From contig CACPKH010000001.1 in assembly GCA_902634515.1 (NCBI GenBank), forward strand, positions 62,001 through 126,000: a stretch of DNA of 64,000 bases, read 5' to 3'. The translations under genes and the position numbers were made by a program. Below are positions 1 through 64,000 of this stretch, piece after piece (position 1 is the first letter of the stretch; every line of letters begins with the position of its first letter). Under the pieces are notes generated by a model that searched no databases, was not told where the DNA came from, and saw only the letters and a list, made by a program, of their open reading frames with translations. Source of the stretch: an uncultured Prochlorococcus sp. (GTDB taxonomy: Bacteria; Cyanobacteriota; Cyanobacteriia; PCC-6307; Cyanobiaceae).

Positions 1-2
1 CT

Positions 3-146
3 GCGAGTGCACAATTTTATATATCTCTTAGAGATTTACCAGAGTTAGATGGAAGGTATGCAGTTTTTGGCAAAGTTATTAAGGGCTTAGATCTTCTTGA
101 GAATATTGAAGAGGGAGATTATATTTTAAGCATTGAGAATATATGA
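3..146 (+). CDS. Cyclophilin-type peptidyl-prolyl isomerase, C-terminal part
   Basis: Only the last 47 codons are present; the gene enters from the left edge. The readable part has the family signature AQFYISL, then LDGRYAVFGKVIKGLDLL, which is the C-terminal half of the cyclophilin barrel (the usual form is F-I-x-L, then L-D-x-x-x-x-V-F-G-x-V). Cyclophilins catalyse cis-trans isomerisation of Xaa-Pro bonds during folding. The gene converges with ilvH with a 16-base gap. Location in the cell cannot be judged because the N-terminus is missing. Confidence 0.85.
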   Translation, partial: ASAQFYISLRDLPELDGRYAVFGKVIKGLDLLENIEEGDYILSIENI

Positions 147-162
147 TTCTAATATTTTATTT

Positions 163-693
163 TTATGCAGGTAGGTTTATTCCGGATGAAGTTGATTTAA
201 GCATTTCAGTGTTAATACCAGAAGCTCTTTCTAAAGCTACTTTCCCTGTACGAGCTATTTCCAGTATTCCATATGGTTTTAATAGCTTTTGGATTGCCAC
301 AAGCTTCCCTGGGTCTCCAACAACTTCAAGTGTTAAGGCTCCATCTGAAACATCTACAACTTTTGCTCTAAAAACCTGAACTAAATCCAATATATGTGTT
401 CTTTGATCTGCAGTCGCAGAAACCTTTAAAAGCATTAACTCTCTTTCGACGGCAGGAAGAATTGTTAAATCAATAACGTTTAGTACATTTACTAATTTAT
501 CTAATTGTTTAGACATTTGTTGAAGTGTTTCATCATCACCTTCTACAACCATTGTGAGTCGTGAAATACCAGGAGCCTCTGCTGGACCAACGGCAAGACT
601 TTCAATATTGAAACCTCTTCTTGCAAAAAGGCCTGAAATCCTACTAAGAGCCCCTGATTGATCTTCTACTAGTACTGAAAGTGTGTGCTTCAT
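163..693 (-). CDS. ilvH: Acetolactate synthase small (regulatory) subunit
   Basis: 176 residues, normal for IlvH/IlvN. An ACT domain at residues 3-75 carries [19 protein letters not shown] and the following NIES segment, the conserved valine-binding motif. The C-terminal half (about 80-160) is the ALS small-subunit C domain with [19 protein letters not shown]. It gives the catalytic subunit IlvB feedback control by valine in branched-chain amino-acid synthesis. The catalytic gene is not in the window. The hydrolase gene at 710-1693 lies just upstream on the same strand, 16 bases away, so the two may be cotranscribed. Confidence 0.97.
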
Positions 694-709
694 GCTTGAT
701 GTATTGCGC

Positions 710-1693
710 TTATAAATTAAGTTTCAACCAATTTAAAATATATTGATTGAACTCATATGAAGACTCGTCATGAGGGCAATGTCCTGAATTTTCAAGAATA
801 AATAATTTAATCCAATGGTACCTATTGATTAGTTTTTTTCCAATTAATAAAGGTACCAATCTATCTTTTCTACCCCATATCAGTAGAAATGGTAGACGAG
901 GTTTATTTTTTGAAAGGGTATCTAATAAAAAAGGTGCAGTAAAAAGATCATTTCTAGTGCTCATGCCAATACACATAGCTCGTAAGGATCTGGGCGCGGT
1001 TTTACGTTGCGAAGGAACTTTTACGATATTTTTTAATTCTATGTCTGATTTGATTGATCGAAAATATGCAAATTGAAGTCCAATTTCAATTATTTTTGTT
1101 TTTGCTATTAAAGGGATTAAAAGTTCTAGAGGCAAAATATTGAAGAACAATCTAATTAAAATATTTTTTATAGCTTTAAGCCATTTAGGCCTTCTTAAGC
1201 TAATTGATTTCATTAGAGCTGGATCAGGAAGTGGAGCGGCAATTACTGCAGAAACTAGATTTGGATAAAATGTCGAAGTTGTTAAAGCAACAAGAGCTCC
1301 TAGTGAATTCCCTATAAGGATTGTTTTTTTTGTATTGTTTTGACGATTTATTTCTTCAAGAAAATTGGCGACTTGCTCTGACCAAAACTTGTTGTCTAAT
1401 TTTTTTATTTTTTTTGGACTTGGTTGTTCCGATTGCCCAAACCCTATTAAATCTAGACTGTATACCCTATAACCTGCATGTTCTAAGAAGTATGCATTTT
1501 TTCTCCAATGCTCACTACTAGCACCAAAACCATGCAGCAACAAAACAGGTTTTTTGTTTGCTTCTCCTAATACTCTCCAGTGAAAACTAAATCCATTCCA
1601 GTTCCCCTGATTAGCTTTTCCCCAGTTTGGATTACTTTTGAACGAAGAAATCATTGGATATTTGGGTGGTAATTTATTGCTTTTAAAGCTCAT
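710..1693 (-). CDS. Alpha/beta hydrolase fold protein
   Basis: 327 residues. The fold is clear: [15 protein letters not shown] is the oxyanion-hole HGxG segment, [12 protein letters not shown] is the nucleophile elbow (G-N-S-L-G, Ser nucleophile), [12 protein letters not shown] carries the acid and [10 protein letters not shown] the catalytic His near the end. This architecture is common in cyanobacterial and plastid hydrolases of unknown substrate. There is no signal peptide, so it is probably cytosolic or thylakoid-peripheral. petM lies divergently, 57 bases from its start. The substrate cannot be told from sequence. Confidence 0.85.
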
Positions 1694-1750
1694 TCCCTTG
1701 GGGAATTAAATATTAGGGGTTTAAATAGTTAAATGAATTAATTTTTTTGA

Positions 1751-1849
1751 ATGGCTTCTGAGATTTTTGGAATTGCTGCAGTTTTCTGGGTACTAATTCC
1801 ATTAGGTCTTCTTGGAGGAGCACTCCTCCTAAAGTTACAGGGAGATTGA
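1751..1849 (+). CDS. petM: Cytochrome b6f complex subunit VII, PetM
   Basis: 32 codons encoding one transmembrane helix. The start [20 protein letters not shown] followed by [12 protein letters not shown] matches cyanobacterial PetM closely. PetM is a one-helix subunit at the periphery of the cytochrome b6f complex in the thylakoid membrane and helps stabilise it. The gene is monocistronic-looking, between a divergent hydrolase and ycf39 47 bases downstream on the same strand. Confidence 0.95.
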
Positions 1850-1896
1850 TTCTCTCTCACATTTTTTAGTACTTCCTACTAAGCTCCTGGTTAATA

Positions 1897-2871
1897 ATGC
1901 CCTCACGGATGCAGGTTCTAGTTATAGGTGCCACAGGGACCCTTGGTCGTCAGATAGCTAAAAGCGCTATTGGCGCTGGCTACAATGTTCGTTGCATGGT
2001 CAGAAGGCCTCGCAATGCCTCTTTCCTTCAAGAATGGGGCTGTGAGCTAACTCAAGGCAACTTATTGAACTATGAAGATATTGAATATTCTTTGAAAGAT
2101 GTTGATGCAGTTATCGATGCAGCAACTCTAAGAGCAGATGATCCTAAAAATGTTTATGAAACTGATTGGCAAGGTAAATTAAATCTTTTTCAAGCATGTG
2201 AAAAAAAAGGGATTAAAAGAGTTGTTTTTATGTCTTTGCTCTATGCGGAAAAGTTTCGCAGTGTGCCTTTAATGGACATCAAATATTGCACAGAAAAATT
2301 GCTTTTAGATTCTGAATTGGATTACACAATTCTGCAAGGAGTTGGATTTATGCAAGGTGTTATAGGGCAATTTGCGATTCCAATTCTTGATAGTCAACCA
2401 GTTTGGATTAGTGGGAATGCAAGTGAGATTGCATATATGAATACACAAGATGTGGCTCGTTTTGCAATAGCAGCATTAAGTAAACCTGAAACAATTCGAA
2501 AAAGCTTCCCTCTCGTTGGTCCTAAAGCATGGTCCCCTAAAGACTTGGTAGCTTTGTGTGAAAGATTTAGTAATAAAAAAGCAAAGATTTTGAGAGTCTC
2601 TCCATTCCTTATCAATATTGCTAAAACTCTGGTCTCGTTTTTTGAACCGACTGTAAATGTTGCCGAGAGATTATCTTTCGCTGATGTTAGTGGAAGCGGA
2701 GAGCCTTTAAACGCACCAATGGAAGGAACATATTCTGCATTTGGTATAGACCCATCTGAAATGACAACTATGGAGTCTTATATAGAAGAGTACTATCAGG
2801 TTATTCTTAAGCGCTTAAGGGAGATGGAGGCAGACTTGAATAAAGAGGAAAGGAAAAAACTGCCTTTTTAG
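1897..2871 (+). CDS. ycf39: Ycf39-type NAD(P)-binding photosystem II assembly factor
   Basis: 324 residues, an atypical short-chain dehydrogenase of the NmrA/Ycf39 group. The N-terminal VLVIGATGTLGRQIA is the GxxGxxG dinucleotide-binding loop. The catalytic Tyr-x-x-x-Lys of classical SDRs is not obvious, as expected for this group. In cyanobacteria Ycf39 works with ChlG and Hli proteins in delivering chlorophyll to new D1 during photosystem II assembly (known for the family, not shown here). The start could be ATG 1897 or ATG 1909; the conserved part begins at MQVLVIG (1909). It lies directly after petM. Confidence 0.93.
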   Translation: MPSRMQVLVIGATGTLGRQIAKSAIGAGYNVRCMVRRPRNASFLQEWGCELTQGNLLNYEDIEYSLKDVDAVIDAATLRADDPKNVYETDWQGKLNLFQACEKKGIKRVVFMSLLYAEKFRSVPLMDIKYCTEKLLLDSELDYTILQGVGFMQGVIGQFAIPILDSQPVWISGNASEIAYMNTQDVARFAIAALSKPETIRKSFPLVGPKAWSPKDLVALCERFSNKKAKILRVSPFLINIAKTLVSFFEPTVNVAERLSFADVSGSGEPLNAPMEGTYSAFGIDPSEMTTMESYIEEYYQVILKRLREMEADLNKEERKKLPF

Positions 2872-2937
2872 ATCAACCCCCAAAACTTGCACTTTGGTAG
2901 TTTGTTTGTACTATGAAGATACTTGATGCATTGCTTT

Positions 2938-3153
2938 ATGTCATTAGCCCAAATAAAGAATCTTAATCGGAGACTCCTTAATATTTCTACAGAGGCCTCG
3001 AAAGAATTAGATAAAACTTGTGGCAATGAATTATGGCGAAATCTTGGCTTTGACGCCTTTGATAGCTTGAAGGATCCTAATCAAAGAGCAAGGGCAAATT
3101 ATTATTATGGCCAACTTCAAACTGCTAAAGAACTTCAAGAAGTGTTTGGCTAA
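2938..3153 (+). CDS. Small conserved cyanobacterial protein, function unknown
   Basis: About 71 residues from ATG 2938 (MSLAQIK). Earlier in-frame starts at TTG 2923 and ATG 2926 are possible but add a poor-looking MMHCF leader. The sequence is mostly helical and charged, with NLNRRLLNISTEASKELDK, then DPNQRARANYYYGQLQTAKEL near the end. There is no membrane segment and no recognised catalytic motif. It lies on the same strand between ycf39 and infA. Confidence 0.7.
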   Translation: MSLAQIKNLNRRLLNISTEASKELDKTCGNELWRNLGFDAFDSLKDPNQRARANYYYGQLQTAKELQEVFG

Positions 3154-3226
3154 TAAGTTTTTTTTGATTGAATTGTTCTTCTTTTTAATACAATTATAGA
3201 AATTAAATTTTAGTTCAAAAAAAAGA

Positions 3227-3508
3227 ATGATTGAAACTTCAGGAGTAATTGAAAAAGAACAAGGGAATGGATTCTATTTGGTTACCTTAGAACAGCCTGA
3301 AGGGCACCAATGCTTATGCAGAGCAGCAGGTAAACTCACAAAATTTAGAATCAAATTACTTGCTGGAGATAAAGTCCTGGTTGAGATTAGCCCTTATGAC
3401 CTTACTCGTGGAAGAATAACTTATAGAGAACGTAATGCTGGGGCAGGTGGAGGAAGACCAGGCAATAGAGGATCTGGTAACAGGCCTCAAGGGGGTAAAA
3501 AAAGATAA
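3227..3508 (+). CDS. infA: Translation initiation factor IF-1 type S1 protein
   Basis: 93 residues. The OB/S1 fold covers residues 1-70: IETSGVIEKEQGNGFYLVTL, CRAAGKLTKFRIKLLAGDKV and the closing LTRGRITYRER match the IF-1 signature. IF-1 occupies the ribosomal A site during initiation. A glycine/arginine-rich tail of about 23 residues (GGGRPGNRG, GGKKR) extends beyond the canonical 71-75 residues. Such tails could bind RNA, but that is inference. It converges with the trxB fusion with a 12-base gap. Confidence 0.9.
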   Translation: MIETSGVIEKEQGNGFYLVTLEQPEGHQCLCRAAGKLTKFRIKLLAGDKVLVEISPYDLTRGRITYRERNAGAGGGRPGNRGSGNRPQGGKKR

Positions 3509-3520
3509 ATAATTAACTTT

Positions 3521-4900
3521 TTAGAGGAGTTTGTTTATTTCATTTTTGAATTCACTTCTTTGCTTTACACCTTTCCATTGGTAATAAAGTTTTTTTGATT
3601 TAAATAATTGAATTGTAGGTGTGCCATTTACATTAGCTTGCTTAGCAATATCTTCTTCCTTTTCAATATCAATTTCTATACCAAGAGCCTTCCCTTCTAG
3701 TTCTGTCAAGACTCTTTTTAATTGGGGCTTAAGTACATGACAGGGTCCACAATTAGGTGATGTATAAACAACTAATAAAGGTAATTTGCTTTCATGGTAG
3801 AGCTTCCGTAGTGCATAACTACCTTTTTGCCAAAGTGCATCATCTTGAAAGTTTTCTTTGGTACTGATTTCACTTTCATCAAACGACTTTGCTTCTTTAG
3901 GCTCAACTTCTTCTCTTTTTATTAAACATGAAAGGTTTTCTAAAGTTAGCCATCTTTCAGCCGCCAAGGCTGCTTTGCATCCGCTCCCTGCAGCAGTTAT
4001 GCCTTGACGCCATTCAGAATCACAAACATCACCTGCTGCGAAAATACCTTTTAAAGATGTCTCTGGTCGTCCTGGCTCAGTAAGAATATATCCATTGCTG
4101 TCTAGCTTTAATTGATCTTTAAAGAGTTCAGTATTTGGAGTATGGCCTATTGCATAGAAAAGACCTTTCGCATTAATTTTTTTTATTTTATTTGTATCCC
4201 TTTTTCTTAGAATTAAAGAAGATATCCAGTCTTTGCCTTCAACGTCTAATAATTCTGTTTCCCAATGAATTGTTATTTGATTATTTGAAGTTACACGATC
4301 TGACATTGCAGCACTTGCTTTTAACTCTTTAGATCTAACGATCAAATGAACTTGACTTCCATATTTAGTTAAATACACAGCCTCTTCACAGGCTGAATCT
4401 CCTCCGCCTACAACAGCTAGTTCTTCGTTTCTGAATTGAGGTGTTGCGCCATCGCATATAGCACAAGCACTAATACCTTTACTCCAAAACTCAGTTTCAT
4501 TTGGAATCCCTAGTTTATTAGCGCTTGCCCCAGTGGCGATAATTAAAGAATGTGTCTTAATTAGTTCAGTTGAGGTCTTTATAGAAAAAGGTTTGCTATT
4601 GAAATCAACCTCTTCAGCATCTTCTTCAATAAGATTGCTACCCCATCTCAAAGCTTGGGATTTGATTAGATCCATTAATTCTGGACCCATTATTCCATTA
4701 GGGAATCCAGGATAATTTTCTACAAATGTTGTAGTCATTAACTGACCACCAGGAATTCCTCCTTTTTGGAAGCCTGTAATAATTAATGGATTTAGGTTTG
4801 CTCTGGCTGCATAAATTGCAGCTGTATATCCTGCAGGACCTGAACCAATAATTACAAGGTTTTCAGTTTCAAGCTTGTTTTGTATTTGCCTTTCGGCCAT
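3521..4900 (-). CDS. trxB: NADPH thioredoxin reductase fused to thioredoxin (NTRC-like)
   Basis: 459 residues with two enzymes in one chain. Residues 1-320 are thioredoxin reductase: GSGPAGY (19-25) binds FAD, CAIC at 146-149 is the redox disulfide, [10 protein letters not shown] near 165-174 binds NADPH, and AAGDVCD closes the FAD site. A linker follows, then a thioredoxin domain with CGPC at 384-387 and the cis-proline GTPT near 427. This is the architecture of plant and cyanobacterial NTRC, which passes NADPH electrons to 2-Cys peroxiredoxins and other targets. It is convergent with infA. Confidence 0.95.
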
Positions 4901-5023
4901 AAGAAAAGCAACCTTGGTGGTTATTTTACTTCTAAAGATAATTCAAGATTTTAAATAAGAAATAGGGGTATATAAAAGAAATTCTGAATTTACTTAGAAT
5001 GATATTTATTTTTTAGCAATTTT

Positions 5024-5257
5024 TTATAGCTCAACAACCTCATCAGATTCATTGCTTTCTTTATTTAAAAAAGTAGGAACTTTCATTAATGAAGAATTTA
5101 TATTACCTTCTTTGCTCTCTAGGCAGACTATCCATTCTCTAAATTCTTGGGTAATTGCATAGCTATCTTCATAACTTTCAATGCTATCTAATAGAGCAAC
5201 TCTACTGGATGCCCAACAGGTGGCTATATTTATTCTCCTTTGAAGAGAGCTATTCAT
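5024..5257 (-). CDS. Small hypothetical protein with an EWI motif
   Basis: 77 residues, no membrane segment. The central part reads YAITQEFREWIVCLESKEG, then MKVPTFLNKES. The EF-x-EWI pattern followed by a short acidic stretch resembles the small proteins at 36625-36822, 41572-41766 and 54170-54397, so this may be a distant member of that family. Function is unknown. Confidence 0.55.
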   Translation of the reverse strand: MNSSLQRRINIATCWASSRVALLDSIESYEDSYAITQEFREWIVCLESKEGNINSSLMKVPTFLNKESNESDEVVEL

Positions 5258-5491
5258 AGCTAATACCTAGTGAGGTTTACTCATGTATTAGAAGGCCCCC
5301 AATTCTTGTCCTGTTTTGTCCTAAAATGTATTTTGTGCACAAATAGAATTATTGACTTAAGGAATTCTTTATATATCAAGCCTATTTGCAAGGCTTCTAA
5401 GAGACAGGATTGAATTATTTAATATTTTTTTAATTAAATTTAGGCTCTAATTAAGTATCTAAAATATTGGACCTAGCGCTTGATCCCTGAT

Positions 5492-6070
5492 TCAAATAGC
5501 TTCTGTGTGATTTAAAAGAAGCTTTTCAACTTCATTAATACCTTCTAGGGCTGTTCTCCTTGCCAATTCAAAATTACCATTGGCTTCTTCCATGAGATTC
5601 TCTGCTAAACGGTCTAAAAGTGATTCTTTTCTTTCTTCAAGCATGGACATTATTTCATTTTCAATCAAGGAATGAACGGCCTTGGAGCGTAATTTGTCAT
5701 TAGTTGCTTCTGCAAAGGTGCCTTGAACTAACTCTTGAATAAAAAGCCTATGAACTTCACTGCTTCTGAGGAAACTTTCTGTGGCATTGATTATGCCTTC
5801 TACAAGAGTCTCGTCTGGCTCTGAGCCTTTCTCAGAAAGTTTAAATTCCCAGTCGAGATGTTTCCTTTGCCAACCAGAGGAGTGGAGGCTAGGCATAACT
5901 GTTTGTGAAAAAGTATCTACTGACATTTCATAAATTCTTTCTGCAAGTCGCTCACACCACTCTTTCCCATGGCTTTGGAGATTCTTTTGCATGGCTGTGC
6001 GAGGAACAGCATGACCACCATGATGGCTATGGCATACTCCATCTGGACATTCGATCGCTGTTAGACCCAT
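5492..6070 (-). CDS. Conserved cyanobacterial protein with His/Cys-rich N-terminus
   Basis: 192 residues. The N-terminus has CPDGVCHSHHGGHAVPR, a cluster of two Cys and four His that could bind a metal (inference). The rest is long, charged and helical, for example MSMLEERKESLLDRLAENLM and ELARRTALEGINEVEKLL, with no membrane helix. I do not recognise a named family. It is divergent from pntA, with about 130 bases between the starts, so both promoters must lie there. Confidence 0.75.
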   Translation of the reverse strand: MGLTAIECPDGVCHSHHGGHAVPRTAMQKNLQSHGKEWCERLAERIYEMSVDTFSQTVMPSLHSSGWQRKHLDWEFKLSEKGSEPDETLVEGIINATESFLRSSEVHRLFIQELVQGTFAEATNDKLRSKAVHSLIENEIMSMLEERKESLLDRLAENLMEEANGNFELARRTALEGINEVEKLLLNHTEAI

Positions 6071-6203
6071 TTTTCTTAGTGGATATAAGTTTCCTATCTT
6101 TATTCTTAGCTATAAAGTTCAAGAACGAAAAGCTTTTTTCAAGAAAAATTCTGGTCTTAGAACCAATGGGGGCTTAACCTCAGGCTGGAGAAGCATAATT
6201 ATT

Positions 6204-7346
6204 TTGCCAAGAATTTTCGTCCCTCTAGAATCAGCCGTTGGAGAAACTCGAGTTGCTGCAACGCCTGAGACCATAAAAAAATTTGTCGCAGTTGGCTCTG
6301 AGGTCTTTGTTGAGAAAGGCGCTGGGGCTTCCGCTGGATTCTCTGACGAGAGTTATAAAAGAGTTGGAGGTCAATTGGTTTTACAAAATGATCAGGATTT
6401 GCTCAAGAAAGTCGATATTGTTCTTTGTGTAAACACTCCAAACACAAAATTTCTAGAAAAATTAAATCCTGGAACATTGTTAATAGGTTTATTAAACCCT
6501 TACTCAAATAAACCTCTTGTTAAAGCATTGGAAGCTTTAAGCCTTTCTGCGATTGCTCTAGAGCTTCTTCCAAGAATTAGTAGGGCTCAATCATCAGATG
6601 CACTTTCGTCACAAGCAAATATAGCTGGCTATAAAGCAGTCCTTTTGGCAGCTAGTGCTCTTGATAGGTATTTCCCAATGTTGATGACAGCAGCAGGTAC
6701 TGTTCAGCCAGCAAAAGTTGTTGTTTTGGGAGCTGGGGTAGCAGGGCTTCAGGCTATTGCAACTGCGAAGCGTCTTGGTGCAGTAGTTTTTGTAAGTGAT
6801 ATTAGGCCAGCTGTTCAAGAACAGGTTGAATCTTTGGGAGCAAGATTTATTGCATTGCCTGAAATTAAAGAAAAACCTTCAGAATCAGGAGGTTATGCAA
6901 GCCAGGCTTCCGAAGAATTTCTCACAGAGCAGAGAAATATATTGAAAGAGCAGTTAGCAGAATCTGATGTGGCGATTTGCACTGCTCAAATACCAGGGAA
7001 AAGAGCCCCTCTGTTGATAAATGATGAAATGTTGGATGCCATGAGACCAGGAGCTGTAATAGTTGATCTAGCAGCCTCTCAAGGAGGAAATTGTTCAGGG
7101 ACTAAATCTGGAGAAACTATTTCCAGGAAAGGAGTCAAGATTATAGGAACTTCTGATTTGCCATGTACGGTCGCCAATCATTCAAGTGCCTTGTATTCAC
7201 GAAACTTGCTTTCATTGCTTCAACCAATTATTGAAAATGGTGAGATAATCCTTAATACAGAGGATGAATTAATTGACGGCTCTCTTATTAGCAAGGATGG
7301 TGATATTCGAAAACATGAAATTCTTGGACCAGGAGCAATTGAGTAA
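6204..7346 (+). CDS. pntA: NAD(P) transhydrogenase subunit alpha, part 1 (dI, NAD-binding)
   Basis: 380 residues, the soluble dI component of a three-gene transhydrogenase. It opens with PRIFVPLE and VGETRVAATPETIKKF, has the RQD-loop equivalent RISRAQSSDALSSQANIAGY (125-144) and the NAD Rossmann motif GAGVAG at 176-181. It transfers hydride between NADH and NADP+ together with dIII of PntB, coupled to proton movement. The start is TTG at 6204; homology with PRIFVPLE supports it. The stop overlaps the next start by one base (TAATG), indicating translational coupling. Confidence 0.96.
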   Translation: MPRIFVPLESAVGETRVAATPETIKKFVAVGSEVFVEKGAGASAGFSDESYKRVGGQLVLQNDQDLLKKVDIVLCVNTPNTKFLEKLNPGTLLIGLLNPYSNKPLVKALEALSLSAIALELLPRISRAQSSDALSSQANIAGYKAVLLAASALDRYFPMLMTAAGTVQPAKVVVLGAGVAGLQAIATAKRLGAVVFVSDIRPAVQEQVESLGARFIALPEIKEKPSESGGYASQASEEFLTEQRNILKEQLAESDVAICTAQIPGKRAPLLINDEMLDAMRPGAVIVDLAASQGGNCSGTKSGETISRKGVKIIGTSDLPCTVANHSSALYSRNLLSLLQPIIENGEIILNTEDELIDGSLISKDGDIRKHEILGPGAIE

Positions 7347-7639
7347 TGAATGAACTTCTTTGGATACTTCTTTTAGGAAGTCTTTTAGGCCTGGAATTAA
7401 TAGGTAAAGTTCCTCCTACTTTGCATACGCCTTTAATGAGTGGGGCAAATGCTATTTCTGGCATAACAATGCTAGCTGCATTAGTTTTAATCATGAATGC
7501 GAAGAGCGTTCCTGTTCTGATTTTCGGTTCTATTTCTCTTGGATTTGCTTTGTTTAATGTTGTAGGTGGGTTCTTGGTGACTGACAGGATGCTGGCGATG
7601 TTTAGCCGTAAACCATCACGAAAGAAGGGGGATTCTTAA
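7346..7639 (+). CDS. pntA2: NAD(P) transhydrogenase subunit alpha, part 2 (membrane)
   Basis: 97 residues with three hydrophobic segments (about 2-18, 30-50 and 55-75). It includes TPLMSGANAISGITMLAAL, the conserved membrane motif of the dII half found in split PntA proteins. It forms part of the proton channel in the membrane. It sits between pntA part 1 (one-base overlap) and pntB (its TAA is followed immediately by the pntB ATG), so the three genes form a tight operon. Confidence 0.94.
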   Translation: MNELLWILLLGSLLGLELIGKVPPTLHTPLMSGANAISGITMLAALVLIMNAKSVPVLIFGSISLGFALFNVVGGFLVTDRMLAMFSRKPSRKKGDS

Positions 7640-9100
7640 ATGTTTATTGCTATATCTGACATCCTTAAATATTCGATTGACTTAGTTTCTGTGCTTCTTT
7701 TGGCCTTAGGTATTAAAGGCCTTTCTAAAGTCCGTTCAGCAAGAGCTGCAAATCGATTGGCCGCAATTGCAATGGCTCTTGCTGTTCTTGGACTTTTATT
7801 TAACTCTTTTTTAAGTAGTGGAATCTCGATTTTTAAAGAAGCTTGGTTGTGGATTCTTCTTGGTACTGCAGTAGGGGGGTCGCTAGGTATTGGAATTGCT
7901 AAGCGAGTGCCTATGACTTCTATGCCCGAGACAGTCGCTCTCTTTAATGGCTGTGGTGGCATGTCTTCTTTATTAGTTGCTTTGGCTTATGCACTCTTCC
8001 CAGATCAAATAGTAAATAATTCTTCAGTTGGGCAAGTTAATGAATTAGTAAAGCAAGGTTCAATTGTAATTTCAGTATTTGTTGGAGCAATTACTTTTAC
8101 TGGTTCAGTAGTTGCAATGGCAAAACTTCAAGGTTGGCTTTCAACTCCTAAATGGATCCAAAGTAGGATTCGTCATTTTATAAATATTTCTCTATCGGTC
8201 ATTGCATTAATAGGAGCTATAGGTCTACTGACTAGTAGTGAAAATGGGCTTTGGACACTTGTTGTTAGCTCTTCACTTCTTGGGATAGGAGTAACCCTTT
8301 CTATTGGTGGTGCAGATATGCCAGTAGTTATTTCATTATTAAATAGCTATTCAGGTGTTGCCGCTGCTGCCGCTGGATTTGTTGTTGGTAGTCAGTTGCT
8401 TGTAGTTGCAGGTGCAATGGTTGGTGCTGCAGGTTTAATCCTTACACAAGTTATGTGTAAAGGAATGAACAGGTCTTTGATTTCTGTCCTTTTTGGAGGG
8501 GCGTTAGGAACTAACGCGAGTCTTGGTGCTAGTGGTTCTGGAGAATATTCTAATATTACTAGTTGCAGCGCTGAGGAGTGTGCTTTGACTTTGGAAGCCG
8601 CTGAAAGGGTAGTTATAGTTCCAGGTTATGGATTAGCAGTAGCTCAAGCTCAGCACACTCTTAGAGAAGTTACGAAAGCTTTGGAAATTAGAGGTATTGA
8701 TGTCACATATGCTATTCACCCTGTCGCTGGGCGCATGCCGGGACATATGAATGTTCTACTTGCTGAGGCAGATGTCCCTTATGAGCAGCTCAAAGAAATG
8801 GATGCTATTAACCCTGAGTTTCCTGCAACAGATGTTGTATTAGTTCTTGGTGCTAATGACGTAGTCAATCCGCAAGCTAAAAATGATCAAACTTCACCTC
8901 TTTATGGAATGCCAGTTCTTGATGTTCAAGAAGCAAGGACAGTATTCGTTATAAAAAGAGGGATGAGTGCTGGTTATTCTGGAATAAAAAATGATTTATT
9001 TGAACTAGAAAACACATCAATGGTTTTTGGTGATGCCAAGAAAGTCCTTGGGGATTTATTAGTTGAACTTAAGGAGTTAGGAATTGACGGGAAAAGATGA
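7640..9100 (+). CDS. pntB: NAD(P) transhydrogenase subunit beta
   Basis: 486 residues. The N-terminal two thirds are about eight or nine membrane helices, including MPVVISLLNSYSGVAAAAAG and the NGCGGMSSLLVALA segment. The C-terminal dIII domain binds NADP(H): VPGYGLAVAQAQHTLREVTK, HPVAGRMPGHMNVLLAEA and VLGANDVVNPQA are all intact. Together with the two alpha parts it forms a proton-translocating transhydrogenase, probably in the cytoplasmic or thylakoid membrane. Its last 17 bases overlap the start of the hydrolase gene. Confidence 0.97.
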   Translation: MFIAISDILKYSIDLVSVLLLALGIKGLSKVRSARAANRLAAIAMALAVLGLLFNSFLSSGISIFKEAWLWILLGTAVGGSLGIGIAKRVPMTSMPETVALFNGCGGMSSLLVALAYALFPDQIVNNSSVGQVNELVKQGSIVISVFVGAITFTGSVVAMAKLQGWLSTPKWIQSRIRHFINISLSVIALIGAIGLLTSSENGLWTLVVSSSLLGIGVTLSIGGADMPVVISLLNSYSGVAAAAAGFVVGSQLLVVAGAMVGAAGLILTQVMCKGMNRSLISVLFGGALGTNASLGASGSGEYSNITSCSAEECALTLEAAERVVIVPGYGLAVAQAQHTLREVTKALEIRGIDVTYAIHPVAGRMPGHMNVLLAEADVPYEQLKEMDAINPEFPATDVVLVLGANDVVNPQAKNDQTSPLYGMPVLDVQEARTVFVIKRGMSAGYSGIKNDLFELENTSMVFGDAKKVLGDLLVELKELGIDGKR

Positions 9101-10214
9101 CGTTCAATTCGATCTTTTTCAAAGGCTTGAACTAAATCCTTTCAAGCAGCGTTTCCCATGGCTGGGAGGGGATCTACAGACACTTAGAGATACTTTTATT
9201 GAAGATCAGTTGCCTCTTGAAAATGGAGAAATTATTCATATAAAGGTACCTGAGTTACCTGGTGGAAATGAAGATAAAGGGAATTTAATAGCTCTACTTG
9301 ATAAACCTTTAAAAGATTCAAGGATAAAAGGCTTGGTGTTAATGCTTCATGGCTTGGGTGGTTCAAGTCAGCGTCGAGGTTTGAGACGAATGGCCTTTAC
9401 TTTGCTGGAAGCAGGCTTTGCTGTTTTGAGATTGAATTTACGGGGAGCAGACCCTGGGAGAGAACTTGCTGGAGGCACCTATTCAGCTAAATGTGATAGT
9501 GATTTGGAACCGGTTATCGAAAAAGCGAGAGAACTGTGTATTTCATTGAACATTAGAAATAAGGAACAAAGAAAGGTTCCTATACCTCTTCTGGGAGTAG
9601 GCATATCTCTTGGTGGAACAATTTTGCTAAATGCTTGTTTGGAATTAACAAACCTCTCTCCTAAAAACAAATTGGCTTTGGATGGTTTGATTTGTATAAG
9701 TAGTCCTTTAGACCTTGCTGAATGTAGCGCTTCTATTGAAAGACCAAGAAATAGTATTTATCAGTATTGGCTCTTACATCGTCTAGTACGACAAACACTT
9801 GCAGATCCATTTGGAATAACAAACTCTGAAAGGCACCATTTAACTTCTAAGAATTTTTTGAATATGAGATCAATTAATTCCATACGGGCATTTGATGCTG
9901 CAATTACTGCTCCAAGATGGGGCTTTCATGATGTAGATGATTATTACCTAAGAGCTTCTCCTATTAATTCTCTTTTAAATAATTCATCTTCTCTGCCAAA
10001 GTCATATTTTATACAAGCTCTTGATGACCCTTGGGTCCCATCAAATTCTGCAAACAAACTATATGAGCAGATCAAAGCTATGCAACAATCTTCTAATTTA
10101 AGAGTAATATTGACTACTCACGGAGGTCATAATGGTTTTCATGGAGCAGAAGGATGCTGGGGAGATTTATTAGTACGAAACTTACTTACGAAGATTGTTG
10201 ATTCCATTCCTTAG
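9084..10214 (+). CDS. YheT-like alpha/beta hydrolase
   Basis: 376 residues of the COG0429 hydrolase type. LMLHGLGGSSQRRGLRRMA is the HGxGG oxyanion segment, RLNLRGADPG a family motif, GVGISLGGTILLN the nucleophile elbow (G-I-S-L-G), DDPWVP carries the acid and THGGHNGF the catalytic His. The start is TTG 9084 inside the end of pntB; there is no in-frame ATG nearby, so coupling to the pnt operon is likely. The substrate is unknown; esterase activity is expected for the family. Confidence 0.88.
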   Translation: MTGKDDVQFDLFQRLELNPFKQRFPWLGGDLQTLRDTFIEDQLPLENGEIIHIKVPELPGGNEDKGNLIALLDKPLKDSRIKGLVLMLHGLGGSSQRRGLRRMAFTLLEAGFAVLRLNLRGADPGRELAGGTYSAKCDSDLEPVIEKARELCISLNIRNKEQRKVPIPLLGVGISLGGTILLNACLELTNLSPKNKLALDGLICISSPLDLAECSASIERPRNSIYQYWLLHRLVRQTLADPFGITNSERHHLTSKNFLNMRSINSIRAFDAAITAPRWGFHDVDDYYLRASPINSLLNNSSSLPKSYFIQALDDPWVPSNSANKLYEQIKAMQQSSNLRVILTTHGGHNGFHGAEGCWGDLLVRNLLTKIVDSIP

Positions 10215-10215
10215 T

Positions 10216-10554
10216 TTACTCCTTTAGGATCATCCTTTTGAAGATAAATTCATTTATTGGCTCGCCGCGAATAATATGTTCTTTGACAATTAATTCAATT
10301 AGGTTTGGAGTTACTTTGTGATACCAAGTTCCTTCTGGCCATATTAAAAGGATTGGTCCTTCACTACATACTCTTAGACAGTCAACTTTGCTCCTTAAAA
10401 CAATTCCCTCAGCTCTTTTCGGGTCTTCAAGGTTTAATTCTTGTAGGGTTCTTTTAAGTTTCTCCCAGCTTTTAATTCCATTTTTAGGATTACAGCATAA
10501 TGATTTTGTTGATGTTGCACATAGAAGGAGATGATGACTGACGCGGATATTCAT
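10216..10554 (-). CDS. Thioredoxin-like [2Fe-2S] ferredoxin domain protein
   Basis: About 112 residues from ATG 10554 (MNIRVSHHLLLCATSTK). A longer reading to 10602 would overlap dxr, so I prefer this start. Four cysteines fit a thioredoxin-fold [2Fe-2S] site: C and CC in LLLCATSTKSLCCNPKNG, then DCLRVCSEGPILLIWPEG. This pattern is typical of (2Fe-2S) ferredoxins related to the NuoE/HoxE fold. It lies 7 bases downstream of dxr on the same strand. MEP-pathway enzymes need reduced Fe-S donors, but a link here is only inference. Confidence 0.85.
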   Translation of the reverse strand: MNIRVSHHLLLCATSTKSLCCNPKNGIKSWEKLKRTLQELNLEDPKRAEGIVLRSKVDCLRVCSEGPILLIWPEGTWYHKVTPNLIELIVKEHIIRGEPINEFIFKRMILKE

Positions 10555-10561
10555 CCGATAA

Positions 10562-11806
10562 TTAAATTGTTGTTGAGAATAGATTGCTTTGTTTTTTTGC
10601 AATTTCTTGAACTTCTATGCGAGCCCATTTGTCTACAGCGATAACATCTTCCAGCTGAGGATTTGCTTGTAAGTCGTCTTTATGTTTTTCGCAAGTAGCT
10701 TCAATAACTTTAGGAATACTTAGGAAAGAGATTTCTTCATTGAGGAATAATGCCACTGCTTGTTCATTGGCTGCATTTAAAACGGCAGGCATAGTGCCAC
10801 CAGATTTTCCAGCGCTATAAGCTAGACCCATGCAGGGATATTTCTCAGTATCTGGGTCTTTAAAAGTGAGTTGCTTTAATTCTGAAAGATTTAATCGTTT
10901 CCATGGTGTTTCAATTCTATTTGGCCAACTCATTGCATAAAGAATTGGGAGCTTCATGTCGGGCCAACCCATTTGGGCCAGGACAGAGGAATCAGCTAAT
11001 TCAATCATTGAATGAATAATACTTTGTGGATGAATGATTATTTCTATGTGATCGTAGTCAAGGCCAAATAAATAATGAGCTTCAATAACTTCAAGACCTT
11101 TGTTCATAAGAGTCGCTGAGTCAACAGTGATTTTTCGCCCCATGCTCCAATTGGGGTGACTAGTTGCATCTTTAACAGTGGCATGTTTTAAATCAGCCGA
11201 GGACCAATCACGAAAAGCCCCGCCTGATGCAGTCAGTTGAATATGTCTTAATCCAGGTGTTGGTATTCCTGTTGAAAGTCTCGCATTTTCAGCCCAAGGA
11301 GTGCCTTGAAGGCATTGAAAAATTGCTGAATGCTCTGAATCTGCCGGGAGCAAGCGGCTCCCACTTCGCTTTAATTCAGGTAATACAACAGGACCAGCGG
11401 CTATAAGAGTTTCCTTATTGGCTAATGCAATGTCTTTCCCTGCTTTTATTGCGGCTAGAGTTGGCAAAAGACCTGCGCACCCGACAATACCGGTTACAAC
11501 AAGGTCAGCATGGTCCCATGATGCAGCCATGTTTAAGCCTTCAGTTCCTCCAACAATTTGAGGTAGAACATTTGGCTTTTCTTCTGTACTTAAATTATTT
11601 AGGCGATCTAGAAGTTCAGAAATATTGTCTTCTTTAGCTAGCCCAACAATTTCTGGTTGGTGGGTTTTAATTTGCTCTGTAAGCAGGTCTAAGTTTTGAC
11701 CTGCTGTAAGCGCAACAACTTTGAACTGTGTAGGGAATTCTTTGGCTATTTGAAGAGTTTGGGTGCCAATAGAACCAGTGGAGCCCAGCACGCTGATGGC
11801 TTTCAC
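10562..11806 (-). CDS. dxr: 1-deoxy-D-xylulose 5-phosphate reductoisomerase
   Basis: About 414 residues from GTG 11806 ([17 protein letters not shown]). An upstream ATG at 11827 would add seven residues that do not look conserved. The NADPH loop [29 protein letters not shown] (metal and substrate) and the flexible-loop region [20 protein letters not shown] are all present. It catalyses the second step of the MEP isoprenoid pathway, feeding chlorophyll phytyl and carotenoid synthesis. Confidence 0.97.
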
Positions 11807-11894
11807 AATGTCTATGCAGCTATACAACAGTCTCTCATTTAATGGCTTCTTGTAGACAAAAAAGTAAATTATCTGGAAATTAATTACAAGAAAG

Positions 11895-13379
11895 TTAAAT
11901 TTTAATCCAATCTGTTACCCCTCCAGGCTTGTCAATTAGTTCAATGCCCTGAGATTGAAGTTCTTGTCTTATTTGATCTGCTTTTGTGAAATCTTTTGCT
12001 GCTTTTGCTTTTTTACGTTTGTCTATTGACAGTTCAATTTGCGATTGACTTAAAGAATTCTTCTCCTTAGGTAACTCCCTGTTCTTTAGTTCTCCTTTTA
12101 ATCCCAGGACAGCTGCTAATTCAACAAGAGTATTCCATCTTGTGTATAGATCATTTGTTTCTTTGTCCGATAGTGCTTTGATTCCCTCACGTTCAATTTG
12201 ATTGGCCAAAGATCTAAGAGGACGAGCTATCTCAAAAAGTACAGATAGAGCTGCAGAAGTATTAAGATCATCATTAAGTACATCTAAGAACCTTTGACGA
12301 ATCTCTTCATATGTCTCTTGAATTTGTGAAACCTTGTGGCTTGTTGATTTTTCTTCTGGCCAATTTAGATCATTGCTATAGAGCAAGCCTAAGCACAAGG
12401 CGCTATTGAGTCCTTTCCAGCCTGCTGAGGCAGCTTCAAGAGCCAGATCAGTGAAATCCATTGGCTTTCGGTAGTTAGCCTGAAGGATGAAAAGTCTAAG
12501 AGTCATTGCGGATATACCTCGTTCAAGAAGGGCTCTTATAGTTGTGAAGTTGCCAAGAGATTTACTCATCTTCTGGCCTTCAACATTAACCATCCCATTG
12601 TGTAACCAAAATTGCGAAAGCTTTTTGCCAGTAGATATTTCAGACTGAGCAATCTCATTTTCATGATGTGGAAAGATTAGATCAGACCCACCTAAATGAA
12701 TATCTATTGTCTCACCTAATTCTTTAAGTACCATCGCTGAGCATTCAATATGCCAACCAGGCCTTCCATTCCCCCATGGAGAGCTAAAACTAGGCTCACC
12801 TTCTTTAGCTCCTTTCCATAATGCAAAATCAAATGGATTTTCCTTGCGAGATTCTTCCTTTTTAGTTACACGGCCATCTGCATTAAGCTTTTGCTCTGAA
12901 ATATCACGTCCACTCAGTTGTCCATAATCAGCATGTTTCATTACAGCAAAGTAAACGTCTCCATCTTTTGAGTAGGCTGCACCTTTTGCTGCTAAACGAC
13001 TAATCATTGAACGAATTTCATCTAGGCATTTAGTAGCTCTAGGCATACGATCAGGTCGTAGAATCCCTAAAGCATCCATGTCTTTATGAAACTCTTTAAT
13101 ATTTCTTTCGCTCACTTCTAACATTGTTGAGTTTTCTTCAGCTGCACGTTTTAAGATCTTGTCGTCAATATCTGTGAAGTTTTGAACAAAAGTAACTTTG
13201 TAACCTTGCCAAATTAAGTGTCTACGCAAAACATCCCAAATAATATAGCTACGAGCATGACCTAGATGACAGAGGTCGTATACAGTCACGCCACAACAAT
13301 AAATGCTTACTTCATTTGGTTTTATAGGATAGAAAACTTCTGTTTTCCCTGTAAGAGTGTTTCTTAAACGAAGTGCCAC
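11895..13379 (-). CDS. cysS: Cysteinyl-tRNA synthetase
   Basis: 494 residues, class I synthetase. The HIGH-type motif is [17 protein letters not shown] near residue 35, and the KMSKS loop is [13 protein letters not shown] near 265. The zinc ligands are visible: Cys in [23 protein letters not shown], and the His/Glu of [10 protein letters not shown]. The DALR-like C-terminal helical part is present. It charges tRNA-Cys. It lies between dxr and polA on the minus strand, about 50-70 bases from each. Confidence 0.97.
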
Positions 13380-13428
13380 TTTATTTAAAGAGAAGAATTT
13401 AAGGCTATATCCATAATTGATGATTTGC

Positions 13429-16386
13429 TTATTTTGCAGTCATCCAGTTGTCACCTGTAGCGGTTTCGACAACTAAGGGAACATTTAACTTCACTGCACT
13501 TTCCATTGTTTCAACGACTATTTCTTTAACTTGGGATATTTCTGATGGAGCCACTTCCAGCACTAATTCGTCGTGCACTTGTAATAGTAGATTTGCTGGG
13601 AGTGCTGATTCCCTAAGCCTTTTATCAAGCTGCACCATAGCAATTTTTATAATATCGGCACTAGACCCTTGAATAGGAGCATTTGCAGCAGCTCTTAGTT
13701 GTTGTGCTTCCATTCCTGCTTTCCTTGCAAGACTTAGATCTATTTTGCTTGGATCCTGCCCTCTTAGTCTTCCTAAACCATTCTTGTCGAAATGAAAGTA
13801 TCTACGCCTACCAAGTAATGTCTCAACATAACCTCTACTTAGGGCATATCTTTCTTGAAGTTGCAGAAATAAAAAGATCTTTGGATAACGTTCTTTGTAA
13901 CGATTCAAAAAATCCTTGGCCTCTGATTGACTGACTCCAGTCGATCGAGCAAACCTTTGTGGCCCCATCCCATATATAACACCAAAATTAATTGTTTTTC
14001 CAATACGTCTCTCATCATTGGTAATCGAATCTTTTTCTAGTAATAACTTTGCAGTTAGAGCATGTACATCATCATTATTTCTATAGGCTTCTTGAAGGGC
14101 CATCTCTCCTGAAAGGTGGGCAAGGATTCTGAGCTCAATTTGAGAATAATCTGCACTTAATAGCTTCCAATCTTCCTGCGGAAGGAATGCTTTTCGAATC
14201 CTTTTGCTAAATTCAGTACGAATAGGAATATTCTGTAAATTAGGCTTGCTGCTACTTAGTCTCCCTGTTGCTGTTACTGCTTGATTGAAGTCTGTATGAA
14301 CTCTGCCAGTACCTTTTTCTACTAACTGAGGTAGCGCGTCTATATATGTACTTAGTAATTTACTAAGTGTTCTATGCTCTATTAATAATGGAATTATAGG
14401 ATGATCTTTCTCAAGTTTCTCAAGAACATTTGAATCAGTACTCCAACCAGTTTTTGTTTTACGAGACTTTCTCTTATCAAGGTTTAGAGTCTCAAATAGG
14501 ATTTCACCTAATTGTTTTGGAGAATTTAAATTAAATGTAGTTTCTGCATATTCATGAGCCTTTGATTCTAGTTGATCGAGTGACTTATTGAACTCTACAG
14601 ACAAACTTTCTAAATAAGGGATGTCTACTCTAATACCTCTTGCCTCCATATTTGCTAGAATGGGCTCTAGTGGCTGTTCTACTTTTTCTAGAAGATCTAT
14701 TAGTTTATTACCCATCCTCTGAAGATGTTTGTTTATTCGAAAAGAAAGTTTCCTAGTTAGATAGACATCCATTCCGCAATAAAGGCTTGCTGTATTGATA
14801 TCTACGTCTTTAAAACTTTTCCCTTTCTGAATAATATCCTTATAGGTAGTAGGCGTAAATCCAAACTCTCGCTTAGACATTTCTTCTAAGCTATGCTTTT
14901 CAGTTGAATCTTGAATATAGTCGGCAAGAAGTGTATCCATAACAACGCCCTCAAGAGGGATCCCATGATTGAGGAAAACTAATCGATCGTATTTTGCATT
15001 TTGCAAGACTTTAGGGTGCTTTTCACTGCTTAACCAGGGAGTAAGTAGTTCAATAACTTTTCTTAGAGATAATTGGTTGACTTGTTGATTGTTCAAAAGA
15101 TCTTCTGATTGATGCCCCAAAGGAATATATGCCAAATCTTCAATACCTTCTCCCCAACAAAATCCAATGCCAACAAGCTCTGCTTGAAAAGTATTTAATG
15201 AAGTAGTCTCTGTATCAATTGCCACCTGTTGAGTTGTCTGATTGCATTGCATTAAAATATTGATGAGAGCTTTAAGCTTGATTTGAGTATTAATGATTTG
15301 TGGTTTAAGAACTGGAGAGTTTATTTTGTTAGATGAATTATTTTTATTGTCAACCTTGTCTGAGTCAATAACCCTTGGAGATGCAAGTTCCTTTTCACTG
15401 ATATTATTTTGCTTAAAACCTCCTTTAGAAAAACTTGCTGCAAAGCTTGGTAATTGGCGAATAAGACTATGGAGATCAAGTCCCTCCAATGCTTGCTTTA
15501 ACTTGCTTTGATTAACCTCTCTCAATTCAAAACTTATATCTTCTTCAATAGGTACTTCTGTGATTATTGTTGCCAGGTAACGAGAAAGGTAGGCGTTTTC
15601 TTTATCAGCACTTAACTTTGTCTTTAACGCACCTTTGATGCTACCTATGGTCGACTTAACGTTATTAGGTTCTAGACTTGCTAATGATTTATATACTCCA
15701 TCAAGATCTTCGTTCTCATTAAGTAGATTAATAGCTGTTTTGGGACCAACCCCTTTTACTCCAGGAATATTGTCTGAACTATCGCCTGTAAGTGCTTTGA
15801 AATCTACAACTTTATTAGGCATAACACCTAATTTTTCTTTGACACCAGATTCATTTATAAGAGTAGGATTTCCACTTTTCGCATAAGGCCCTCCACCCAT
15901 ATACATTATTGCTATATCACGCTTATCATCTACAAGTTGAAATAGATCTCGATCACCAGAAAGGATTCGAACTTTCCATCCTTTTTTAACTCCTTTTTCA
16001 GCAAGAGTTCCAAGAAGATCATCTGCTTCAAAACCTGGCATTATGAATATTGGAATATTCAAACTATTAACAAGAATTTCTTTCAATTGATTGAGATCGG
16101 GGATGAAATTTTCAGGAGGTTCATCTCGATTCGCTTTATAGTTAGGATCTGCCTTGTGCCTGAAAGTAGGTTCTTTAGTATCAAAAGCAATTATTAGGCC
16201 TTGAGGACTGAGATGTTTACAATTATCTAAGAGACTTTTTAAGAAGCCATACGTAACGCTTGTAGGTTGTCCATCTTTTGTAGTTAATCCACCTTCACCA
16301 TTTTTGCTAAAAGCATAGAAACTTCTAAAAGCAAGTGAATGTCCATCAACAAGAAGCAAGACTGGGGATTCTCTTTTTTTTGACAT
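13429..16386 (-). CDS. polA: DNA polymerase I
   Basis: 985 residues. The 5'-3' nuclease domain is N-terminal ([37 protein letters not shown]). The 3'-5' exonuclease domain near 390-560 keeps its acidic residues ([27 protein letters not shown]), so proofreading looks intact. Polymerase motifs are [16 protein letters not shown] (A), [16 protein letters not shown] (B) and [10 protein letters not shown] (C). It fills gaps in repair and replaces RNA primers. The efflux adaptor gene ends 23 bases upstream on the same strand. Confidence 0.98.
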
Positions 16387-16409
16387 ATAAATTTTATAAA
16401 GACAATTTA

Positions 16410-17474
16410 TTAGTTTCGGGTTTTAGCCCATGGTGGCAGATCGATGAAAATAATTTCGCCAGGACTTATGCCAGATAAAATTGCGGTTTTACTGCCACTG
16501 CTAGAACCTAATTCAACTTTTTGAAAAGTAGGGTTGTTGTTATCTCCTACAACAAGAAGACCTGGTTCACCTTCTCTAGTAATAATTGCAACGGTTGGAA
16601 CTAGTGTTTGAAGATTGGTTTTGCCAGATTGAAACTCAACATCCGCAGTCATCCCTATCCTTAACTTAGGTGGAGGGTTGATCAACGAAAGTTTTACTTG
16701 AAAAGAAGTCACATTATTGTTTTTTAAAGCCCTTGGTGCAATGTAGCTCACTAGCGATTTAAACCTCTCTTCAGGGAATGCTTCAACTCGAACAATTCCT
16801 GATTGCCCAATCTCAATTCTTCCAATTTCACTTTCTGGTACCTTTGCTAATACTTCAAGCCCTTGTGAAATTTCAACAACTGAGTTTTTAGAATTGGCAC
16901 TTGTTGGACTTTGAGAATTCGGTGACACAAAAGATCCAGGCTCTGCGTATTTAGCAGTAATGATCCCTTTGAAAGGTGCTCTAATAAATAATTCTTTCCC
17001 TTCAACTTGAATTTGTTCCAGACGAGCTTTACTTGTCAGAAAATCTTTTCGATATTGTTTATAGGATTCCTCACTGATTGCACCTTCTTTGAAGAGAAAT
17101 TGACGACGCTCATAAGCTTCTTTTTTGTTTTCATATTCTGTCTTGATTTCATTTAATCTGAATGGATAATCCCTACTTTCTATTCTTGCTATTAATTGGT
17201 TTTTAAGAATTGAGTCTCCTTCCTCTACGTAAATTTCATTAATTAAACCTTGTCTATGGGGACTGATATTCAAACTTTTTTCTGCTTGCAACTCTCCACT
17301 AGCAGAAATTATTGAAGAAAGCCTTCCTTCCTCTGCATTTGTTGTATAAGGAGTTAAGTCACGACTCTTTTGCTTCCCAGGGCCAGTCTTCCAAGCAAAT
17401 GAGCTCCCTAGCATTATTAAAATGAAGGAAATAATATATATGGTTTTCTTTTGCTTTAATACTTGATCTATCAT
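16410..17474 (-). CDS. Periplasmic adaptor (membrane fusion protein) of an efflux system
   Basis: 354 residues of the HlyD/RND-MFP family. One N-terminal helix (TIYIISFILIMLGSSFAW) anchors it in the inner membrane. The barrel-sandwich half-motifs GLINEIYVEEGDSILKNQLI and FIRAPFKGIITAKYAEPGSF flank an alpha-hairpin of about 60 residues. A beta-barrel domain follows (RIGMTADVEFQSG). Such adaptors bridge an inner-membrane pump to an outer-membrane channel. No pump gene is adjacent, so partner and cargo are unknown. It lies just upstream of polA. Confidence 0.88.
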   Translation of the reverse strand: MIDQVLKQKKTIYIISFILIMLGSSFAWKTGPGKQKSRDLTPYTTNAEEGRLSSIISASGELQAEKSLNISPHRQGLINEIYVEEGDSILKNQLIARIESRDYPFRLNEIKTEYENKKEAYERRQFLFKEGAISEESYKQYRKDFLTSKARLEQIQVEGKELFIRAPFKGIITAKYAEPGSFVSPNSQSPTSANSKNSVVEISQGLEVLAKVPESEIGRIEIGQSGIVRVEAFPEERFKSLVSYIAPRALKNNNVTSFQVKLSLINPPPKLRIGMTADVEFQSGKTNLQTLVPTVAIITREGEPGLLVVGDNNNPTFQKVELGSSSGSKTAILSGISPGEIIFIDLPPWAKTRN

Positions 17475-17641
17475 TTGGCAAAATTGTAATTGAAGTGTTG
17501 TAGGAAGGCTGCTCTTGCAATATAAGAACCTTCCTTAAGAGCACAAAGGTTTTTCTTTTATTCTATTTTGATAATGAATGGAGCATTTAGCGACTATTTT
17601 AGTCAGATTAAACCTCCTTATATCACAAAAGATTTTCTCAT

Positions 17642-18733
17642 ATGCTTAAAGCAGGAATTGTTGGGTTGCCAAATGTTGGAAAGTCAACTTTGTTTAATGC
17701 ACTTGTTGCCAATGCTCAGGCACAGGCTGCAAATTTCCCTTTTTGTACCATTGAACCAAATGTTGGTTCGGTTTCAGTCCCAGACGAGCGATTGCATTTA
17801 CTTGGGGATTTAAGCTCTAGTAAACAAATTATCCCAACAAGAATTGAATTTGTAGATATTGCTGGACTTGTAAAAGGAGCTAGTCAGGGAGAAGGCTTGG
17901 GGAATAAGTTCTTATCTAATATTCGAGAGGTTGATGCGATAGTTCATGTCGTTCGATGCTTTGATGATGAAAATGTTATTCATGTTTCAGGGAGCGTTGA
18001 TCCAATACGAGACATAGAAATAATTAACTTGGAACTCGGTTTAGCAGATCTTGCTCAAATCGAAAGGAGAAGAGATCGTTTGAAAAAACAGATTCGTACC
18101 AGCAAAGAAGCACAAGTTGAAGATCAGGTTTTAGAAAAAGTATTTCTTGCAATTGAAAATGGTCTGGGAGCGAGAACCCTTGAGATAAGTGAGGAAGAGA
18201 GAATACTTATAAAACCTTTGGGATTATTAACTTCCAAACCTATTATTTATGCAACTAATTTAAGTGAGTCAAATCTAGCGAAAGGAAACTCTTTCTCAGA
18301 AGATGTGAAAAACTGGTCTAAGAAAGAGAATGCAGAGAGTATACGGATATCAGCTCAAGTAGAGGCAGAATTGATTGATTTAGGGGAGAAAGAAAGAATG
18401 GATTATTTGTCAGATTTAGGAGTTGAAGGCGGAGGATTGCAAAGCCTTGTAAAAGCTTGCTATAAACTTTTGGGCTTACGCACTTATTTTACTACGGGTG
18501 AGAAAGAGAGCCGAGCTTGGACAATAAAATCAGGAATGAAAGCTCCTCAAGCTGCAGGTGTAATTCACACTGATTTTGAAAAAGGTTTTATTCGGGCCCA
18601 AACTATAGGCTATAGGAAATTACTAGAAGCTGGTTCAATTGGCGAAGCAAGAAGTAAAGGGTGGATAAGAAGTGAGGGCAAAGATTACCTTGTTGAAGAA
18701 GGAGACGTAATGGAATTCTTATTTAATGTCTAA
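17642..18733 (+). CDS. ychF: Ribosome-binding ATPase/GTPase YchF
   Basis: 363 residues. G1 is GLPNVGKSTLFNAL, G3 is DIAGLVKGASQGEGLGNKFL, and the family-altered G4 is ATNLSESN (not NKxD, consistent with ATP preference). A coiled-coil insertion lies near 130-170 and the TGS domain closes the protein. YchF binds 70S ribosomes. The last codons encode MEFLFNV and a stop, and this tail recurs three times downstream, see the repeats at 20403, 21304 and 23501. The final 26 bases plus about 22 bases beyond the stop behave like an attachment site. Confidence 0.97.
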   Translation: MLKAGIVGLPNVGKSTLFNALVANAQAQAANFPFCTIEPNVGSVSVPDERLHLLGDLSSSKQIIPTRIEFVDIAGLVKGASQGEGLGNKFLSNIREVDAIVHVVRCFDDENVIHVSGSVDPIRDIEIINLELGLADLAQIERRRDRLKKQIRTSKEAQVEDQVLEKVFLAIENGLGARTLEISEEERILIKPLGLLTSKPIIYATNLSESNLAKGNSFSEDVKNWSKKENAESIRISAQVEAELIDLGEKERMDYLSDLGVEGGGLQSLVKACYKLLGLRTYFTTGEKESRAWTIKSGMKAPQAAGVIHTDFEKGFIRAQTIGYRKLLEAGSIGEARSKGWIRSEGKDYLVEEGDVMEFLFNV

Positions 18734-18755
18734 GAAATTAGTCATAGCAAGACTT
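18708..18755 (+). repeat. Putative attachment core at the ychF 3' end
   Basis: 48 bases covering the last codons of ychF and the start of its 3' flank. It aligns without gaps to 21390-21437 with 8 differences by eye, and its first 27 bases match 23587-23613 with 3 differences. Within codons almost all changes are synonymous (Leu TTA/TTG, Asn AAT/AAC, Val GTC/GTA, stop TAA/TAG). That is the pattern expected when elements integrate into a gene's 3' end and restore it. Calling it an att core is inference. Confidence 0.6.
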
Positions 18756-18815
18756 TTTAGAGTTAGAGCCAGTGAAAATGCCAACCAATTCATGCCATGA
18801 AATCTTGATGATGAC

Positions 18816-19373
18816 ATGAAGTTCATATTTTTAAAAACAGTTTGCACCATTGGCGCATTTGCTCTCTGTGTTATCGCTTACAACAGCTTTAAGTCATCTA
18901 ATCGTTTAAGACTTGCTGAAGACCAAGATTTCCTCCTAATCAGAGTCAAGGAAGATCTTCTTAATTCATGTGATGACGTACAACCTTTTACTCGCATAAA
19001 TCAAGTAAGTTGTTATCGATCGTTAGTGAAGGATTTAGATGCGGAATTGGAAGTTATTTTGGATAATCAAAGGCTAGGTAATAGGCGTTATAAGGAAAAA
19101 TTATTAAGTAACAAACATTCCGTATACAATGTTGCAATTGATTCCAATACTTTAGAAGATTGGCAAAAAGTTAGAGAAAACATATGTTCGGCAACTAATT
19201 GGTCCTGGCGTGGTGCAAGAATTTTCGGACTCACAATGGCAGCTTGCGAAGTCAAATTAAACCGAATTCTGATTGAATATATGAAATATGAATGTATTGG
19301 TCAAACAGTTTGTATTGATAGGTATAAACGATATTTAAATCCAGCTGAAGCTGTCGATTTAAAGTATCCCTAA
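18816..19373 (+). CDS. Hypothetical membrane-anchored or exported Cys-containing protein
   Basis: 185 residues. An N-terminal hydrophobic segment (FIFLKTVCTIGAFALCVIAY) is a signal anchor or uncleaved signal. The rest is soluble, charged and contains several cysteines (NSCDDV, VSCYRS, NICSATN, AACEVK, YECIGQTVCID), so disulfides outside the cytoplasm are plausible. No family is recognised. It is the first gene after the ychF tail and may be cargo of the putative inserted segment. Confidence 0.7.
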   Translation: MKFIFLKTVCTIGAFALCVIAYNSFKSSNRLRLAEDQDFLLIRVKEDLLNSCDDVQPFTRINQVSCYRSLVKDLDAELEVILDNQRLGNRRYKEKLLSNKHSVYNVAIDSNTLEDWQKVRENICSATNWSWRGARIFGLTMAACEVKLNRILIEYMKYECIGQTVCIDRYKRYLNPAEAVDLKYP

Positions 19374-19623
19374 TAAAAAACTACTTGTCATATTGTATGC
19401 TCTTATCTTGTGACAGCAACTGCAATATTTCTTTAAGCAATATTTTAATCTTTAGAATAAAAACCGTTAGAATTTGTGTCTGAAAAATTTTTATTTTAGA
19501 AAATTTCTTAGTCTCATTTTTTAACTTTAATAAAGAGTCAGAAAGTTTTTAAAATAAGCAAACAGTTTAAATTATTGCTAACAAATCTCGTTGGTTGTAT
19601 TCTTGTAGAAAATAGACTTTGAA

Positions 19624-20289
19624 ATGATTAAGAAAATATTCTTTTTGTTGATGTTACTCCCACTTGCTTCTTGTGTTAGGCCAAAATTTAGTGCCTCTTT
19701 AATTAATAAAGAACCAAGTGAATTAAAAAGACTCCGTCAATTAGCTAGTTCTGATAAGTGCATGAATGACAATGGCTCATTTAATAAATGCCTTAAGAAT
19801 AATTCTATTCCTTCTTTAGATTGGGTGTTTATGGGCGAAGATAGGTTTTCGAGTAGTAACCCTTCTATTTATTATCATTATATAGCGAACCCAAGAAGAA
19901 TGCCTTTCTCAGATGTTGTTATATTTAATTATCTTGGGATTATTATTAATCAGGAATTTGATGATAATTACAAAATAATTTTACATCCACCAGGTTATAC
20001 GCATAAGTTTAATTGTGAGACTTTTGAATATAAAGTGAAAGAGTGGGATTTTTATAGCAATGAATTCACTCAAACATGGTCGAAAGGAGGGATGATTGAT
20101 TTAAAAACACCAAATTACAGAACATTTGAAAAATACAAATCTTCAAAGCATTTTTTAGGGTTTCCAAGATTTCCTAGTGACACACCTGAAGTAACAAAAA
20201 TGCTTAATGAATCAGAAGAAAAGAGCTATAGGCTAAAGATGCAAGGTGTCAAGAACTTTAATTACATTTGCAAAAAGCTTATCAAATAA
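19624..20289 (+). CDS. Hypothetical lipoprotein
   Basis: 221 residues beginning MIKKIFFLLMLLPLASC, a textbook lipobox (L-A-S-C, lipidated Cys at 17). The mature part is Asn-, Lys- and aromatic-rich with paired cysteines (KCMNDNGSFNKCLKNN; later FNCETF and YICKKL). No domain is recognised. About 250 bases upstream hold no gene. Like its neighbour at 18816, it lies between ychF and the first downstream copy of the ychF tail, with AT-rich codon use. Confidence 0.72.
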   Translation: MIKKIFFLLMLLPLASCVRPKFSASLINKEPSELKRLRQLASSDKCMNDNGSFNKCLKNNSIPSLDWVFMGEDRFSSSNPSIYYHYIANPRRMPFSDVVIFNYLGIIINQEFDDNYKIILHPPGYTHKFNCETFEYKVKEWDFYSNEFTQTWSKGGMIDLKTPNYRTFEKYKSSKHFLGFPRFPSDTPEVTKMLNESEEKSYRLKMQGVKNFNYICKKLIK

Positions 20290-20402
20290 GCTCTATAACT
20301 AAGAGGCCTCACACTTGTGAAAAGTGAAAGAGGAGAGTAAGGGCTTAAAGAAGACGCTATGCTCTTTTTTTACTTTTTAGTCTCAAATCATTCTCAAGCT
20401 AG

Positions 20403-20515
20403 GTCTAACTATAGAAAATCTAGTCTAACTTTTTTATGTTCTTGTCTAACCCTGTAAGACATGGTTAAACCCTTTGGTATCACTGATAGTGTAACGTTCT
20501 TGTTTAATGTATAGG
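20403..20515 (+). repeat. Repeat unit copy 1: phased GTCTAAC boxes plus degenerate ychF tail
   Basis: GTCTAAC occurs at 20403, 20423 and 20444, and a variant GTTAAAC at 20464, so the starts are spaced 20, 21 and 20 bases. The unit ends in TTCTTGTTTAATGTATAGG (20497-20515), which reads as codons for FLFNV-stop, the YchF C-terminus. The preceding codons are changed (SVT where ychF has VME). No plus-strand gene follows: the next genes are on the opposite strand from 20670. The rest of 20290-20669 shows no gene. Confidence 0.7.
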
Positions 20516-20669
20516 CAGATCCCTTCCTGTACAGTTCATTTGACTATCCTTTTATTATAATTATCCTCTTACAAATAGTCAGAAACTTGATCATATGAAA
20601 TACTTTTAGTTGATTAAAACGTCTTTTGAATGATTTTCGATGATTAATTGATTTATTTTTGACAGATTC

Positions 20670-20849
20670 CTAATCTTTTAGGTGCACAAAACTATTCCTG
20701 TTTAGACTCAGGAATATTATTATAAAAGAGAATCCTAGTAAAAATGCAGTAGTTAATATAAGGATGAATGCTATTAAGCTGTAGTCTGAATTGAAGAAAA
20801 TAGCCGATTCAGCCATTTGCTTTAAGTAAGAATCATTTAAATAAGACAT
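20670..20849 (-). CDS. Small single-helix membrane protein
   Basis: 59 codons from ATG 20849, or 48 from ATG 20816 (MAESAIFFNSDYSLIAF). One long hydrophobic segment (LIAFILILTTAFLLGFSFII) is followed by a short basic tail ending HLKD. It starts 6 bases after the stop of the small protein at 20856-21044, so the two are probably an operon. The longer start gives the tighter spacing. Function unknown; the shape resembles small photosystem subunits, but I find no specific match. Confidence 0.6.
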   Translation of the reverse strand: MSYLNDSYLKQMAESAIFFNSDYSLIAFILILTTAFLLGFSFIIIFLSLNRNSFVHLKD

Positions 20850-20855
20850 TAAACT

Positions 20856-21044
20856 TTAGTTGTCTCCATGAGTATGAGCAATGCCTAATTCATGCATACG
20901 TGCATGTTCATCAATACTATCTGTCAATCCTTTGGCGCCAGGACCAAATGAGTTGTACATTCCATATGCTACTGAACCAAATAAGAAAAATAAAATAATT
21001 CCTATCATTAGATAAGGTGTAGGGTGAAAGCTAGATGATTCCAA
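20856..21044 (-). CDS. Small membrane protein with PsbN-like tail
   Basis: 62 residues: one helix (YLMIGIILFFLFGSVAYGMY), then NSFGPGAKGLTDSIDEHARM and a His-rich end (HELGIAHTHGDN). The segment after the helix resembles PsbN, whose conserved tail is (Y/F)xAFGPPSKxLxDPFDEHED. Here PP is GA, and the protein continues about 15 residues further. PsbN is a thylakoid protein needed for photosystem II assembly and repair. I call this PsbN-like only; a true psbN is expected elsewhere. Confidence 0.65.
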   Translation of the reverse strand: MESSSFHPTPYLMIGIILFFLFGSVAYGMYNSFGPGAKGLTDSIDEHARMHELGIAHTHGDN

Positions 21045-21303
21045 GAGGTTAATAGATTAAGGTTTAATCATCATTAATCATTATTTGATATTCTTCAAAT
21101 AAATCTTTTACTTTTTTGGTGATCAATTTTCTCTTTAAAGATGTCAGTTTGTTCGTTCTAAATGTTTTAATTGATTCAAGCTAAGGTTTGTATTTTCCTG
21201 AGACTTACCCATTGATTAGTCACCTCTGCTATGACTAGTATTTCACAATCAGGAGACTGAGATAGCTTTTATAGCAGTCAGTCTCAAATGCTTCTCATAT
21301 CAT

Positions 21304-21437
21304 GTCTAACCATCGAGAATTTAGTCTAACTTTTTTCGTGTTTGGTCTAACCATCATTCAGGGGGTCAAACGCTAGTCATAGCCTGATATAATGGAGTTC
21401 TTGTTTAACGTCTAAGACAGTAGTCTTAGCAAGGCTT
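21304..21437 (+). repeat. Repeat unit copy 2: phased GTCTAAC boxes plus ychF tail
   Basis: GTCTAAC at 21304, 21324 and 21345 and GTCAAAC at 21365 give the same 20-21-20 spacing as copy 1. From 21381 the codons read AGC-CTG without meaning, then GAT ATA ATG GAG TTC TTG TTT AAC GTC TAA, encoding DIMEFLFNV-stop as in YchF (DVMEFLFNV). Similarity to the ychF 3' flank continues to 21437. A 7-bp inverted repeat (CTAAGAC 21412-21418, GTCTTAG 21423-21429) lies just after the tail. TATAAT at 21388-21393 also looks like a -10 box. The 21045-21546 interval holds no gene. Confidence 0.75.
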
Positions 21438-21546
21438 CTGACAGGTTAGGCTAACAAGTTATCTAACCCAACAAAGAAAATTAAAAATAAAATTTATTTA
21501 GACCAACTAAGTATATAATATGCTCTACAAAGATTAGAAAAACATT

Positions 21547-23118
21547 ATGCTTTATTTAAAAAAAATATTAAATACTTTTTTTTATACTTTAACTTTATTG
21601 TTGTTTAATTCAATTGCAATAGCTGAAAATCTATCAGAACCACAATCAGAAAAACAGCTTTTAGCGGATGCTATAAAGGTTTATTCTTCCTTATCAACTC
21701 AAGATGATATAAAAACAAGGATAAGAAAACAAGAAGTGGTTATAAAGAAAATTGATGAAATAGTTGATAATTTCTCGGGTACTGATGCTGGAATTGAAAT
21801 ACTTATATCTGGTGACTTTGGGAAATATAATATAAATGCTATAAGAAAGAAATATATGGATGAACTAATTGCTTATAATCTTAAAACTTGTAAATCTGAA
21901 CCAAGCTTTAATTGCTTGGGTTTTGTTTCATTAGATAATGGACTCAAGGGATGTGATATAAAAGATGACTTTTCGGGAATAATTACTGCTAGCAAAAATT
22001 TTAGAAATGCATATAGTATTTTCAGTACTCAGGGTGATGGACAGAAATATAAGGTAGGAATTCTATCTAGTTTTAAAAATTGTGCTGCAGGTCAAAGCGA
22101 TTTTAAAAAAGATTTTCTTCACAGGGGATTAATCAACATTCTTCTTGATTCTGGAGATGAAAACAAGGCTGTAGGAATAACTCAAAACATGAAAACACCA
22201 ATATTTAAACTTTTAGCAGCCGCTGATATTCGATCATATCAAGGTAAACTGGATTATAAAACTTTAAAGGTTTTATTTGAAAAAGCAGAGAATCTCTCTA
22301 ATAAAACAGATCAAAATAGTGCGATGTTTACACTAATAAATACTGCTTATAAAGAGAATCTTGATCCTTATTCTAAAGGAGCCAAAAAAGCTAAAATAGC
22401 TATTTCATTTCCCCCCACTTATTCTTACAATGAATCACCATGTGGTGAACAAGCTCAGGGTAAATATTTAAGTGAATTAGCAATGGATTTTCTCTTTCTA
22501 GACTCCCAAGTTGAACGAAGCCCATATCTCACAATTAATGCTAGAGAAAAAGCTAGTGAAATTATTGAACAGTGTTCAAATTATGCACTTCAGCCTATAA
22601 ATTATTTTCTGAAGACAGATCTAAAATCAGCCAAAGCAATTAGGGAATTTCAGTCTCAACTTGGAAATGGCCAAAAGATTAACACTGATTTCTTTGTTAA
22701 AAATATTCCTTTAGAAAGCCTAATAGGTTATGTAACTTCAATGGAAGAGGAGATAAATGAATCAACGATGCAACTAAAAGCAGCTGGAACTCTCTTAAAG
22801 GGTAAAGAGCTTGAGGAATACAAAAGAAGCATTAAGCTTCAGCCTATGCACCTTAGAAAATTTTATATAAAACAAATGAGAAGTTTATCAGGAACAACTC
22901 CTATTTATCCTTTTGAAGATGAGTATGGGAAATTCAACCTATATAAATTATATATTGATAATGGAGATGTATGCAGAGCCTCTGAGACTCTTTTCAAGGA
23001 TATTAGAGGTGGAGATTATGAAGAAGAATCAGTTACTTACTTTATTACAAGTCCGAACATTTTAGTTAATAAAAAGTACAACTGTGGTGATGGTGAATTA
23101 GATCTACTATTAAACTAA
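21547..23118 (+). CDS. Large hypothetical exported protein
   Basis: 523 residues with a cleavable signal peptide (FFYTLTLLLFNSIAIA, cleavage near residue 26). The mature protein is mostly helical, Lys/Ser/Asn-rich, with repeated short helices (for example LFEKAENLSNKTDQNSAMFT) that could form an alpha-solenoid, though no TPR consensus is clear. Conserved-looking Cys pairs occur (CKSEPSFNCLGF, SPCGEQAQ, VCRASETL). It starts 110 bases after repeat copy 2, whose TATAAT could serve as its promoter. Function unknown. Confidence 0.75.
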   Translation: MLYLKKILNTFFYTLTLLLFNSIAIAENLSEPQSEKQLLADAIKVYSSLSTQDDIKTRIRKQEVVIKKIDEIVDNFSGTDAGIEILISGDFGKYNINAIRKKYMDELIAYNLKTCKSEPSFNCLGFVSLDNGLKGCDIKDDFSGIITASKNFRNAYSIFSTQGDGQKYKVGILSSFKNCAAGQSDFKKDFLHRGLINILLDSGDENKAVGITQNMKTPIFKLLAAADIRSYQGKLDYKTLKVLFEKAENLSNKTDQNSAMFTLINTAYKENLDPYSKGAKKAKIAISFPPTYSYNESPCGEQAQGKYLSELAMDFLFLDSQVERSPYLTINAREKASEIIEQCSNYALQPINYFLKTDLKSAKAIREFQSQLGNGQKINTDFFVKNIPLESLIGYVTSMEEEINESTMQLKAAGTLLKGKELEEYKRSIKLQPMHLRKFYIKQMRSLSGTTPIYPFEDEYGKFNLYKLYIDNGDVCRASETLFKDIRGGDYEEESVTYFITSPNILVNKKYNCGDGELDLLLN

Positions 23119-23253
23119 GTAAAATTAATAGTAGTAGCAATATTTATTAAAATTAAACCAGATTTCTTATGTTCTATCTATAAATTATTAAATCAAATAA
23201 ATTTCCTGATTTTTATGTAAATTCTATCCATCTCCCTCCATCTGATTCATTAA

Positions 23254-23526
23254 GTTTCTGCATCACCTAAACCAGCCAAGGTAAAGGCTTATCTGCAAGC
23301 GCAGCAATCAGGGGAAGTAATAGGCGTTTCCTATCTCAATTATCGAGCATTAACTCAATTCAAAGAGAAATTCAGAAGAATGCATTGTTCTCAGATTAAG
23401 ACTAGATCATTTAAAAATGTTTTGACTATATCTACGTTTTCAGGGCTAGGTTTCCGAGAACGTTTGCATCCCAACCTGTCTTGCCTCCGTCTTAAACCTT
23501 GTCTAACCAAGCAAAATCTAGTCTAA
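23254..23526 (+). pseudogene. Possible gene remnant without a start codon
   Basis: 90 codons are open between a TAA ending at 23253 and a TAA at 23524, but no good start exists; the first ATG is at 23390. The first half reads like real protein (KPAKVKAYLQAQQSGEV, then SYLNYRALTQFKEKFRRM) and is richer in G and C than its surroundings. The second half runs into repeat copy 3. I do not recognise the parent gene. It may be a decayed piece of an inserted element. Confidence 0.3.
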
Positions 23527-23613
23527 CTATTTTCGTGTTTGGTCTAACCATCATTTAGAGGGTAAAACGCCAGTCATAGCCTGATATAATGGAATTCTTG
23601 TTTAATGTATAGG
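23501..23613 (+). repeat. Repeat unit copy 3: phased GTCTAAC boxes plus ychF tail
   Basis: GTCTAAC at 23501, 23521 and 23542, then GTAAAAC at 23562, with spacing 20-21-20 again. The unit ends with GAT ATA ATG GAA TTC TTG TTT AAT GTA TAG, encoding DIMEFLFNV-stop. From the second box on, copies 2 and 3 are close to 90 percent identical by eye. TATAAT lies at 23585-23590, 16 bases after the fourth box. A small gene starts at 23691. Apart from the remnant at 23254, the 23119-23690 interval holds no gene. Confidence 0.75.
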
Positions 23614-23690
23614 TGGTTCAATTTCAGTATTCATTTAAAGGGTCTTTTTTTTATTCTTAGCTGTCTTCAATCTATTAACTATTTAGTTTA

Positions 23691-23864
23691 ATGAAATTTG
23701 CACTTGCTAGACATGATGGAGAGGAAGATGAGATCACTTCTCAAAGTTTTGATCAATACGATGATGCTTATGAGTTGCTTGAGCAAATAGTAGGAGATCT
23801 TTGCTGCTCCGATGCTGATTACGATGACCATCCTTATTATGAAATCATTGAAGTCAAGAATTGA
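23691..23864 (+). CDS. Small acidic hypothetical protein
   Basis: 57 residues, strongly acidic, beginning MKFALARHDGEEDEITSQSF. It has LLEQIVGDLCCSDADYDDHP in the middle and EIIEVKN at the end. No membrane segment and no recognised domain; the two adjacent Cys are notable. It follows repeat copy 3 by 77 bases and could be transcribed from its TATAAT. Confidence 0.65.
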   Translation: MKFALARHDGEEDEITSQSFDQYDDAYELLEQIVGDLCCSDADYDDHPYYEIIEVKN

Positions 23865-23957
23865 TCGTTATAGTCATTAGATGTATGAACTCATTAGAGT
23901 TTCTTTTATGATTATGCAGATTTATCTTCTTTTTCAACTACAAATACAATAGGACTC

Positions 23958-24185
23958 TTAAGGAATATTATTTTTTGTTGATGAGAGATTAGAGCTATCC
24001 CCAAAAAGCAACAGAGATTTTATTTTTTCATCATTATCAAAACCTTTGAGTAATATTTTTAAGAGATATAGGTCAAAAAAAAGTAGAGCAATTGGGAGTA
24101 TTAAATTAAAAATCATTTCATAGACGATGACTGCTCCAATTACTACTAATGCAAAAGATGTAAGGATTTTTTTGTTAATAGGCAT
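23958..24185 (-). CDS. Small membrane protein, unknown
   Basis: 75 residues: basic N-terminus (MPINKKIL), then two adjacent hydrophobic stretches (about 8-28 and 30-47, IVYEMIFNLILPIALLFFDL) and a polar tail rich in Ser and Asn. No homology recognised. It is on the same strand as the repeat protein gene at 24288, about 100 bases downstream. Confidence 0.55.
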   Translation of the reverse strand: MPINKKILTSFALVVIGAVIVYEMIFNLILPIALLFFDLYLLKILLKGFDNDEKIKSLLLFGDSSNLSSTKNNIP

Positions 24186-24287
24186 CTTTTTGCCTTTAAG
24201 GAAGATTAATCTATGATGCTTATAAAACCTAATAGGTAAAGGCTTCTTATTTCTTATTGAATGTGTTTAAATGAATTCAAGATAATT

Positions 24288-24989
24288 TTAGCTGATCTTA
24301 TTTAGATCCTGTTCAATTTCAAATGGCTCAGTAATAATTTCAAGAGGACTAGGTTTATTATCTGAAGTAGAGGAGGGGTCTTCCATTAGTACGTCTATTT
24401 CTGAATCAGCTAACTCTTGTTCAATTTCAAATGGCTCAGTAATAATTTCAAGAGGACTAGGTTTATTATCTGAAGTAGAGGAGGGGTCTTCCATTAGTAC
24501 GTCTATTTCTGAATCAGCTAACTCTTGTTCAATTTCAAATGGCTCAGTAATAATTTCAAGAGGAGTAGGTTGATTATCTGAAGTATAGGAGGAGTCTTCC
24601 ATTAGTACGTCTATTTCTGAATCAGCTAACTCTTGTTCAATTTCAAATGGCTCAGTAATAATTTCAAGAGGATTCGTTGCATTCTCATTTCTTAAAAGAG
24701 GTTCTTTTAGTCCGACCTTTTGATTTTCTTCAATAACTAATTCTTCTTCATTATTTACATCCAAATAAATGTCTGCATTTTTATCTTCTATTAGTATTTT
24801 TGTCAGGTCTATTACATCAATAGTTAAGGACTTTTGACTTTGATAAATATCTTTTACTACCTTGATAATCTCACTGGATTTTGAACGCTGAGAAACAAGT
24901 GTATAGCTGGCCCATACAGCATATAAAATTGAAATTAGAACCAGAGAAATAATGACATAGTATGTTGCTTTAAAGAATTTATCAACCAT
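24288..24989 (-). CDS. Membrane-anchored acidic protein with tandem 36-residue repeats
   Basis: 233 residues. One N-terminal helix (TYYVIISLVLISILYAVWAS) anchors it. After an acidic linker come 3.5 tandem repeats of a 36-residue unit whose core is LEIITEPFEIEQELADSEID followed by VLMEDPSSTSDNKPSP. The repeat part is very acidic and probably extended. The last unit is truncated (EQDLNKIS). Two units are identical at the DNA level, so the length may vary between strains. Function unknown; a surface or tethering role is only a guess. Confidence 0.7.
   Translation of the reverse strand: MVDKFFKATYYVIISLVLISILYAVWASYTLVSQRSKSSEIIKVVKDIYQSQKSLTIDVIDLTKILIEDKNADIYLDVNNEEELVIEENQKVGLKEPLLRNENATNPLEIITEPFEIEQELADSEIDVLMEDSSYTSDNQPTPLEIITEPFEIEQELADSEIDVLMEDPSSTSDNKPSPLEIITEPFEIEQELADSEIDVLMEDPSSTSDNKPSPLEIITEPFEIEQDLNKIS
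24311..24675 (-). repeat. Tandem 108-bp repeats inside a coding sequence
   Basis: Units begin at 24311, 24419, 24527 and 24635 (plus-strand coordinates), exactly 108 bases apart. The first two are identical over all 108 bases by eye, the third differs at four positions and the fourth is a partial unit. 108 is a multiple of three, so unit gain or loss keeps the frame. The perfect identity points to a recent slippage or unequal recombination event. Confidence 0.95.
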
Positions 24990-25159
24990 AACAATCCTGT
25001 GACATGAACCAATCTAGGCCTACTTGTCGATATTTGGCATGTTATTTAGTGAACTTGTTTACACCCAGTAATTGCGTAAGACTAATTGATATAACTCAAT
25101 TTAGTAACAAAGAGTATTAGCTCATTGCTTCGTAGACCTGCATGGCTTTTAATCTTTTA

Positions 25160-25291
25160 TTAGTTATTGCCCTTTTTGTTAAAAAACTTTTGGAACATCC
25201 ATATTAAATAAATACTTGAACCAATAAATAAAATCAAGCTAAAAGAACCAATTGCAGAGTTAGCGGCTTCTACTGTTGGCATTAAATTCAT
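25160..25291 (-). CDS. Tiny single-helix membrane protein
   Basis: 43 residues from ATG 25291: MNLMPTVEAANSAIGSFSLI, continuing through a hydrophobic stretch (LILFIGSSIYLIWMF) to a basic end (KFFNKKGNN). The pattern of one helix with a positively charged tail is that of small membrane subunits. There is no specific match. A second in-frame ATG (25282) would shorten it by three residues. Confidence 0.55.
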   Translation of the reverse strand: MNLMPTVEAANSAIGSFSLILFIGSSIYLIWMFQKFFNKKGNN

Positions 25292-25361
25292 ACTGGCTAA
25301 ATAAGCTTAGTCACGTTTTACTAGAGTTGATTGACATTCACTATTTTTTGTAAAGATTGCG

Positions 25362-26003
25362 ATGTGTGGAAAATATTCTCTAGAGACACAAGTAGAGAAA
25401 CTCCCAAAATTAATTCAAGAGAACTTATCGTTTGAACACAAGGCGCGATATTCACAGCGTTCTTTAATTAGACCAACGGAACCAATAATTACCTTGCTAA
25501 AAGAAGAAGGAAAGACACAAAGCTCTTTAATGCTTTGGGGCCTAATCCCATCTTGGTCAAAGGATCCTTTTGATAAAGAATCACCTAGACCTTTTAATGC
25601 AAGAGCCGAAACAGTTGCAGAAAAGCCTGTTTTTAGAGCAGCATGGAGGCATCACCGTTGCTTAATTCCAGCTAGTTGCTTTTTTGAAAAAGGTTATCGC
25701 ATTAAACCAACTAATAAAGAGACTTTCTGGCTGGCTGGTATTTGGGATAGATGGGTAGGTAGTGATGGGTCGGAGCTGGATAGTTGCACAATCCTTACTA
25801 CAGAATCAAATGCACTTGTAAAACCATTACATAAGCGTATGCCTGTAATCATTCCTGAAGGATTGGAGGAAGAGTGGATGAGGAATAGAAATAGAACTGA
25901 ATTAAGACAACTTGAACCTTTATTAGAAAGATGGAATCCTTTGAATTGGATAGCTGAGTCACTAGAGCAATCAGATACTGTTGATCAAATGACTCTTTTT
26001 TAG
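25362..26003 (+). CDS. SRAP-family DNA-protein crosslink sensor (YedK/HMCES-like)
   Basis: 213 residues starting MCGKYSL, so the conserved Cys2 is in place to become the catalytic N-terminal Cys. The other active-site elements are NARAE (79-83), SCFFEKGY (105-112), and H157 in LHKRMPVI. SRAP proteins bind abasic sites in single-stranded DNA and form a thiazolidine crosslink that shields them. The length is typical. It stands alone between a tiny gene and the OsmC fusion, with no visible SOS box. Confidence 0.93.
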   Translation: MCGKYSLETQVEKLPKLIQENLSFEHKARYSQRSLIRPTEPIITLLKEEGKTQSSLMLWGLIPSWSKDPFDKESPRPFNARAETVAEKPVFRAAWRHHRCLIPASCFFEKGYRIKPTNKETFWLAGIWDRWVGSDGSELDSCTILTTESNALVKPLHKRMPVIIPEGLEEEWMRNRNRTELRQLEPLLERWNPLNWIAESLEQSDTVDQMTLF

Positions 26004-26112
26004 ACAATAAAATAATAGAAACTTCCAGAACATAGCTTCTTAGATGTTTAACTTTCCCATAACACTATCTAAGTCTCTGAGTCATTTATCAAAATTCAAT
26101 ACTCTGCCTCAA

Positions 26113-27051
26113 TCAATTGAGACTATTAGAGTGAATATAATTTTTCTTTAACTTATTAGGACATTTCCTTTGAACATGCTTTCCCCCAGACTTGACCCTC
26201 TTAACTTTTCCTTCATCCCACAACCAATAAACTGGATCAGCAGACTTAGCTATTTTCAGGTCAATTGAGCTTCTTAGGCTTATTGGCTTAAATTCTTTTT
26301 GTTTGTCAAATTCTTCATCACGAATTGCTTGATTAAGCACCATGCTCCCTTTAGTTCCTGAAATAGATCGATGATACGTATTAATAGGGATTTGTAATGA
26401 ACCCATTGAAGGATTTAAGAAGATCACATGATGAGGCTCATCCCATTCAGGATTTAATAAGGTAAAAGTCCGACTCCCTTCTAATACTAAATTGTGGTCA
26501 ATTTGGTGATGATGGACGTAATACATTTCATCATCACCATTGTTAGGAGGAGAAACTGCATCACCATGATGAATCACAACATCAGAGCTATTTGACTTAT
26601 CAATTCCTGCATCAAAGAATGTGACCTTAGGTGTTTCACGAAAAACATGCGTAGGGAAAAACTTTAGAGATTCTTTTTTCTTGCTTACCCATATTATTTT
26701 TATTTTTATTGAATCTTTAAGATTATGGAGAACAGGACAATCTTCTGTGGCTTTTTGTAGAACTCTTAATTGATGAGAACGTAACCCTGGTGGCATTTTG
26801 ATATGAAGTGAAATTGATTCAATTTTTCTAGGCTTACTTTTCGTCATGATTTTGTTAACTTCAATGTTTATTTCACCTAATTTCCATCCTTGTTGCTTTG
26901 CCTTTATCCCCATAATTGTTATGAAACAAGTACCCAATGCTGTTGCTACTAAATCGGTAGGCGCAAAATTTTGGCTCTTGCCTTCATGTTCAAGAGGCGC
27001 ATCAGTCCTAAGTGATTCGCCTGAGAGTTCATGCTGAGCTTCAGCATGCAA
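26113..27051 (-). CDS. OsmC-like domain fused to a cupin-like domain
   Basis: 312 residues. Residues 1-120 are OsmC: HAEAQHELSGESLRTDAPLE, then ATALGTCFITIMG with C42 and ATEDCPVLHNL with C105, the two peroxidatic/resolving Cys of organic hydroperoxide reductases. Residues 140-240 look like a cupin: MYYVHHHQIDHNLVLEGSRT, PHHVIFL and NTYHRSISG supply several His. The start is uncertain. The family sequence continues upstream (ILCRYLGDL), but only TTG 27051 is a usual start; an ATT start further up is possible. Confidence 0.8.
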   Translation of the reverse strand: MHAEAQHELSGESLRTDAPLEHEGKSQNFAPTDLVATALGTCFITIMGIKAKQQGWKLGEINIEVNKIMTKSKPRKIESISLHIKMPPGLRSHQLRVLQKATEDCPVLHNLKDSIKIKIIWVSKKKESLKFFPTHVFRETPKVTFFDAGIDKSNSSDVVIHHGDAVSPPNNGDDEMYYVHHHQIDHNLVLEGSRTFTLLNPEWDEPHHVIFLNPSMGSLQIPINTYHRSISGTKGSMVLNQAIRDEEFDKQKEFKPISLRSSIDLKIAKSADPVYWLWDEGKVKRVKSGGKHVQRKCPNKLKKNYIHSNSLN

Positions 27052-27080
27052 GTCTCCTAAGTAACGACATAGAATCTTGT

Positions 27081-27245
27081 TTACACCTCATAGAGCTTGC
27101 AAGCACTTTTAGTTGCATGAAGATCACATTCTCTTTCCCAATAATCTTTTTGTTTGTTTTGTGGTAAAGCACAAGGCATATCATCGATATAGTCAATGTC
27201 TTTACAGTTCCCTTGGAGAATAGTAAAAGGAGTTCTGAGTTTCAT
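27081..27245 (-). CDS. Small Cys-containing hypothetical protein
   Basis: 54 residues from ATG 27245, beginning MKLRTPFTILQGNCKDIDYI. Four Cys (NCKD, MPCAL, ECDLH, ACKLY) are spread along the chain. No hydrophobic segment. It lies upstream of the OsmC-cupin gene on the same strand, 29 bases from its TTG, so cotranscription is likely. Function unknown. Confidence 0.55.
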   Translation of the reverse strand: MKLRTPFTILQGNCKDIDYIDDMPCALPQNKQKDYWERECDLHATKSACKLYEV

Positions 27246-27588
27246 AACCCTCCTATTCGGTTATTTAATATTTAACATATCTAGTCAGAGGTAGATATAG
27301 AGTTTTCACTAAAGTATTTTGGCTTATTCATTATTCAGAATTTCATGATCAGTAGAAGTTTGTAGAAAAATATAGATTTGCATTCCTTTAGATCCTAGAA
27401 ATTGAATCATGTCATTTTAAATTTCTTTCAGAATCCAGTGTGAATCGATTTTTATCACCAGAAATCGTTTTTTTAGTAAATTGATTTTTGACTTTTGATA
27501 AAACTCCTAGAGAATTGAGAAATTTAAACTAATCTCCTATTCCAATTAAAAATCTGATAAAAAGATAATTAAAGATAAATAAAAAAAC
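27246..27588 (+). other. Intergenic region before the amino-acid transporter operon
   Basis: 343 bases without a gene, very AT-rich, carrying the promoters of the divergent 27245 gene and the transporter operon. A GTA-N8-TAG at 27352-27365 is one base off the NtcA consensus GTA-N8-TAC, which would fit nitrogen control of an amino-acid transporter. No convincing -10 lies at the usual distance, so I do not call it a site. Confidence 0.5.
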
Positions 27589-28635
27589 ATGAGACGTTTT
27601 TTAGTTGGAATGGCAAGCATGTCGCTACTTTTAGGAGGGTGTGCAACAACTTCTGAGGTTAATCAATCAAGGCTTGACTTGATAAAAGAACGAAATGAAC
27701 TTGTTTGTGGAGTTAGTGGGAAAATTCCTGGATTCAGCTTTCTTGAAAGTGATGGGAGGTATCAAGGCATCGATGTTGATATATGTAAAGCGTTTGCGGC
27801 AGCATTTGTTGGTAATCCAGACAAAGTTCAATATAGGCCCCTAACGGCGGCTGAAAGATTCACTGCGGTTAGAACAGGTGAAGTTGATCTTTTGTCCAGA
27901 AACACCACGGTTAATTTGAGTCGAGACTCTTCTGGTGGGAATGGACTTACTTTTGCACCAGTTATCTTCCATGATGGACAAGGACTTATGGTGAAAAGAA
28001 ATAGTAGAATTAATAATATTAATGGTCTTGCTCGTAAATCAATTTGTGTAGGTTCTGGAACGACTACAGAGCAGAATATTAATGATGCTTTTGAAGCTAT
28101 ATCGCTTCCTTATACCCCTATAAAATATCAGGATTTAGATCAAGTTATTCAGGGTTATTCCCAGGGTAGATGTGCTGCTATGACATCTGATAGATCTCAA
28201 CTTGCTGCAGCTAGATCTAGCTTTGCTAGTCCTAAAGATCACATTATTCTTGAAGATGTTTTGAGTAAAGAACCGCTAGCGCCTGCTTCTTTAGGAGGAG
28301 ATCAGAAACTTTCAGACGCAATGAGATGGGTGATTTACTCACTTATATCTGCTGAAGAACAGGGAATTACAAAAGATAACATCGATGAAAAGTTAAAAAT
28401 GGCAAAAGAAAACTCTCAATTAAAACCATTGAGAAGGTTTTTGGGTGTAGAGGGTGATCTTGGTGAAAAATTAGGACTAGATAATGACTTTGTTGTTAAG
28501 GTGATTCGTGCCACTGGTAATTATGGAGAGATTTATGATCGTCACCTTGGACCTGATAGTGATGTCCCTATACCTCGTAGCTTGAATGAAATTTATACCA
28601 AAGGTGGAGTACATATCTCACCTCCTTTTAATTGA
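27589..28635 (+). CDS. Amino-acid ABC transporter, substrate-binding lipoprotein
   Basis: 348 residues, SBP family 3 (AapJ/BztA/NatF type). The signal MRRFLVGMASMSLLLGGC has a lipobox with Cys at 18. The domain starts with LVCGVSGKIPGFSFLES, then GIDVDICKAFAAAF, the alpha-amino and carboxyl binding region, and GEVDLLSRNTT. This group captures acidic and neutral amino acids in the periplasm. It heads a four-gene operon with two permeases and an ATPase. Substrate range cannot be fixed from sequence. Confidence 0.93.
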   Translation: MRRFLVGMASMSLLLGGCATTSEVNQSRLDLIKERNELVCGVSGKIPGFSFLESDGRYQGIDVDICKAFAAAFVGNPDKVQYRPLTAAERFTAVRTGEVDLLSRNTTVNLSRDSSGGNGLTFAPVIFHDGQGLMVKRNSRINNINGLARKSICVGSGTTTEQNINDAFEAISLPYTPIKYQDLDQVIQGYSQGRCAAMTSDRSQLAAARSSFASPKDHIILEDVLSKEPLAPASLGGDQKLSDAMRWVIYSLISAEEQGITKDNIDEKLKMAKENSQLKPLRRFLGVEGDLGEKLGLDNDFVVKVIRATGNYGEIYDRHLGPDSDVPIPRSLNEIYTKGGVHISPPFN

Positions 28636-28661
28636 TGTCAACAAATCAATAATGTCATGAC

Positions 28662-29564
28662 ATGAGAATTAAAAGATACAGAGGCTTATTCATTCAAGTA
28701 ATAGTTAGCACTTTGTTCATTTCTATAGTTGCGCTCTTTATTAATAATCTATCTGTAAACCTTTTGCGTGCTGGCCTTGGACTTAACTTTAGTTGGTTGT
28801 TCCGTTCAGCAGGCTTTGCATTAGCTGAACATCCCTTGCCATATTCCCCTTCTAGTAGTTATGCATGGGCCCTATTTATGGGTTGGCTAAATAGTTTAAA
28901 AGTAATCTCCTCATCGTTGTTAATAGCTACTCTAATAGGTTTTTTGGTCGGTTTTGCAAGCACAGGAACAAATACCTTGCTTCGAATATTGTCTAAATTG
29001 TATGTGACATTAATTAGGCAAACTCCTCTTCTTCTACAACTTATGTTTTGGTACTTTGTTGGATTCTTGAGTATTCAAGGGGAAATATTTTCTCCTATTA
29101 AAGGGATGTTAAGTTTATCCAATCAAGGAATAATTCTTTCTGGGATTAACCTTTCACCAGAATTCTCATCATTATTAGTTGGGCTAGGTATTTTTACAGC
29201 AGCATATATTTCTGAAGTTGTACGTGGAGGAATTAACTCTGTACCTATAGGTCAATGGGAGGCTTTTAGGAGCCTTGGGCTATCCGAAAATGATGGTTTA
29301 TATAAGATAATCATGCCTCAGGCTCTGCCTGCAATCTTACCAGGATTGACTAGCCAATATTTAAATCTTGCAAAGAACAGTACATTGGCAATTGCAGTTG
29401 GATATGCAGATATTTATGCGATAGGTGATACCGTCATAACTCAAACTGGACGAGCAATCGAGGGATTTCTATTATTGCTTTTAAGTTTCTTGCTCCTAAA
29501 CCTTATTATTAGCAACTTAATGGAGTTACTTAATAAGTATATTTTGACTTATAAACAACGCTGA
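28662..29564 (+). CDS. Amino-acid ABC transporter permease 1
   Basis: 300 residues, HisM-like. An N-terminal helix is followed by LFMGWLNSLKVISSSLLIAT, the HEQ/MetI-type core, and the EAA loop reads GQWEAFRSLGLSENDGLYKI with IMPQALPAILPG. TLIRQTPLLLQLMFWYF is the family motif. It pairs with the permease at 29577 to form the membrane pore. The gap to the binding-protein gene is 26 bases. It corresponds to AapQ/BztB/NatG. Confidence 0.92.
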   Translation: MRIKRYRGLFIQVIVSTLFISIVALFINNLSVNLLRAGLGLNFSWLFRSAGFALAEHPLPYSPSSSYAWALFMGWLNSLKVISSSLLIATLIGFLVGFASTGTNTLLRILSKLYVTLIRQTPLLLQLMFWYFVGFLSIQGEIFSPIKGMLSLSNQGIILSGINLSPEFSSLLVGLGIFTAAYISEVVRGGINSVPIGQWEAFRSLGLSENDGLYKIIMPQALPAILPGLTSQYLNLAKNSTLAIAVGYADIYAIGDTVITQTGRAIEGFLLLLLSFLLLNLIISNLMELLNKYILTYKQR

Positions 29565-29576
29565 TAAATTGAACTT

Positions 29577-30602
29577 ATGAATAAGAAGCATAATCTTTTC
29601 CCTTATATAAGGCGTATTGCTTTTTCAAACTCCTTAGACACTTGCATAACTCTATTTATCTTATTAGCAGTCTTTCTTTTATCGACAATTACAATTAAAT
29701 GGCTTCTTTTTGGAGCGGATTGGGCTGTAGTTATTCAAAACTATCCCTTATATGCATTCGGTCTTTTCCCTGCAGATCAAAGATGGAGACCAGCACTATG
29801 GTTATTGCTTTTGATTTCTCTTACAATCATTACACTTGTTGGCCCAAGGTGGCGTTGGCTTCGCAAACTTTTACCGATCACCTGGATAGGTGTTATTCCC
29901 CTTGGGATTGTTTTACTTTCGGGGGGATTAGGATTATTGCCTGTAGCAAGTAGATACTGGGGGGGTGTAACTCTTACAATCTTTTTGACCACTTGTAGTT
30001 CTTTATTAGCTTTTCCGCTGGGAATTATCTTGGCGATCGGAAGGCAAAGTGATTTGCCATTGATTAAGTTCTTCAGCTCAATATATATAGAGGCTTTAAG
30101 AGCAGTTCCCTTAATTGCAATTCTCTTTTTTGGCCAGCTTTTGATACCTTTGTTTTTCCCTATCGGTGTTGAGATAAATCGTGTGATTAGAGCTGTACTG
30201 GCTTTTACATTATTTGTCTCTGCTTATGTAGCAGAAGATATACGTGGAGGGTTTCAATCTATACCAAAAAGCCAGGAAGAAGCTGCAAAAGCTCTTGGAT
30301 TAAGCAAACTTCAAATTACTCAGTTTGTGATTCTTCCTCAAGCCTTAATTATTGCTTTACCTGCACTTACTAATCAAGCTATAGGACTACTACAAAATAC
30401 ATCTTTAATGGCAATCTTAGGATTAGTAGAGTTGCTTGGCATTAGTAGAAGTATACTTGCTAACCCACTATTTATTGGCCGGTATATGGAAGTATATGTA
30501 TGGCTTGCTGGAATCTATTGGCTTATATGTACAGTCATGGCACTTCTTGCTAGTCATCTTGAGCAGAAAGTGACTATTGAAAAACTAACAATAAAAAACT
30601 AA
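29577..30602 (+). CDS. Amino-acid ABC transporter permease 2
   Basis: 341 residues, about eight hydrophobic segments. The N-terminal half has the extra helices typical of AapM/BztC (FGADWAVV, then RWRPALWLLLLISLTI). The core contains GGVTLTIFLTTCSSLLAFPL and the EAA loop SQEEAAKALGLSKLQITQF with ILPQALIIALPALTNQ. It forms the second half of the pore. Its stop overlaps the start of the ATPase gene by one base (TAATG), so they are translationally coupled. Confidence 0.92.
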   Translation: MNKKHNLFPYIRRIAFSNSLDTCITLFILLAVFLLSTITIKWLLFGADWAVVIQNYPLYAFGLFPADQRWRPALWLLLLISLTIITLVGPRWRWLRKLLPITWIGVIPLGIVLLSGGLGLLPVASRYWGGVTLTIFLTTCSSLLAFPLGIILAIGRQSDLPLIKFFSSIYIEALRAVPLIAILFFGQLLIPLFFPIGVEINRVIRAVLAFTLFVSAYVAEDIRGGFQSIPKSQEEAAKALGLSKLQITQFVILPQALIIALPALTNQAIGLLQNTSLMAILGLVELLGISRSILANPLFIGRYMEVYVWLAGIYWLICTVMALLASHLEQKVTIEKLTIKN

Positions 30603-31345
30603 TGACTTCTGTAATAAGAACAAGAAAGTTAGTGAAAACTTTTTCAAAAGGTTTGCGTGCGCTTGATGAAATTTCTATGGAGGTAAAGAAAAAAGAAGTT
30701 CTTGTAGTAATGGGGCCTTCAGGCTCAGGTAAGAGCACTCTTATTCGCACATTTAATGGTCTTGAAACTTTTGACTCTGGAGAGCTTGAGATTGTTGGCA
30801 TACCACTTCATTCAGATCATAATGAAAGAAATGTTCGCGAGATAAGAAAACGTGTAGGGATGGTTTTTCAACAATTTAATTTATTCCCTCATCTCTCAAT
30901 TCTAGAAAACATTACTCTTGCTCCTATTAAGGTTCAGAAGCAGAATCGTATAGAAGCTGAAGAGCATGCCATGAGTTTGCTCTCCCAGATGGGCATCATA
31001 ACTCAAGCAAGAAAGTATCCAAGTCAACTTAGTGGTGGAGAACAACAAAGAGTAGCTATAGCTAGAGCCTTAGCATTAAAACCTGAATTACTATTATTTG
31101 ATGAACCTACCAGTGCCTTAGACCCTGAAAGAGTTGGAGAGGTTTTAGATGCCATTCGCTCTCTTGCTGAAAAGGGAATGACCATGGTTGTGGTGACACA
31201 TGAAGTTGGCTTCGCGAAGGAAGTTGCTGATAAAGTCTTGTTTATGGATTCAGGCAAAGTAATAGAAACATCAACCCCAGAAGTTTTCTTTACTAATGCA
31301 AAGCATGAAAGAAGTCGAAAATTTTTAAATCAGATTGGAGAATAG
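30602..31345 (+). CDS. Amino-acid ABC transporter ATP-binding protein
   Basis: 247 residues with all ABC motifs: Walker A GPSGSGKST, Q-loop VFQQFNLFPHLSILEN, signature LSGGEQQRVAIARALALKP, Walker B LLLFDEPTSALDP and the switch His in VVTHEVGFAKEVAD. It matches the polar amino-acid GlnQ/AapP/BgtA type and energises the two permeases. It is the last gene of the operon. Confidence 0.96.
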   Translation: MTSVIRTRKLVKTFSKGLRALDEISMEVKKKEVLVVMGPSGSGKSTLIRTFNGLETFDSGELEIVGIPLHSDHNERNVREIRKRVGMVFQQFNLFPHLSILENITLAPIKVQKQNRIEAEEHAMSLLSQMGIITQARKYPSQLSGGEQQRVAIARALALKPELLLFDEPTSALDPERVGEVLDAIRSLAEKGMTMVVVTHEVGFAKEVADKVLFMDSGKVIETSTPEVFFTNAKHERSRKFLNQIGE

Positions 31346-31498
31346 GACCCATATTTTGTGGTCCAAGACTTAGTTAGAAGGCTTTTCATATCTCTTAATT
31401 GCACTGTTGCTTATCTCATTTAATAAGTTTATAGGTGTTATGACGGACTTGTTTGATTTTATTTTTAATGCATATTTTATCTAATTACGTTGTTTTCA

Positions 31499-31648
31499 AT
31501 GACTTCAAAAGCTCTGGACGACTTCATTGACGATTGCTTTGTAGAAAAAGACCCTATTTGCGACTTACATAGAGAAGATTCACTTTGGCTTGATTTATAT
31601 GCCTCTAAATTAATAGCAGAAACGTTCAACCCTCTCGAAGAAGTTTGA
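31499..31648 (+). CDS. Tiny acidic hypothetical protein
   Basis: 49 residues: MTSKALDDFIDDCFVEKDPI, then CDLHREDSLWLDLYASKLIA and TFNPLEEV. Acidic, soluble, with two Cys. The composition and length resemble other short conserved Prochlorococcus proteins, but no family is recognised. The open frame has a clean ATG and stop in an otherwise stop-rich region. Confidence 0.55.
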   Translation: MTSKALDDFIDDCFVEKDPICDLHREDSLWLDLYASKLIAETFNPLEEV

Positions 31649-32050
31649 GATTATTCTAAGCATTAATCAAAAAGGACTTCTTGTCTCCACAAATCATTGT
31701 TATTAGATGTTTAATCTTAGCTAGATTGACTAGCCACTTTTTAATTTCTCTAATTTTGATCATAAGGATCTAATGCTGCTACTAATTAATTTTTGTCATC
31801 ACAAATTGTTTGATTGATTTATTAAACCAGCAGATGTACATTCTCACTTCTCTATCAAATTGGGATAAAGGTCAAATCTTTTAGCTATTTAGTTATTTTT
31901 CAAAGATAACTTTGTTTGTCAAAGCTGCAGTAAAGGATAATTAATTCCTTAATCTAATTTATATTCTTTCTTTTAAGAGGCTTTAAGCTGTAGACGTATT
32001 AATTTAATTGTTTGAAGTATATTTAGATAGCTTAGTTTTTTGGATTTTAG
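31649..32050 (+). other. Gene-free AT-rich interval
   Basis: About 400 bases between the tiny gene at 31499 and the dehydrogenase at 32051. I see no open frame of useful length, tRNA-like fold or clear terminator. It must contain the promoter of the dehydrogenase gene. Confidence 0.6.
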
Positions 32051-32920
32051 ATGTCTAAAAGTCATGTAGGATTTATTGGCTTAGGAGCGATTGGTCTTCC
32101 TATTGCCGCCAACTTGATCTCTGCAGGGTTTCACCTAAAAGTGCATACCCAAAGTCGTGATGCTGAAAAAGATGAAAGACTGGAAGGTTCAATCCCTTGT
32201 CCTAGCCCTAAAGATGTAGCAATAGGATGTGATGTTATCTTTATTTGTGTTAGTGATGGTGATGCTATAGAAGAAGTATTGTTTTCTTCAAGAGGTGCAT
32301 ATGAAAAATTACAGCGGAAGGCATTTGTTATTGACCTATCAACTATAAGTCCTTCTAAGTCTAGAACTATTGCAAGAAGATTAGCAGAGAAGAATGTTGA
32401 CTATATTGATGCACCAGTTTCTGGAGGGACTGAAGGAGCAGATAATGGAACTTTGACAATGTTTCTGGGTTGTAATGAGAAACTACTAGAGAAGATATCT
32501 ATTTTCTTAAAGCCAATAGCATCTAATATCTATTGCTTTGGTCAGACAGGGAAAGGGCAAGAAGTAAAAGCGATTAATCAAATTTTAGTTGCAGGTAGTT
32601 ATGCAGCAGTTGCAGAAGCAATTGCACTTGGACAAAAATTAGACCTGCCAATGGATTCTGTAGTAAAAGCTCTTGAAACTGGCGCAGCTAGTTCATGGGC
32701 TCTTTCTAATCGATCAAAAGCAATGATTCTGAATGAATACCCTTTAGGCTTTAAATTATCTTTGCACCATAAAGATCTATCTATAGTGCTGAAAACTGCA
32801 TCTGAAGTAGGACTAAAACTACCAATAACTACGAAAGTTAGGGAAATAGAGAAGAAGCTTATTGACCAAGGATATGGTAATGATGATATATCGGTTCTTA
32901 GAAGGGCTATTTTGAATTAA
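32051..32920 (+). CDS. NAD(P)-dependent beta-hydroxyacid dehydrogenase
   Basis: 289 residues of the 3-hydroxyisobutyrate / tartronate semialdehyde reductase family. GFIGLGAIGLPIAANLISAG is the Rossmann motif, DAPVSGGTEGADNGTLTMFL binds substrate, and GKGQEVKAINQILVAG carries the catalytic Lys. In cyanobacteria a member could reduce tartronate semialdehyde or glyoxylate/succinate semialdehyde in photorespiratory salvage; which one is not decided by sequence. No pathway partners are adjacent. Confidence 0.9.
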   Translation: MSKSHVGFIGLGAIGLPIAANLISAGFHLKVHTQSRDAEKDERLEGSIPCPSPKDVAIGCDVIFICVSDGDAIEEVLFSSRGAYEKLQRKAFVIDLSTISPSKSRTIARRLAEKNVDYIDAPVSGGTEGADNGTLTMFLGCNEKLLEKISIFLKPIASNIYCFGQTGKGQEVKAINQILVAGSYAAVAEAIALGQKLDLPMDSVVKALETGAASSWALSNRSKAMILNEYPLGFKLSLHHKDLSIVLKTASEVGLKLPITTKVREIEKKLIDQGYGNDDISVLRRAILN

Positions 32921-33072
32921 GGAGGTATTGACAACATTTGTATCTCTTTAATTGTAGGTAACTCTATATTCTTGCTTGTAATTCTATTTTGATATAAATT
33001 AATTGAAAATAATAGTAATTAACTTGGACATTAGCTTATGTCTAATAAGATGCTGCAAAAGTAATTAGGTTA

Positions 33073-34332
33073 ATGAAATTGGATAAAGTTGTTGACTTGG
33101 TGGTAATTGGTGGAGGTGCTGCGGGTTTTATGGGAGCTATTAAAGCTGCCGAGGAAGGTGTTATCTCTGTTGTCATACTTGAGGCCACCAAAAGAACTCT
33201 TGAGAAAGTTCGAATTAGTGGAGGAGGTCGTTGTAATGTAACCAATGCTTGCTGGGAACCAACAGAGTTATCACAAAATTATCCTCGGGGAAAATCTTCA
33301 TTAATAGGAGCGTTTAATCAATTCGCAACCGGTGATGCTGTTGCATGGTTTGAAGAGAGGGGCTTGCCATTAATTATTGAACCTGATGGCCGTATTTTTC
33401 CTAAATCTAATTCTTCCAAAGAAGTTATTAGATGCCTACTAAATACAGCCAATAGAGCTGGGGTGTCTTATTCAACTAAAATGATTGTAAAAACAATTAA
33501 ATTTATGGGAGAGAAGGGATTCTTTTTGCAATGTAGTGATGGAACTTCTTTTAATGCTAAAAAGATTTTATTAGCGACAGGCGGAGATCCTCGTGGTAAG
33601 AAACTTGCTTATTGTCTAGGTCATCAAGTTATTCCTGCAGCACCATCAATCTTTAGCTTTAACTTAACGGATTTTTATCACAGAACATGTGCTGGCATAA
33701 CTGTTGATAATGCATACCTATCTTTAAAATGTGGCAGTAAATTATTTAAGGAGTATGGAAGAATTTTAATAACGCATAAAGGCTTAAGTGGCCCTGCTAT
33801 TCTTAGATTATCTGCTTTTGCTGCAAGAGAATTACATGAAACTAGATATAAGGCATTGCTAGAAGTTAATTGGACAAGTGCTACTAATGATTCAATAAAA
33901 GATTCATTAAAGCTTTATAGGGAAAACTACTCCAGCAGGACTTTGATTCAGAAGTACCCCTTTGAGGGGATTCCTAAAAGGCTATGGATCTCCTTCCTTA
34001 GCTATTTAGGCATATCACCGCAAACTCGATGGGGTGGGTTCTCCAAATCTCAGGAAATAGGTTTATGTGATCTCTTAAGTAAAAATGTTTTTTCAATAAA
34101 TAGTAGAGGGCCTTACGGCGAAGAGTTTGTTACTGCGGGAGGAGTTTGTCTTAATGAAGTTAACTTTAAATCAATGGAAAGTCGTATTCAGAAAGGACTT
34201 TATTTTGCGGGAGAGGTTTTAGATATTGATGGTGTAACAGGGGGCTTTAACTTTCAACATTGTTGGACAAGTGCTTGGATAGCTGGAAAAGCAATAGCTA
34301 AAGACTTGGCTCTTGGCACTGGACGTAACTGA
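33073..34332 (+). CDS. HI0933-family FAD flavoprotein
   Basis: 419 residues. The N-terminal VDLVVIGGGAAGFMGAIKAA binds FAD, VRISGGGRCNVTNA is the HI0933 signature and ILLATGGDPRG a second flavin contact. The end, YFAGEVLDIDGVTGGFNFQH, closes the FAD site, followed by the AWIAGKAIAKDLA helix. These proteins (YhiN/BaiN group) are FAD-dependent oxidoreductases of uncertain substrate, possibly acting on RNA or small unsaturated compounds. Soluble. The secreted protein gene starts 50 bases downstream. Confidence 0.9.
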   Translation: MKLDKVVDLVVIGGGAAGFMGAIKAAEEGVISVVILEATKRTLEKVRISGGGRCNVTNACWEPTELSQNYPRGKSSLIGAFNQFATGDAVAWFEERGLPLIIEPDGRIFPKSNSSKEVIRCLLNTANRAGVSYSTKMIVKTIKFMGEKGFFLQCSDGTSFNAKKILLATGGDPRGKKLAYCLGHQVIPAAPSIFSFNLTDFYHRTCAGITVDNAYLSLKCGSKLFKEYGRILITHKGLSGPAILRLSAFAARELHETRYKALLEVNWTSATNDSIKDSLKLYRENYSSRTLIQKYPFEGIPKRLWISFLSYLGISPQTRWGGFSKSQEIGLCDLLSKNVFSINSRGPYGEEFVTAGGVCLNEVNFKSMESRIQKGLYFAGEVLDIDGVTGGFNFQHCWTSAWIAGKAIAKDLALGTGRN

Positions 34333-34381
34333 GTTATTCTTTAACCTATAAGGAAGTTCTGTCTCAAGAATAATCGCGCTT

Positions 34382-35137
34382 ATGCAGACCAAGCAAGTAA
34401 TACAACAATGTTTTGTTGCGGCATTGTTTTTACTACCTATTTCTCCTCTTGCTGCAAGAAATCGCTCTAGAGACAATTCAACCTATGGATTTAATCAATC
34501 GAGAAATGTGAAGCTTCAGATAGAGAAAAAGAAGCTTTCTACTTCTGAACGGGAGGCATTAAGACTACTTTGCAAGATAGGTTTAAATCAAAATGGAAAA
34601 GATGCTTGGGCAAAGGATGATATTAATGCGGCCATCGCAACAATTGCTTGGGGTAGACATTGGCCTGAGGAAGCAATGATAACTGCGTATAAAACATGTA
34701 ATTTTCCAAATTATGGAGCTCGACCTATTTATCCAGCCTTTTTAAAGGATATTGAGTCAACGAAATTAGATGTTGATCAATGTGTTATGGCTAATGTTGC
34801 TTCGATTGATTCAAGACTTGGAGCTATAGAAGGAGAGTTTGGCTCAGAAAATGGAATTATAAATTTAACTAATAATCACTCTCTATACCTTTTTCGGAGT
34901 CTTAAAGATAAGAATGGTGATTGGAAAATGCATAAAAGAAGTAACCCTATAAGTTTTTCAGATGCAAAGAGAATGTTTAAACCAAATGACCCTATAAGTC
35001 TTTGCCTTAAATTTCAACCAATAGGATGTCGATTAGAAACGAATGACAATAAGGGAAATATTTATTCCATTACGAATAGAAGGACAAAAGAAAAAAGATT
35101 TGGTCAAATAGGTTTGATAGGTTGTGGAACTAATTAA
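34382..35137 (+). CDS. Hypothetical exported protein
   Basis: 251 residues with a probable signal peptide (QQCFVAALFLLPISPLAA, cleavage near residue 25). The mature part has a helical region (STSEREALRLLCKIGLNQNG) and several Cys (RLLCKIG, YKTCNFP, DQCVMAN, SLCLKF, IGCRLE, LIGCGTN), suggesting disulfides in the periplasm. No domain recognised. Its last four bases overlap the convergent peroxiredoxin gene. Confidence 0.7.
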   Translation: MQTKQVIQQCFVAALFLLPISPLAARNRSRDNSTYGFNQSRNVKLQIEKKKLSTSEREALRLLCKIGLNQNGKDAWAKDDINAAIATIAWGRHWPEEAMITAYKTCNFPNYGARPIYPAFLKDIESTKLDVDQCVMANVASIDSRLGAIEGEFGSENGIINLTNNHSLYLFRSLKDKNGDWKMHKRSNPISFSDAKRMFKPNDPISLCLKFQPIGCRLETNDNKGNIYSITNRRTKEKRFGQIGLIGCGTN

Positions 35138-35601
35138 TCATTGACATGATTTTGAATTTCTTTTAAAACCCTTACAGCTTCTTTGATATGGGCAGGACCG
35201 TTTAATAGGTCTTCAAAAATATGTCGAATAATCCCTTTGGAATCGATTATGTAGGTAACTCTTCCATCAATCATGCCTAATACCTTAGAGACACCAAAGG
35301 CTTTCCTTAAAGAATTATTCTCATCACATAGTAAAGGATATTGAAGTTTGTTTTTATTAGCAAAACTTAGATGACTTAATTGACTGCCTTGACTTACTCC
35401 CCATACCTCTGCTCCTAAGATTTTAAATAAATCATACTTATCTCTAAATCCGCATACTTCAATAGTACAGCCAGGGGTATCATCTTTCGGATAAAAAAAC
35501 AACACTAGAGCCTGCCCTTGAATATCCTTATTGCTTCTTTCACAACCTGATTGGTCAATTAAAGAAAAATCAGGTATTTTTGAACCTACCTTTAAAGACA
35601 T
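35134..35601 (-). CDS. bcp: Peroxiredoxin Q / bacterioferritin comigratory protein
   Basis: 155 residues, thioredoxin fold. The peroxidatic motif is FFYPKDDTPGCTIEVCGFRD: T-P-G-C with the peroxidatic Cys, and the resolving Cys five residues on, as in atypical 2-Cys PrxQ. It reduces H2O2 and alkyl peroxides with electrons from thioredoxin; the NTRC-like protein at 3521 is a candidate donor. It lies 196 bases from the glutathione peroxidase gene, divergently arranged. Confidence 0.95.
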   Translation of the reverse strand: MSLKVGSKIPDFSLIDQSGCERSNKDIQGQALVLFFYPKDDTPGCTIEVCGFRDKYDLFKILGAEVWGVSQGSQLSHLSFANKNKLQYPLLCDENNSLRKAFGVSKVLGMIDGRVTYIIDSKGIIRHIFEDLLNGPAHIKEAVRVLKEIQNHVND

Positions 35602-35797
35602 GAAAAGTAGATACTCTCTAGCTAGATCAAATTATATTCAATTTTTTTACTTGCAAAGATCATTTTTTTTCATTTGCTCAAGAAAAAGATTTTGAACTAA
35701 TCGTGTCCCTTCTCTAGAGATGGAATTTGATAAGAATGTTTTATGTATTGATCTAAAGAAATAGATTTGGTATCTTGCAGTCATTAAATTTATTTTT

Positions 35798-36277
35798 ATG
35801 CAAGTCAACGTTACTAATACTGTAGTTGTCACCTCCAATGGCGATAACAAGAGACTTGGGGATTATGCAGGTAAAGTCCTTTTAATCGTTAATGTTGCAA
35901 GCAAATGTGGGAATACTGCTCAATATTCAGGTTTGCAGGAATTACAAGATAAATATAAGGAGAGAGGTCTTCTCATCCTTGGGTTCCCTTGTAACGACTT
36001 TGGAGGCCAGGAACCTGGGACACTTGATGAAATCAAAAAGTTCTGTTCTTTAAACTATGGAGCTACTTTTGAAATTTTTAGTAAGGTACATGCAAAGGGG
36101 GTGACCACAGAGCCATATACCACACTTAATAAAACAGAGCCAGTTGGTGACGTTGGTTGGAACTTTGAAAAGTTTTTAATTGGCAAAGATGGAAATGTAA
36201 TAGCAAGGTTTCAACCAAATATCCAGCCAGATGATGAAGATCTCATGGCTGCAATTGAAGTTGCATTATCTTTTTAA
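35798..36277 (+). CDS. Glutathione peroxidase family protein (Cys type)
   Basis: 159 residues. The active-site loop NVASKCGNTAQYSGLQELQD uses Cys where animal enzymes have selenocysteine. The Gln of GFPCNDFGGQEPG and the Trp of VGWNFEKFLIG complete the catalytic set. Cyanobacterial members usually take electrons from thioredoxin or NADPH rather than glutathione and reduce lipid hydroperoxides. It is divergent from peroxiredoxin Q, so the pair may answer oxidative stress together (inference). Confidence 0.93.
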   Translation: MQVNVTNTVVVTSNGDNKRLGDYAGKVLLIVNVASKCGNTAQYSGLQELQDKYKERGLLILGFPCNDFGGQEPGTLDEIKKFCSLNYGATFEIFSKVHAKGVTTEPYTTLNKTEPVGDVGWNFEKFLIGKDGNVIARFQPNIQPDDEDLMAAIEVALSF

Positions 36278-36398
36278 GACTAAATTAGCAACACTAGGCT
36301 TCTAGTTTCTTTCACTAGCTAAGAACTTTTTTGTAAGTCTATACTATTTACTAAAGAAATAATTAGCATGCCAACTAGATTGAGTTATGATATAAACT

Positions 36399-36545
36399 AT
36401 GACTAGCAATGAAGACCAGGAATTAAAGGCAAAGCACTTAAAAATGCTTGATGAGGCTCAAGATGAAAGGATAGAAGAGATGTTCGAAGAGCTTAATGAA
36501 TATAATTTAGAATTTTTGTCAAACACTTCTTTAGAAGGAAATTAA
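36399..36545 (+). CDS. Tiny acidic helical protein
   Basis: 48 residues: MTSNEDQELKAKHLKMLDEA followed by QDERIEEMFEELNEYNLEFL. It is strongly charged and helical with no membrane segment, and has a clean ATG and TAA. No family recognised. Confidence 0.5.
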   Translation: MTSNEDQELKAKHLKMLDEAQDERIEEMFEELNEYNLEFLSNTSLEGN

Positions 36546-36624
36546 AAGGGATTTATCAAGTTCAAGGAACACTTCACTTGCTCGATATCATATACTTGAT
36601 ACATTTGGATGTGTAATAAATTTA

Positions 36625-36822
36625 ATGGAACAAGTTAACTCAGCATTTGAGTCTCTTTCTCTTTCAGTTGTACATGTTCTGAAGAGGTCTAAGCATTTAA
36701 AAGGTAAAGACCTTTATGCGCTGGTTGCTGAATTTGACGAATGGATTGTCAATATTCCTTCTTATGAGGATATTTGTGCGCTCCCTGATATGACTGATAA
36801 AAAATCTACTTTTCTTAATTGA
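36625..36822 (+). CDS. Small LKGKD-EWI family protein
   Basis: 65 residues. KHLKGKDLYALVAEFDEWIV, then YEDICALPDMTDKKS, aligns by eye with 54170-54397 (DKLKGKDKSALESELKEWIA, then NEIWSIPDLTN) and more weakly with 41572-41766. The shared pattern is LKG(K/D)-x3-AL-x2-E-x-x-EWI, then a short loop and an (I/V)W-x-PD element. Function unknown. It is one of several dispersed copies in this window. Confidence 0.7.
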   Translation: MEQVNSAFESLSLSVVHVLKRSKHLKGKDLYALVAEFDEWIVNIPSYEDICALPDMTDKKSTFLN

Positions 36823-36993
36823 AATCTACAAAAATAGGTACTTGCAATAGAAAATAAATTAATTGCCTACTTTCTTGAGTAGGAAACTGACACTTTAATC
36901 TAGACAATTAACTTTCATATACCTAGTCTTATGTAGACTATGTGATTATATACTAATCTTTTTGCATAACGATCTAAATGTAACTGATAGATT

Positions 36994-37128
36994 ATGGAAC
37001 CAGTTTTAGACACTGTAGGCAACCCTATCACTCTTTTAATTGAAAGGATTGCTTATTTATGCATTGGCCTTTTGTTTATAGGGGCTATCTATACAGGAAT
37101 TAAAAGGAACGAAGAAGATGACTCATAG
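36994..37128 (+). CDS. Tiny single-helix membrane protein
   Basis: 44 residues: MEPVLDTVGNPITLLIERIA, then a helix (YLCIGLLFIGAIYTGI) and a charged tail (KRNEEDDS). The layout suggests a thylakoid or plasma-membrane small subunit with its acidic tail exposed, but no family match is evident. It lies 159 bases before an hli gene on the same strand. Confidence 0.55.
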   Translation: MEPVLDTVGNPITLLIERIAYLCIGLLFIGAIYTGIKRNEEDDS

Positions 37129-37286
37129 TGATAAGTACTTTTCATATGTCCTTTCTCAAAGTTTGAAAGTGTTGCATTGCAGTGAAAAAAAGGTTTTTAC
37201 TTGAGCATAAGAAAAAAGAAGCAATTATAACTACTTACAGTTTTGCTTTAATTCGTTATAAATAGTGAAATATAGGCTTTTAAAAG

Positions 37287-37388
37287 ATGTCTTTTGAACG
37301 ACTAAGCCGATCAGAAATAGCGCATGGAAGGATTGCCATGCTTGGGGTTGTCTCTTTTGTCTTAATAGAGCTTTATAGGCTGCACTAA
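37287..37388 (+). CDS. hli: High-light-inducible protein (short Hli)
   Basis: 33 residues, beginning MSFERLSRSEIAHGRIAMLG. The chlorophyll-binding ELIP/Hli motif E-x-x-H-G-R-x-A-M-L-G is intact, followed by one helix (VVSFVLIELYRLH). Hli proteins bind chlorophyll and carotenoid as dimers and protect photosystem assembly intermediates. It is unusually short at both ends and lacks the IPG tail seen in the three hli genes at 55470-55900. Confidence 0.88.
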   Translation: MSFERLSRSEIAHGRIAMLGVVSFVLIELYRLH

Positions 37389-37520
37389 AACTTTTTTTTG
37401 CAAATTTCTTGAAGTCGTTAAAACAACTGAACTTATAGATAGCTTGATGTAATCCTTCTTTCAGCTTTTTGGCTTAATGTCTGAGTTCCTTTAGATCTCT
37501 AGTAAGTACGATTTTGGACT

Positions 37521-37673
37521 TTATGCGCCAGACCCAGCGAATAATGGTTCAAATACAGGTTGCCCCATACCACCATCATCATCATCATCATCACCATCAC
37601 TTCCAAATAGAACAAGTATTGCTCCTAGTGCAAAAAAACCAGATATTCCTATAGTCAGAAAATCAATGCCCAA
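37521..37673 (-). CDS. Small membrane protein with poly-Asp linker and GGMxQPV tail
   Basis: 50 residues from TTG 37673; there is no ATG in frame upstream before a stop. One helix (FLTIGISGFFALGAILVLFG) is followed by a run of Asp (six consecutive GAT codons), then GGMGQPVFEPLF. The same layout, including the TTG start, recurs at 54511-54651 (DDDDQDGGMMQPVYIG). The CAT/CAC-rich tract seen on the plus strand at 37570-37600 is simply this Asp run. Function unknown. Confidence 0.7.
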   Translation of the reverse strand: MGIDFLTIGISGFFALGAILVLFGSDGDDDDDDGGMGQPVFEPLFAGSGA

Positions 37674-37786
37674 GCTAATTAAGTCCTTAAATTTTGTAGA
37701 GAATAAACGATTATGCTCAAAACTGTGTATTAAGAGATTCTTAAGAGATACTAATAGTTATTGTCTGACAACAACCTATAAATCAA

Positions 37787-38185
37787 ATGAAGCTTAAAGC
37801 CTTTTTTGCTTGGTTGATTGTGTGTTCATATTGCTTTGCTATTAGCTCAGTTTGGGCTGTTGAAAAGATAAACGAATTAGCTCCATGTGTTCTATCAAGT
37901 CATTGTGCTTTCATTGAAATTGAATCAAATGATTTGTCTTCGTTTTTCCAGAAATCAATAGAAGCAGTTAATTTACTCCCGAGAACAGAAATTATCGAAA
38001 AGGATAACTTTTATATTCATGCAGAGTCCACAACAAAATTGATGCATTTTGTTGATGACCTTGAAATTAAAGCTGTTTCTGACAAATCTCTTTTGCAAAT
38101 CAGATCAGAGTCAAGAATTGGCGTTGGTGATTTTGGGGTCAACAAAAAAAGAATTGATCAGCTAATTGAATTTCTTTGTGCCTAA
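37787..38185 (+). CDS. DUF1499 family protein with signal peptide
   Basis: 132 residues. An N-terminal signal (AFFAWLIVCSYCFAISSVWA) precedes the DUF1499 core: IEAVNLLPRTEIIEKDNFYI, FVDDLEIKA and IRSESRIGVGDFGVNKKRID. DUF1499 proteins are widespread in cyanobacteria and plastids; function is unknown. A paralogue without a signal peptide lies at 54985-55368, so one copy probably acts outside and one inside the cytoplasm. Confidence 0.82.
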   Translation: MKLKAFFAWLIVCSYCFAISSVWAVEKINELAPCVLSSHCAFIEIESNDLSSFFQKSIEAVNLLPRTEIIEKDNFYIHAESTTKLMHFVDDLEIKAVSDKSLLQIRSESRIGVGDFGVNKKRIDQLIEFLCA

Positions 38186-38246
38186 CTTCCTAGAATCTTA
38201 TTCGGAAATTTTGTCTAATTTTTCTTAGGAAATCCATAGAGATGAT

Positions 38247-38777
38247 TTAATTAGTACCTTTATTGCAGAGTGAAACTTTTTCTAGCTTACTAACATTCTT
38301 ATATTGGGGTTTTAATGATATCTCTTTAATGCACTCATTAATATTGCGAGATCGTCTTGCGATAGGTACTAGCATGATTGCTCCAAAAACCAGGGCAATT
38401 GTGCTTGTGGCTGCAAGGCTAGTATGGAAAATCTTTCTAGGAGTTAGCTTTAACTTCTCTTGTCGTTCTCTAAGAGCTCGTTTTTCAGCTCTAATCTCTT
38501 CGGCAATTTTATATTCTTCTTTAGCTTTTCTTTCTTGAATAATCTGGTTTGATTTCTCTTTAAGCTCTGCTGCGTAACGTTCCTTGTTGACTTTTTCTGC
38601 ATATAGCTTTGCCGCTTTTCGGTTTTCTGAGGCTATTTTTAAATATTTTTCGCTTATTGCTATTCCATAAGCTATGGGCATAAGAAATATTGTCTGAATC
38701 TCAGGTAGGGATTTCCTAAGTTCATGGAGAAGTGACTTGACTTCTTTAGGAAGACTTTTGGAGTTATTTGTGCTCAT
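38247..38777 (-). CDS. Coiled-coil membrane protein, unknown
   Basis: 176 residues. Residues 55-112 are a charged coiled coil (AAELKEKSNQIIQERKAKEE and following). One helix near 120-140 (SLAATSTIALVFGAIMLVPI) is followed by a short tail with Cys (INECIKEISL, SLCNKGTN). The N-terminus has HELRKSLPEIQTIF. No family recognised. Confidence 0.65.
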   Translation of the reverse strand: MSTNNSKSLPKEVKSLLHELRKSLPEIQTIFLMPIAYGIAISEKYLKIASENRKAAKLYAEKVNKERYAAELKEKSNQIIQERKAKEEYKIAEEIRAEKRALRERQEKLKLTPRKIFHTSLAATSTIALVFGAIMLVPIARRSRNINECIKEISLKPQYKNVSKLEKVSLCNKGTN

Positions 38778-39352
38778 CTAATTTTTTCTGTCATACCCTT
38801 ATTTAGCCTTTTTAAGCCTTTAAATAAACCCCACATACATTAAATATGATAAATCTAAATTTTGTTTAACCATTTAAATGATATGGATTACTAGCCTTAA
38901 GGTACTAATTTCAGGAATTTCTTGAAGGATATCTATATTTGAGAGAAAAGAATCTTCTGATTAGAATCTTAGAGGAGGAGGTAAATACTTTACTTTTAAG
39001 TAAGAAAAGGTCGATTATATATTTCCTATTGAAGCAATCTTATTATTTATTATTTTTACTCTTTTTGATTCGCAATTAACCTTACATCCTTTTTACATTT
39101 TGGTTTTTATTTGATTTCAGAGATTAGTATGGGTTGACCACAGCTATTAATGAAGAACTAATTAAGGCTGATTCCTTTATGTTTGTTTCGATATTAAATT
39201 ATTCTGAGTAACTCTTCTGAGATTATTGAAATATCAGTATTAATCATATTGAAAATCCTTGATTTGGTTTGAGTAATGATTCTTTTATAGGAAACAAGCC
39301 AATAATATGACTTTTTAAAGATATTTATCTCTATTTAATATAGAATATATAC
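38778..39352 (+). other. Gene-poor interval
   Basis: 575 bases, very AT-rich. A frame starting at TTG 38939 and ending at 39079 could encode 46 residues with a basic helix and a hydrophobic end, but its start and composition are weak. No RNA gene, repeat or clear terminator is visible. Confidence 0.5.
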
Positions 39353-39511
39353 ATGCAACTGCTTTTTCTTCTACTAGGTTTATCCACTATATGCTTTAGC
39401 ACATTTTGCTTTAAGGACTGGGCCTCTGGTATTGCTGGATTTCTATATGGATCAATAATTTACCTTTTGATTACTTTTATAAAGTTTTTATTTTATAAGC
39501 TAATAACATAG
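39353..39511 (+). CDS. Tiny two-helix membrane protein
   Basis: 52 residues: MQLLFLLLGLSTICFSTFCF, a short polar break (KDWASGIAG), then FLYGSIIYLLITFIKFLFYK. Almost the whole chain is hydrophobic, consistent with a helical hairpin in the membrane. The frame is complete. No homology recognised. Confidence 0.5.
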   Translation: MQLLFLLLGLSTICFSTFCFKDWASGIAGFLYGSIIYLLITFIKFLFYKLIT

Positions 39512-39615
39512 AATAAGGCATATTTAAAATTTCAAAAGGATATAGAGTTGTCTTTGACAAATACTTCTGATAATAAATCCTTTAGTATAATCTTATTTAG
39601 TCTCTAAAACAGGCA

Positions 39616-39942
39616 ATGCTACTTTCAATATTTTCTTTGTTAATTTCATTTTTTATTTCTAATACAGTAATTGCAGACTTAGATACTGACTTTAAAAGCC
39701 ATATGCAAGATTGGAATGATAATAGTGAATTGGCAACTGAGCATCTTAAAAATGCAGAAAAAGAATTTTTAAATGGAGACGCCTTGCAGGGATGTGTGGA
39801 ACAAAGAAAAGCAGCTAATTATGGAATTTCTGCAACAGAGTCACTCATTAAGGCCTTTGAAATTAATGGTTCGACAGACGATCTCTCGGGCGTTAGGTCA
39901 GGATTAGCTAAGTGGAAAGAGCTTCGAGACTTTTGTGGCTAA
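39616..39942 (+). CDS. Small exported hypothetical protein
   Basis: 108 residues with a signal peptide (LLSIFSLLISFFISNTVIA, cleavage near residue 20). The mature part is helical and acidic (NSELATEHLKNAEKEFLNGD), with one Cys in LQGCVEQRKAANYG and another at the end (DFCG), which could pair. No domain known. Confidence 0.65.
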   Translation: MLLSIFSLLISFFISNTVIADLDTDFKSHMQDWNDNSELATEHLKNAEKEFLNGDALQGCVEQRKAANYGISATESLIKAFEINGSTDDLSGVRSGLAKWKELRDFCG

Positions 39943-40027
39943 GCATTAAAAACTGAATTAAAGGTAAAAATACTCATTTCTTTTGCCGTCAAATCTGCAT
40001 TATTTAATAGTCAACTACATTTTTAGA

Positions 40028-40147
40028 ATGAGTAAAATTCTCAAGAAAAAAAGATTTGTATTTTTACAAAATTTTGCAGTTTATTCTTTTACATTCTTTG
40101 CTGCGATTACCTTTTTAAAGAATTTCTATGAAAATCTAAACAGATGA
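40028..40147 (+). CDS. Tiny basic membrane protein
   Basis: 39 residues: MSKILKKKRFVFLQNFAVYS, then a hydrophobic stretch (FTFFAAITFLKNFY). The basic N-terminus and single helix fit a small inner-membrane protein with its N-terminus inside. The frame is complete, but length alone makes it uncertain. Confidence 0.42.
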   Translation: MSKILKKKRFVFLQNFAVYSFTFFAAITFLKNFYENLNR

Positions 40148-40168
40148 CAGTAATTCCTTTTTTAAGAA

Positions 40169-40462
40169 TTAACCAAAAATAGACAAGCTCAAATCAGATT
40201 CCAGTCCGTTGATTTGAATATATTCTTGAAAAACTTCAGAATCAAAAGCCTTTTGAGCGGCTTTCCTTGATTCAAATTCCACAATTACTCCTAGTTGGCC
40301 TCCATCCCATTCATTTACGTCAGAGTTTTGCTTTATATCTTTAGCGATAATGATCCCTCCAACAGATAAGAGCCAAGGCACCACGGTCTGAATGTATTCG
40401 ATAAATAGATCTGTATTCGGGATGGTTGCTTGCTTGATCCAGTAACCTTTGGCCACAATCAT
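40169..40462 (-). CDS. DUF1330 family protein
   Basis: 97 residues, ferredoxin-like alpha+beta barrel family. The pattern AKGYWIKQATI, YIQTVVPWLLSVGGIIIAKD, GQLGVIVEFESRKAAQKAFD and SEVFQEYI matches DUF1330 proteins, which form dimers of unknown function. No signal peptide. It stands between tiny membrane protein genes. Confidence 0.82.
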   Translation of the reverse strand: MIVAKGYWIKQATIPNTDLFIEYIQTVVPWLLSVGGIIIAKDIKQNSDVNEWDGGQLGVIVEFESRKAAQKAFDSEVFQEYIQINGLESDLSLSIFG

Positions 40463-40599
40463 TAAGAAAATTGGAAGAATTATGTCATATGACGGAGCTC
40501 GGTTTGCTAAAACGAAAAGAATTGATTTATTTTTAATGGCCTAGAAAGTTTTTTCAGGCTTGTATTATTACGCTGGTAATAAGATTTCTTTAGAATTTA

Positions 40600-40734
40600 A
40601 TGGGTTTTATTGCAACTCATAAGAGGTTTATCGCTTGGTATAAGTCTAAACTTGGCCTTACAGATTATGGAATGCTTTGGCTTTGTTTTTTTAAGGGAGT
40701 ATTCGTTACATTGATAATAGTTTACTTAATCTAA
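40600..40734 (+). CDS. Tiny single-helix membrane protein
   Basis: 44 residues: MGFIATHKRFIAWYKSKLGL, then TDYGMLWLCFFKGVFVTLII. The amphipathic basic N-terminal third and C-terminal helix (GMLWLCFFKGVFVTLIIVYL) resemble other small Prochlorococcus membrane proteins. It ends 78 bases before the lactamase-fold gene on the same strand. Confidence 0.5.
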   Translation: MGFIATHKRFIAWYKSKLGLTDYGMLWLCFFKGVFVTLIIVYLI

Positions 40735-40812
40735 ATAAATCTCTTCTTAAAAAAGAAATCCTTGGCCCTTTCCTTATCAAGCATATTTTTTACCATTTAC
40801 TTCTTTTCTTAG

Positions 40813-41559
40813 ATGACTTTACAAGCAACTTATTTGGGATCAAGTGGATGGATTATAGATTTTGATGATGTTCGACTATTAGTTGATCCTTGGCTTACTG
40901 GAACCCTTAAATTTCCACCAGGCTCTTGGTTAATTGAGGGGATTTTAAATAATGATATAGAAGTTCCTTCAAATATCGATATTCTTTTACTTACTCAAGG
41001 TTTAGCTGATCATGCACATGTTCCCTCTTTAAAATTATTAGATAGGTCTATTCAAGTAGTTGGTTCCAAATCTGCTTCTAATGTTGTTAAATCTCTTTCA
41101 TTTCAGAAAGTTATTGCACTAAAACCAGGCGAAGAGAAAAAAATTAAAAATATAAGTATCAAAGCCACTGCAGGACCATCTGTACCAAATACTGAAAATG
41201 GTTATTTAATTACTAGCGATTCTGGATCTATATATATTGAACCTCATGGCTTTCTTGATTCTTCTATCCCATCTTGCGAACTTGATGCCGTTATTACTCC
41301 TGTTATAAATCTAGGACTACCAATTACTGGTTATTTTATTGAAGGAAAAAATGTTTTACCAGAATTAATTAATCGGTTTAAACCTCTTTCAATTCTTGCA
41401 AGTACTACTGGAGGAGATTCTAACTTTAATGGGATCTTGACAAGACTTATTCAATCGGAGGGAAGTATAGAGATTGCCAAGAAATTAATTGGCCAGAAAA
41501 GCACTCTGATTAATCCAATTCCTCTCAAAAAATATAACCTTAAAGTTAGGCCTAATTAG
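40813..41559 (+). CDS. Metallo-beta-lactamase-fold protein lacking the usual first His ligands
   Basis: 248 residues. The fold is indicated by TYLGSSGWIIDFDDVRLLVD at the start and DILLLTQGLADHAHVPSLKL where metal enzymes have T-H-x-H-x-D-H. Here the first two His are Gln and Leu; only D-H remains. Related cyanobacterial proteins often share this change, so it is probably a family trait, giving altered metal binding or a non-catalytic role. IYIEPHGFLD later supplies another His. Soluble. Confidence 0.8.
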   Translation: MTLQATYLGSSGWIIDFDDVRLLVDPWLTGTLKFPPGSWLIEGILNNDIEVPSNIDILLLTQGLADHAHVPSLKLLDRSIQVVGSKSASNVVKSLSFQKVIALKPGEEKKIKNISIKATAGPSVPNTENGYLITSDSGSIYIEPHGFLDSSIPSCELDAVITPVINLGLPITGYFIEGKNVLPELINRFKPLSILASTTGGDSNFNGILTRLIQSEGSIEIAKKLIGQKSTLINPIPLKKYNLKVRPN

Positions 41560-41571
41560 AGCAAAATCTTT

Positions 41572-41766
41572 TCATTCTATATATTCAGATAAATTCTTAT
41601 CTGTTGAGAACCAAACGTCATCATTGAAAAATGGATTATGAATCCATTCTTTGTACTCTTTCTCTAAAGCAATCCTGTTATCTCCCTTTAACTTTCTCAT
41701 CCTAGCTTTTGCACTTCTTAAAACGACTTTAACTATTTCACTGGCTCTTTCTTGTCGAGTATTCAT
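41572..41766 (-). CDS. Small LKGD-EWI family protein
   Basis: 64 residues: ASEIVKVVLRSAKARMRKLK, then GDNRIALEKEYKEWIHNPFF and DDVWFSTDKN. It shares LKG-x4-ALE-x-E-x-KEWI with 54170-54397 and 36625-36822, but the last part (VWFSTD) has drifted from the WSxPDLT of those. Basic N-terminal helix, no membrane segment. Confidence 0.65.
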   Translation of the reverse strand: MNTRQERASEIVKVVLRSAKARMRKLKGDNRIALEKEYKEWIHNPFFNDDVWFSTDKNLSEYIE

Positions 41767-41867
41767 TTGTTAAATATTATCTAACTTAACTATAAATAAG
41801 CATGAATAGAAAATTATGTGACTAAAGTATCAATCTTATATATCATTCAAAACATTTCTACCTTTAA

Positions 41868-41966
41868 CTATAAATATGAGATTAAAGTTCCTGTTATCTC
41901 AAAGGAAATCCAGATAAATGCGGCAATTGATAGAAGAAGAAATAATACTTGATCTAAAGCCCTCAT
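41868..41966 (-). CDS. Tiny single-helix membrane protein downstream of a PsbF-like gene
   Basis: 32 residues: MRALDQVLFLLLSIAAFIWI, then SFEITGTLISYL. A single helix with almost no soluble part, the size of a photosystem small subunit. It starts 12 bases after the stop of the PsbF-like gene on the same strand, the place psbL or psbJ would occupy in psbEFLJ, but its sequence does not match either. Confidence 0.5.
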   Translation of the reverse strand: MRALDQVLFLLLSIAAFIWISFEITGTLISYL

Positions 41967-41978
41967 TTATTTAACTCC

Positions 41979-42278
41979 CTAGACACCTATAACACCTCTT
42001 CTAAGAAATTGCATTGCAAATATTGCACCAAGGAAGAATACTGTTGGAATTCCTAATGCATTAACAGCTAATGTTCTAAGAGTGAATACTGGATATCCAT
42101 CCCTGGGCCTATTACTAGGTACTACAGCCGTATCTTCCCAATTTTGATAATTTTCAATACTTGCTACAAAACCTTTATCAAATTTAATTACTTCCCACTT
42201 TGCAAGCCAGAAAATAGTAGAAAATGCAGAGATTAAGATAGGTGCAACTACTATAAATACTTTAAAAAGCATTTTCAA
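41979..42278 (-). CDS. PsbF-like (cytochrome b559 beta) protein lacking the haem-ligand His
   Basis: 99 residues. The C-terminal third ([20 protein letters not shown], then [14 protein letters not shown]) is very close to PsbF, whose core is [30 protein letters not shown]. At the position of the axial haem ligand it has Asn73 (AAT) instead of His, a one-base change from CAT. The N-terminal 60 residues are extra and contain another helix ([20 protein letters not shown]). It therefore cannot ligate b559 haem in the normal way. A normal psbEFLJ operon is expected elsewhere. Confidence 0.8.
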
Positions 42279-42447
42279 AAAGAAGATTTATATACCTATC
42301 TAGCATTTCTAGCTTAGACTTTAAGATCATTTTTGTTCATTAAAGGTATACATTTTTTCCTTTTTAAGTATCTTTTCTCTCTGTAATTTATGTAACGCAA
42401 ACTAGTTATAAATATTTCTCTGCTGAATTGACTATTAAGGCCTTCTC

Positions 42448-43056
42448 TCATCCAAAGGGATTAACTCCTGTTAAAGGTGAAACAAATAAGAACTCCATAA
42501 TTGTTCCTGTAACAGCTAGAGGTAGTACCCAAATAGTTAAGAACCTTGCTCCAAAAAATCTTATTGGTTGTTTCCCTTCAAAGCCTTTAGTAGAAGCTGT
42601 AAAAATTGTCTCTGAGTTCTCAATTGAATACTGGGACTGTGAGTATGGTCTTATCGGATTAGATGTAGATATAAGTACTCTACTTTTATTAATTGCTGCG
42701 ATAGGAAAGGTCCATAAAGCCATAAATCTTGGTCCAATCCAATTTCTTGGATGGGGAAATGCAGTATTTTTTAATGTTGATTCTTGAGGGATGGCTTTTT
42801 CAATTTCTTTAAAGATAGTGGTTAAATCCTTAGGCTGGTCATTTTTGACAAGCTTTTTTATAGTCGGATTCTTTATTTTGTCGATTTCAGCTTGTATTGG
42901 GAAATTCTTTACCTTTAATTTCTCATCTTTTAAGGCTGAAGATGCTTCAAAAGCAGTTAAAACATTGTCTTGAGAACTCTTCTTTTTTTTTATTTCGTTA
43001 TTAACGGATGATTGAACTTCCTCTGAAGAGCTTGGCGTGTTTTTTTCTTCACTCAT
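42448..43056 (-). CDS. Hypothetical protein with two RF-x-x-x-W-x-x-P-x-A membrane motifs
   Basis: 202 residues. Residues 1-95 are charged and disordered-looking. Two similar segments follow: WIGPRFMALWTFPIAAI (106-122) and FFGARFLTIWVLPLAVTGTI (168-187), then MEFLFVSPLTGVNPFG at the end. The repetition suggests internal duplication of a one-helix unit. It is upstream of the PsbF-like gene on the same strand, 169 bases away. The ending LFVS...FG recalls PsbE (LFVSTGLAYDVFG) only weakly, so I do not name it. Confidence 0.65.
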   Translation of the reverse strand: MSEEKNTPSSSEEVQSSVNNEIKKKKSSQDNVLTAFEASSALKDEKLKVKNFPIQAEIDKIKNPTIKKLVKNDQPKDLTTIFKEIEKAIPQESTLKNTAFPHPRNWIGPRFMALWTFPIAAINKSRVLISTSNPIRPYSQSQYSIENSETIFTASTKGFEGKQPIRFFGARFLTIWVLPLAVTGTIMEFLFVSPLTGVNPFG

Positions 43057-43302
43057 TATAAATATATAAAGTCTTAATCTAATTCATAGGTTAACTCCCA
43101 AGTGTTATCTTTATCCGATTAAAAGTATCTTTTATGTCATATGTATGTTATTGCTATGCTTACAGCATTAAATGATTCATTGCATAATGTCATATGATAT
43201 TAATTTGTGTATAAACTTCTATCTGCAAGTCAAATTTCTTTAACAAAAATATTTTAAATACGACATTCTATATATATTCAATGATGTATGAACTAATTAA
43301 AA

Positions 43303-43476
43303 ATGCAAGGATTGACTTTTTTCGCCCTTTCTTCTTCTGAATTAGGAGTAGACATTTCAACAATTAACTTGTCACTTGCCATCTCAGCATTTTTAGTTGT
43401 TGGCTTTCCACTTTTTAGGGTTTTGCGTTCTACGAACTTAAGCGATATTCAATCTAAGACAGTTACCCTCAAATAA
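43303..43476 (+). CDS. Small membrane protein, unknown
   Basis: 57 residues: MQGLTFFALSSSELGVDIST, one helix (NLSLAISAFLVVGFPLFRVL), then a polar tail (RSTNLSDIQSKTVTLK). Complete frame with a plausible start. It resembles small thylakoid proteins in layout, with no specific match. Confidence 0.55.
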   Translation: MQGLTFFALSSSELGVDISTINLSLAISAFLVVGFPLFRVLRSTNLSDIQSKTVTLK

Positions 43477-43537
43477 TTTAGATACCTTTTTGAACAGAAG
43501 TTAATTAAAGTAATAATTAGCATATAAGAATCTCTTA

Positions 43538-44203
43538 ATGGCAAAACTTGATCATGTAGAGCCTAATGATGCTTTGCATCTTTTTAAATCGGCATATCAG
43601 AACCGATATACATGGGAGCCTGGTTTTAAGGGATATCAAGGGAATTGTTCAATGAAAAAAAGTGAAAAGGAGGTTGTAGGAGAATTTATTCTTAGTAGTG
43701 ATATGAAACCAAAAATTAAAGGCATAGACGATGAAGGTATAAAGAAAGCTATTAGCTCTCAATTATGGGAAGTTGCTATTCATAGAGTTCGAAGGTCTTT
43801 TGAGGATGTTCATGGAAGTAATACATTTTCTATTGGCAATACTAATGATGTTGGATTGGAGATTATTGTAGGGGGCAGTAACAAAGGAGATAAATATCGT
43901 ATAAAAGATAATATCGTTACAATGGTATATAGGAACATTCATGGAAGCTTAATCAATATTTTTACTACTAAAACTATTGATACTGGAGATGGTTATTTGA
44001 GTAATCTATATACCAGCCAATATCTAGACCCTGTAAATGGAATGCCCATAAAAGGTAAATCAAATTTTGTGGACGATTTTACTCCTCTCGCAGAAGGCGG
44101 ACCATGGGTTTTGTCTCGAAGGTGTATAGAGACTGAAAGCTTTGAGGGGGATGATGGAAGTAGGATTGAGTTTGTATTTTCCAGCTTGAAATCATATGAT
44201 TAG
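43538..44203 (+). CDS. DUF3386 family protein
   Basis: 221 residues. The N-terminal DALHLFKSAYQNRYTWEPGF followed by KGYQGNC is the DUF3386 signature, and a beta-rich core follows (VVGEFILSSDMKPKIKGI, YRIKDNIVTMVYRNIHG). The family is found in cyanobacteria and plants; its function is not established. No signal peptide. The DUF2470 gene begins 23 bases downstream, so the two are likely cotranscribed. Confidence 0.85.
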   Translation: MAKLDHVEPNDALHLFKSAYQNRYTWEPGFKGYQGNCSMKKSEKEVVGEFILSSDMKPKIKGIDDEGIKKAISSQLWEVAIHRVRRSFEDVHGSNTFSIGNTNDVGLEIIVGGSNKGDKYRIKDNIVTMVYRNIHGSLINIFTTKTIDTGDGYLSNLYTSQYLDPVNGMPIKGKSNFVDDFTPLAEGGPWVLSRRCIETESFEGDDGSRIEFVFSSLKSYD

Positions 44204-44226
44204 TTTTAACATCATATATTTTCACT

Positions 44227-44493
44227 ATGCGGCAAGATCCGATTACTAAAGAGGTTAGCCAGAGGATATGTAATCATATGAACAAAGATCATTTAGAATC
44301 TCTAAAGGCTTATGCCAGTTTCTACGGGGGAATTAAGAATCCTATAAATGCCAATTTATTAGAAATAACAGCTGAATCTATGCATTTATCAGTTGATGGA
44401 AGTTATATCATAATTAAATTTGATCATCCTTTAAAGGATAGTTCTGATGCACATCAAACTCTTGTTTCAATGTTAGAAAAAATACCCCAATAA
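44227..44493 (+). CDS. DUF2470 protein (haem-utilisation-like domain)
   Basis: 88 residues. RICNHMNKDHLESLKAYASF is the conserved H-M-N-x-D-H motif, and FDHPLKDSSDAHQTLVSMLE closes the domain. This domain is the C-terminal part of HugZ-like and plastid GluBP-related proteins, where it can bind haem or tetrapyrrole-linked partners. Here it stands alone. It is paired with the DUF3386 gene just upstream. Confidence 0.85.
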   Translation: MRQDPITKEVSQRICNHMNKDHLESLKAYASFYGGIKNPINANLLEITAESMHLSVDGSYIIIKFDHPLKDSSDAHQTLVSMLEKIPQ

Positions 44494-44624
44494 ATTATCT
44501 ATATATTTAAACAAATCAATCAATTTATCTTGAACAGCATTCGTAGCAAGTTAGTATAAATTTCTTTTTTTCATTGCTACATTAGGCATGAACTTTCTAT
44601 TTTATAAAAGTAAGCTTAGCTTAC

Positions 44625-45020
44625 TTAAAATGTTATTCGTTTGTAAATTATGCCTGAGTGTTTTGCGAAGCTTATACTCCAAATACCGTGGCAACAATCC
44701 TCAAGACATCTTAGTAATTTGCTCGTGTCTCCTGTCTTGAGCCATTCCGCTTTAATGCTTGGAAGTTTATCTTGCATCGAATTTATTGACATTTGTATTA
44801 TGAGTAGATTTTCTTTTGCTGAATTTCCTTTTACTGATACTTGGTCACTCGACTGGAAAACTCTGAGCAGAAGTTCTAAGGCAATCAAATTACCTTTTTC
44901 TCCAGGATTTTCAGATACGTCTAAGGCTTTTTGGATTGATCTTCCTCCTATTGGCATTGCCCTTGCCTCTCCTTTTTGTATTAGGGCTATACCAATTAGA
45001 TAAGGGAACTCAATAGACAT
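44625..45020 (-). CDS. Hypothetical protein, mostly helical
   Basis: 131 residues: MSIEFPYLIGIALIQKGEAR, then IALELLLRVFQSSDQVSVKG and LLRCLEDCCHGIWSISFAK. No membrane segment is convincing. The helical pattern with LExCCxG could be part of a conserved picocyanobacterial family, but I cannot name it. It lies just downstream of rpsU on the same strand. Confidence 0.6.
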   Translation of the reverse strand: MSIEFPYLIGIALIQKGEARAMPIGGRSIQKALDVSENPGEKGNLIALELLLRVFQSSDQVSVKGNSAKENLLIIQMSINSMQDKLPSIKAEWLKTGDTSKLLRCLEDCCHGIWSISFAKHSGIIYKRITF

Positions 45021-45122
45021 TAGGCTTTTTAACTGGTCTATAGAAATAGGTAATTGTTTTAGAGCTTTATTTTATGGGCATTGTAGTTTTGACTTCTATG
45101 AGTAAGGTATTTGCTAGTTAAA

Positions 45123-45299
45123 TCAACGCCTTTTAAACCTTCTCCTTTGCTGAAGCTTTCTTTTATATTTCTCAATAGGAGTCTCATGATGACGTAAACG
45201 CTTTAACTCGCCAAATATTCCAGCTTTAGAAACCTGGCGTTTAAATCTTCGAAGAGCTGATTCAATCCCTTCGTTTTCTCCAACAGTTACTTGTGTCAA
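45123..45299 (-). CDS. rpsU: 30S ribosomal protein S21
   Basis: 58 residues: [20 protein letters not shown], then [20 protein letters not shown] and a basic end ([11 protein letters not shown]). This is a standard S21. The start is TTG 45299; the preceding in-frame codons offer no ATG. S21 binds near the 3' end of 16S rRNA in the small subunit and helps mRNA recognition. Confidence 0.95.
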
Positions 45300-45571
45300 A
45301 TTAAAAAATCTAATCCATATAACATATCAGCTATTGTGCAGAATTTGAAGCATTAATATATGAGATGGTTACTATCGATTTCTTTTTAATCGGCCAGAGC
45401 GCTTAATGCTCAGTATTTTGGGGATTGGCGAAATTAATGTGCGCTTCTTACTATTTCGAGACTTCTAATGAGACAAATCTAGGTATAAAAGAGGATTTTC
45501 TAGTTCTAAGCTTACAAGAAACAGATTCTATCTGCTAGAAAGAGGTTGAGTTTTTAATTAGCTTTTATTAA

Positions 45572-45742
45572 ATGTCAAAGGAATTTTCAAAAGAATCACT
45601 ATATTCTTCATGCCCATTATGGATAACAGAAATTTGCAGTACAAATTCTAATATTCGAGTTCATATGGCTAGCCCTTTTCGTAACTTGTCAGGAATGAAA
45701 ATAATTCAAATGGATAACTTATTTTCGAAAAGATGCTTCTGA
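45572..45742 (+). CDS. Doubtful small hypothetical protein
   Basis: 56 codons from ATG 45572: MSKEFSKESLYSSCPLWITE, then HMASPFRNLSGMKIIQMDNL and KRCF. No domain and no membrane segment; codon use is AT-rich but unremarkable. It could be real or a chance frame. The surrounding 45300-45879 holds nothing else I can support. Confidence 0.35.
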   Translation: MSKEFSKESLYSSCPLWITEICSTNSNIRVHMASPFRNLSGMKIIQMDNLFSKRCF

Positions 45743-45879
45743 CCTTCATATAAGCAAGAACTTAAAAAAAAATTATGCGAATGATTTTTATTTGTAATAT
45801 AAGCTTCATCCTGAACTAAAAAATATCACTCGAAAAGTAAAGCCTTTCTGGGATAATTATTACAGCATTAAATATTCAC

Positions 45880-46020
45880 ATGACAGCTTCTGAGATTCAG
45901 ATGGTAAGTGAGTCAATTGCACTTCACCCTCCAGTAGTTATCTTTACACTTTGCATATTTATGTATATTAGAGGAAAGATGTTAGAAAAAAAATCACCTC
46001 GAAGGGTATTATCTGAATGA
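45880..46020 (+). CDS. Tiny single-helix membrane protein
   Basis: 46 residues: MTASEIQMVSESIALHPPVV, a helix (VVIFTLCIFMYIRG), then a basic tail (KMLEKKSPRRVLSE). The pattern, acidic outside and basic inside, is reasonable for a small membrane protein. No match recognised. It is followed by the two-helix gene at 46074 on the same strand. Confidence 0.5.
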   Translation: MTASEIQMVSESIALHPPVVIFTLCIFMYIRGKMLEKKSPRRVLSE

Positions 46021-46073
46021 AAATTAAGTGATTTCTAAGCTTATAATTGGGTTCTTATAACTATCTTCTAGTC

Positions 46074-46433
46074 ATGGAATTCTTTAGATATTTCCTTTTT
46101 GGGATTACTGGACTCAGCATGATCTTCTGGGTATGTGTTATTGCTTTATGGCATACATATATGTTCCCAAGGTTATTTTCTGAAGACTACCTTGAAACTA
46201 ACAATTCCTCTATCCTTAAGGCCTCTGCCTCTTCTATTATCAGGCCTTCTGGATTAATTGATAGAGGTAAGTATTCGTATAAATCTTTTGTAATAGCAGA
46301 TTTTAATAAAGTTGAATTAGGTTATGGAGTGAACAGATTTTTCACTCTTATATTATTTAGTTTAGGCATAATGTCATTCATATTAATCACTTATGGATTA
46401 CATAGTGGCATGATGCTTTATGGGATTGAATAG
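46074..46433 (+). CDS. Two-helix membrane protein, unknown
   Basis: 119 residues from ATG 46074 (MEFFRYFLFGITGLSMIFWV); an upstream start at 46047 would add nine residues and is less likely. Helix 1 is about 5-30 and helix 2 about 92-112 (FFTLILFSLGIMSFILITYG). The loop between is soluble, with SSIIRPSGLIDRGKYSYKSF. No family recognised. Confidence 0.65.
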   Translation: MEFFRYFLFGITGLSMIFWVCVIALWHTYMFPRLFSEDYLETNNSSILKASASSIIRPSGLIDRGKYSYKSFVIADFNKVELGYGVNRFFTLILFSLGIMSFILITYGLHSGMMLYGIE

Positions 46434-46571
46434 AAATTGAAAATTTCTTATAATATGAGTTAATAATAAATATTAGCTACATTTATTGATCTGTATAAAA
46501 TTTAGAAGATTTTTTCAAATCCCAATTAATTGAATTAGGATGCATATCTATATTTTTACTTATAAGAGGAA

Positions 46572-46748
46572 ATGTTTGTTTTGTTTGGCATTGCTTATTC
46601 TCTTAGCCCAATTGAAATTGGAGTAATTGCTTTTACAGGAATAGGTTTTTTAGTAATGTTTGGCATAAGTTCGGCAAGAGGAGGTTATCAGGACTTAGTT
46701 GACACTACTTTAATGAATGATGAGATTAGGAGAAATAAAAAGAAATGA
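46572..46748 (+). CDS. Small membrane protein, unknown
   Basis: 58 residues: MFVLFGIAYSLSPIEIGVIA, continuing through a helix (FTGIGFLVMFGISSA), then a charged tail (RGGYQDLVDTTLMNDEIRRN). It ends one base before the convergent gene at 46750. No match recognised. Confidence 0.58.
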   Translation: MFVLFGIAYSLSPIEIGVIAFTGIGFLVMFGISSARGGYQDLVDTTLMNDEIRRNKKK

Positions 46749-46749
46749 T

Positions 46750-47247
46750 TTATACTTTTTTACCTTTTAATATAAATTTTCTACATTCATTTATTATAAA
46801 ACCTGTTTTTTCATACAAATGAATTCTATTTCTTTTTTGTTCTATGCCATAAGGATTTGTAAATATAGAAAATAGTATTCTTATAAATCTAAGAAGATTT
46901 TTTTTAGTATTGCCTTTAAAATCTATTGGCTTCCTAAGTTCTTCTAATGTTGAAGAATTAAATATTTTCTCTTCACTAAATTTTAAAAGAACTTTTTCTT
47001 TCTCTTCTAGATTTATGCAATCAAGTATTATTTTTAGACCCTTAATAGAATCTGCATCCCCTCTATTTATTTCTATGATAATGCTTTGGAAAAGATTCTC
47101 CCACTTATAAGGCTCTTTAATAAAAAGGTAGGATATTTTTGATTCTTTATTTGTCTTTGATATGCGATTAGTCTCATCATTTTGATTTTGCTCAGAAGAC
47201 CAATATTCATATAGTGGGGATAACCTTTTGATGCTTTTTAAGTCCAT
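46750..47247 (-). CDS. Hypothetical protein linked to purT
   Basis: 165 residues, very AT-rich in codons, lysine/isoleucine-rich and helical: LFQSIIIEINRGDADSIKGL, then NLLRFIRILFSIFTNPYGIE. No domain is recognised. It starts one base after the purT stop on the same strand, so it is probably translated from the same mRNA, but nothing links it to purine synthesis by sequence. Confidence 0.65.
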   Translation of the reverse strand: MDLKSIKRLSPLYEYWSSEQNQNDETNRISKTNKESKISYLFIKEPYKWENLFQSIIIEINRGDADSIKGLKIILDCINLEEKEKVLLKFSEEKIFNSSTLEELRKPIDFKGNTKKNLLRFIRILFSIFTNPYGIEQKRNRIHLYEKTGFIINECRKFILKGKKV

Positions 47248-47248
47248 A

Positions 47249-48430
47249 CTAGTATTTAGGGGATGAACCTTTAATCACCTTAACAACTGAAGCACTTTGA
47301 TCAGCTTTTTCCCTTGCTTCTTTAATGGTTTCTCCATTTGCAAGGCTGACTCCCATACGTCTATTCTTTTTACATGAATTCTTTCCAAAAATTAATAGAT
47401 TGGTATCTTTTTCTTTCAGAGCTTGCTCTATTCCAGTATAAGCAACATATTTAAAATTCTCTTGAGCCAAAATAACTCTGCTCGCTGAAGGCTTCTTGAT
47501 AATTATTTCTGGTATAGGTATACCTAATATCGCTCTTATATGAAGTTCAAATTCATTTATATTTTGGCTTATCACTGTTACAAGGCCTGTATCATGAGGC
47601 CTTGGAGAAAGTTCAGAGAAGATTACTTTATCTTTAGATATAAAGAACTCTACTCCAAATATCCCAACGCCTCCAAGATTTTCTGTAATTTCAGAAGCTA
47701 TTGCTTTGGCTTTATCTAACTGTTCTCTTTTAATCTCAGCTGGTTGCCAACTACATCGATAATCCCCATCAACTTGTTCATGCCCTATAGGAGGACAAAA
47801 TATTATTGAACCATCTTTTTGTCTTATTGTTAGTAATGTAATCTCTAAATCAAATTTTATATATTCTTCAATAATTACTTTTTGGGATTTACCTCTTGAC
47901 TCTTCTATTGCCTTATCCCAAGCATTACTCAAATCATTGGGTTCAAAAACTATACTTTGCCCTTTGCCTGATGAACTCATTACAGGCTTAACAAAAAGAG
48001 GAAAGCCAATGCTTTTAGATACATTTACAAGCTCATCTTTACTCGAAGCATATTCATAATTAGCAGTATTAACCTTTAGTTCTTTTGATGCTAAGTCTCT
48101 AACTTTGTCTCTATTCATAGTTATTTTAGTTGCTCTAGCAGTTGGGATTATTGTTAGCCCTTCATCTTCAAGTTCTTCTAAGGCATCTACAGCAAGAGCT
48201 TCAATCTCTGGTATTACAGCATCAGGTTTATATTTTCTAATTATATTTTGAAGTTTTCTGGGTTCACTCATATCAAATACTTCAGAAATATCTGATACTT
48301 GCATTGCAGGAGCATTTGGATATCGATCACATGCAATTATTGTGCAACCAATTCTTTTCGCAGCTATTGCCACTTCCTTGCCAAGTTCTCCACTGCCTAA
48401 AAGCATTAAGACTTTTGGATGAATAGTCAT
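47249..48430 (-). CDS. purT: Formate-dependent GAR transformylase (glycinamide ribonucleotide transformylase 2)
   Basis: 393 residues, ATP-grasp. The N-terminal VLMLLGSGELGKEVAIAAKR binds GAR. GFPLFVKPVMSSSGKGQSIV is the ATP-binding lysine and glycine-rich loop, GIFGVEFFISKDKVIFSELS, then PRPHDTGLVT, holds the metal-binding Glu and the product site. It converts GAR plus formate plus ATP to formyl-GAR, an alternative to the folate-dependent PurN. The hypothetical gene at 46750 follows immediately. Confidence 0.97.
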   Translation of the reverse strand: MTIHPKVLMLLGSGELGKEVAIAAKRIGCTIIACDRYPNAPAMQVSDISEVFDMSEPRKLQNIIRKYKPDAVIPEIEALAVDALEELEDEGLTIIPTARATKITMNRDKVRDLASKELKVNTANYEYASSKDELVNVSKSIGFPLFVKPVMSSSGKGQSIVFEPNDLSNAWDKAIEESRGKSQKVIIEEYIKFDLEITLLTIRQKDGSIIFCPPIGHEQVDGDYRCSWQPAEIKREQLDKAKAIASEITENLGGVGIFGVEFFISKDKVIFSELSPRPHDTGLVTVISQNINEFELHIRAILGIPIPEIIIKKPSASRVILAQENFKYVAYTGIEQALKEKDTNLLIFGKNSCKKNRRMGVSLANGETIKEAREKADQSASVVKVIKGSSPKY

Positions 48431-48476
48431 TTCTTGTTCTTAGTCTTTGACAATAGTCTCATGATTTAATGAAAAT

Positions 48477-48692
48477 ATGGGATTAGACCAATTAAAATCT
48501 TTTCTTCAAAAAATGCAGTCTGAGCCTACCCTGAAAGCGCAAGTGCTTGCTGCTTCAACGGCTGATGATGTTGCACAAATAGCTTTGAAGCTTGGATTTG
48601 AATTTTCAGGTGATGAGCTACTTAGGTTTTCCGGAAAGAAAGTTGGCAAGGTGACTGTTCGAAAAAATGATGTACCAGGAGAATATAATTAG
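48477..48692 (+). CDS. Nif11-domain protein 1
   Basis: 71 residues. LDQLKSFLQKMQSEPTLKAQ and VLAASTADDVAQIALKLGFE are the Nif11/N11P helices (LxxFLxxxxxDPxLxxxLxxA, then A-x-x-x-GF). In some bacteria such domains are leaders of ribosomal peptides. Here the C-terminal part (FSGKKVGKVTVRKNDVPGEY) has no Gly-Gly cleavage site and no Cys/Ser/Thr-rich core, so a stand-alone role is more likely. A second copy follows 48 bases on. Confidence 0.82.
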   Translation: MGLDQLKSFLQKMQSEPTLKAQVLAASTADDVAQIALKLGFEFSGDELLRFSGKKVGKVTVRKNDVPGEYN

Positions 48693-48740
48693 ATATATTA
48701 GATTTATCGTAGAGATAAATTTTTAAATTATTAAAAAATC

Positions 48741-48926
48741 ATGGCAGAAGAAGACTTAAAGAATTTTATTTTAAAAATTAAGGATTTAAATAAACTAGTT
48801 AAATCTTTAGAAGAAATACCTGGACGAAGAGAAGAGCTATCTTCTTGCAGAACACACGATGAAGTTGTTGAACTTGCCCAGACCTGGGGATTCAAAATTG
48901 GAAGAAGGTGGGGTGAAGAAAAATAA
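48741..48926 (+). CDS. Nif11-domain protein 2
   Basis: 61 residues: EEDLKNFILKIKDLNKLVKS, then SCRTHDEVVELAQTWGFKIG and RRWGEEK. It keeps the two-helix Nif11 layout (LxxFxxKI, then HDEVVELAxxWGF) but is more diverged than its neighbour at 48477. No peptide core follows the domain. Tandem arrangement suggests an old duplication. Confidence 0.75.
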   Translation: MAEEDLKNFILKIKDLNKLVKSLEEIPGRREELSSCRTHDEVVELAQTWGFKIGRRWGEEK

Positions 48927-49034
48927 AAAGTAGTTTTAAACCTAATCACAAACTAGTTAATTCAATTTTTTCTTTTCTGATATCTACCTTTAATTCTCTT
49001 CTCATGGTTAAAGTAAAGAAAATATTTCTCTAAC

Positions 49035-49202
49035 ATGGCTTGTTCAGAATTAACAGATCAACAGTTAACGGAGATTTGTGAGGATTGTTTTGTTTCTGTA
49101 AAAGAAGCATGCATGAAATTGCAGGAAAAAACAAAATGTTCCAATGATGTCATTGTAGAAATGCTTCTGAACGTAGTTGAATTTTATAAATTTCAAGAAT
49201 AA
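49035..49202 (+). CDS. Small Cys-containing hypothetical protein
   Basis: 55 residues: MACSELTDQQLTEICEDCFV, then SVKEACMKLQEKTKCSNDVI. Five Cys in 55 residues, helical, no membrane segment. The pattern resembles a short helix-turn-helix with Cys but no known motif is matched. The frame is complete with a clear ATG. Confidence 0.6.
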   Translation: MACSELTDQQLTEICEDCFVSVKEACMKLQEKTKCSNDVIVEMLLNVVEFYKFQE

Positions 49203-49337
49203 AAAAATAACTTTAAATTTAGATTTTTGATAAAGGCTTTTAAGGAAGCTCTAATAATCTACTTACGTATCAAAAGATACAATAAAGTGTCACAAGAATA
49301 CCTGGCACTATCTCAAAGACATAATAAAGTATATATA

Positions 49338-49352
49338 CCCATTTTTTGGGTA
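49338..49352 (+). promoter_or_regulatory. Small hairpin in the porin leader
   Basis: ACCCA, a five-T loop and TGGGT form a perfect 5-bp stem 16 bases before the porin start. It may protect the 5' end or tune translation of a very abundant mRNA; that is inference. No promoter could be assigned with confidence. Confidence 0.35.
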
Positions 49353-49368
49353 GTTGTGAGGAACCCTT

Positions 49369-50964
49369 ATGAAATTATTTCAGCGCTTGCTGGTTGCTCC
49401 TGCTGCGTTAGGTCTTTTGGCTCCTTTAGCTGCTAATGCAGCTGAAGTGAACATGAATGATCTTTCTCAGTTTTCAGGAAAGACTGCTTTACGCGCGCCT
49501 TCTAATGTTCAATTTTCTGATGTTGTACCAGGAGATTGGGCTTATACAGCTCTACAAAATTTAAGTGAGAGCTATGGCTGTGTAGACAATGCCTACACTC
49601 AAAGTCTTAAAAATGGCCAGGCTTTAACACGTTATGAAGCTGCAGCTTTAATTAATGCTTGCCTTGATAGTGGTCTTAGTGCAGATGCTCAAGGTTTAAC
49701 ACCTGAAGCAACTCGTTTGACCAATGAGTTTGGTTCAGAAATGGCGATCCTTAAAGGTCGTGTTGATGGACTTGAGTACAAGCTTAATGAGCTTAGTGCT
49801 GGTCAATTCTCATCTACAACCAAGCTTAAAGGCCATGTTAGCTTTAACACTTTGGCTTTAAGTGGTGTTGACGATAACACCGATGCGGAGATAGATGATG
49901 CTCTGCATATGACCTACCGTGCCAAGTATGACTTGTATACAAGTTTCACTGGTCAAGACCAGTTGTATACAAGAATCGTTACTGGTAATGGATCAAATTC
50001 TTGGAGTGAGGACACCTCTCATGGCCTTCACTTAAGTGATTCTTCTTCCAACGGCAATGCTGTAAAGGTTGACAAAATTTGGTATCAGTTCCCAGTTGGT
50101 GACTTCACCGTTTGGGCTGGTCCATTGGTAGAGAACTACTACATGCTTGCTAGTTCTCCTTCTATCTACAAGCCAATGCTTAAGCAATTCGCTTTAGGTG
50201 GAAACGCAGCTACTTATGGCTCAAGTACTAGTGGTGGTTTTGGTGTTGCATGGACACAGCCTGTAGAAGATAGATCTCAGCCTCGTTTTGCTGTTTCTAC
50301 TAACTACGTATCTAAAGGTTCTGCCGATTCCACTAAAGGCTTTGCAACACAAGAGGCTATTGGAAAATGGCTTTCTAAAGTTGAGTATGGCTCACCACGT
50401 TGGCAGGTATCTTTAGCTGTAGCTAAGCATTTCTGTAATACTAACGACTCTACTAATAGAAGATCTGGCACATCAGGCACTTATGAATGCTATGAGTGGG
50501 CTTCTTACTATGGTACTGACGCTGGTCACAAGACAACAGGCAACTCAACTGCTTATGCATTGAGAGCTTATTGGAAGCCAGAGGAAACTGGAATGGTTCC
50601 AGAAATTCAGCTTGGCTATGACTGGGTTAACGTTGATGAAGCCCATGGAGTAGCTCTCGCAACTGGTGATACAGAGGCAGCTGCTGCTTGGATGACTGGT
50701 TTCACTTGGAAGGATGCTCTTATTGACGGAAACAGACTTGCTCTTGCTTTCGGTCAACCACAAAGAGCTACTGAAATTGTTGGCGGCGGAACAGCTGATG
50801 CAGCTGAAGATGCCTTCACTTGGGAACTTTATTATGACTATAAAGTAACCGATGGTATTACTGTTACCCCAGCAATCTTTGGTGCTACAGATCGTCTAAA
50901 TGGCGCGTCTAATGATGCTGATGACTTCTTTGGTGGAATTCTTCAGACAACATTCAAGTTCTAA
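49369..50964 (+). CDS. Outer-membrane porin with SLH domain
   Basis: 531 residues. A signal peptide (LLVAPAALGLLAPLAANA, cleavage after residue 24) is followed by an S-layer-homology domain (SDVVPGDWAYTALQNLSESY, then RYEAAALINACLD), a short coiled coil (MAILKGRVDGLEYKLNEL) and a long beta-barrel ending in a terminal Phe (QTTFKF). This is the cyanobacterial SomA/iron-uptake porin type; the SLH domain binds peptidoglycan-linked polymer. Codon use is less AT-rich than in neighbours, consistent with high expression. A strong terminator follows. Confidence 0.95.
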   Translation: MKLFQRLLVAPAALGLLAPLAANAAEVNMNDLSQFSGKTALRAPSNVQFSDVVPGDWAYTALQNLSESYGCVDNAYTQSLKNGQALTRYEAAALINACLDSGLSADAQGLTPEATRLTNEFGSEMAILKGRVDGLEYKLNELSAGQFSSTTKLKGHVSFNTLALSGVDDNTDAEIDDALHMTYRAKYDLYTSFTGQDQLYTRIVTGNGSNSWSEDTSHGLHLSDSSSNGNAVKVDKIWYQFPVGDFTVWAGPLVENYYMLASSPSIYKPMLKQFALGGNAATYGSSTSGGFGVAWTQPVEDRSQPRFAVSTNYVSKGSADSTKGFATQEAIGKWLSKVEYGSPRWQVSLAVAKHFCNTNDSTNRRSGTSGTYECYEWASYYGTDAGHKTTGNSTAYALRAYWKPEETGMVPEIQLGYDWVNVDEAHGVALATGDTEAAAAWMTGFTWKDALIDGNRLALAFGQPQRATEIVGGGTADAAEDAFTWELYYDYKVTDGITVTPAIFGATDRLNGASNDADDFFGGILQTTFKF

Positions 50965-51000
50965 TTACTTACTTCAAGTTACTTAGTACTTTTAATATAA

Positions 51001-51033
51001 AAAGGCGGTCTATTATGACCGCCTTTTTTTATG
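51001..51033 (+). terminator. Intrinsic terminator after the porin gene
   Basis: AAAGGCGGTC (51001-51010), loop TATTAT, GACCGCCTTT (51017-51026), then a T run. A perfect 10-bp stem with a U tract, the strongest-looking terminator in the window. Confidence 0.93.
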
Positions 51034-51065
51034 AAAAAAATTTGTTTAGTTACTCGTTAAAACAT

Positions 51066-51305
51066 TTACCAGCAATTTTCTCCTTCTCCAACTGGTATAC
51101 ATATATCTTCTTTTTCAGCTTTCTTTTTAGCTTTTCTTGCTGCTTCATCCAAGGTACTTTCTGCATCTATTGCTTGGTCTGTGGTCCATTCCTTTAGTCC
51201 ACCCATATCATTTTCTTCAGCATGACCTAGGTCAGATTGCAATGTACTGCTTGCTAAAATAGCAGTCGCTGCTATGAATATCCCAACGGGAGATCTCTTG
51301 CTCAT
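51066..51305 (-). CDS. Small exported acidic protein
   Basis: 79 residues from ATG 51305 (MSKRSPVGIFIAATAILASS); an earlier in-frame start at 51365 is less likely. A signal peptide ends near LGHA-EEN (residue 29). The mature part is helical (TLDEAARKAKKKAEKEDICI) and ends PVGEGENCW with two Cys that could pair. Function unknown. It is convergent with the porin gene. Confidence 0.65.
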   Translation of the reverse strand: MSKRSPVGIFIAATAILASSTLQSDLGHAEENDMGGLKEWTTDQAIDAESTLDEAARKAKKKAEKEDICIPVGEGENCW

Positions 51306-51403
51306 ATAAATGAAGTAATTGAATTTAATTATAATCTTGGCTCTTACAAGCTTTTCTTGAAGCAATAAATATTACTTGTCTATGTATAGAATGACGCATC
51401 TAT

Positions 51404-52069
51404 TTAATCGCCTAGTCTCCTAAGGATATTGCCATATGCTTGAAATATTAAATCGAGTTCTGGAGATTGGCCATTTTTAGCAAGGATTCCTTTGGCGCCT
51501 GCATCAAGTCCAAAAAGAATACTTCTATCTTCATTGCTTCTTATATAACTATGAATCCATCCAACGCAAACTATTCTTTCTCCATTAGTAACTTTGTTAA
51601 CTGAATGCAAACTAGTACTTGGATAAAGAATTATTTGACCTGAATTTAATTTTACTTCTTCAGTTTTTTGAATGGTTTGTATGCATAATTCACCTCCTTG
51701 GTATTCATTCGAATTATTTAGAAAAATGGTAAAAGACAAATCACTCCTTCCTGTCTTCATATATGGATTGTCAATATGCATTCCATAGCCTTGGCTAGAA
51801 GATGTTCTTGTAAACATTAAACTGTGAATTTTTTTTGGGAGAGCGAAACTTTTGATTAACTGATCTGATTGAATTATTTTTATTATTTCCCCACAATGTT
51901 TAATTGAGGTATGTGAATCTTTGTTTAGCTGAAAGTTATTCTTTACCAATGAGGCATGAGATCCAGCTGTCTTTTTGCCATCCTCCCAGGAATCATTGTC
52001 CTTAAGAATTTCTGAAATAATTTCTTTTGATCTTTTGCTATCAACTAATTGATGTATTAAGTAATCCAT
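51404..52069 (-). CDS. PKHD-type Fe(II)/2-oxoglutarate hydroxylase
   Basis: About 221 residues from ATG 52069 (MDYLIHQLVD). The iron ligands are in YGMHIDNPYM (H-x-D) and LHSVNKV (His), and GERIVCVGWIHS holds the 2-oxoglutarate Arg. Family members (PiuC/YbiX type) are commonly iron-regulated and found with siderophore or iron-uptake genes; the divergent neighbour here is the iron-binding protein FutA. The substrate is unknown. Confidence 0.92.
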   Translation of the reverse strand: MDYLIHQLVDSKRSKEIISEILKDNDSWEDGKKTAGSHASLVKNNFQLNKDSHTSIKHCGEIIKIIQSDQLIKSFALPKKIHSLMFTRTSSSQGYGMHIDNPYMKTGRSDLSFTIFLNNSNEYQGGELCIQTIQKTEEVKLNSGQIILYPSTSLHSVNKVTNGERIVCVGWIHSYIRSNEDRSILFGLDAGAKGILAKNGQSPELDLIFQAYGNILRRLGD

Positions 52070-52204
52070 GGTTCGCAATAGAGATTTAAAATAGAATACC
52101 TAGAGAAACATTTGATACACATTAGCGTATAAATTTTTCATCGATAATACGTTCCGTCCCTCTTATATAAACTAATAATAGTCTTAAAACCTAATAAGGT
52201 TTCT

Positions 52205-53233
52205 ATGAAGAACTTAACTTCTTTAATTTCCTCAATTGTATTTGGATCCGTCTTAATTGGTTCAACTTTCTTGCAAAAAGTAGAAGGTGAAACTAGAGAG
52301 GTACTTGTTTACTCTGGCCGTCATTACAACACCGACCGTATGGTTTTCAAAGAGTTTGCAGAGGAAACAGGTATCCGAGTAAGACTTATAGAAGCTACTG
52401 GTATTTCATTAATAGAAAGACTTAAAAGAGAAGGAAAAAACTCTAATGCTGATGTTGTCTTATTAGTAGATGCAGCTCGCATAACTAATGCAGCTAAGCT
52501 TGGTCTTCTGCAGTCTTATAAATCCGAATTCTTAGAAAAAAATGTTCCGAACAATTATAAGGATCCTGAAGGAAGGTGGTACGCATTAACTAGGCGAGTA
52601 AGAGTCTTAGTAGTAAACCCAAAGAAGGTAGATTTAAATACAGTTAAAACTTATTCAGACCTTGCTGATCCAAGCTTAAAGGGTTTGGTTTGTCTAAGAA
52701 GAAGAGACAGTCCTTACAATCAATCATTGGTGGCTGATCAATTAGCTCTTAATGGTGAGGAGGCTACAAGGGTTTGGTTGGAAAATATGATTTCTAATGT
52801 TTCCCAGCCTTATTTCCCAGGAGATATAGGACTTACACGTGCTGTTGCTCAAGGAAAATGTGGAGTAGGAATTGTAAATCATTATTATGTAGCAAGAATG
52901 CTAGCAGGAGTAAATGGGCGAAGAGATACGAGATTTGCCAAGAAAGTAAAAGTTGTTACTCCTGACCCTGCCCATGTAAATGTAAGCGCGGGAGGCTTAG
53001 CTAAATATGCTAAAAACAAAACTGAGGCAATTAAATTATTAGAATTCTTAGCTTCTCCTACTGGAAGCAAAGGCTTAGCAGAGCCTACATATGAACACCC
53101 ATTAATAGGATTTAATAAGTCAGAAGAACTTAAAGGTTTTGGTACATTTAATCCAGATAAAGTAACAATTAGCCAATTGGGTCAATTTAATAGTAAGGCT
53201 ATAAATATGATGACTGAAGCTGGATGGGAATAA
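52205..53233 (+). CDS. futA: Iron(III) ABC transporter substrate-binding protein (FutA/IdiA)
   Basis: 342 residues with a signal peptide (SSIVFGSVLIGSTFLQKVEG). The mature protein has EVLVYSGRHYNTDRMVFKEF with the conserved metal-site His/Tyr, VNHYYVARMLAG with the Tyr pair, and AHVNVSAGGLAKYAKNK. It binds Fe(III), or in some forms protects photosystem II (IdiA role), as known for the family. The permease and ATPase genes are not in the window. The divergent region 52079-52204 should hold an iron-responsive operator, but I see no clear Fur box. Confidence 0.95.
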   Translation: MKNLTSLISSIVFGSVLIGSTFLQKVEGETREVLVYSGRHYNTDRMVFKEFAEETGIRVRLIEATGISLIERLKREGKNSNADVVLLVDAARITNAAKLGLLQSYKSEFLEKNVPNNYKDPEGRWYALTRRVRVLVVNPKKVDLNTVKTYSDLADPSLKGLVCLRRRDSPYNQSLVADQLALNGEEATRVWLENMISNVSQPYFPGDIGLTRAVAQGKCGVGIVNHYYVARMLAGVNGRRDTRFAKKVKVVTPDPAHVNVSAGGLAKYAKNKTEAIKLLEFLASPTGSKGLAEPTYEHPLIGFNKSEELKGFGTFNPDKVTISQLGQFNSKAINMMTEAGWE

Positions 53234-53249
53234 ATAATCAAGGCTTTAA

Positions 53250-53828
53250 TTATTTTACATCAAATGTCCATGAACCTATATAGCTAGAAGCATCCATGGC
53301 TCCAGTAGATTTTGCGTACCCATGGAATTGATACATTCCACTTGACCTTGGATTAAATAGCTTTATTACTACTGCATAAGCTTTATTGTCTACTGGTATA
53401 GGGCTATCAGGGAATACATCAATGGAAGTTTGATCTTTGCCAACTTCAATAACTGCAGGTATTTTATTAACACATCTTGTTTTATCTTGGAACCCACCGA
53501 TCTTTACTTCACATAAACTAATTTTCTTTTCCTTTAATGCTGCATCAAAATAATCAGGTAATTTAACTGTTATTTGTAAGATACCAGTTTTTCTTTCACT
53601 AGATCTCAAAAATAGATAATAAGTTGCTCTATCCATTTTTTCATTAGATGTTTGTAGCGTTTTAAGCTTCTTGAAACTTGGATCAGCATCCCATTGCAAC
53701 TCAAACATCCCTGGAGATGCATATGATTTTGTCAAAAATAAATTAGATGAAATTAATGAGCACATTAATAAAGTTGAAAAAAAGACACCTTTATAAAAAA
53801 CTCTTAACGGTAATTTTGGCCTAAACAT
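53250..53828 (-). CDS. DUF2808 family exported protein
   Basis: 192 residues. A signal segment (GVFFSTLLMCSLISSNLFLT) precedes the DUF2808 core: DRATYYLFLRSSERKTGILQ, TVKLPDYFDAALKEKKISLC and GSWTFDV at the end. The family is cyanobacterial, beta-rich and of unknown function, expected in the periplasm. It converges with futA with a 16-base gap. Confidence 0.85.
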   Translation of the reverse strand: MFRPKLPLRVFYKGVFFSTLLMCSLISSNLFLTKSYASPGMFELQWDADPSFKKLKTLQTSNEKMDRATYYLFLRSSERKTGILQITVKLPDYFDAALKEKKISLCEVKIGGFQDKTRCVNKIPAVIEVGKDQTSIDVFPDSPIPVDNKAYAVVIKLFNPRSSGMYQFHGYAKSTGAMDASSYIGSWTFDVK

Positions 53829-54169
53829 TAGTAAAGTTAGCTTTTGAAAAATTTATTATAGTGGCTTCTCACAATTTAGTAGTTCCAATAAACTAAAATC
53901 ACAGACTATTTATCATTGCTTTATCACCTGACTTTGCAAGTTGATTTACTAGCTATTAGAGGTTGTTTAAATTTAATAGGCTTTCGATTATTTCTTTATA
54001 TCAAAAAGTAGGAAAGATTTAACTAATCACTTTTACAGAAATTGTCTATTTAATATTCTAACGTAATTGTCTTTGTTGAAAAATAACTTTAGACTCTTTT
54101 CTCAAACCCTTGAAAGAACCTAAAAGGATAGTCTTTGGGATAAAATTTTGTATATAGAAAAAAATTCGA
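53829..54169 (+). other. Gene-free interval
   Basis: 341 AT-rich bases between the DUF2808 start and the end of the small gene at 54170. No open frame, tRNA or repeat is evident. It should contain the DUF2808 promoter near its left end. Confidence 0.55.
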
Positions 54170-54397
54170 CTAATTAATTCTTTCGATTGCTCTTAAGAAG
54201 AAAGCTCTCAAAGTTATATTTGTTAAGTCTGGAATGCTCCAAATTTCATTTGGGCTTTCATCTTTTTCGGCAATCCATTCTTTTAGTTCAGACTCAAGGG
54301 CAGATTTGTCTTTACCTTTAAGCTTATCAAGCCTTTTATTTAAGTCTTGCAATATAGGAGAGTCGCTTAAGCCTGAGCAGAAGTAGGTAGAAGTCAT
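54170..54397 (-). CDS. Small LKGKD-EWI-PDLT family protein
   Basis: 75 residues: DLNKRLDKLKGKDKSALESE, then LKEWIAEKDESPNEIWSIPD and LTNITLRAFFLRAIERIN. It is the most complete member of the family that includes 36625-36822 and 41572-41766. No membrane segment. Function unknown. Confidence 0.72.
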   Translation of the reverse strand: MTSTYFCSGLSDSPILQDLNKRLDKLKGKDKSALESELKEWIAEKDESPNEIWSIPDLTNITLRAFFLRAIERIN

Positions 54398-54510
54398 GGT
54401 CTTAAGAATTCCTTTATATTTTACATTCCAGTGAGGTGCTTATCCTCTAATAGTCGAAATTCTTTGAAAATTCCCTTTAGCTGAAGATGTTTATATATTC
54501 AATTAAGGAT

Positions 54511-54651
54511 TTACCCTTTCGAACCAATATATACAGGTTGCATCATTCCTCCATCTTGGTCATCGTCATCGCCGCTATCTTCTATGAATACTAAAGTAAT
54601 AGCAATTATGGCTAAAGAAATATATAGGCTTAGTTCTTGGTATTCGCTCAA
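54511..54651 (-). CDS. Small membrane protein with acidic linker and GGMMQPV tail
   Basis: 46 residues from TTG 54651: SEYQELSLYISLAIIAITLV, then FIEDSGDDDDQDGGMMQPVY and IGSKG. The layout of helix, Asp-rich linker and GGMxQPV matches 37521-37673, which also starts with TTG. Small cyanobacterial proteins with such tails are common, but no function is assigned. Confidence 0.7.
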   Translation of the reverse strand: MSEYQELSLYISLAIIAITLVFIEDSGDDDDQDGGMMQPVYIGSKG

Positions 54652-54774
54652 AATAAATTCAAATTTCCAAGAACCCTACATTATTTAGCTCCAAATGTCT
54701 TTGGACTTTAAAAAAGACAACTTATTGCATTTGTACCAGTTTTGGTTCATAATATTTTTGTAGCGGTTGCTACT

Positions 54775-54855
54775 AAACGTTCACCTTCTATTTGCGAAGG
54801 CGCAGTACGACTTAAGCCAGGGAACGGGGACTTGAGTTTACTCTGGAGGACTTAA
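54775..54855 (+). promoter_or_regulatory. Probable glutamine-II riboswitch (downstream-peptide RNA motif)
   Basis: Nested pairing is visible: CGTTC (54778-54782) with GAACG (54822-54826), and CCTTC (54784-54788) with GAAGG (54796-54800), followed by CGCAGTACGAC. The order, spacing and location just before a short reading frame fit the downstream-peptide / glutamine-II class known from marine picocyanobacteria. ACTTAAG (54810-54816) can also pair with CTTGAGT (54831-54837), and CCAG (54817-54820) with CTGG (54843-54846), which touches the GGAGG ribosome site at 54845-54849. Translational control by glutamine is the expected mode. Confidence 0.72.
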
Positions 54856-54957
54856 ATGACTCTTACTTATCGTGGGAAAAAATACGAGCAACATAAGGAA
54901 CCAGTTCAGAAAGAACATGTTCTCCTTACTTATAGAGGTAAGAGGTATCAAACTTGA
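54856..54957 (+). CDS. 33-residue DUF4278-like peptide with duplicated YRGKxY motif
   Basis: The sequence is essentially LTYRGKKY, a short linker (EQHKEPVQKEHV), then LLTYRGKRYQT. The repeated L-T-Y-R-G-K-x-Y is the DUF4278 core. GGAGG lies six bases before the ATG and is the site the upstream riboswitch would mask. A role in signalling nitrogen status is inference from the riboswitch class. A terminator follows at 54987. Confidence 0.85.
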   Translation: MTLTYRGKKYEQHKEPVQKEHVLLTYRGKRYQT

Positions 54958-54984
54958 TTTGACATCTCTAAAAATCTGCTCAAT

Positions 54985-55368
54985 TCAAAGGCCTCTTCTA
55001 TTAGGGCCTTTTTTATTGAAACTCATCAACTTAAAATAAATATCTTTTAATCTTTTTTTGTTTACTCCAAGGTCTGAGGCACCAACTCTTGAAGCAGACC
55101 TTATTTGTATAAGGCCTTTTTTATTTGCACCTATTGGTGATTTTATTTTTAGTATTTCTAAATCATCAGGGAATCTAAAAACTAGGCTTCTGCATATTGC
55201 ATGCCAGTAGTAACTATTACTTTCTAAAACCTCTATTCTTGGAAGGGATGAAGCAATTGAAACAATTTCAGTGAAGCACTTATTTACATCATCAAATTCC
55301 CACTCAACCAATTCACAATTGGATTTGGATTTACATTCTATAAGACGACCTTTTGAATTTATAGGCAT
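54985..55368 (-). CDS. DUF1499 family protein without signal peptide
   Basis: 127 residues: KCFTEIVSIASSLPRIEVLE, RSLVFRFPDDLEILKIKSPI and IQIRSASRVGASDLGVNKKR form the DUF1499 core. It lacks the signal peptide of its paralogue at 37787-38185 and should be cytoplasmic. Its last residues (KKGPNRRGL) are encoded by the hairpin at 54987-55013, so the stop lies within a terminator that serves the opposite strand. Confidence 0.82.
   Translation of the reverse strand: MPINSKGRLIECKSKSNCELVEWEFDDVNKCFTEIVSIASSLPRIEVLESNSYYWHAICRSLVFRFPDDLEILKIKSPIGANKKGLIQIRSASRVGASDLGVNKKRLKDIYFKLMSFNKKGPNRRGL
54987..55013 (+). terminator. Terminator after the riboswitch-controlled peptide gene
   Basis: AAAGGCC (54987-54993) pairs with GGCCTTT, starting at 55005, then a short T run. 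It ends the plus-strand peptide transcript and overlaps the 3' end of the minus-strand DUF1499 coding sequence. Confidence 0.85.
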
Positions 55369-55469
55369 ATTTTTATAGTAATTTAAACATAATAGTTTAA
55401 ATATATATGGCGAACTGATTTTTCAAATTAACTAAATATTTCTCTTGAAGGCTATTGCTAAAGTTAGCC

Positions 55470-55589
55470 TTAAAAGAACCCAGGAATAATCCAGCCGAAA
55501 ACACTGTAGTTAAAAATTGCAGCAAAAATACCAATCATGGCAAGTCTTCCATTTGTTATTTCAGCATTTTCTAAATATGTTTTGTTCAT
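55470..55589 (-). CDS. hli: High-light-inducible protein (Hli) 3
   Basis: 39 residues from ATG 55589 (MNKTYLENAEITNGRLAMIG); a longer frame exists upstream but runs through the previous hli gene. The motif E-x-x-N-G-R-x-A-M-I-G is intact, and the helix ends GWIIPGFF. Its ATG overlaps the stop of hli 2 by one base (TAATG), giving translational coupling. Confidence 0.88.
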   Translation of the reverse strand: MNKTYLENAEITNGRLAMIGIFAAIFNYSVFGWIIPGFF

Positions 55590-55792
55590 TAGAAAATCCC
55601 TGGAATAATTTGACCCGTTGTTATGTAGGCCCCCATAAGAGCTGTAAAGCCAATCATTGCCCAACGTCCATTAGCTTTTTCCGCTTCTTCTGGGTAACCA
55701 GCGTAATTTTCAATTAATTCAGGTCTGGCTTCAACGGGAAAAACATTTTGTCTATTGCCAGATTCAATAGTGACTTGACTAGAAGTAGTCAT
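55589..55792 (-). CDS. hli: High-light-inducible protein (Hli) 2
   Basis: 67 residues. The N-terminal 35 are soluble (FPVEARPELIENYAGYPEEA), then EKANGRWAMIGFTALMGAYI with the Hli chlorophyll-binding motif, then TTGQIIPGIF, the conserved C-terminal signature of marine and phage-type Hli proteins. It protects chlorophyll-protein complexes by binding pigments. The middle gene of three; the previous gene's stop is directly adjacent. Confidence 0.93.
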   Translation of the reverse strand: MTTSSQVTIESGNRQNVFPVEARPELIENYAGYPEEAEKANGRWAMIGFTALMGAYITTGQIIPGIF

Positions 55793-55900
55793 TTAAAAAA
55801 TCCCTGGGATAATTTGGCCAGTAGTGACATAAGCGCCAAATGCAGCAACAAATCCAATCATTGCTGCCCAACCATTAAACTTTTCAGCTTCAGGTGTCAT
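55793..55900 (-). CDS. hli: High-light-inducible protein (Hli) 1
   Basis: 35 residues: MTPEAEKFNGWAAMIGFVAA, then FGAYVTTGQIIPGIF. The motif E-x-F-N-G-W-A-A-M-I-G keeps the Glu and Asn chlorophyll ligands, with Trp replacing the Arg of the usual E-x-x-N-G-R. It is the first gene of the hli operon. Its TAA is followed directly by the ATG of the next gene. Confidence 0.9.
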   Translation of the reverse strand: MTPEAEKFNGWAAMIGFVAAFGAYVTTGQIIPGIF

Positions 55901-55928
55901 TGAGGTTTCTTGGAAAACTATGTTAAGC

Positions 55929-55958
55929 AATATAACACAGTTTGTGACTCTATGTAAA
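55929..55958 (-). promoter_or_regulatory. Likely promoter of the three-gene hli operon
   Basis: On the minus strand, TTTACA (55958-55953) and TATATT (55934-55929) are separated by 18 bases, about 30 bases before the first hli start. TTTACATA also resembles one half of the HLR1 box bound by RpaB, but the second half-site is not present. Confidence is limited to the -10/-35 pair. Confidence 0.5.
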
Positions 55959-56082
55959 GCCGGTTATTGCCTGGACCTCGCTGCTATGGATTTACGATGG
56001 AAGAAATACTTTTTGCTAAGATGAAAGAAGTACTTATTTGTAATGTATTAGACTATATTTTTACTTTAGTTAGAGATTAAAA

Positions 56083-56214
56083 GTGGATCCCTTAATTCTA
56101 GGCAGCTTGGTATTGATTGTAGGAATTATATTCTATTGCCTATTTATCTTTCTTGGCTTTATTGGCAGGTCGAATAATTTTAAAGTACAAGGAATTGCCC
56201 ATCAGAAGAAATGA
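56083..56214 (+). CDS. Tiny single-helix membrane protein
   Basis: 43 residues from GTG 56083: DPLILGSLVLIVGIIFYCLF, then IFLGFIGRSNNFKVQGIAHQ. Its stop overlaps the next start (ATGA), indicating a two-gene operon. No match recognised. Confidence 0.58.
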   Translation: MDPLILGSLVLIVGIIFYCLFIFLGFIGRSNNFKVQGIAHQKK

Positions 56215-56348
56215 TTGATCAAGATGTTTTAAACGAATTAACTCAATTTTCTAAGGCTTTGATATGCTTCGATGACTCTTCTTCTGAAGAAGAAATAATT
56301 GAGTCTTTAGCAAAAGTATTTTTGGAAATACCTTTACAAGAGAAATAA
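56211..56348 (+). CDS. Tiny acidic protein coupled to the membrane protein at 56083
   Basis: 45 residues: MIDQDVLNELTQFSKALICF, then DDSSSEEEIIESLAKVFLEI. Acidic and helical. It starts within the stop codon of the previous gene, so the two are translated together. Function unknown. Confidence 0.58.
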   Translation: MIDQDVLNELTQFSKALICFDDSSSEEEIIESLAKVFLEIPLQEK

Positions 56349-56862
56349 ACTTTTCTTTTCTTTGTTTAGCTTTTGATCTATTGATTAAAATAATAAACCA
56401 TACAAAACCTTTATTCATAAGACCTTAAAAGCTATTTAGTTGTTCCATTCCTTTCTAATTTTAGAGTATTTTATGTTTGCTAATCAATATCTTTGTGCTC
56501 CGATTTATAAATTATTCTATTTATAATTCCTAGTTACGCTTATCTTCTTTTGACTCTGAGTTATAGTTATCCCTCTCTAATCCCAGGCTTTTTATTTCAT
56601 TTCTGCTTGTATAAATTATGCATTAGAATTTAGGACTCCTAAATTAATTATATTTATTGCACACTAATTTCATTGGCTTCAATGTTTGTTTTTGATTAAA
56701 AAGGGGAACTCGAAATCATCTTTGACAGTCTTTGAAGGCTAGTTTTCTTGTATTAATAACAACAAATTCGCTTTTTAACTTAATAAAGATAACTTTATCT
56801 CCTCATATCTTATGAAGGATTGTAGTGTGTGTGCCAGCTATTTAGCCTTCATTTTTTAAATT
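56349..56862 (+). promoter_or_regulatory. Upstream region of pcb 1
   Basis: 514 bases without a gene. Near 56784-56820, AAAGATAACTTTATCTCC and CATATCTTATG resemble the conserved leader before pcb 2 and pcb 3 (AAAGACCTTTAACTATTC then CATATTTA), at a similar distance of about 80 bases from the start codon. The rest is AT-rich and unremarkable. Confidence 0.45.
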
Positions 56863-57936
56863 ATGCAGACCTACGGAAACCCAGATGTCACCTATGGGTG
56901 GTGGGTTGGTAATTCTGTAGTAACCAACAGAGCAGGGCGATTTATTGGCTCTCACGTTGGTCATACAGGAATTATTTGCTTCGCAACTGGTGCAAGTTGT
57001 TTATGGGAACTTGCACGTTTTGATTCCTCAATCCCTATGGGGCATCAAAGTTCTATATATCTCTCTCATTTGGCATCTCTTGGCATTGGCTTCGACGAGG
57101 CTGGAGTATGGACCGGAGCAGGTGTAGCAACAATTGCAATCTTTCACCTAATTTTTTCAGCAGTTTATGGAGGAGCAGGACTTCTTCATTCTTTATTGTT
57201 TGACCCTGATCTACAAGGCGGTCCAATTGGCCGAGTAGATAGATTTAAATTGGAATGGGATAACCCTGACAATATGGTGTTTATCCTTGGCCATCATTTG
57301 ATCTTTTTGGGTGTAGCGAATATCTGGTTTGTTGAATGGGCCAGAGTTCATGGAATCTATGACCCTGCAGTGGAGGCTGTGCGAACAGTTTTCCCAGGCT
57401 ATGGAGATTTTGGAATGGTATGGGGACACCAATTTGACTTTGTAAAAATAGACAGCCTTGAGGATGTAATGAGCGGTCATGCATTCTTAGCTTTCTTGCA
57501 GATTACTGGTGGTGCTTTCCATATAGCTACAGGCTCTACAACACCTTTTGAGCGGAAACGCCTTGGTGAATATGACAAATTTAAAGGTTCTGGGCTTCTA
57601 TCTGCCGAGGCAATTTTGTCATGGTCATTGGCTGGATTGTTTTTGATGGGAGTTGTTGCAGCATTCTGGGCCGCAACAAATACAACTGTTTACCCAACTG
57701 AGTGGTATGGCGAACCCCTTCAATTGAAGTTTGGTATTTCTCCTTATTGGGTTGATACTGGTGACATATCAGATTGCAAATACTTTTTTGGCCACACAAC
57801 TCGTGCTGCTTTAGTTAACGTTCAATATTATTTTGCGTTCTTCTGTCTTCAAGGCCATTTGTGGCATGCCTTACGTGCTTTGGGATTCGACTTCAGACGT
57901 ATTCCTCAAGCAGTAGGAGGCTTGACTGAGGCTTGA
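56863..57936 (+). CDS. pcb: Chlorophyll a/b-binding antenna protein Pcb (1)
   Basis: 357 residues of the CP43/IsiA/Pcb family with six membrane helices. It starts MQTYGNPDVTYGWWVGNSVV; conserved chlorophyll-ligand His occur in GSHVGHTG, PMGHQSS, LSHLAS, FILGHHLIF and QGHLWHALRA. The large lumenal loop of CP43 is absent, as expected. Pcb binds divinyl chlorophylls and forms rings or patches around the photosystems. It differs from the other two copies in the FPGYGDFGMVWGHQFDF loop. Iron-linked neighbours suggest induction by iron limitation (inference). Confidence 0.96.
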   Translation: MQTYGNPDVTYGWWVGNSVVTNRAGRFIGSHVGHTGIICFATGASCLWELARFDSSIPMGHQSSIYLSHLASLGIGFDEAGVWTGAGVATIAIFHLIFSAVYGGAGLLHSLLFDPDLQGGPIGRVDRFKLEWDNPDNMVFILGHHLIFLGVANIWFVEWARVHGIYDPAVEAVRTVFPGYGDFGMVWGHQFDFVKIDSLEDVMSGHAFLAFLQITGGAFHIATGSTTPFERKRLGEYDKFKGSGLLSAEAILSWSLAGLFLMGVVAAFWAATNTTVYPTEWYGEPLQLKFGISPYWVDTGDISDCKYFFGHTTRAALVNVQYYFAFFCLQGHLWHALRALGFDFRRIPQAVGGLTEA

Positions 57937-57974
57937 TATTAGGGCCTTTGTTAAATCCTCGATTTAGTTTTTTT

Positions 57975-58006
57975 AAACCTTGCCATTATTGGCAAGGTTT
58001 TTTTTT
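57975..58006 (+). terminator. Terminator after pcb 1
   Basis: AAACCTTGCC (57975-57984), loop ATTATT, GGCAAGGTTT (57991-58000) and a T run: a perfect 10-bp stem. A second imperfect stem-loop at 58016-58041 (AAGGCTGAG with CTCAACCTT) probably ends the opposite-strand gene at 58072. Confidence 0.92.
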
Positions 58007-58071
58007 GCCAATAAAAAAGGCTGAGTTTTTAACCTCAACCTTTTAATTGTTTTACTTAGTAAAACTGAGCT

Positions 58072-58263
58072 TTATTTCTTAGCCCATGGATCAATCCTTT
58101 TGGAGTCATCAGAATAATAAAAAAACTGACTCATGCCAAAGAATGCCCCTAATCCACATAGTGCAGCGCCTAAGTTAAAGCCTCCTGAAGGCTTTATTAT
58201 TCCTAGGTCTGAAGGATGTGGTAATTGAGTGGCGAAATCAAGAATGTGAGTAGGGTCAATCAT
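58072..58263 (-). CDS. Pcb-linked small membrane protein A
   Basis: 63 residues: MIDPTHILDFATQLPHPSDL, then KPSGGFNLGAALCGLGAFFG and MSQFFYYSDDSKRIDPW. One helix lies between the SGGF and SQF motifs. It is clearly related to 59871-60083 (DFATQLPHPSDIGLVKPSGG) and in its second half to 58313-58465. All three sit opposite the pcb genes. A role with Pcb or a photosystem is inferred from position only. Confidence 0.78.
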   Translation of the reverse strand: MIDPTHILDFATQLPHPSDLGIIKPSGGFNLGAALCGLGAFFGMSQFFYYSDDSKRIDPWAKK

Positions 58264-58312
58264 TTAATTGGAAAATAAGTTTTTGCTAAATCAGATCTGT
58301 ATGAACTGATAA

Positions 58313-58465
58313 TTACCCTTTTGAAGGATCGTTTTGATCTAAACCGTAATAGATGAACTGAGATACCTGGACAAATGCAATTAGTCCACATACTGCTGCT
58401 AGGCCGTTAAACCCACCAACTGTAATGGTAGAAAATAGAGGAGTTGAGTGAATGAGGGTAATCAT
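58313..58465 (-). CDS. Pcb-linked small membrane protein B
   Basis: 50 residues from ATG 58465: MITLIHSTPLFSTITVGGFN, then GLAAVCGLIAFVQVSQFIYY and GLDQNDPSKG. It shares GGF, CGL-x-AF, (V)SQF-x-YY and NDP with proteins A and C but has a shortened N-terminus without DFATQLPHPSD. It is 49 bases upstream of protein A on the same strand. Confidence 0.7.
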   Translation of the reverse strand: MITLIHSTPLFSTITVGGFNGLAAVCGLIAFVQVSQFIYYGLDQNDPSKG

Positions 58466-58569
58466 TTAATCGATAAAAGATTGCAAAATTTCCTAATAGA
58501 TAAACATAAAGAGCACAGAAAATCTCATCTCGTTGCATGTTGAAAAATGTTTTTTTATTTCTCTTACAT

Positions 58570-58655
58570 AAAGACCTTTAACTATTCCGTACATATTTAT
58601 GGACCACCATGTAGTGTTCATGGGGAATAGCGCCTTTTTCGCTCAAAAAGAAATT
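58570..58655 (+). promoter_or_regulatory. Conserved leader of pcb 2
   Basis: AAAGACCTTTAACTATTC at 58570-58587 is identical to 60573-60590 before pcb 3, and both are followed by CATATTTA and TGTARTGTTCAT at matching distances. The start codons lie 86 and 82 bases downstream. The shared element is probably the promoter and/or 5' untranslated region of coregulated antenna genes. Confidence 0.6.
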
Positions 58656-59705
58656 ATGCAGACCTACGGAAACCCAGATGTCACCTACGGGTGGTGGGCT
58701 GGTAATTCTGGAGTCACCAACCGCTCAGGCAAATTCATTGCAGCTCATGCTGCTCATACAGGACTAATTGCCTTTGGGTGCGGTGCAGCCACACTTGTGG
58801 AACTAGCAGGCTTTGATCCTTCATTACCAATGGGTCATCAGAGTTCTCTTTTCCTTGCTCACTTGGCATCTGTCGGTATTGGATTTGATGATGCTGGCGT
58901 ATGGACAGGTGTTGGTGTCGCCAATATTGCCATCGTTCACTTGATTCTCTCCATGGTTTATGGGGGGGGAGGCCTTTTGCATTCTGTCTACTTCACAGGA
59001 GATATGCAGGATTCAGAAGTGCCACAAGCTAGAAAGTTCAAATTGGAATGGGATAACCCTGACAATCAGACTTTTATCCTTGGCCACCATTTGCTGTTTT
59101 TTGGTGTTGCCAATATCTGGTTCGTAGAATGGGCCAGAATACATGGAATTTACGACCCTGCTATTGATGCAGTTCGTCAGGTTAACTACAACCTTGACCT
59201 TACCCAGATTTGGAATCATCAGTTTGATTTCCTTGCTATTGACAGCCTTGAGGATGTCATGGGTGGACATGCTTTCTTAGCCTTTTTCCAGCTTGGGGGT
59301 GGAGCTTTCCATATTGCAACTAAGCAAATTGGAACTTATACAAAATTCAAGGGAAAAGGCTTGCTTTCAGCTGAAGCAATTCTTTCTTGGTCTTTAGCAG
59401 GTATTGGTTGGATGGCATGTGTGGCAGCTTTCTGGGCCGCTTCAAACACAACTGTTTATCCAGAGGCCTGGTATGGAGAAGTCCTACAATTTAAATTTGG
59501 GATTGCTCCTTATTGGGTAGATACTGTTCCTGGCGGAACTGCTTTCTTAGGCCATACAACCAGAGCTGCTTTGGTTAATGTCCATTACTATTTAGGCTTC
59601 TTCTTTATACAAGGCCATCTTTGGCACGCATTGAGAGCTATGGGATTTGACTTCAAGCGTTTGCTTGACAGGACTGGTCCATTTGGAATACCAAGAACTC
59701 TTTGA
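58656..59705 (+). CDS. pcb: Chlorophyll a/b-binding antenna protein Pcb (2)
   Basis: About 349 residues from ATG 58656, chosen because MQTYGNPDVTYGWWAGNS is conserved in all three copies; an upstream in-frame ATG at 58599 adds a leader with no counterpart. Six helices with chlorophyll-binding His (AAHAAHTG, PMGHQSS, LAHLAS, FILGHHLLF, QGHLWHALRA). Compared with copies 1 and 3 it has a shorter loop at ATKQIGTYTKFKGKG and a VPGGTAFLGHT segment instead of the TGD-(I/L)-SD loop. Confidence 0.96.
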   Translation: MQTYGNPDVTYGWWAGNSGVTNRSGKFIAAHAAHTGLIAFGCGAATLVELAGFDPSLPMGHQSSLFLAHLASVGIGFDDAGVWTGVGVANIAIVHLILSMVYGGGGLLHSVYFTGDMQDSEVPQARKFKLEWDNPDNQTFILGHHLLFFGVANIWFVEWARIHGIYDPAIDAVRQVNYNLDLTQIWNHQFDFLAIDSLEDVMGGHAFLAFFQLGGGAFHIATKQIGTYTKFKGKGLLSAEAILSWSLAGIGWMACVAAFWAASNTTVYPEAWYGEVLQFKFGIAPYWVDTVPGGTAFLGHTTRAALVNVHYYLGFFFIQGHLWHALRAMGFDFKRLLDRTGPFGIPRTL

Positions 59706-59750
59706 AATAAAAGAGGACTTAGTTTTTCTATTAAGATTTAATAGTTTAAA

Positions 59751-59796
59751 AGCCAATAAAAAAACCCCTGCTTATATAGGGGTTTTTTTATTGGCT
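59751..59796 (+). terminator. Long perfect hairpin after pcb 2
   Basis: AGCCAATAAAAAAACCCCT (59751-59769), loop GCTTATAT, and the exact complement AGGGGTTTTTTTATTGGCT (59778-59796): a 19-bp perfect stem followed by more T. It can terminate in both directions. Confidence 0.9.
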
Positions 59797-59814
59797 TGGT
59801 TTTTTTATTAACCA

Positions 59815-59847
59815 TAAAAAAAGCAGAGCTTTTGACTCTGCTTTTTT
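59815..59847 (-). terminator. Terminator of the gene at 59871
   Basis: AAAAAAGCAGAG and CTCTGCTTTTTT flank a 7-base loop, just after the stop of the minus-strand gene at 59871-60083. Read on the minus strand it ends in a T run, and it can also back up termination of pcb 2. Confidence 0.85.
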
Positions 59848-59870
59848 ATTTGATTAATTAAATAATCAAA

Positions 59871-60083
59871 TTATCTAGATAACTTTTGTCTTTCAGTCCC
59901 TTCAAACTTTTCAGGATCATTACAGTCTCTCGCATACCAATGAAACTGAGATACTTGAATTATTGCAAGTATTCCAAAAATTACTGGGAGCAATTGGAAT
60001 CCACCTGATGGCTTTACTAAACCTATGTCTGATGGGTGAGGTAGCTGCGTCGCGAAATCCAGTAAATGCGAGAAATCAATCAT
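59871..60083 (-). CDS. Pcb-linked small membrane protein C
   Basis: 70 residues: MIDFSHLLDFATQLPHPSDI, then KPSGGFQLLPVIFGILAIIQ and VSQFHWYARDCNDPEKFEGT. It is a clear paralogue of protein A (58072), sharing DFATQLPHPSD and PSGGF, and like B has VSQF and NDP. A single helix lies between the motifs. It sits between pcb 2 and pcb 3 on the opposite strand. Confidence 0.78.
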   Translation of the reverse strand: MIDFSHLLDFATQLPHPSDIGLVKPSGGFQLLPVIFGILAIIQVSQFHWYARDCNDPEKFEGTERQKLSR

Positions 60084-60654
60084 CTATGCAATGAAAAGTA
60101 GATAAGTTATAGCCTAGAGCTTGGAATTATTTGCATGAAAAGGGGTTTTTTGACAAAACTGTTAATTTAATCAATCTATAAACACCTTAGAAATCCATTT
60201 ATAAAATTCAAAATTAAGGGAATTAGCTTTGAACCTTGATTGATTAGGAATGAAGTTTTTAAAATGTGAAAACCTTAAAACTTTCGAGCTTATCTCCGGT
60301 ATAACTTCACTTCCACTTTCCAACCCCAAGTCAGCTCTAGTTACTTCTTAATGATTTTTTTTTATTTTTACTTTTTTGTTTTGAAATCATATTTAGTAAG
60401 CTCCATCCATCTGTTGGTCATATAAATCTTTTTACTTGAACTTTCTAAAGCATTGCACTGCAGTCCTTTTCCCTTAATTGAATAATCATAATGAGTTGAA
60501 ATTTTTTTATAAAATTTGCTTGTTCAACCTGTTTTTCTCTTCAGATCAATATTTATTTCCTACCAACTAAATAAAGACCTTTAACTATTCTGCGCATATT
60601 TAATGAGCGCAGTGTAATGTTCATTGGATATTCGCCTGTATTGCTTAAAAAATT
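60084..60654 (+). promoter_or_regulatory. Intergenic region and conserved leader of pcb 3
   Basis: 571 bases without a gene. AAAGACCTTTAACTATTC at 60573-60590 is identical to the element before pcb 2, and TGTAATGTTCATTGG follows. The left part, near 60084-60200, should hold the promoter of the opposite-strand gene at 59871; nothing else is recognisable. Confidence 0.55.
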
Positions 60655-61740
60655 ATGCAGACCTATGGAAATCCAGAAGTTACCTATGGATGGTGGGCTG
60701 GTAATTCTGTAGTTACCAACCGCTCTGGCCGATTTATTGCCTCACATGTAGGCCATACAGGCTTGATCTGCTTTGCAGCTGGTGGTAGCACTCTTTGGGA
60801 GCTGGCTAGGTACAACCCAGAAATACCTATGGGACATCAAAGCTCCCTGTTCTTGGCTCATCTTGCTTCTATTGGCATTGGCTTTGATGAAGCTGGGGCT
60901 TGGACAGGGGCTGGTGTAGCAACTATTGCGATCTTTCACCTTATTTTCTCAATGGTATATGGAGGAGGAGGGCTCCTTCATGGAATACTTTTTGACGAAA
61001 ATGTAGAAGAAAGTGAAGTCTTACAAGCTAAGAAATTTAAGCTTGAATGGAATAACCCTGATAACCAAACTTTTATTCTTGGTCACCATTTAATTTTCTT
61101 TGGTGTGGCTTGTGTTTGGTTTGTTGAATGGGCAAGGATTCATGGCATTTATGATCCTGCTTTAGAAACAGTTCGTCAGGTCAATTACAATCTTGACCTA
61201 TCAATGATTTGGCAAAGACAGTTTGATTTCATTACTATTGACAGCCTTGAGGATGTCATGGGAGGTCATGCTTTTTTAGGCTTCGTTGAAATTACTGGTG
61301 GAGCTTTTCACATCGTTGCAGGATCAACTCCATGGCAAGACAAAAGACTTGGGGAATGGAGCAAATTTAAAGGAGCAGAACTGCTCTCAGCTGAAGCTGT
61401 TCTTTCTTGGTCTTTAGCAGGTATTGGCTGGATGGCTATTGTTGCTGCCTTTTGGGCTGCTTCAAATACCACTGTCTATCCAGAATCTTGGTATGGAGAA
61501 GTTCTTCAGCTTAAGTTCTCTGTTTCTCCTTATTGGATTGACACTGGAGACTTATCAGATGCAACAGCTTTTTGGGGACACTCCACTAGAGCAGCTCTTG
61601 TAAATGTTCACTATTACCTTGGATTCTTCTTCTTACAAGGACATTTTTGGCATGCTTTACGTGCCTTAGGATTTAACTTTAAGAACGTAGGAGCCTCTAT
61701 AGGTAATGAAAAGAGTGCGACCTTCACTATTAATTCTTGA
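60655..61740 (+). CDS. pcb: Chlorophyll a/b-binding antenna protein Pcb (3)
   Basis: 361 residues: MQTYGNPEVTYGWWAGNSVV, six helices, with His ligands in ASHVGHTG, PMGHQSS, LAHLAS, FILGHHLIF and QGHFWHALRA. It resembles copy 2 in VNYNLDLSMIWQRQFDF and copy 1 in the DTGDLSDATAFWGH loop, so recombination or gene conversion among the three is possible. A short extra C-terminus (IGNEKSATFTINS) is unique to this copy. It lies just before isiB, which suggests an iron-stress role. Confidence 0.96.
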   Translation: MQTYGNPEVTYGWWAGNSVVTNRSGRFIASHVGHTGLICFAAGGSTLWELARYNPEIPMGHQSSLFLAHLASIGIGFDEAGAWTGAGVATIAIFHLIFSMVYGGGGLLHGILFDENVEESEVLQAKKFKLEWNNPDNQTFILGHHLIFFGVACVWFVEWARIHGIYDPALETVRQVNYNLDLSMIWQRQFDFITIDSLEDVMGGHAFLGFVEITGGAFHIVAGSTPWQDKRLGEWSKFKGAELLSAEAVLSWSLAGIGWMAIVAAFWAASNTTVYPESWYGEVLQLKFSVSPYWIDTGDLSDATAFWGHSTRAALVNVHYYLGFFFLQGHFWHALRALGFNFKNVGASIGNEKSATFTINS

Positions 61741-61787
61741 TAGTTGATTCTTAATCCACTTACTTTTACTAACTAAAAGTTTCTTTT

Positions 61788-61814
61788 AAAAACCTCGTTT
61801 TAACGAGGTTTTTT
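61788..61814 (+). terminator. Terminator after pcb 3
   Basis: AAAAACCTCG, a short loop and CGAGGTTTTTT form a strong stem-loop with a T run between pcb 3 and isiB, so isiB probably has its own promoter. Confidence 0.9.
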
Positions 61815-61949
61815 ATTGCCTTGATTTAATTATGAGAGGTCTTAATACTGTCTTTACCGCGACATGTATAAGAAGACACGTTGAAAAGTAACCAGTTTCC
61901 CTCAAAGAACCATTCATTGATATATAAAAAACAAGTTATAAGAAAACTA

Positions 61950-62474
61950 ATGACCATAGGAATTTATTTCGCCACAACCACTGGAAAAACTGAAGATATT
62001 GCTGAAAGGATTCATGGCTTACTTCAAGGAGCTGAATCCCCAAAAGATATTTCAGATGTGGATGATCTAAATGAACTCGCTAATCATGACGGGATTATTT
62101 GTGGAATCCCAACTTGGAACACTGGAGCTGATTCAGAAAGGTCTGGTACTACATGGGATTCTCTGCTTGATGAGATTGGAGGGTTGAGCCTTTCTGGAAA
62201 GAAAGTTGCAATCTTTGGATTAGGTGACTCATCTACTTATACAGAAAATTATTGCGATGCAATGGAAGAACTGCATAGGTTTTTCAAAAGTGCAGGAGCA
62301 TCAATGGTTGGATATGTAACTACATCTGAATATACTTTTGATGAGTCAAAAAGCGTTCTGGGCGATAGTTTTTGTGGACTACCTTTAGATGAAGACAGCG
62401 AGTCAGATATGACAGACTCTCGCATTTCTAAGTGGGTTGATCAGTTAAAATCTGAGATTCCAGGATTATCTTAA
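61950..62474 (+). CDS. isiB: Flavodoxin
   Basis: 174 residues from ATG 61950; a longer frame from 61881 has an unrelated leader. The FMN phosphate loop is IYFATTTGKTEDIAERI, the isoalloxazine-stacking loops are IPTWNTGADSERSGTTW and GLGDSSTYTENYCDAM. This is a long-chain flavodoxin that replaces ferredoxin as the photosystem I electron acceptor under iron limitation. Confidence 0.97.
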   Translation: MTIGIYFATTTGKTEDIAERIHGLLQGAESPKDISDVDDLNELANHDGIICGIPTWNTGADSERSGTTWDSLLDEIGGLSLSGKKVAIFGLGDSSTYTENYCDAMEELHRFFKSAGASMVGYVTTSEYTFDESKSVLGDSFCGLPLDEDSESDMTDSRISKWVDQLKSEIPGLS

Positions 62475-62524
62475 AAATTTTAAATTGCTTCTTATTCCAA
62501 GTTTTGAGTTAAATCTTCTAATAG

Positions 62525-62728
62525 CTAATCGTCAAACTCAGGCTTAGGACGTTTCTTGACTTTACCTGTAAGAAGTTCATGTAATGCATCAAGAGAGTTG
62601 TAAACCTCTTTGAGCTCTGTTTTCTCTGGGAGCAAGCCGTCTTCTCTAAGCATTTGATCTAGATCTCTTAGCTCTTGGCGTATATAGCGCAAATGAGAGC
62701 AGACCTCTTCTCGTTTACTAGTGGACAT
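62525..62728 (-). CDS. Small conserved helical protein
   Basis: 67 residues: KREEVCSHLRYIRQELRDLD, then QMLREDGLLPEKTELKEVYN and SLDALHELLTGKVKKRPKPE. Highly charged and helical, soluble, with a proline/lysine-rich end. Likely a conserved picocyanobacterial protein, but not one I can name. Convergent with isiB. Confidence 0.68.
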   Translation of the reverse strand: MSTSKREEVCSHLRYIRQELRDLDQMLREDGLLPEKTELKEVYNSLDALHELLTGKVKKRPKPEFDD

Positions 62729-62852
62729 TAAATATCAGTTTGATTTTTAAAGGTTAAGCCTCTATGAGCAACTTGCAAAACTGTATTTCTCTGTACGTAA
62801 TAAAAAGCTTTTTATTACCTTAGCTTATCTTTGATTCAACTAAAAAAATATT

Positions 62853-63191
62853 TTATCCAAAGGTAGAACCGTTGTAACCCCAGTTCTTTGCTTGTATATC
62901 TTCAAAGTTTATATAAATTCGATCTTTTTCTATTCCCAAGATCTCATTAATTATATTGCATAGTTCCGATGACATTTTTGTTGGATTTAAAGAACCTATT
63001 GATTTAACTTCGACATAGCAGGAATTATCTTTTTGGCCTCCAAAGATCATTGGAACATTCGTTTGAATAGAAGTCATTACATACCTTTCTGGCTTTCCTG
63101 TTAACTGAGCCATTTTAAGAGAAATAGCTTTTAGGAGCTCATCTATTCCTTTGTTTTCATTGGAAGAAGTTCTAATGGTAATTAGTGGCAT
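62853..63191 (-). CDS. MIF-like tautomerase
   Basis: 112 residues of the macrophage migration inhibitory factor family. Pro at position 2 (MPLITIRTSS) is the catalytic base. PERYVMTSIQTNVPMIFGGQ followed by KDNSCYVEVKSIGSL and GIEKDRIYINFEDIQAKNWG match the family. It forms trimers; phenylpyruvate or dopachrome tautomerase activity is known for relatives, but the bacterial role is unclear. Length is typical. Confidence 0.93.
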   Translation of the reverse strand: MPLITIRTSSNENKGIDELLKAISLKMAQLTGKPERYVMTSIQTNVPMIFGGQKDNSCYVEVKSIGSLNPTKMSSELCNIINEILGIEKDRIYINFEDIQAKNWGYNGSTFG

Positions 63192-63215
63192 AATAATTAT
63201 TTTTTAAATACTTTA

Positions 63216-63353
63216 TCAAATATTAGAATAATCTAAAGATATTGGTTGTTCTCTTTCTAACTCTTTTACTTGTGAAAGCCTTTTGCTAAAAGGAATATTT
63301 AAAAAAATAGTTTCTTTTCTAGATCGGTTTTTGATCACGATAAATGCTCCCAT
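63216..63353 (-). CDS. Tiny basic hypothetical protein
   Basis: 45 residues from ATG 63353: MGAFIVIKNRSRKETIFLNI, then PFSKRLSQVKELEREQPISL. Basic, no membrane segment. The frame is complete, but short length makes it uncertain. Confidence 0.42.
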   Translation of the reverse strand: MGAFIVIKNRSRKETIFLNIPFSKRLSQVKELEREQPISLDYSNI

Positions 63354-63385
63354 AGGTTAGATTAGCCCGACAAAACAAATTTTTA

Positions 63386-63568
63386 TTGATGAGGGAGCTT
63401 TTCAGGTCGGTATTAGAAGGTGATAACGATTCAATTGATACAAATGGAACTCAATTTGTAATTATGGGAGGAGCTTTAATTTTTTTTAATTTGTTTCTTA
63501 TGCTTTGCTTAGGAATTTATTGGATTAATCCCTCTGTTCATGAATATATTTCTGGTAGGCCACTATAA
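63386..63568 (+). CDS. Small single-helix membrane protein
   Basis: 60 residues; the start could be TTG 63386 or ATG 63389. Acidic N-terminus (RELFRSVLEGDNDSIDTNGT), helix (FVIMGGALIFFNLFLMLCLG), then IYWINPSVHEYISGRPL. The layout is that of a small photosynthetic-membrane subunit, with no specific match. Confidence 0.62.
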   Translation: MMRELFRSVLEGDNDSIDTNGTQFVIMGGALIFFNLFLMLCLGIYWINPSVHEYISGRPL

Positions 63569-63694
63569 GAGCTGAATTGAATTTTTTCTCTTAGAAGAAA
63601 TTTTTAAAGTAACTTGATATTTCTATTATTGGAATAGACTTTGACTTAAGAGAGATAATAATTAGATATTAAATATTCTTTTCAGCCTTAAGAC

Positions 63695-64000
63695 ATGTTT
63701 TCATATTCAATTTTTAAAAGAATTTTCTTTTTGATAATCTCTTTTGCTTTGTTTTCCCTACCTTTGAATTCGGCGCAGGCTGTTTTGCAGGAGGGAGATG
63801 AAGTTCCTAATTATGTTCGGTCACAGATCACTGGTATTGACCTTCATGGTCAAGATCTTTCCAAGTCTTCCATAGCCGGTGCTACGGCAAGAGATGCAGA
63901 TTTAAGCAACGTTGACTTGCATGGAACTGTTTTGACTTTATCTGATTTAAAAGGTTCTAATTTAAATGGAATAAACCTTACTGACACACTCTCTGACAGA
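63695..64000 (+). CDS. Exported pentapeptide-repeat protein, N-terminal part
   Basis: 102 codons to the window edge. A signal peptide (FFLIISFALFSLPLNSAQA) precedes pentapeptide repeats of the A(D/N)LxX type: GIDLHGQDLSKSSIAGATA, then RDADLSNVDLHGTVLTLSDL and KGSNLNGINL. Such repeats form a right-handed quadrilateral beta-helix. In cyanobacteria many are lumenal. The rest lies beyond the window. Confidence 0.9.
   Translation, partial: MFSYSIFKRIFFLIISFALFSLPLNSAQAVLQEGDEVPNYVRSQITGIDLHGQDLSKSSIAGATARDADLSNVDLHGTVLTLSDLKGSNLNGINLTDTLSDR

Follow-up and report, generated by a model that had tools for sequence, protein, structure and literature searches.

The 3' end of ychF is very probably a site-specific capture point, at which small DNA units are inserted one after another to build a tandem array. 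We propose that each unit bears, where its ends are joined, a copy of about the final 24 nt of ychF, with repeated GTCTAAC-type boxes flanking it. This copy would recombine with the ychF end, so that the unit is inserted, ychF is restored intact and the old tail is displaced to the far end. Repetition of such events would yield a tandem array in which older units are pushed outward and decay, new units presumably entering beside ychF. The sequences themselves show the junctions and the pattern of their boxes, the use of one orientation only, the place of the empty-site gene o57 past the last tail, the occurrence of whole units at different positions in different genomes, and transfer between genera.

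The window, that is, the whole stretch of DNA analysed, consists of 64,000 nt from an uncultured Prochlorococcus sp. (GCA_902634515.1, contig CACPKH010000001.1, positions 62,001-126,000 of the forward strand). In it, ychF is followed by three cassettes and then by o57, the gene found directly behind ychF in insert-free relatives (Table 1). No tRNA gene was found in the window. ychF is 363 codons long in the window, as it is at all 53 other loci examined, which indicates that insertion left it unbroken. The open reading frames given in the preliminary description do lie at the places reported there: those of 185, 221 and 523 aa, and the two small genes, which encode 62 and 59 aa on the minus strand.

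Table 1. Features of the ychF array in the window (positions are those of the window)
Feature	Position	Strand	Description
ychF	17642..18733	+	intact, 363 codons
Putative chromosomal attachment site (attB-like)	18710-18733	+	last 24 nt of ychF
Cassette 1	18734..20513	+	o185, o221, right-end boxes, displaced tail; presumably newest, by position
o185	18816..19373	+	185 aa, signal-anchored, 8 Cys
o221	19624..20289	+	221-aa lipoprotein, LASC lipobox
Right arm of cassette 1	20403..20450	+	three GTCTAAC boxes, spacing 20-21 nt
Displaced ychF tail 1	20490..20513	+	cassette 1/cassette 2 junction; nhmmer att match
Cassette 2	20514..21414	+	carries the o62/o59 pair
o59	20670..20849	-	59-aa membrane protein, partner of o62
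o62	20856..21044	-	62-aa PsbN-like membrane protein
Right arm of cassette 2	21304..21351	+	three GTCTAAC boxes
Displaced ychF tail 2	21391..21414	+	cassette 2/cassette 3 junction
Cassette 3	21415..23611	+	o523, right-end boxes, displaced tail
o523	21547..23118	+	orphan protein of 523 aa, predicted to be secreted, 8 Cys
Right arm of cassette 3	23501..23548	+	three GTCTAAC boxes
Displaced ychF tail 3	23588..23611	+	last site of the array; read as the original ychF end
o57	23691..23864	+	57 aa; marks the empty site

Across 54 picocyanobacterial loci, 32 copies of the ychF tail were found behind ychF on the same strand, compared to 0.8 expected, and one on the opposite strand. Displaced tails are therefore more than chance, and the tails that had been noticed in the window are real. 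GTCTAAC-type boxes stand just upstream of 44 of the 59 displaced tails, compared to none of the 19 ychF ends. Boxes lie only between about -120 and -70 and between about +40 and +59, so that the spacing to the tail is fixed. Downstream of the tail, boxes occur at only 11 of the 19 ychF ends and only 18 of the 39 internal sites, and also at 6 of the 20 last sites. These counts speak against the simple model, which expects none at a last site unless the array runs on.

A search with the double-box pattern gave 31 matches, in 17 of 201 genomes. Most of them (25) lie on the ychF contig, within about 10 kb behind ychF; two adjoin an exact tail copy (G079:C23), one is on an array contig without ychF (G184:C29), and three are stray (G020, G067 and G200). 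Array-like sites on contigs without ychF were seen in G044 and G079, and would fit the model only if the assemblies are broken or if other targets are used. The longest arrays have eight (G172) and seven (G086) displaced sites. Within 15 arrays the att score falls as sites lie farther from ychF (mean rho -0.39; permutation test, p = 0.027). When all sites are taken together, this trend does not reach significance (rho -0.23, p = 0.088). It is reversed in four short arrays, among them that of the window, where tail 1 is the most diverged of the three displaced tails.

Units are about 0.5-4.5 kb long and usually contain one to three genes, sometimes more, on either strand. Several of them recur elsewhere. 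Positions 20497-21193, in cassette 2, are 98.9% identical over 697 nt to a locus of another genus (L131, genome G078), the ychF genes being 72% identical, and the match begins inside the tail, 17 nt before the stop codon. Unit 5 of G129 corresponds to unit 1 of G160 (94.9% over 3610 nt; ychF 92%), and unit 3 of G145 to unit 1 of G057 (95.4% over 2787 nt; ychF 85%); in both pairs the shared units end at tails. Whole cassettes thus shift position between genomes, with breaks at tails, and have been transferred between genera. As for the empty site, o57 is found directly behind ychF (about 0.2 kb) in L133, L140 and L149, and behind the last tail in the window; L140 has it in two places, behind ychF and behind the second tail. 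The gene beyond the last tail is that of the empty site. No free or circular form of a cassette was seen, and the exact tail pattern had no match in viral contigs.

The region downstream of ychF is hypervariable and the upstream polA-mfp-ychF segment is conserved, as would be expected if homologous recombination between ychF regions swapped whole downstream segments, forming a replacement island in which tails are incidental. We regard this as extremely unlikely, given that the similarity of cassette 2 breaks inside the about 24-nt tail, without long flanking homology on the ychF side, and that the box motifs keep a fixed spacing to the tail.

We then consider the enzyme. In the 20 genomes searched for PF00589, no recombinase gene of this family was found in the arrays, no intI gene beside them, and no larger ychF-linked element with an integrase. 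The cassettes of the window could then be eroded remnants of full-size, tycheposon-like integrative elements or prophages, which once encoded an integrase of their own, with ychF serving as attB, rather than mobile cassettes. The lack of an integrase in the arrays is compatible with such an origin, and so is the frequent stronger decay of distal junctions. Units of 0.5-4.5 kb, however, are met again in other genomes and at other positions as modules bounded by tails on both sides, with about 95% identity (98.9% for cassette 2). Such recurrence is not readily given by erosion of large elements, and the search of the 20 genomes revealed no larger ychF-linked element with an integrase; an origin as remnants therefore seems unlikely.

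Under capture at the ychF end, integration would be the work of a tyrosine recombinase acting in trans. The type of enzyme is suggested by the boxes: as in attP/attB, they are lacking on the ychF side, and on the unit side their spacing is about two helical turns; action in trans is suggested by the absence of PF00589 genes from the arrays searched. The sole PF00589 match in the genome of the window is a 390-aa core protein, encoded between hemH-like and frr/pyrH-like genes. It occurs in 188 of the 201 genomes of the family, arrays being absent from most of these 188, and so does not discriminate; the idea that it is specific to array genomes was rejected. Its best matches are weak and include a XerA/integron-integrase model (3.7e-7, far below cut-off) and IntI4 (E = 0.007). 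It is conceivable, if rather doubtful, that picocyanobacteria run an integron-like capture platform, in which this core recombinase or a transient helper would mobilise integrase-free cassettes of 0.5-4.5 kb in trans, stack them at the ychF end and move single genes between genera.

A strict integron-like system, with folded attC sites and an integron-type integrase, would account for arrays built of units that hold one gene or a few each, and the weak matches of the 390-aa protein point the same way. Against it, a unit can contain three genes or even more, these lie on either strand, and no intI was found beside ychF in the 20 genomes searched. Junction folding, moreover, is not above background overall (bottom strand, 59 sites, p = 0.91), even if 11 to 12 of the 59 sites fold well (11 with z under -2) compared to 2 of 59 background windows; taken over all sites, the hairpin reading of the junction finds no support. 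Such a system is very unlikely.

The cargo of the window had been described as exported, Cys-containing and unrecognised. o185 has an N-terminal hydrophobic anchor and o523 a signal-peptide-like start. Cysteines are indeed present in several proteins: eight in o185, five in o221 (one being the lipobox Cys) and eight in o523, with none in o59 or o62. Among 201 family genomes, o221 and o523 were each found only in their own genome, and o185 in three, with two remote matches; they are not core genes. The o62/o59 pair is an exception, as it belongs to a wider family, mostly located at other loci in other genomes. 'Unrecognised' holds for o523 and for o221, to which no Pfam or NCBIfam family could be assigned. 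It nearly holds for o185, whose C-terminal half shows a weak, remote LprI-like similarity, with no match to PF07007 (LprI lysozyme inhibitor; a relative, at L190, scores 19.3 compared to a cut-off of 22). It fails for o62, which is above the Pfam PsbN gathering score (25.9 versus 25 bits) and below the NCBIfam PsbN equivalog cut-off (30 versus 70 bits). Pfam matches of o185 to P-loop kinase 3, of o221 to FNIP and of o523 to PgaPase were below cut-off and rejected. A PDB sequence search returned nothing for o523 and weak matches only for o185; that of o221, to one designed protein over 27 residues with no stretch passing alone, was disregarded. Single-sequence structure models of o523 and o185 (mean pLDDT 35 and 40) are not usable, so that the description of o523 as helical loses its basis.

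Three of the five cargo genes in the window look exported and the other two encode small membrane proteins, so a surface-directed set is a fair description for this genome. It does not extend to the site in general: by a crude rule, a hydrophobic N-terminus was called in 29 (about 20%) of the 142 cargo ORFs predicted in 20 array regions. Export is not the rule for cargo at the ychF site. Ten proteins chosen from relatives' cassettes included circularly permuted ATP-grasp, Alpha-E and transglutaminase-like enzymes, a metallophosphoesterase, TPR proteins, a DUF2079 membrane protein and one pilin-like protein. A carbamoyltransferase lies behind a junction of the ychF-array type at L214, and ORFs of further arrays resemble, as judged by eye, glycan enzymes and methyltransferases.

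These data bear on the suggestion that the cargo forms an island that functions in interactions with phages or grazers. o185, o221 and o523 look exported and are orphans or nearly so, as such an island would have it. In relatives, the ychF site holds cytosolic and metabolic cargo of unrelated kinds, which argues against it, as does the lack of homology to known surface or phage proteins in Pfam, NCBIfam and PHROG, the last giving a weak match for o62 only; relatives of o523 were found neither in viral contigs nor in phages. The suggestion finds no support here, and we consider it highly unlikely. The other part of the preliminary description, that the ychF end is an insertion site and its orphan cargo differs between genomes, is strongly supported. 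The predicted exported orphan proteins would then be cargo collected by this lineage, as part of the capture-point explanation that we hold to be very probable.

Open-ocean cyanobacteria are streamlined and yet have large pools of flexible genes, and large mobile elements explain the small inserts that recur in them poorly. If insertion is tied to a defined site at ychF and the junctions are precise, the acquisition of single genes becomes open to study, since the presence, order and relative age of cassettes could be read from one genome or one long metagenomic read. The site would also open the recombinase to direct biochemical search, and provide a systematic route to collecting orphan cargo genes.

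No ychF array is described in the accessible portions of the literature on ychF/engD, tycheposons, integrative elements, islands and integrons (including PMC10872708, PMC8637289 and PMC3478194), although the main tycheposon paper may mention one. A literature search for additive flexible genomic islands in Prochlorococcus gave no match. ychF arrays resemble integrons in their short gene units with one recombination site each, and differ by the lack of a linked integrase, by an attC-like fold that is not above background overall, and by their target, the ychF end. In lambda-type attP/attB integration, tyrosine integrases are used together with arm sites. The ychF units are similar in having repeated arm boxes on the element side only, and a short common core by which the target gene is restored; they differ in that no integrase or excisionase was found and that the site is reused in tandem. 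Tycheposons of Prochlorococcus were reportedly described by Hackl et al. in 2023. They are 4-200 kb long, lie at tRNA genes and contain a tyrosine recombinase (PMC10872708). Host group, site-specific integration and cargo carriage are shared with the ychF cassettes, which, with their length of about 0.5-4.5 kb, their location at ychF and no PF00589 gene found, fall outside the tycheposon definition given there. In Streptococcus pneumoniae, the attB of prophage PPH005 lies between a DUF951 gene and ychF (PMC8637289). This site also adjoins ychF, but it differs in sequence and position, and single prophages rather than cassette arrays are reported.

The closest known kind is that of additive flexible genomic islands at tRNA ends. 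In Ca. Methylopumilus, fGI-2, at tRNA-Lys, grows by serial insertions separated by repeats of the last about 20 nt of its target, and its inserts, from 330 bp up, contain genes that are mostly unknown (PMC10872708). The ychF array is alike in that repeated insertion at one site lengthens the island (up to eight displaced sites), that repeats of the target gene 3' end separate the inserts and that the genes are mostly unknown. As far as fGI-2 is described there, the ychF array differs in that its target is protein-coding rather than a tRNA gene, its repeats are coupled to arms of GTCTAAC boxes, and its units are seen at different positions in different genomes and are shared between genera.

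The preliminary description had reported orphan cargo between copies of the end of ychF, and this observation was confirmed; the five proteins concerned, designated by residue count (o185, o221, o62, o59 and o523), are present where it had placed them. The last 24 nt of ychF encode MEFLFNV and the stop codon, and this 'tail' recurs at the far end of each of three cassettes, carrying o185 and o221, o62 and o59, and o523, respectively. It is this setting, cassettes stacked at the end of a protein-coding gene, that outranks the cargo in interest.

Displaced ychF tails in the window
Feature	Position	Description
Displaced tail 1	20490-20513	repeat of ychF last 24 nt
Displaced tail 2	21391-21414	repeat of ychF last 24 nt
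Displaced tail 3	23588-23611	repeat of ychF last 24 nt

Among 54 loci with ychF (the window and 53 others; L151 is without the gene), 32 tail copies with at most 3 mismatches were found on the ychF strand, compared to 0.8 expected from shuffles, and one on the other strand; tail 1 of the window, more diverged, is not one of the 32. The gene has 363 codons in all 54 loci, and the order polA-mfp-ychF is conserved. At up to 2 mismatches, the tail was mostly single copy in the 201 genomes of the family set, reaching six copies in G129, G172 and G184, some extra copies lying far from ychF.

A profile constructed from 26 junctions detected arrays among the retrieved regions; those of G172 (8 displaced sites) and G086 (7) were the longest. 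At least one [GT]TCTAAC box lay upstream of 44 of 59 placed displaced tails, compared to none of 19 ychF ends; relative to the tail, boxes concentrate between -120 and -70 and between +40 and +59. Pairs of GTCTAAC 11 to 16 nt apart gave 31 matches in 17 of the 201 genomes: 25 on the contig of ychF itself, less than about 10 kb behind it, one on a G184 array contig without ychF, two next to an exact tail copy (G079:C23), and three strays (G020, G067, G200). Array-like junctions of tail and box also occur on contigs without ychF (L214:8087-9113 in G044; L211:9371-11865 in G079), and may be broken arrays or a second target. In G114, of a different genus and with a larger genome (2.4 Mb), ychF is followed by three displaced tails, here with the box variant GTCTAC, and the system therefore extends past the close relatives of the window. 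Cargo of that array (L220:3393-8320) includes two similar outer-membrane-like proteins.

Units are shared between genomes. Unit 5 of G129 matches unit 1 of G160 (94.9% over 3610 nt), and unit 3 of G145 matches unit 1 of G057 (95.4% over 2787 nt; ychF 85%), both matches ending at tails; unit 2 of G086 and unit 4 of G172 are also similar (87.3% over 1915 nt). Clustering of 84 cargo ORFs gave further shared families. In locus L131, the counterpart of window cassette 2 directly follows ychF, with 98.9% identity over 697 nt from 17 nt before the ychF stop; ychF identity is 72%. Because of this placement, cassette 2 was probably once first in the window and cassette 1 a later arrival, although separate gains are possible. 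Within arrays, site score falls with distance from ychF (mean rho -0.39, P = 0.027), which supports insertion beside the gene, but pooling of all sites does not (P = 0.088), nor is the trend followed by the three sites of the window. In L133, L140 and L149, about 0.2 kb separates ychF from a 57-residue gene, o57, which marks the empty site; in the window this gene is 80 nt beyond the last tail.

We infer an integration mechanism served by a putative enzyme. A PF00589 search of 20 genomes gave no match inside arrays; in several, the sole match was a tyrosine recombinase of about 390 residues, flanked by hemH-like and frr/pyrH-like genes (three genomes inspected, neighbours named by eye). As it is found in 188 of the 201 genomes, it is a candidate enzyme and not evidence. 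Its best remote matches were XerA/integron-type models, below cut-off, and IntI4 (E = 0.007). It occupies a housekeeping position (L163:5133-6305).

Array cargo in relatives covers a broad range. A search of the remaining 200 genomes of the family set gave no relative of o221 or o523, nor was any relative of o523 found in phages or viral contigs; the suggested link of the window cargo to phages or grazers is unsupported. Two remote relatives of o185 (103 residues; E = 1e-4 and 7e-4) share Trp, Arg and Cys positions with it, and one matches LprI below cut-off; on these grounds o185 may be a periplasmic LprI-like protein, as a lead only. PsbN-like o62 has close relatives in other genomes, mostly at other loci, and an o59-like ORF adjoins in 10 of 20 loci, the window included.

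The host genome is picocyanobacterial (1.19 Mb, 66% complete) and probably that of a Prochlorococcus, judging by the three pcb-like genes, the named relatives recovered with ychF and the conserved polA-mfp-ychF order. Elsewhere in the window are a 459-residue ORF fusing thioredoxin reductase and a thioredoxin-like domain (3521-4900, minus strand; named by eye), a membrane-anchored protein of 233 residues that contains acidic 36-residue repeats in tandem (24288-24989, minus strand; 108-nt repeats 93 to 98% alike), and three tandem pcb-like chlorophyll antenna genes followed by a flavodoxin-like gene (56863-61740; named by eye). The window also has amino-acid ABC transporter genes (27589-31345), relatives of which are located a few kilobases downstream of ychF in L090, L137 (inverted) and L150. 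No tRNA gene was found in the 64-kb window. We conclude that the ychF array is a new variant of additive genomic island.

Follow-up and report, generated by a model that had tools for sequence, protein, structure and literature searches.

Comparative analysis of a 64,000-nucleotide stretch of an uncultured Prochlorococcus sp. (GCA_902634515.1 CACPKH010000001.1:62001-126000, hereafter "the window") suggests that the short GTCTAAC boxes repeated downstream of the ychF gene are arm-type sites of a tyrosine recombinase, which would form the P arm of cassettes that use the ychF tail as their core. We assign this reading a probability of roughly 0.8. The array itself, the boundaries inside the tails, the transfer of cassettes, the geometry of the boxes, and the co-variation of boxes and integrase N-termini in a sister array are seen directly in the sequences. 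The window has a GC content of ~35%, contains a Glutamine-II riboswitch, and comes from a draft assembly that comprises 41 contigs and 1.19 Mb, with an estimated completeness of 66%.

The ychF gene is followed by three additional copies of its 3' end, comprising the last ~25 bp. Each copy is preceded, at a distance of 40 bp, by a set of three GTCTAAC boxes and a weaker fourth box at 20/21/20 spacing. The initial annotation had pointed out this spacing, the three variants of the fourth box (GTTAAAC, GTCAAAC and GTAAAAC), and a TATAAT that begins 16 bp past the end of the fourth box in copies 2 and 3; all were confirmed at the positions given below, on the plus strand unless stated otherwise.

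17642..18733, +: ychF, gene of a 363 aa GTPase (ORF; orthologs), the 3' end of which is the chromosomal target
18710..18733, +: ychF tail ATGGAATTCTTATTTAATGTCTAA, candidate left attachment core (attL-like); TCTAAC is absent from the 130 bp upstream
18740..18768, +: putative left-end arm (P'-like) of cassette A, AGTCATAGCAAG and the inverted box GTTAGAG; the same motif occurs behind other tails
18734..20490, +: cassette A, boundaries taken from the tails; ORFs 18816-19373 and 19624-20289 (the latter with a lipoprotein-like start), no clear family
20403..20409, +: set 1, box 1, GTCTAAC
20423..20429, +: set 1, box 2, GTCTAAC
20444..20450, +: set 1, box 3 (core-proximal), GTCTAAC
20464..20470, +: set 1, fourth weak box, GTTAAAC, not conserved in other clades
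20491..20515, +: tail copy 1 (GTAACGTTCTTGTTTAATGTATAGG), candidate second core; identity to the G078 cassette begins at TTCTTG
20516..21391, +: cassette B, ~690 bp of it 98.9% identical to the G078 cassette; genes for a PsbN-like protein of 62 aa (20856-21044, minus strand) and a protein of 59 aa (20670-20849, minus strand)
21304..21371, +: box set 2, GTCTAAC at 21304, 21324 and 21345, GTCAAAC at 21365
21392..21415, +: tail copy 2, candidate third core, encodes MEFLFNV and a stop
21422..21467, +: putative left-end arm of cassette C, AGTCTTAGCAAGG, GTTAGG (21445) and TCTAAC (21462)
21416..23588, +: cassette C, with a gene for a secreted-looking protein of 523 aa (21547-23118), no family
23501..23568, +: box set 3, GTCTAAC at 23501, 23521 and 23542, GTAAAAC at 23562
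23589..23612, +: tail copy 3, candidate right-most core (attR-like)
about 23691-23864, +: flanking gene of 57 aa beyond tail copy 3

The three-box pattern (≤3 mismatches) occurs three times in the window and in none of 100 shuffles, and the search of the whole 1.19 Mb assembly for spaced GTCTAAC boxes, which the initial annotation had proposed, returned only the three known sets. For an unbiased count among the relatives we took every extra ychF tail with ≤3 mismatches, regardless of boxes (n = 47). TCTAAC ends 38-42 bp upstream of 39 of these tails, compared to 1.3% of random positions in the same arrays, and the other eight have no proximal box. A chance origin of the repeats is ruled out by the shuffles (0/100) together with this comparison. 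The box ends cluster at 40, 51, 61, 71 and 81 bp before the tail, i.e. they form a helical ladder, and the spacings between neighbouring boxes are almost exclusively 10-11 or 19-21 bp. By comparison, 147 kb of chromosome upstream of ychF contain a single TCTAAC pair within 60 bp, and the 130 bp ahead of the real ychF tail are free of TCTAAC in all 17 cases; the putative arm sites are found on the side of the element and are absent from the target (39/47 vs 0/17). On the P' side of the displaced tails TCTAAC is present within 120 bp in 25 of 47 cases (control 4.6%), within the window only after tail copy 2.

A box followed by 39-42 bp and a tail was found in 20 of 400 genomes of the family, in five genera (i.e. 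genus labels assigned by the genome search), with no control hits; a sixth genus (g39) has one further site with one mismatch. Named Prochlorococcus single-cell genomes are among the relatives that have the box pattern of the window, which, together with its GC content and riboswitch, places the window in Prochlorococcus. Only some clades (g1, g4, g11, g39) retain 20/21/20 in full; the others exhibit spacings of 10+21, 21 or 11+8+11, in most cases corresponding to one or two helical turns. At the position of the fourth box other clades read GTAATCA, and beyond the nearer relatives of the window this box is not conserved. The proximal box is invariant in 31 aligned sites, but these were selected for carrying it, and therefore 39/47 is the fair figure. 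The expectation of the initial annotation that the spacing would be kept in other strains and that boxes would accompany duplicated tails agrees with this count and with spacings that stay in helical register. Tandem arrays of GTCTAAC with 20-22 bp spacing in Bacillaceae, Methylococcaceae and other taxa were excluded, as their boxes are not followed by a visible ychF tail.

We interpret the ychF tails as attachment cores, and the DNA between them as a tandem array of mobile cassettes, because in pairwise comparisons the identity between genomes switches sharply inside the tails. Among the relatives (ychF orthologs are 73-83% identical in 13 related loci, as found by tblastn with the ychF of the window as the query), box-then-tail units stand behind ychF singly or in tandem, in arrays of up to about nine, and a ychF tail, common to the element and the chromosomal target, is present at each junction. 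Cassette B is 98.9% identical over ~690 bp, starting at TTCTTGTTTAATGTATAGG, to a cassette behind ychF in G078, whereas the nearby chromosomes of the two genomes, on the flanks of this cassette, are only 70-72% identical; its right end, boxes included, is 84% identical to G078. In G205, ychF is followed by a three-gene cassette, which in G247 (98.3% identity) is located one place further down, with an extra cassette exactly between ychF and the cassette common to both. Further boundary cases are provided by G145/G056, G086/G172 and G016/G066, so that at this fixed locus cassettes are present or absent depending on the strain (G205 vs G247, G056 vs G145). The cargo varies from cassette to cassette and is encoded on either strand; at the joints the identity common to cassettes extends over only ~25 bp and the contents are unrelated. 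Viral contigs gave no match to the exact box, box-plus-tail or tail patterns, nor to the alignment of the integrases described below, and phage records contained no relative of the integrase. One record of an uncultured marine virus matches cassette B, but only over 122 bp and at 72% identity.

A model of the ychF sites revealed a second family of arrays in the complete genome G052, and with a mixed site model this second array was found in nearly all low-light genomes tested; with the same model it was not found in G004, G005 and G034, which are larger-genome, Synechococcus-looking relatives. The core of this array, AATTAACTACTGGCTAATGAA, corresponds to the 5' end of a gene for an EVE-domain protein (coding ...NYWLMKSEP; the EVE assignment was made by eye). 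The layout is the same as at ychF: 35 of 56 core copies carry, in the same place, a direct repeat of an 8-mer (7-8 matches of 8; control 2.6%), nearly always with 11 bp spacing, and the repeated word differs by cassette: ATTCCAAC, TCCACACA, ATTCACAC, ATTCAAAC, CATTCACG, ACTCTAAC or ATTCTAAC. Thus, in the sister array the geometry is fixed and the sequence of the box is variable. No tRNA was found in the window or in the scanned EVE-array loci. The PRE1 repeats, attributed to Coleman et al. 2006, are reportedly a short multi-copy repeat of Prochlorococcus islands, and could correspond to the EVE-type cores.

Some elements of the sister array are autonomous, as they possess a gene for a tyrosine integrase of 500-530 aa, which begins 97-167 bp past the left core; a box pair lies in the intervening DNA. 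These proteins match PF00589 and PHROG integrases, and related integrases are present at the 3' end of rpsD and at that of an iscA/erpA-like gene (gene names assigned by eye). The element of G172 has ACTCTAAC pairs at both ends and the element at the iscA/erpA site of G214 has a TTCTAAC pair; both are close to the box type of the ychF array. The integrases of G078, G065, G218 and G183 are accompanied by ATCCACAC boxes, and those of G016 and G031 by ATTCCAAC boxes. Across the two groups the C-terminal parts are 95-99% identical, whereas residues 1-85 are only 44-46% identical, compared to 91-99% among integrases with the same box type. The N-terminus of the integrase probably reads the boxes, because nearly identical catalytic halves with different N-termini go together with different boxes; the strongest evidence for such a role is this naturally occurring domain swap. 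The N-terminal domain has no match to an arm-binding domain in Pfam or PDB. The EVE-type integrases have TGMSPEE in the place where the TGxR motif with the catalytic arginine is usual, so that their activity is not assured. The view of the initial annotation that the boxes are arm-type recombinase sites beside an att-like core gains support from the box-to-core distance kept across genera, from the lack of boxes at real ychF tails together with the cassette boundaries inside tails, and from the box-specific N-termini in this related family.

None of the ychF arrays examined was found to contain an integrase; no related integrase adjoins ychF at the loci retrieved from 77 genomes, and the EVE-type family was not found in the complete genomes with ychF arrays (G109, G145 and G052). 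Hence, this integrase family is linked to GTCTAAC through analogy to the EVE array and to the TCTAAC-type boxes of G172 and G214. Serine resolvases were found neither in the assembly of the window nor inside the arrays. The ychF arrays may be served by an enzyme that visits in trans, or may have outlasted their enzyme, or else may use a core enzyme of 390 aa; by analogy, the best candidate for the type of enzyme is the 500-530 aa family at the EVE gene, rpsD and the iscA/erpA-like gene.

A different assignment of the boxes, which we regard as improbable, has them bound by a ribbon-helix-helix protein of ~185 aa (with a ParD/HicB-like N-terminus) whose gene is located at ychF and EVE arrays or in their vicinity; this protein would be an excision factor or a silencer, while the integrase would bind the core only. 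This option gains likelihood because ribbon-helix-helix proteins bind short tandem repeats. Of 19 complete genomes, 12 have a single close ortholog, which, wherever arrays were mapped, lies inside an array or no more than roughly 40 kb from one. The ortholog was not found in the array-less G094, G034 and G009; however, it is also missing from the array-rich G003 and from G056, which has a ychF array. Moreover, among elements with one common core the sequence of the box follows the N-terminus of the integrase, and boxes flank the integrase gene itself. The same protein could, on the other hand, be an accessory factor. It is somewhat less probable still that the enzyme is the universal tyrosine recombinase of ~390 aa encoded beside a ferrochelatase-like gene, with the boxes as its accessory sites: its catalytic motifs look intact by eye and PF00589 (E ≤ 10) matches nothing else in the ychF-array genomes G109, G145 and G184, but the recombinase is a core gene found also in the array-less G017, has no TCTAAC pairs nearby and lacks evidence of co-variation.

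The initial annotation had also proposed that the boxes are activator sites ahead of a promoter, with the fourth box in the -35 position of TATAAT. The 16 bp distance in copies 2 and 3 fits this idea, but TATAAT is present in only 3 of 47 copies, the next gene is on the plus strand in 26 cases and on the minus strand in 20, and conservation of the fourth box does not extend to other clades, which makes a promoter function very unlikely. Similarly hard to sustain is a spread of the units by simple segmental duplication, or by homologous recombination across the short repeats of the tail, with the boxes as passengers, which would explain why tails are repeated and cassette contents differ, as the identity at joints is limited to ~25 bp between unrelated contents, real ychF genes have no boxes, the geometry of the boxes is conserved while the flanking sequence is not, and the EVE gene exhibits the same geometry with a different core.

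If the boxes are arm-type sites, as we propose, each set would represent the P arm, at the right end, of a small integrative cassette, with the last ~25 bp of ychF as the core, and the circular form of a cassette would have the order P arm, core, P' arm. Insertion at the tail of ychF would rebuild the C-terminus of the protein (MEFLFNV and a stop), placing the P' arm directly behind ychF, and the boxes with the displaced tail at the far end. Further cassettes, of which the window has three, would stack in tandem, the displaced tail being still usable as a core. Box steps of one or two helical turns would bring several integrase N-terminal domains onto one face of the DNA. Since the sampled ychF cassettes have no integrase, it would have to be supplied in trans. 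From these sequence patterns we infer binding of the integrase to GTCTAAC, its action in trans and strand exchange.

In a literature search we found no paper on ychF as an integration site in Prochlorococcus, and several known systems can be compared. Lambda-type systems comprise an attP with arm-type and core-type sites and heterobivalent tyrosine integrases. The ychF array resembles them in having a core that equals the chromosomal target, direct-repeat arm sites in helical register beside the core, a target devoid of arm sites and a restored end of the target gene, and differs in that the cassettes are non-autonomous and in tandem, the target is a protein gene, and the sequence of the box varies while the geometry stays. 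In integrons, small tandem cassettes are likewise apparently moved singly by a recombinase in trans, but here the head of the array is ychF without a gene for an IntI-type integrase, and the recombination site would consist of a gene-tail core and arm boxes. Additive flexible genomic islands have a fixed target, to which cassettes are added successively with repeats of the target end between them (PMC4119200), e.g. an island with recurring tRNA-Lys tail repeats (PMC10872708). Here, instead of a tRNA gene, the targets are ychF and the 5' end of the EVE gene, and cassette ends carry helically phased arm boxes of types tied to integrase N-termini. Tycheposons, as outlined in PMC10872708, are cargo elements of Prochlorococcus that are tied to seven tRNA genes and carry a tyrosine recombinase. 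The elements described here are likewise cargo elements of Prochlorococcus associated with tyrosine recombinases, but their target is ychF (also EVE/rpsD), and a recombinase is absent from the ychF arrays and from most elements. Insertion at the end of a conserved protein-coding gene is also outlined for the integrases of the dusA 5' end (PMC4482086); the 5' end of the EVE gene is comparable, although the target gene is different, and multi-cassette arrays are absent from the abstract of that paper. Judging from the sequences, the ychF arrays appear to work like lambda-type attachment sites within an additive island, with an integron-like build-up of integrase-less cassettes.

Prochlorococcus is the most abundant photosynthetic cell in the ocean, and its ecological diversity is driven by genomic islands, in which the entry of genes outside tRNA genes is poorly understood. 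We see roughly even odds that low-light Prochlorococcus maintains an integron-like cassette economy built from lambda-type parts, in which helically phased box pairs are a code that matches the N-terminus of the integrase to the cassette at a common core, and integrase-less cassettes pile up at fixed ends of protein genes (ychF, EVE, and probably others). The boxes and tails define cassette boundaries to the base, and therefore cassettes could be listed automatically in hundreds of genomes. The combination of the same catalytic half with different N-termini and, correspondingly, different box sequences offers a natural experiment on the recognition of arm sites. If true, this cassette economy would account for a large part of the gene turnover in the islands.

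The 5' end of the EVE-domain gene is the site of large second cassette arrays in most low-light Prochlorococcus, laid out like the ychF array, and in the comparison genome G052 the cargo of one array cassette includes an antenna gene that, judged by eye, resembles Pcb/CP43. Tyrosine integrases of the family found in the autonomous elements of these arrays (500-530 aa) are present also at the 3' end of rpsD, at that of an iscA/erpA-like gene and at a third target, with short repeats near each. A ~185 aa ribbon-helix-helix protein, represented by one close ortholog per genome, shows linkage to the ychF or EVE arrays, and a universal ~390 aa tyrosine recombinase, found also in genomes without arrays, adjoins a ferrochelatase-like gene. 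Bacillaceae and Methylococcaceae-type genomes contain tandem GTCTAAC words, one per ~20-22 bp, without ychF tails.

Features in loci (L) from other genomes
L098/L109 (G052 1662755-1684893), L111-L123: EVE-type arrays, core AATTAACTACTGGCTAATGAA
L125:4399-5940; L157:5308-6897; L124:2520-4073: integrases of the family in the EVE-type arrays, at rpsD, the iscA/erpA-like gene and the third target
L043:10298-10846, L113:16-564, L109:19402-19950, L067:16467-17033: ribbon-helix-helix protein
L075:8133-9305; syntenic loci L076, L077, L079, L080: ~390 aa recombinase
L012, L019, L020, L016, L022, L023, L025, L026: tandem GTCTAAC words

Within the window, the PsbN-like protein is encoded identically (100%) by the G078 cassette, and there is a weak DNA match in the marine virus record MH319741. 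Three tandem 108-nt repeats (24307-24686; copies 93-98% identical) fall within a 233 aa ORF, and a riboswitch lies further along the window.

Features in the window
20856-21044, minus: PsbN-like protein, 62 aa (PF02468, E 9e-6)
24288-24989, minus: repeat-containing ORF
54775-54836, plus: Glutamine-II riboswitch (RF01704, 70 bits)
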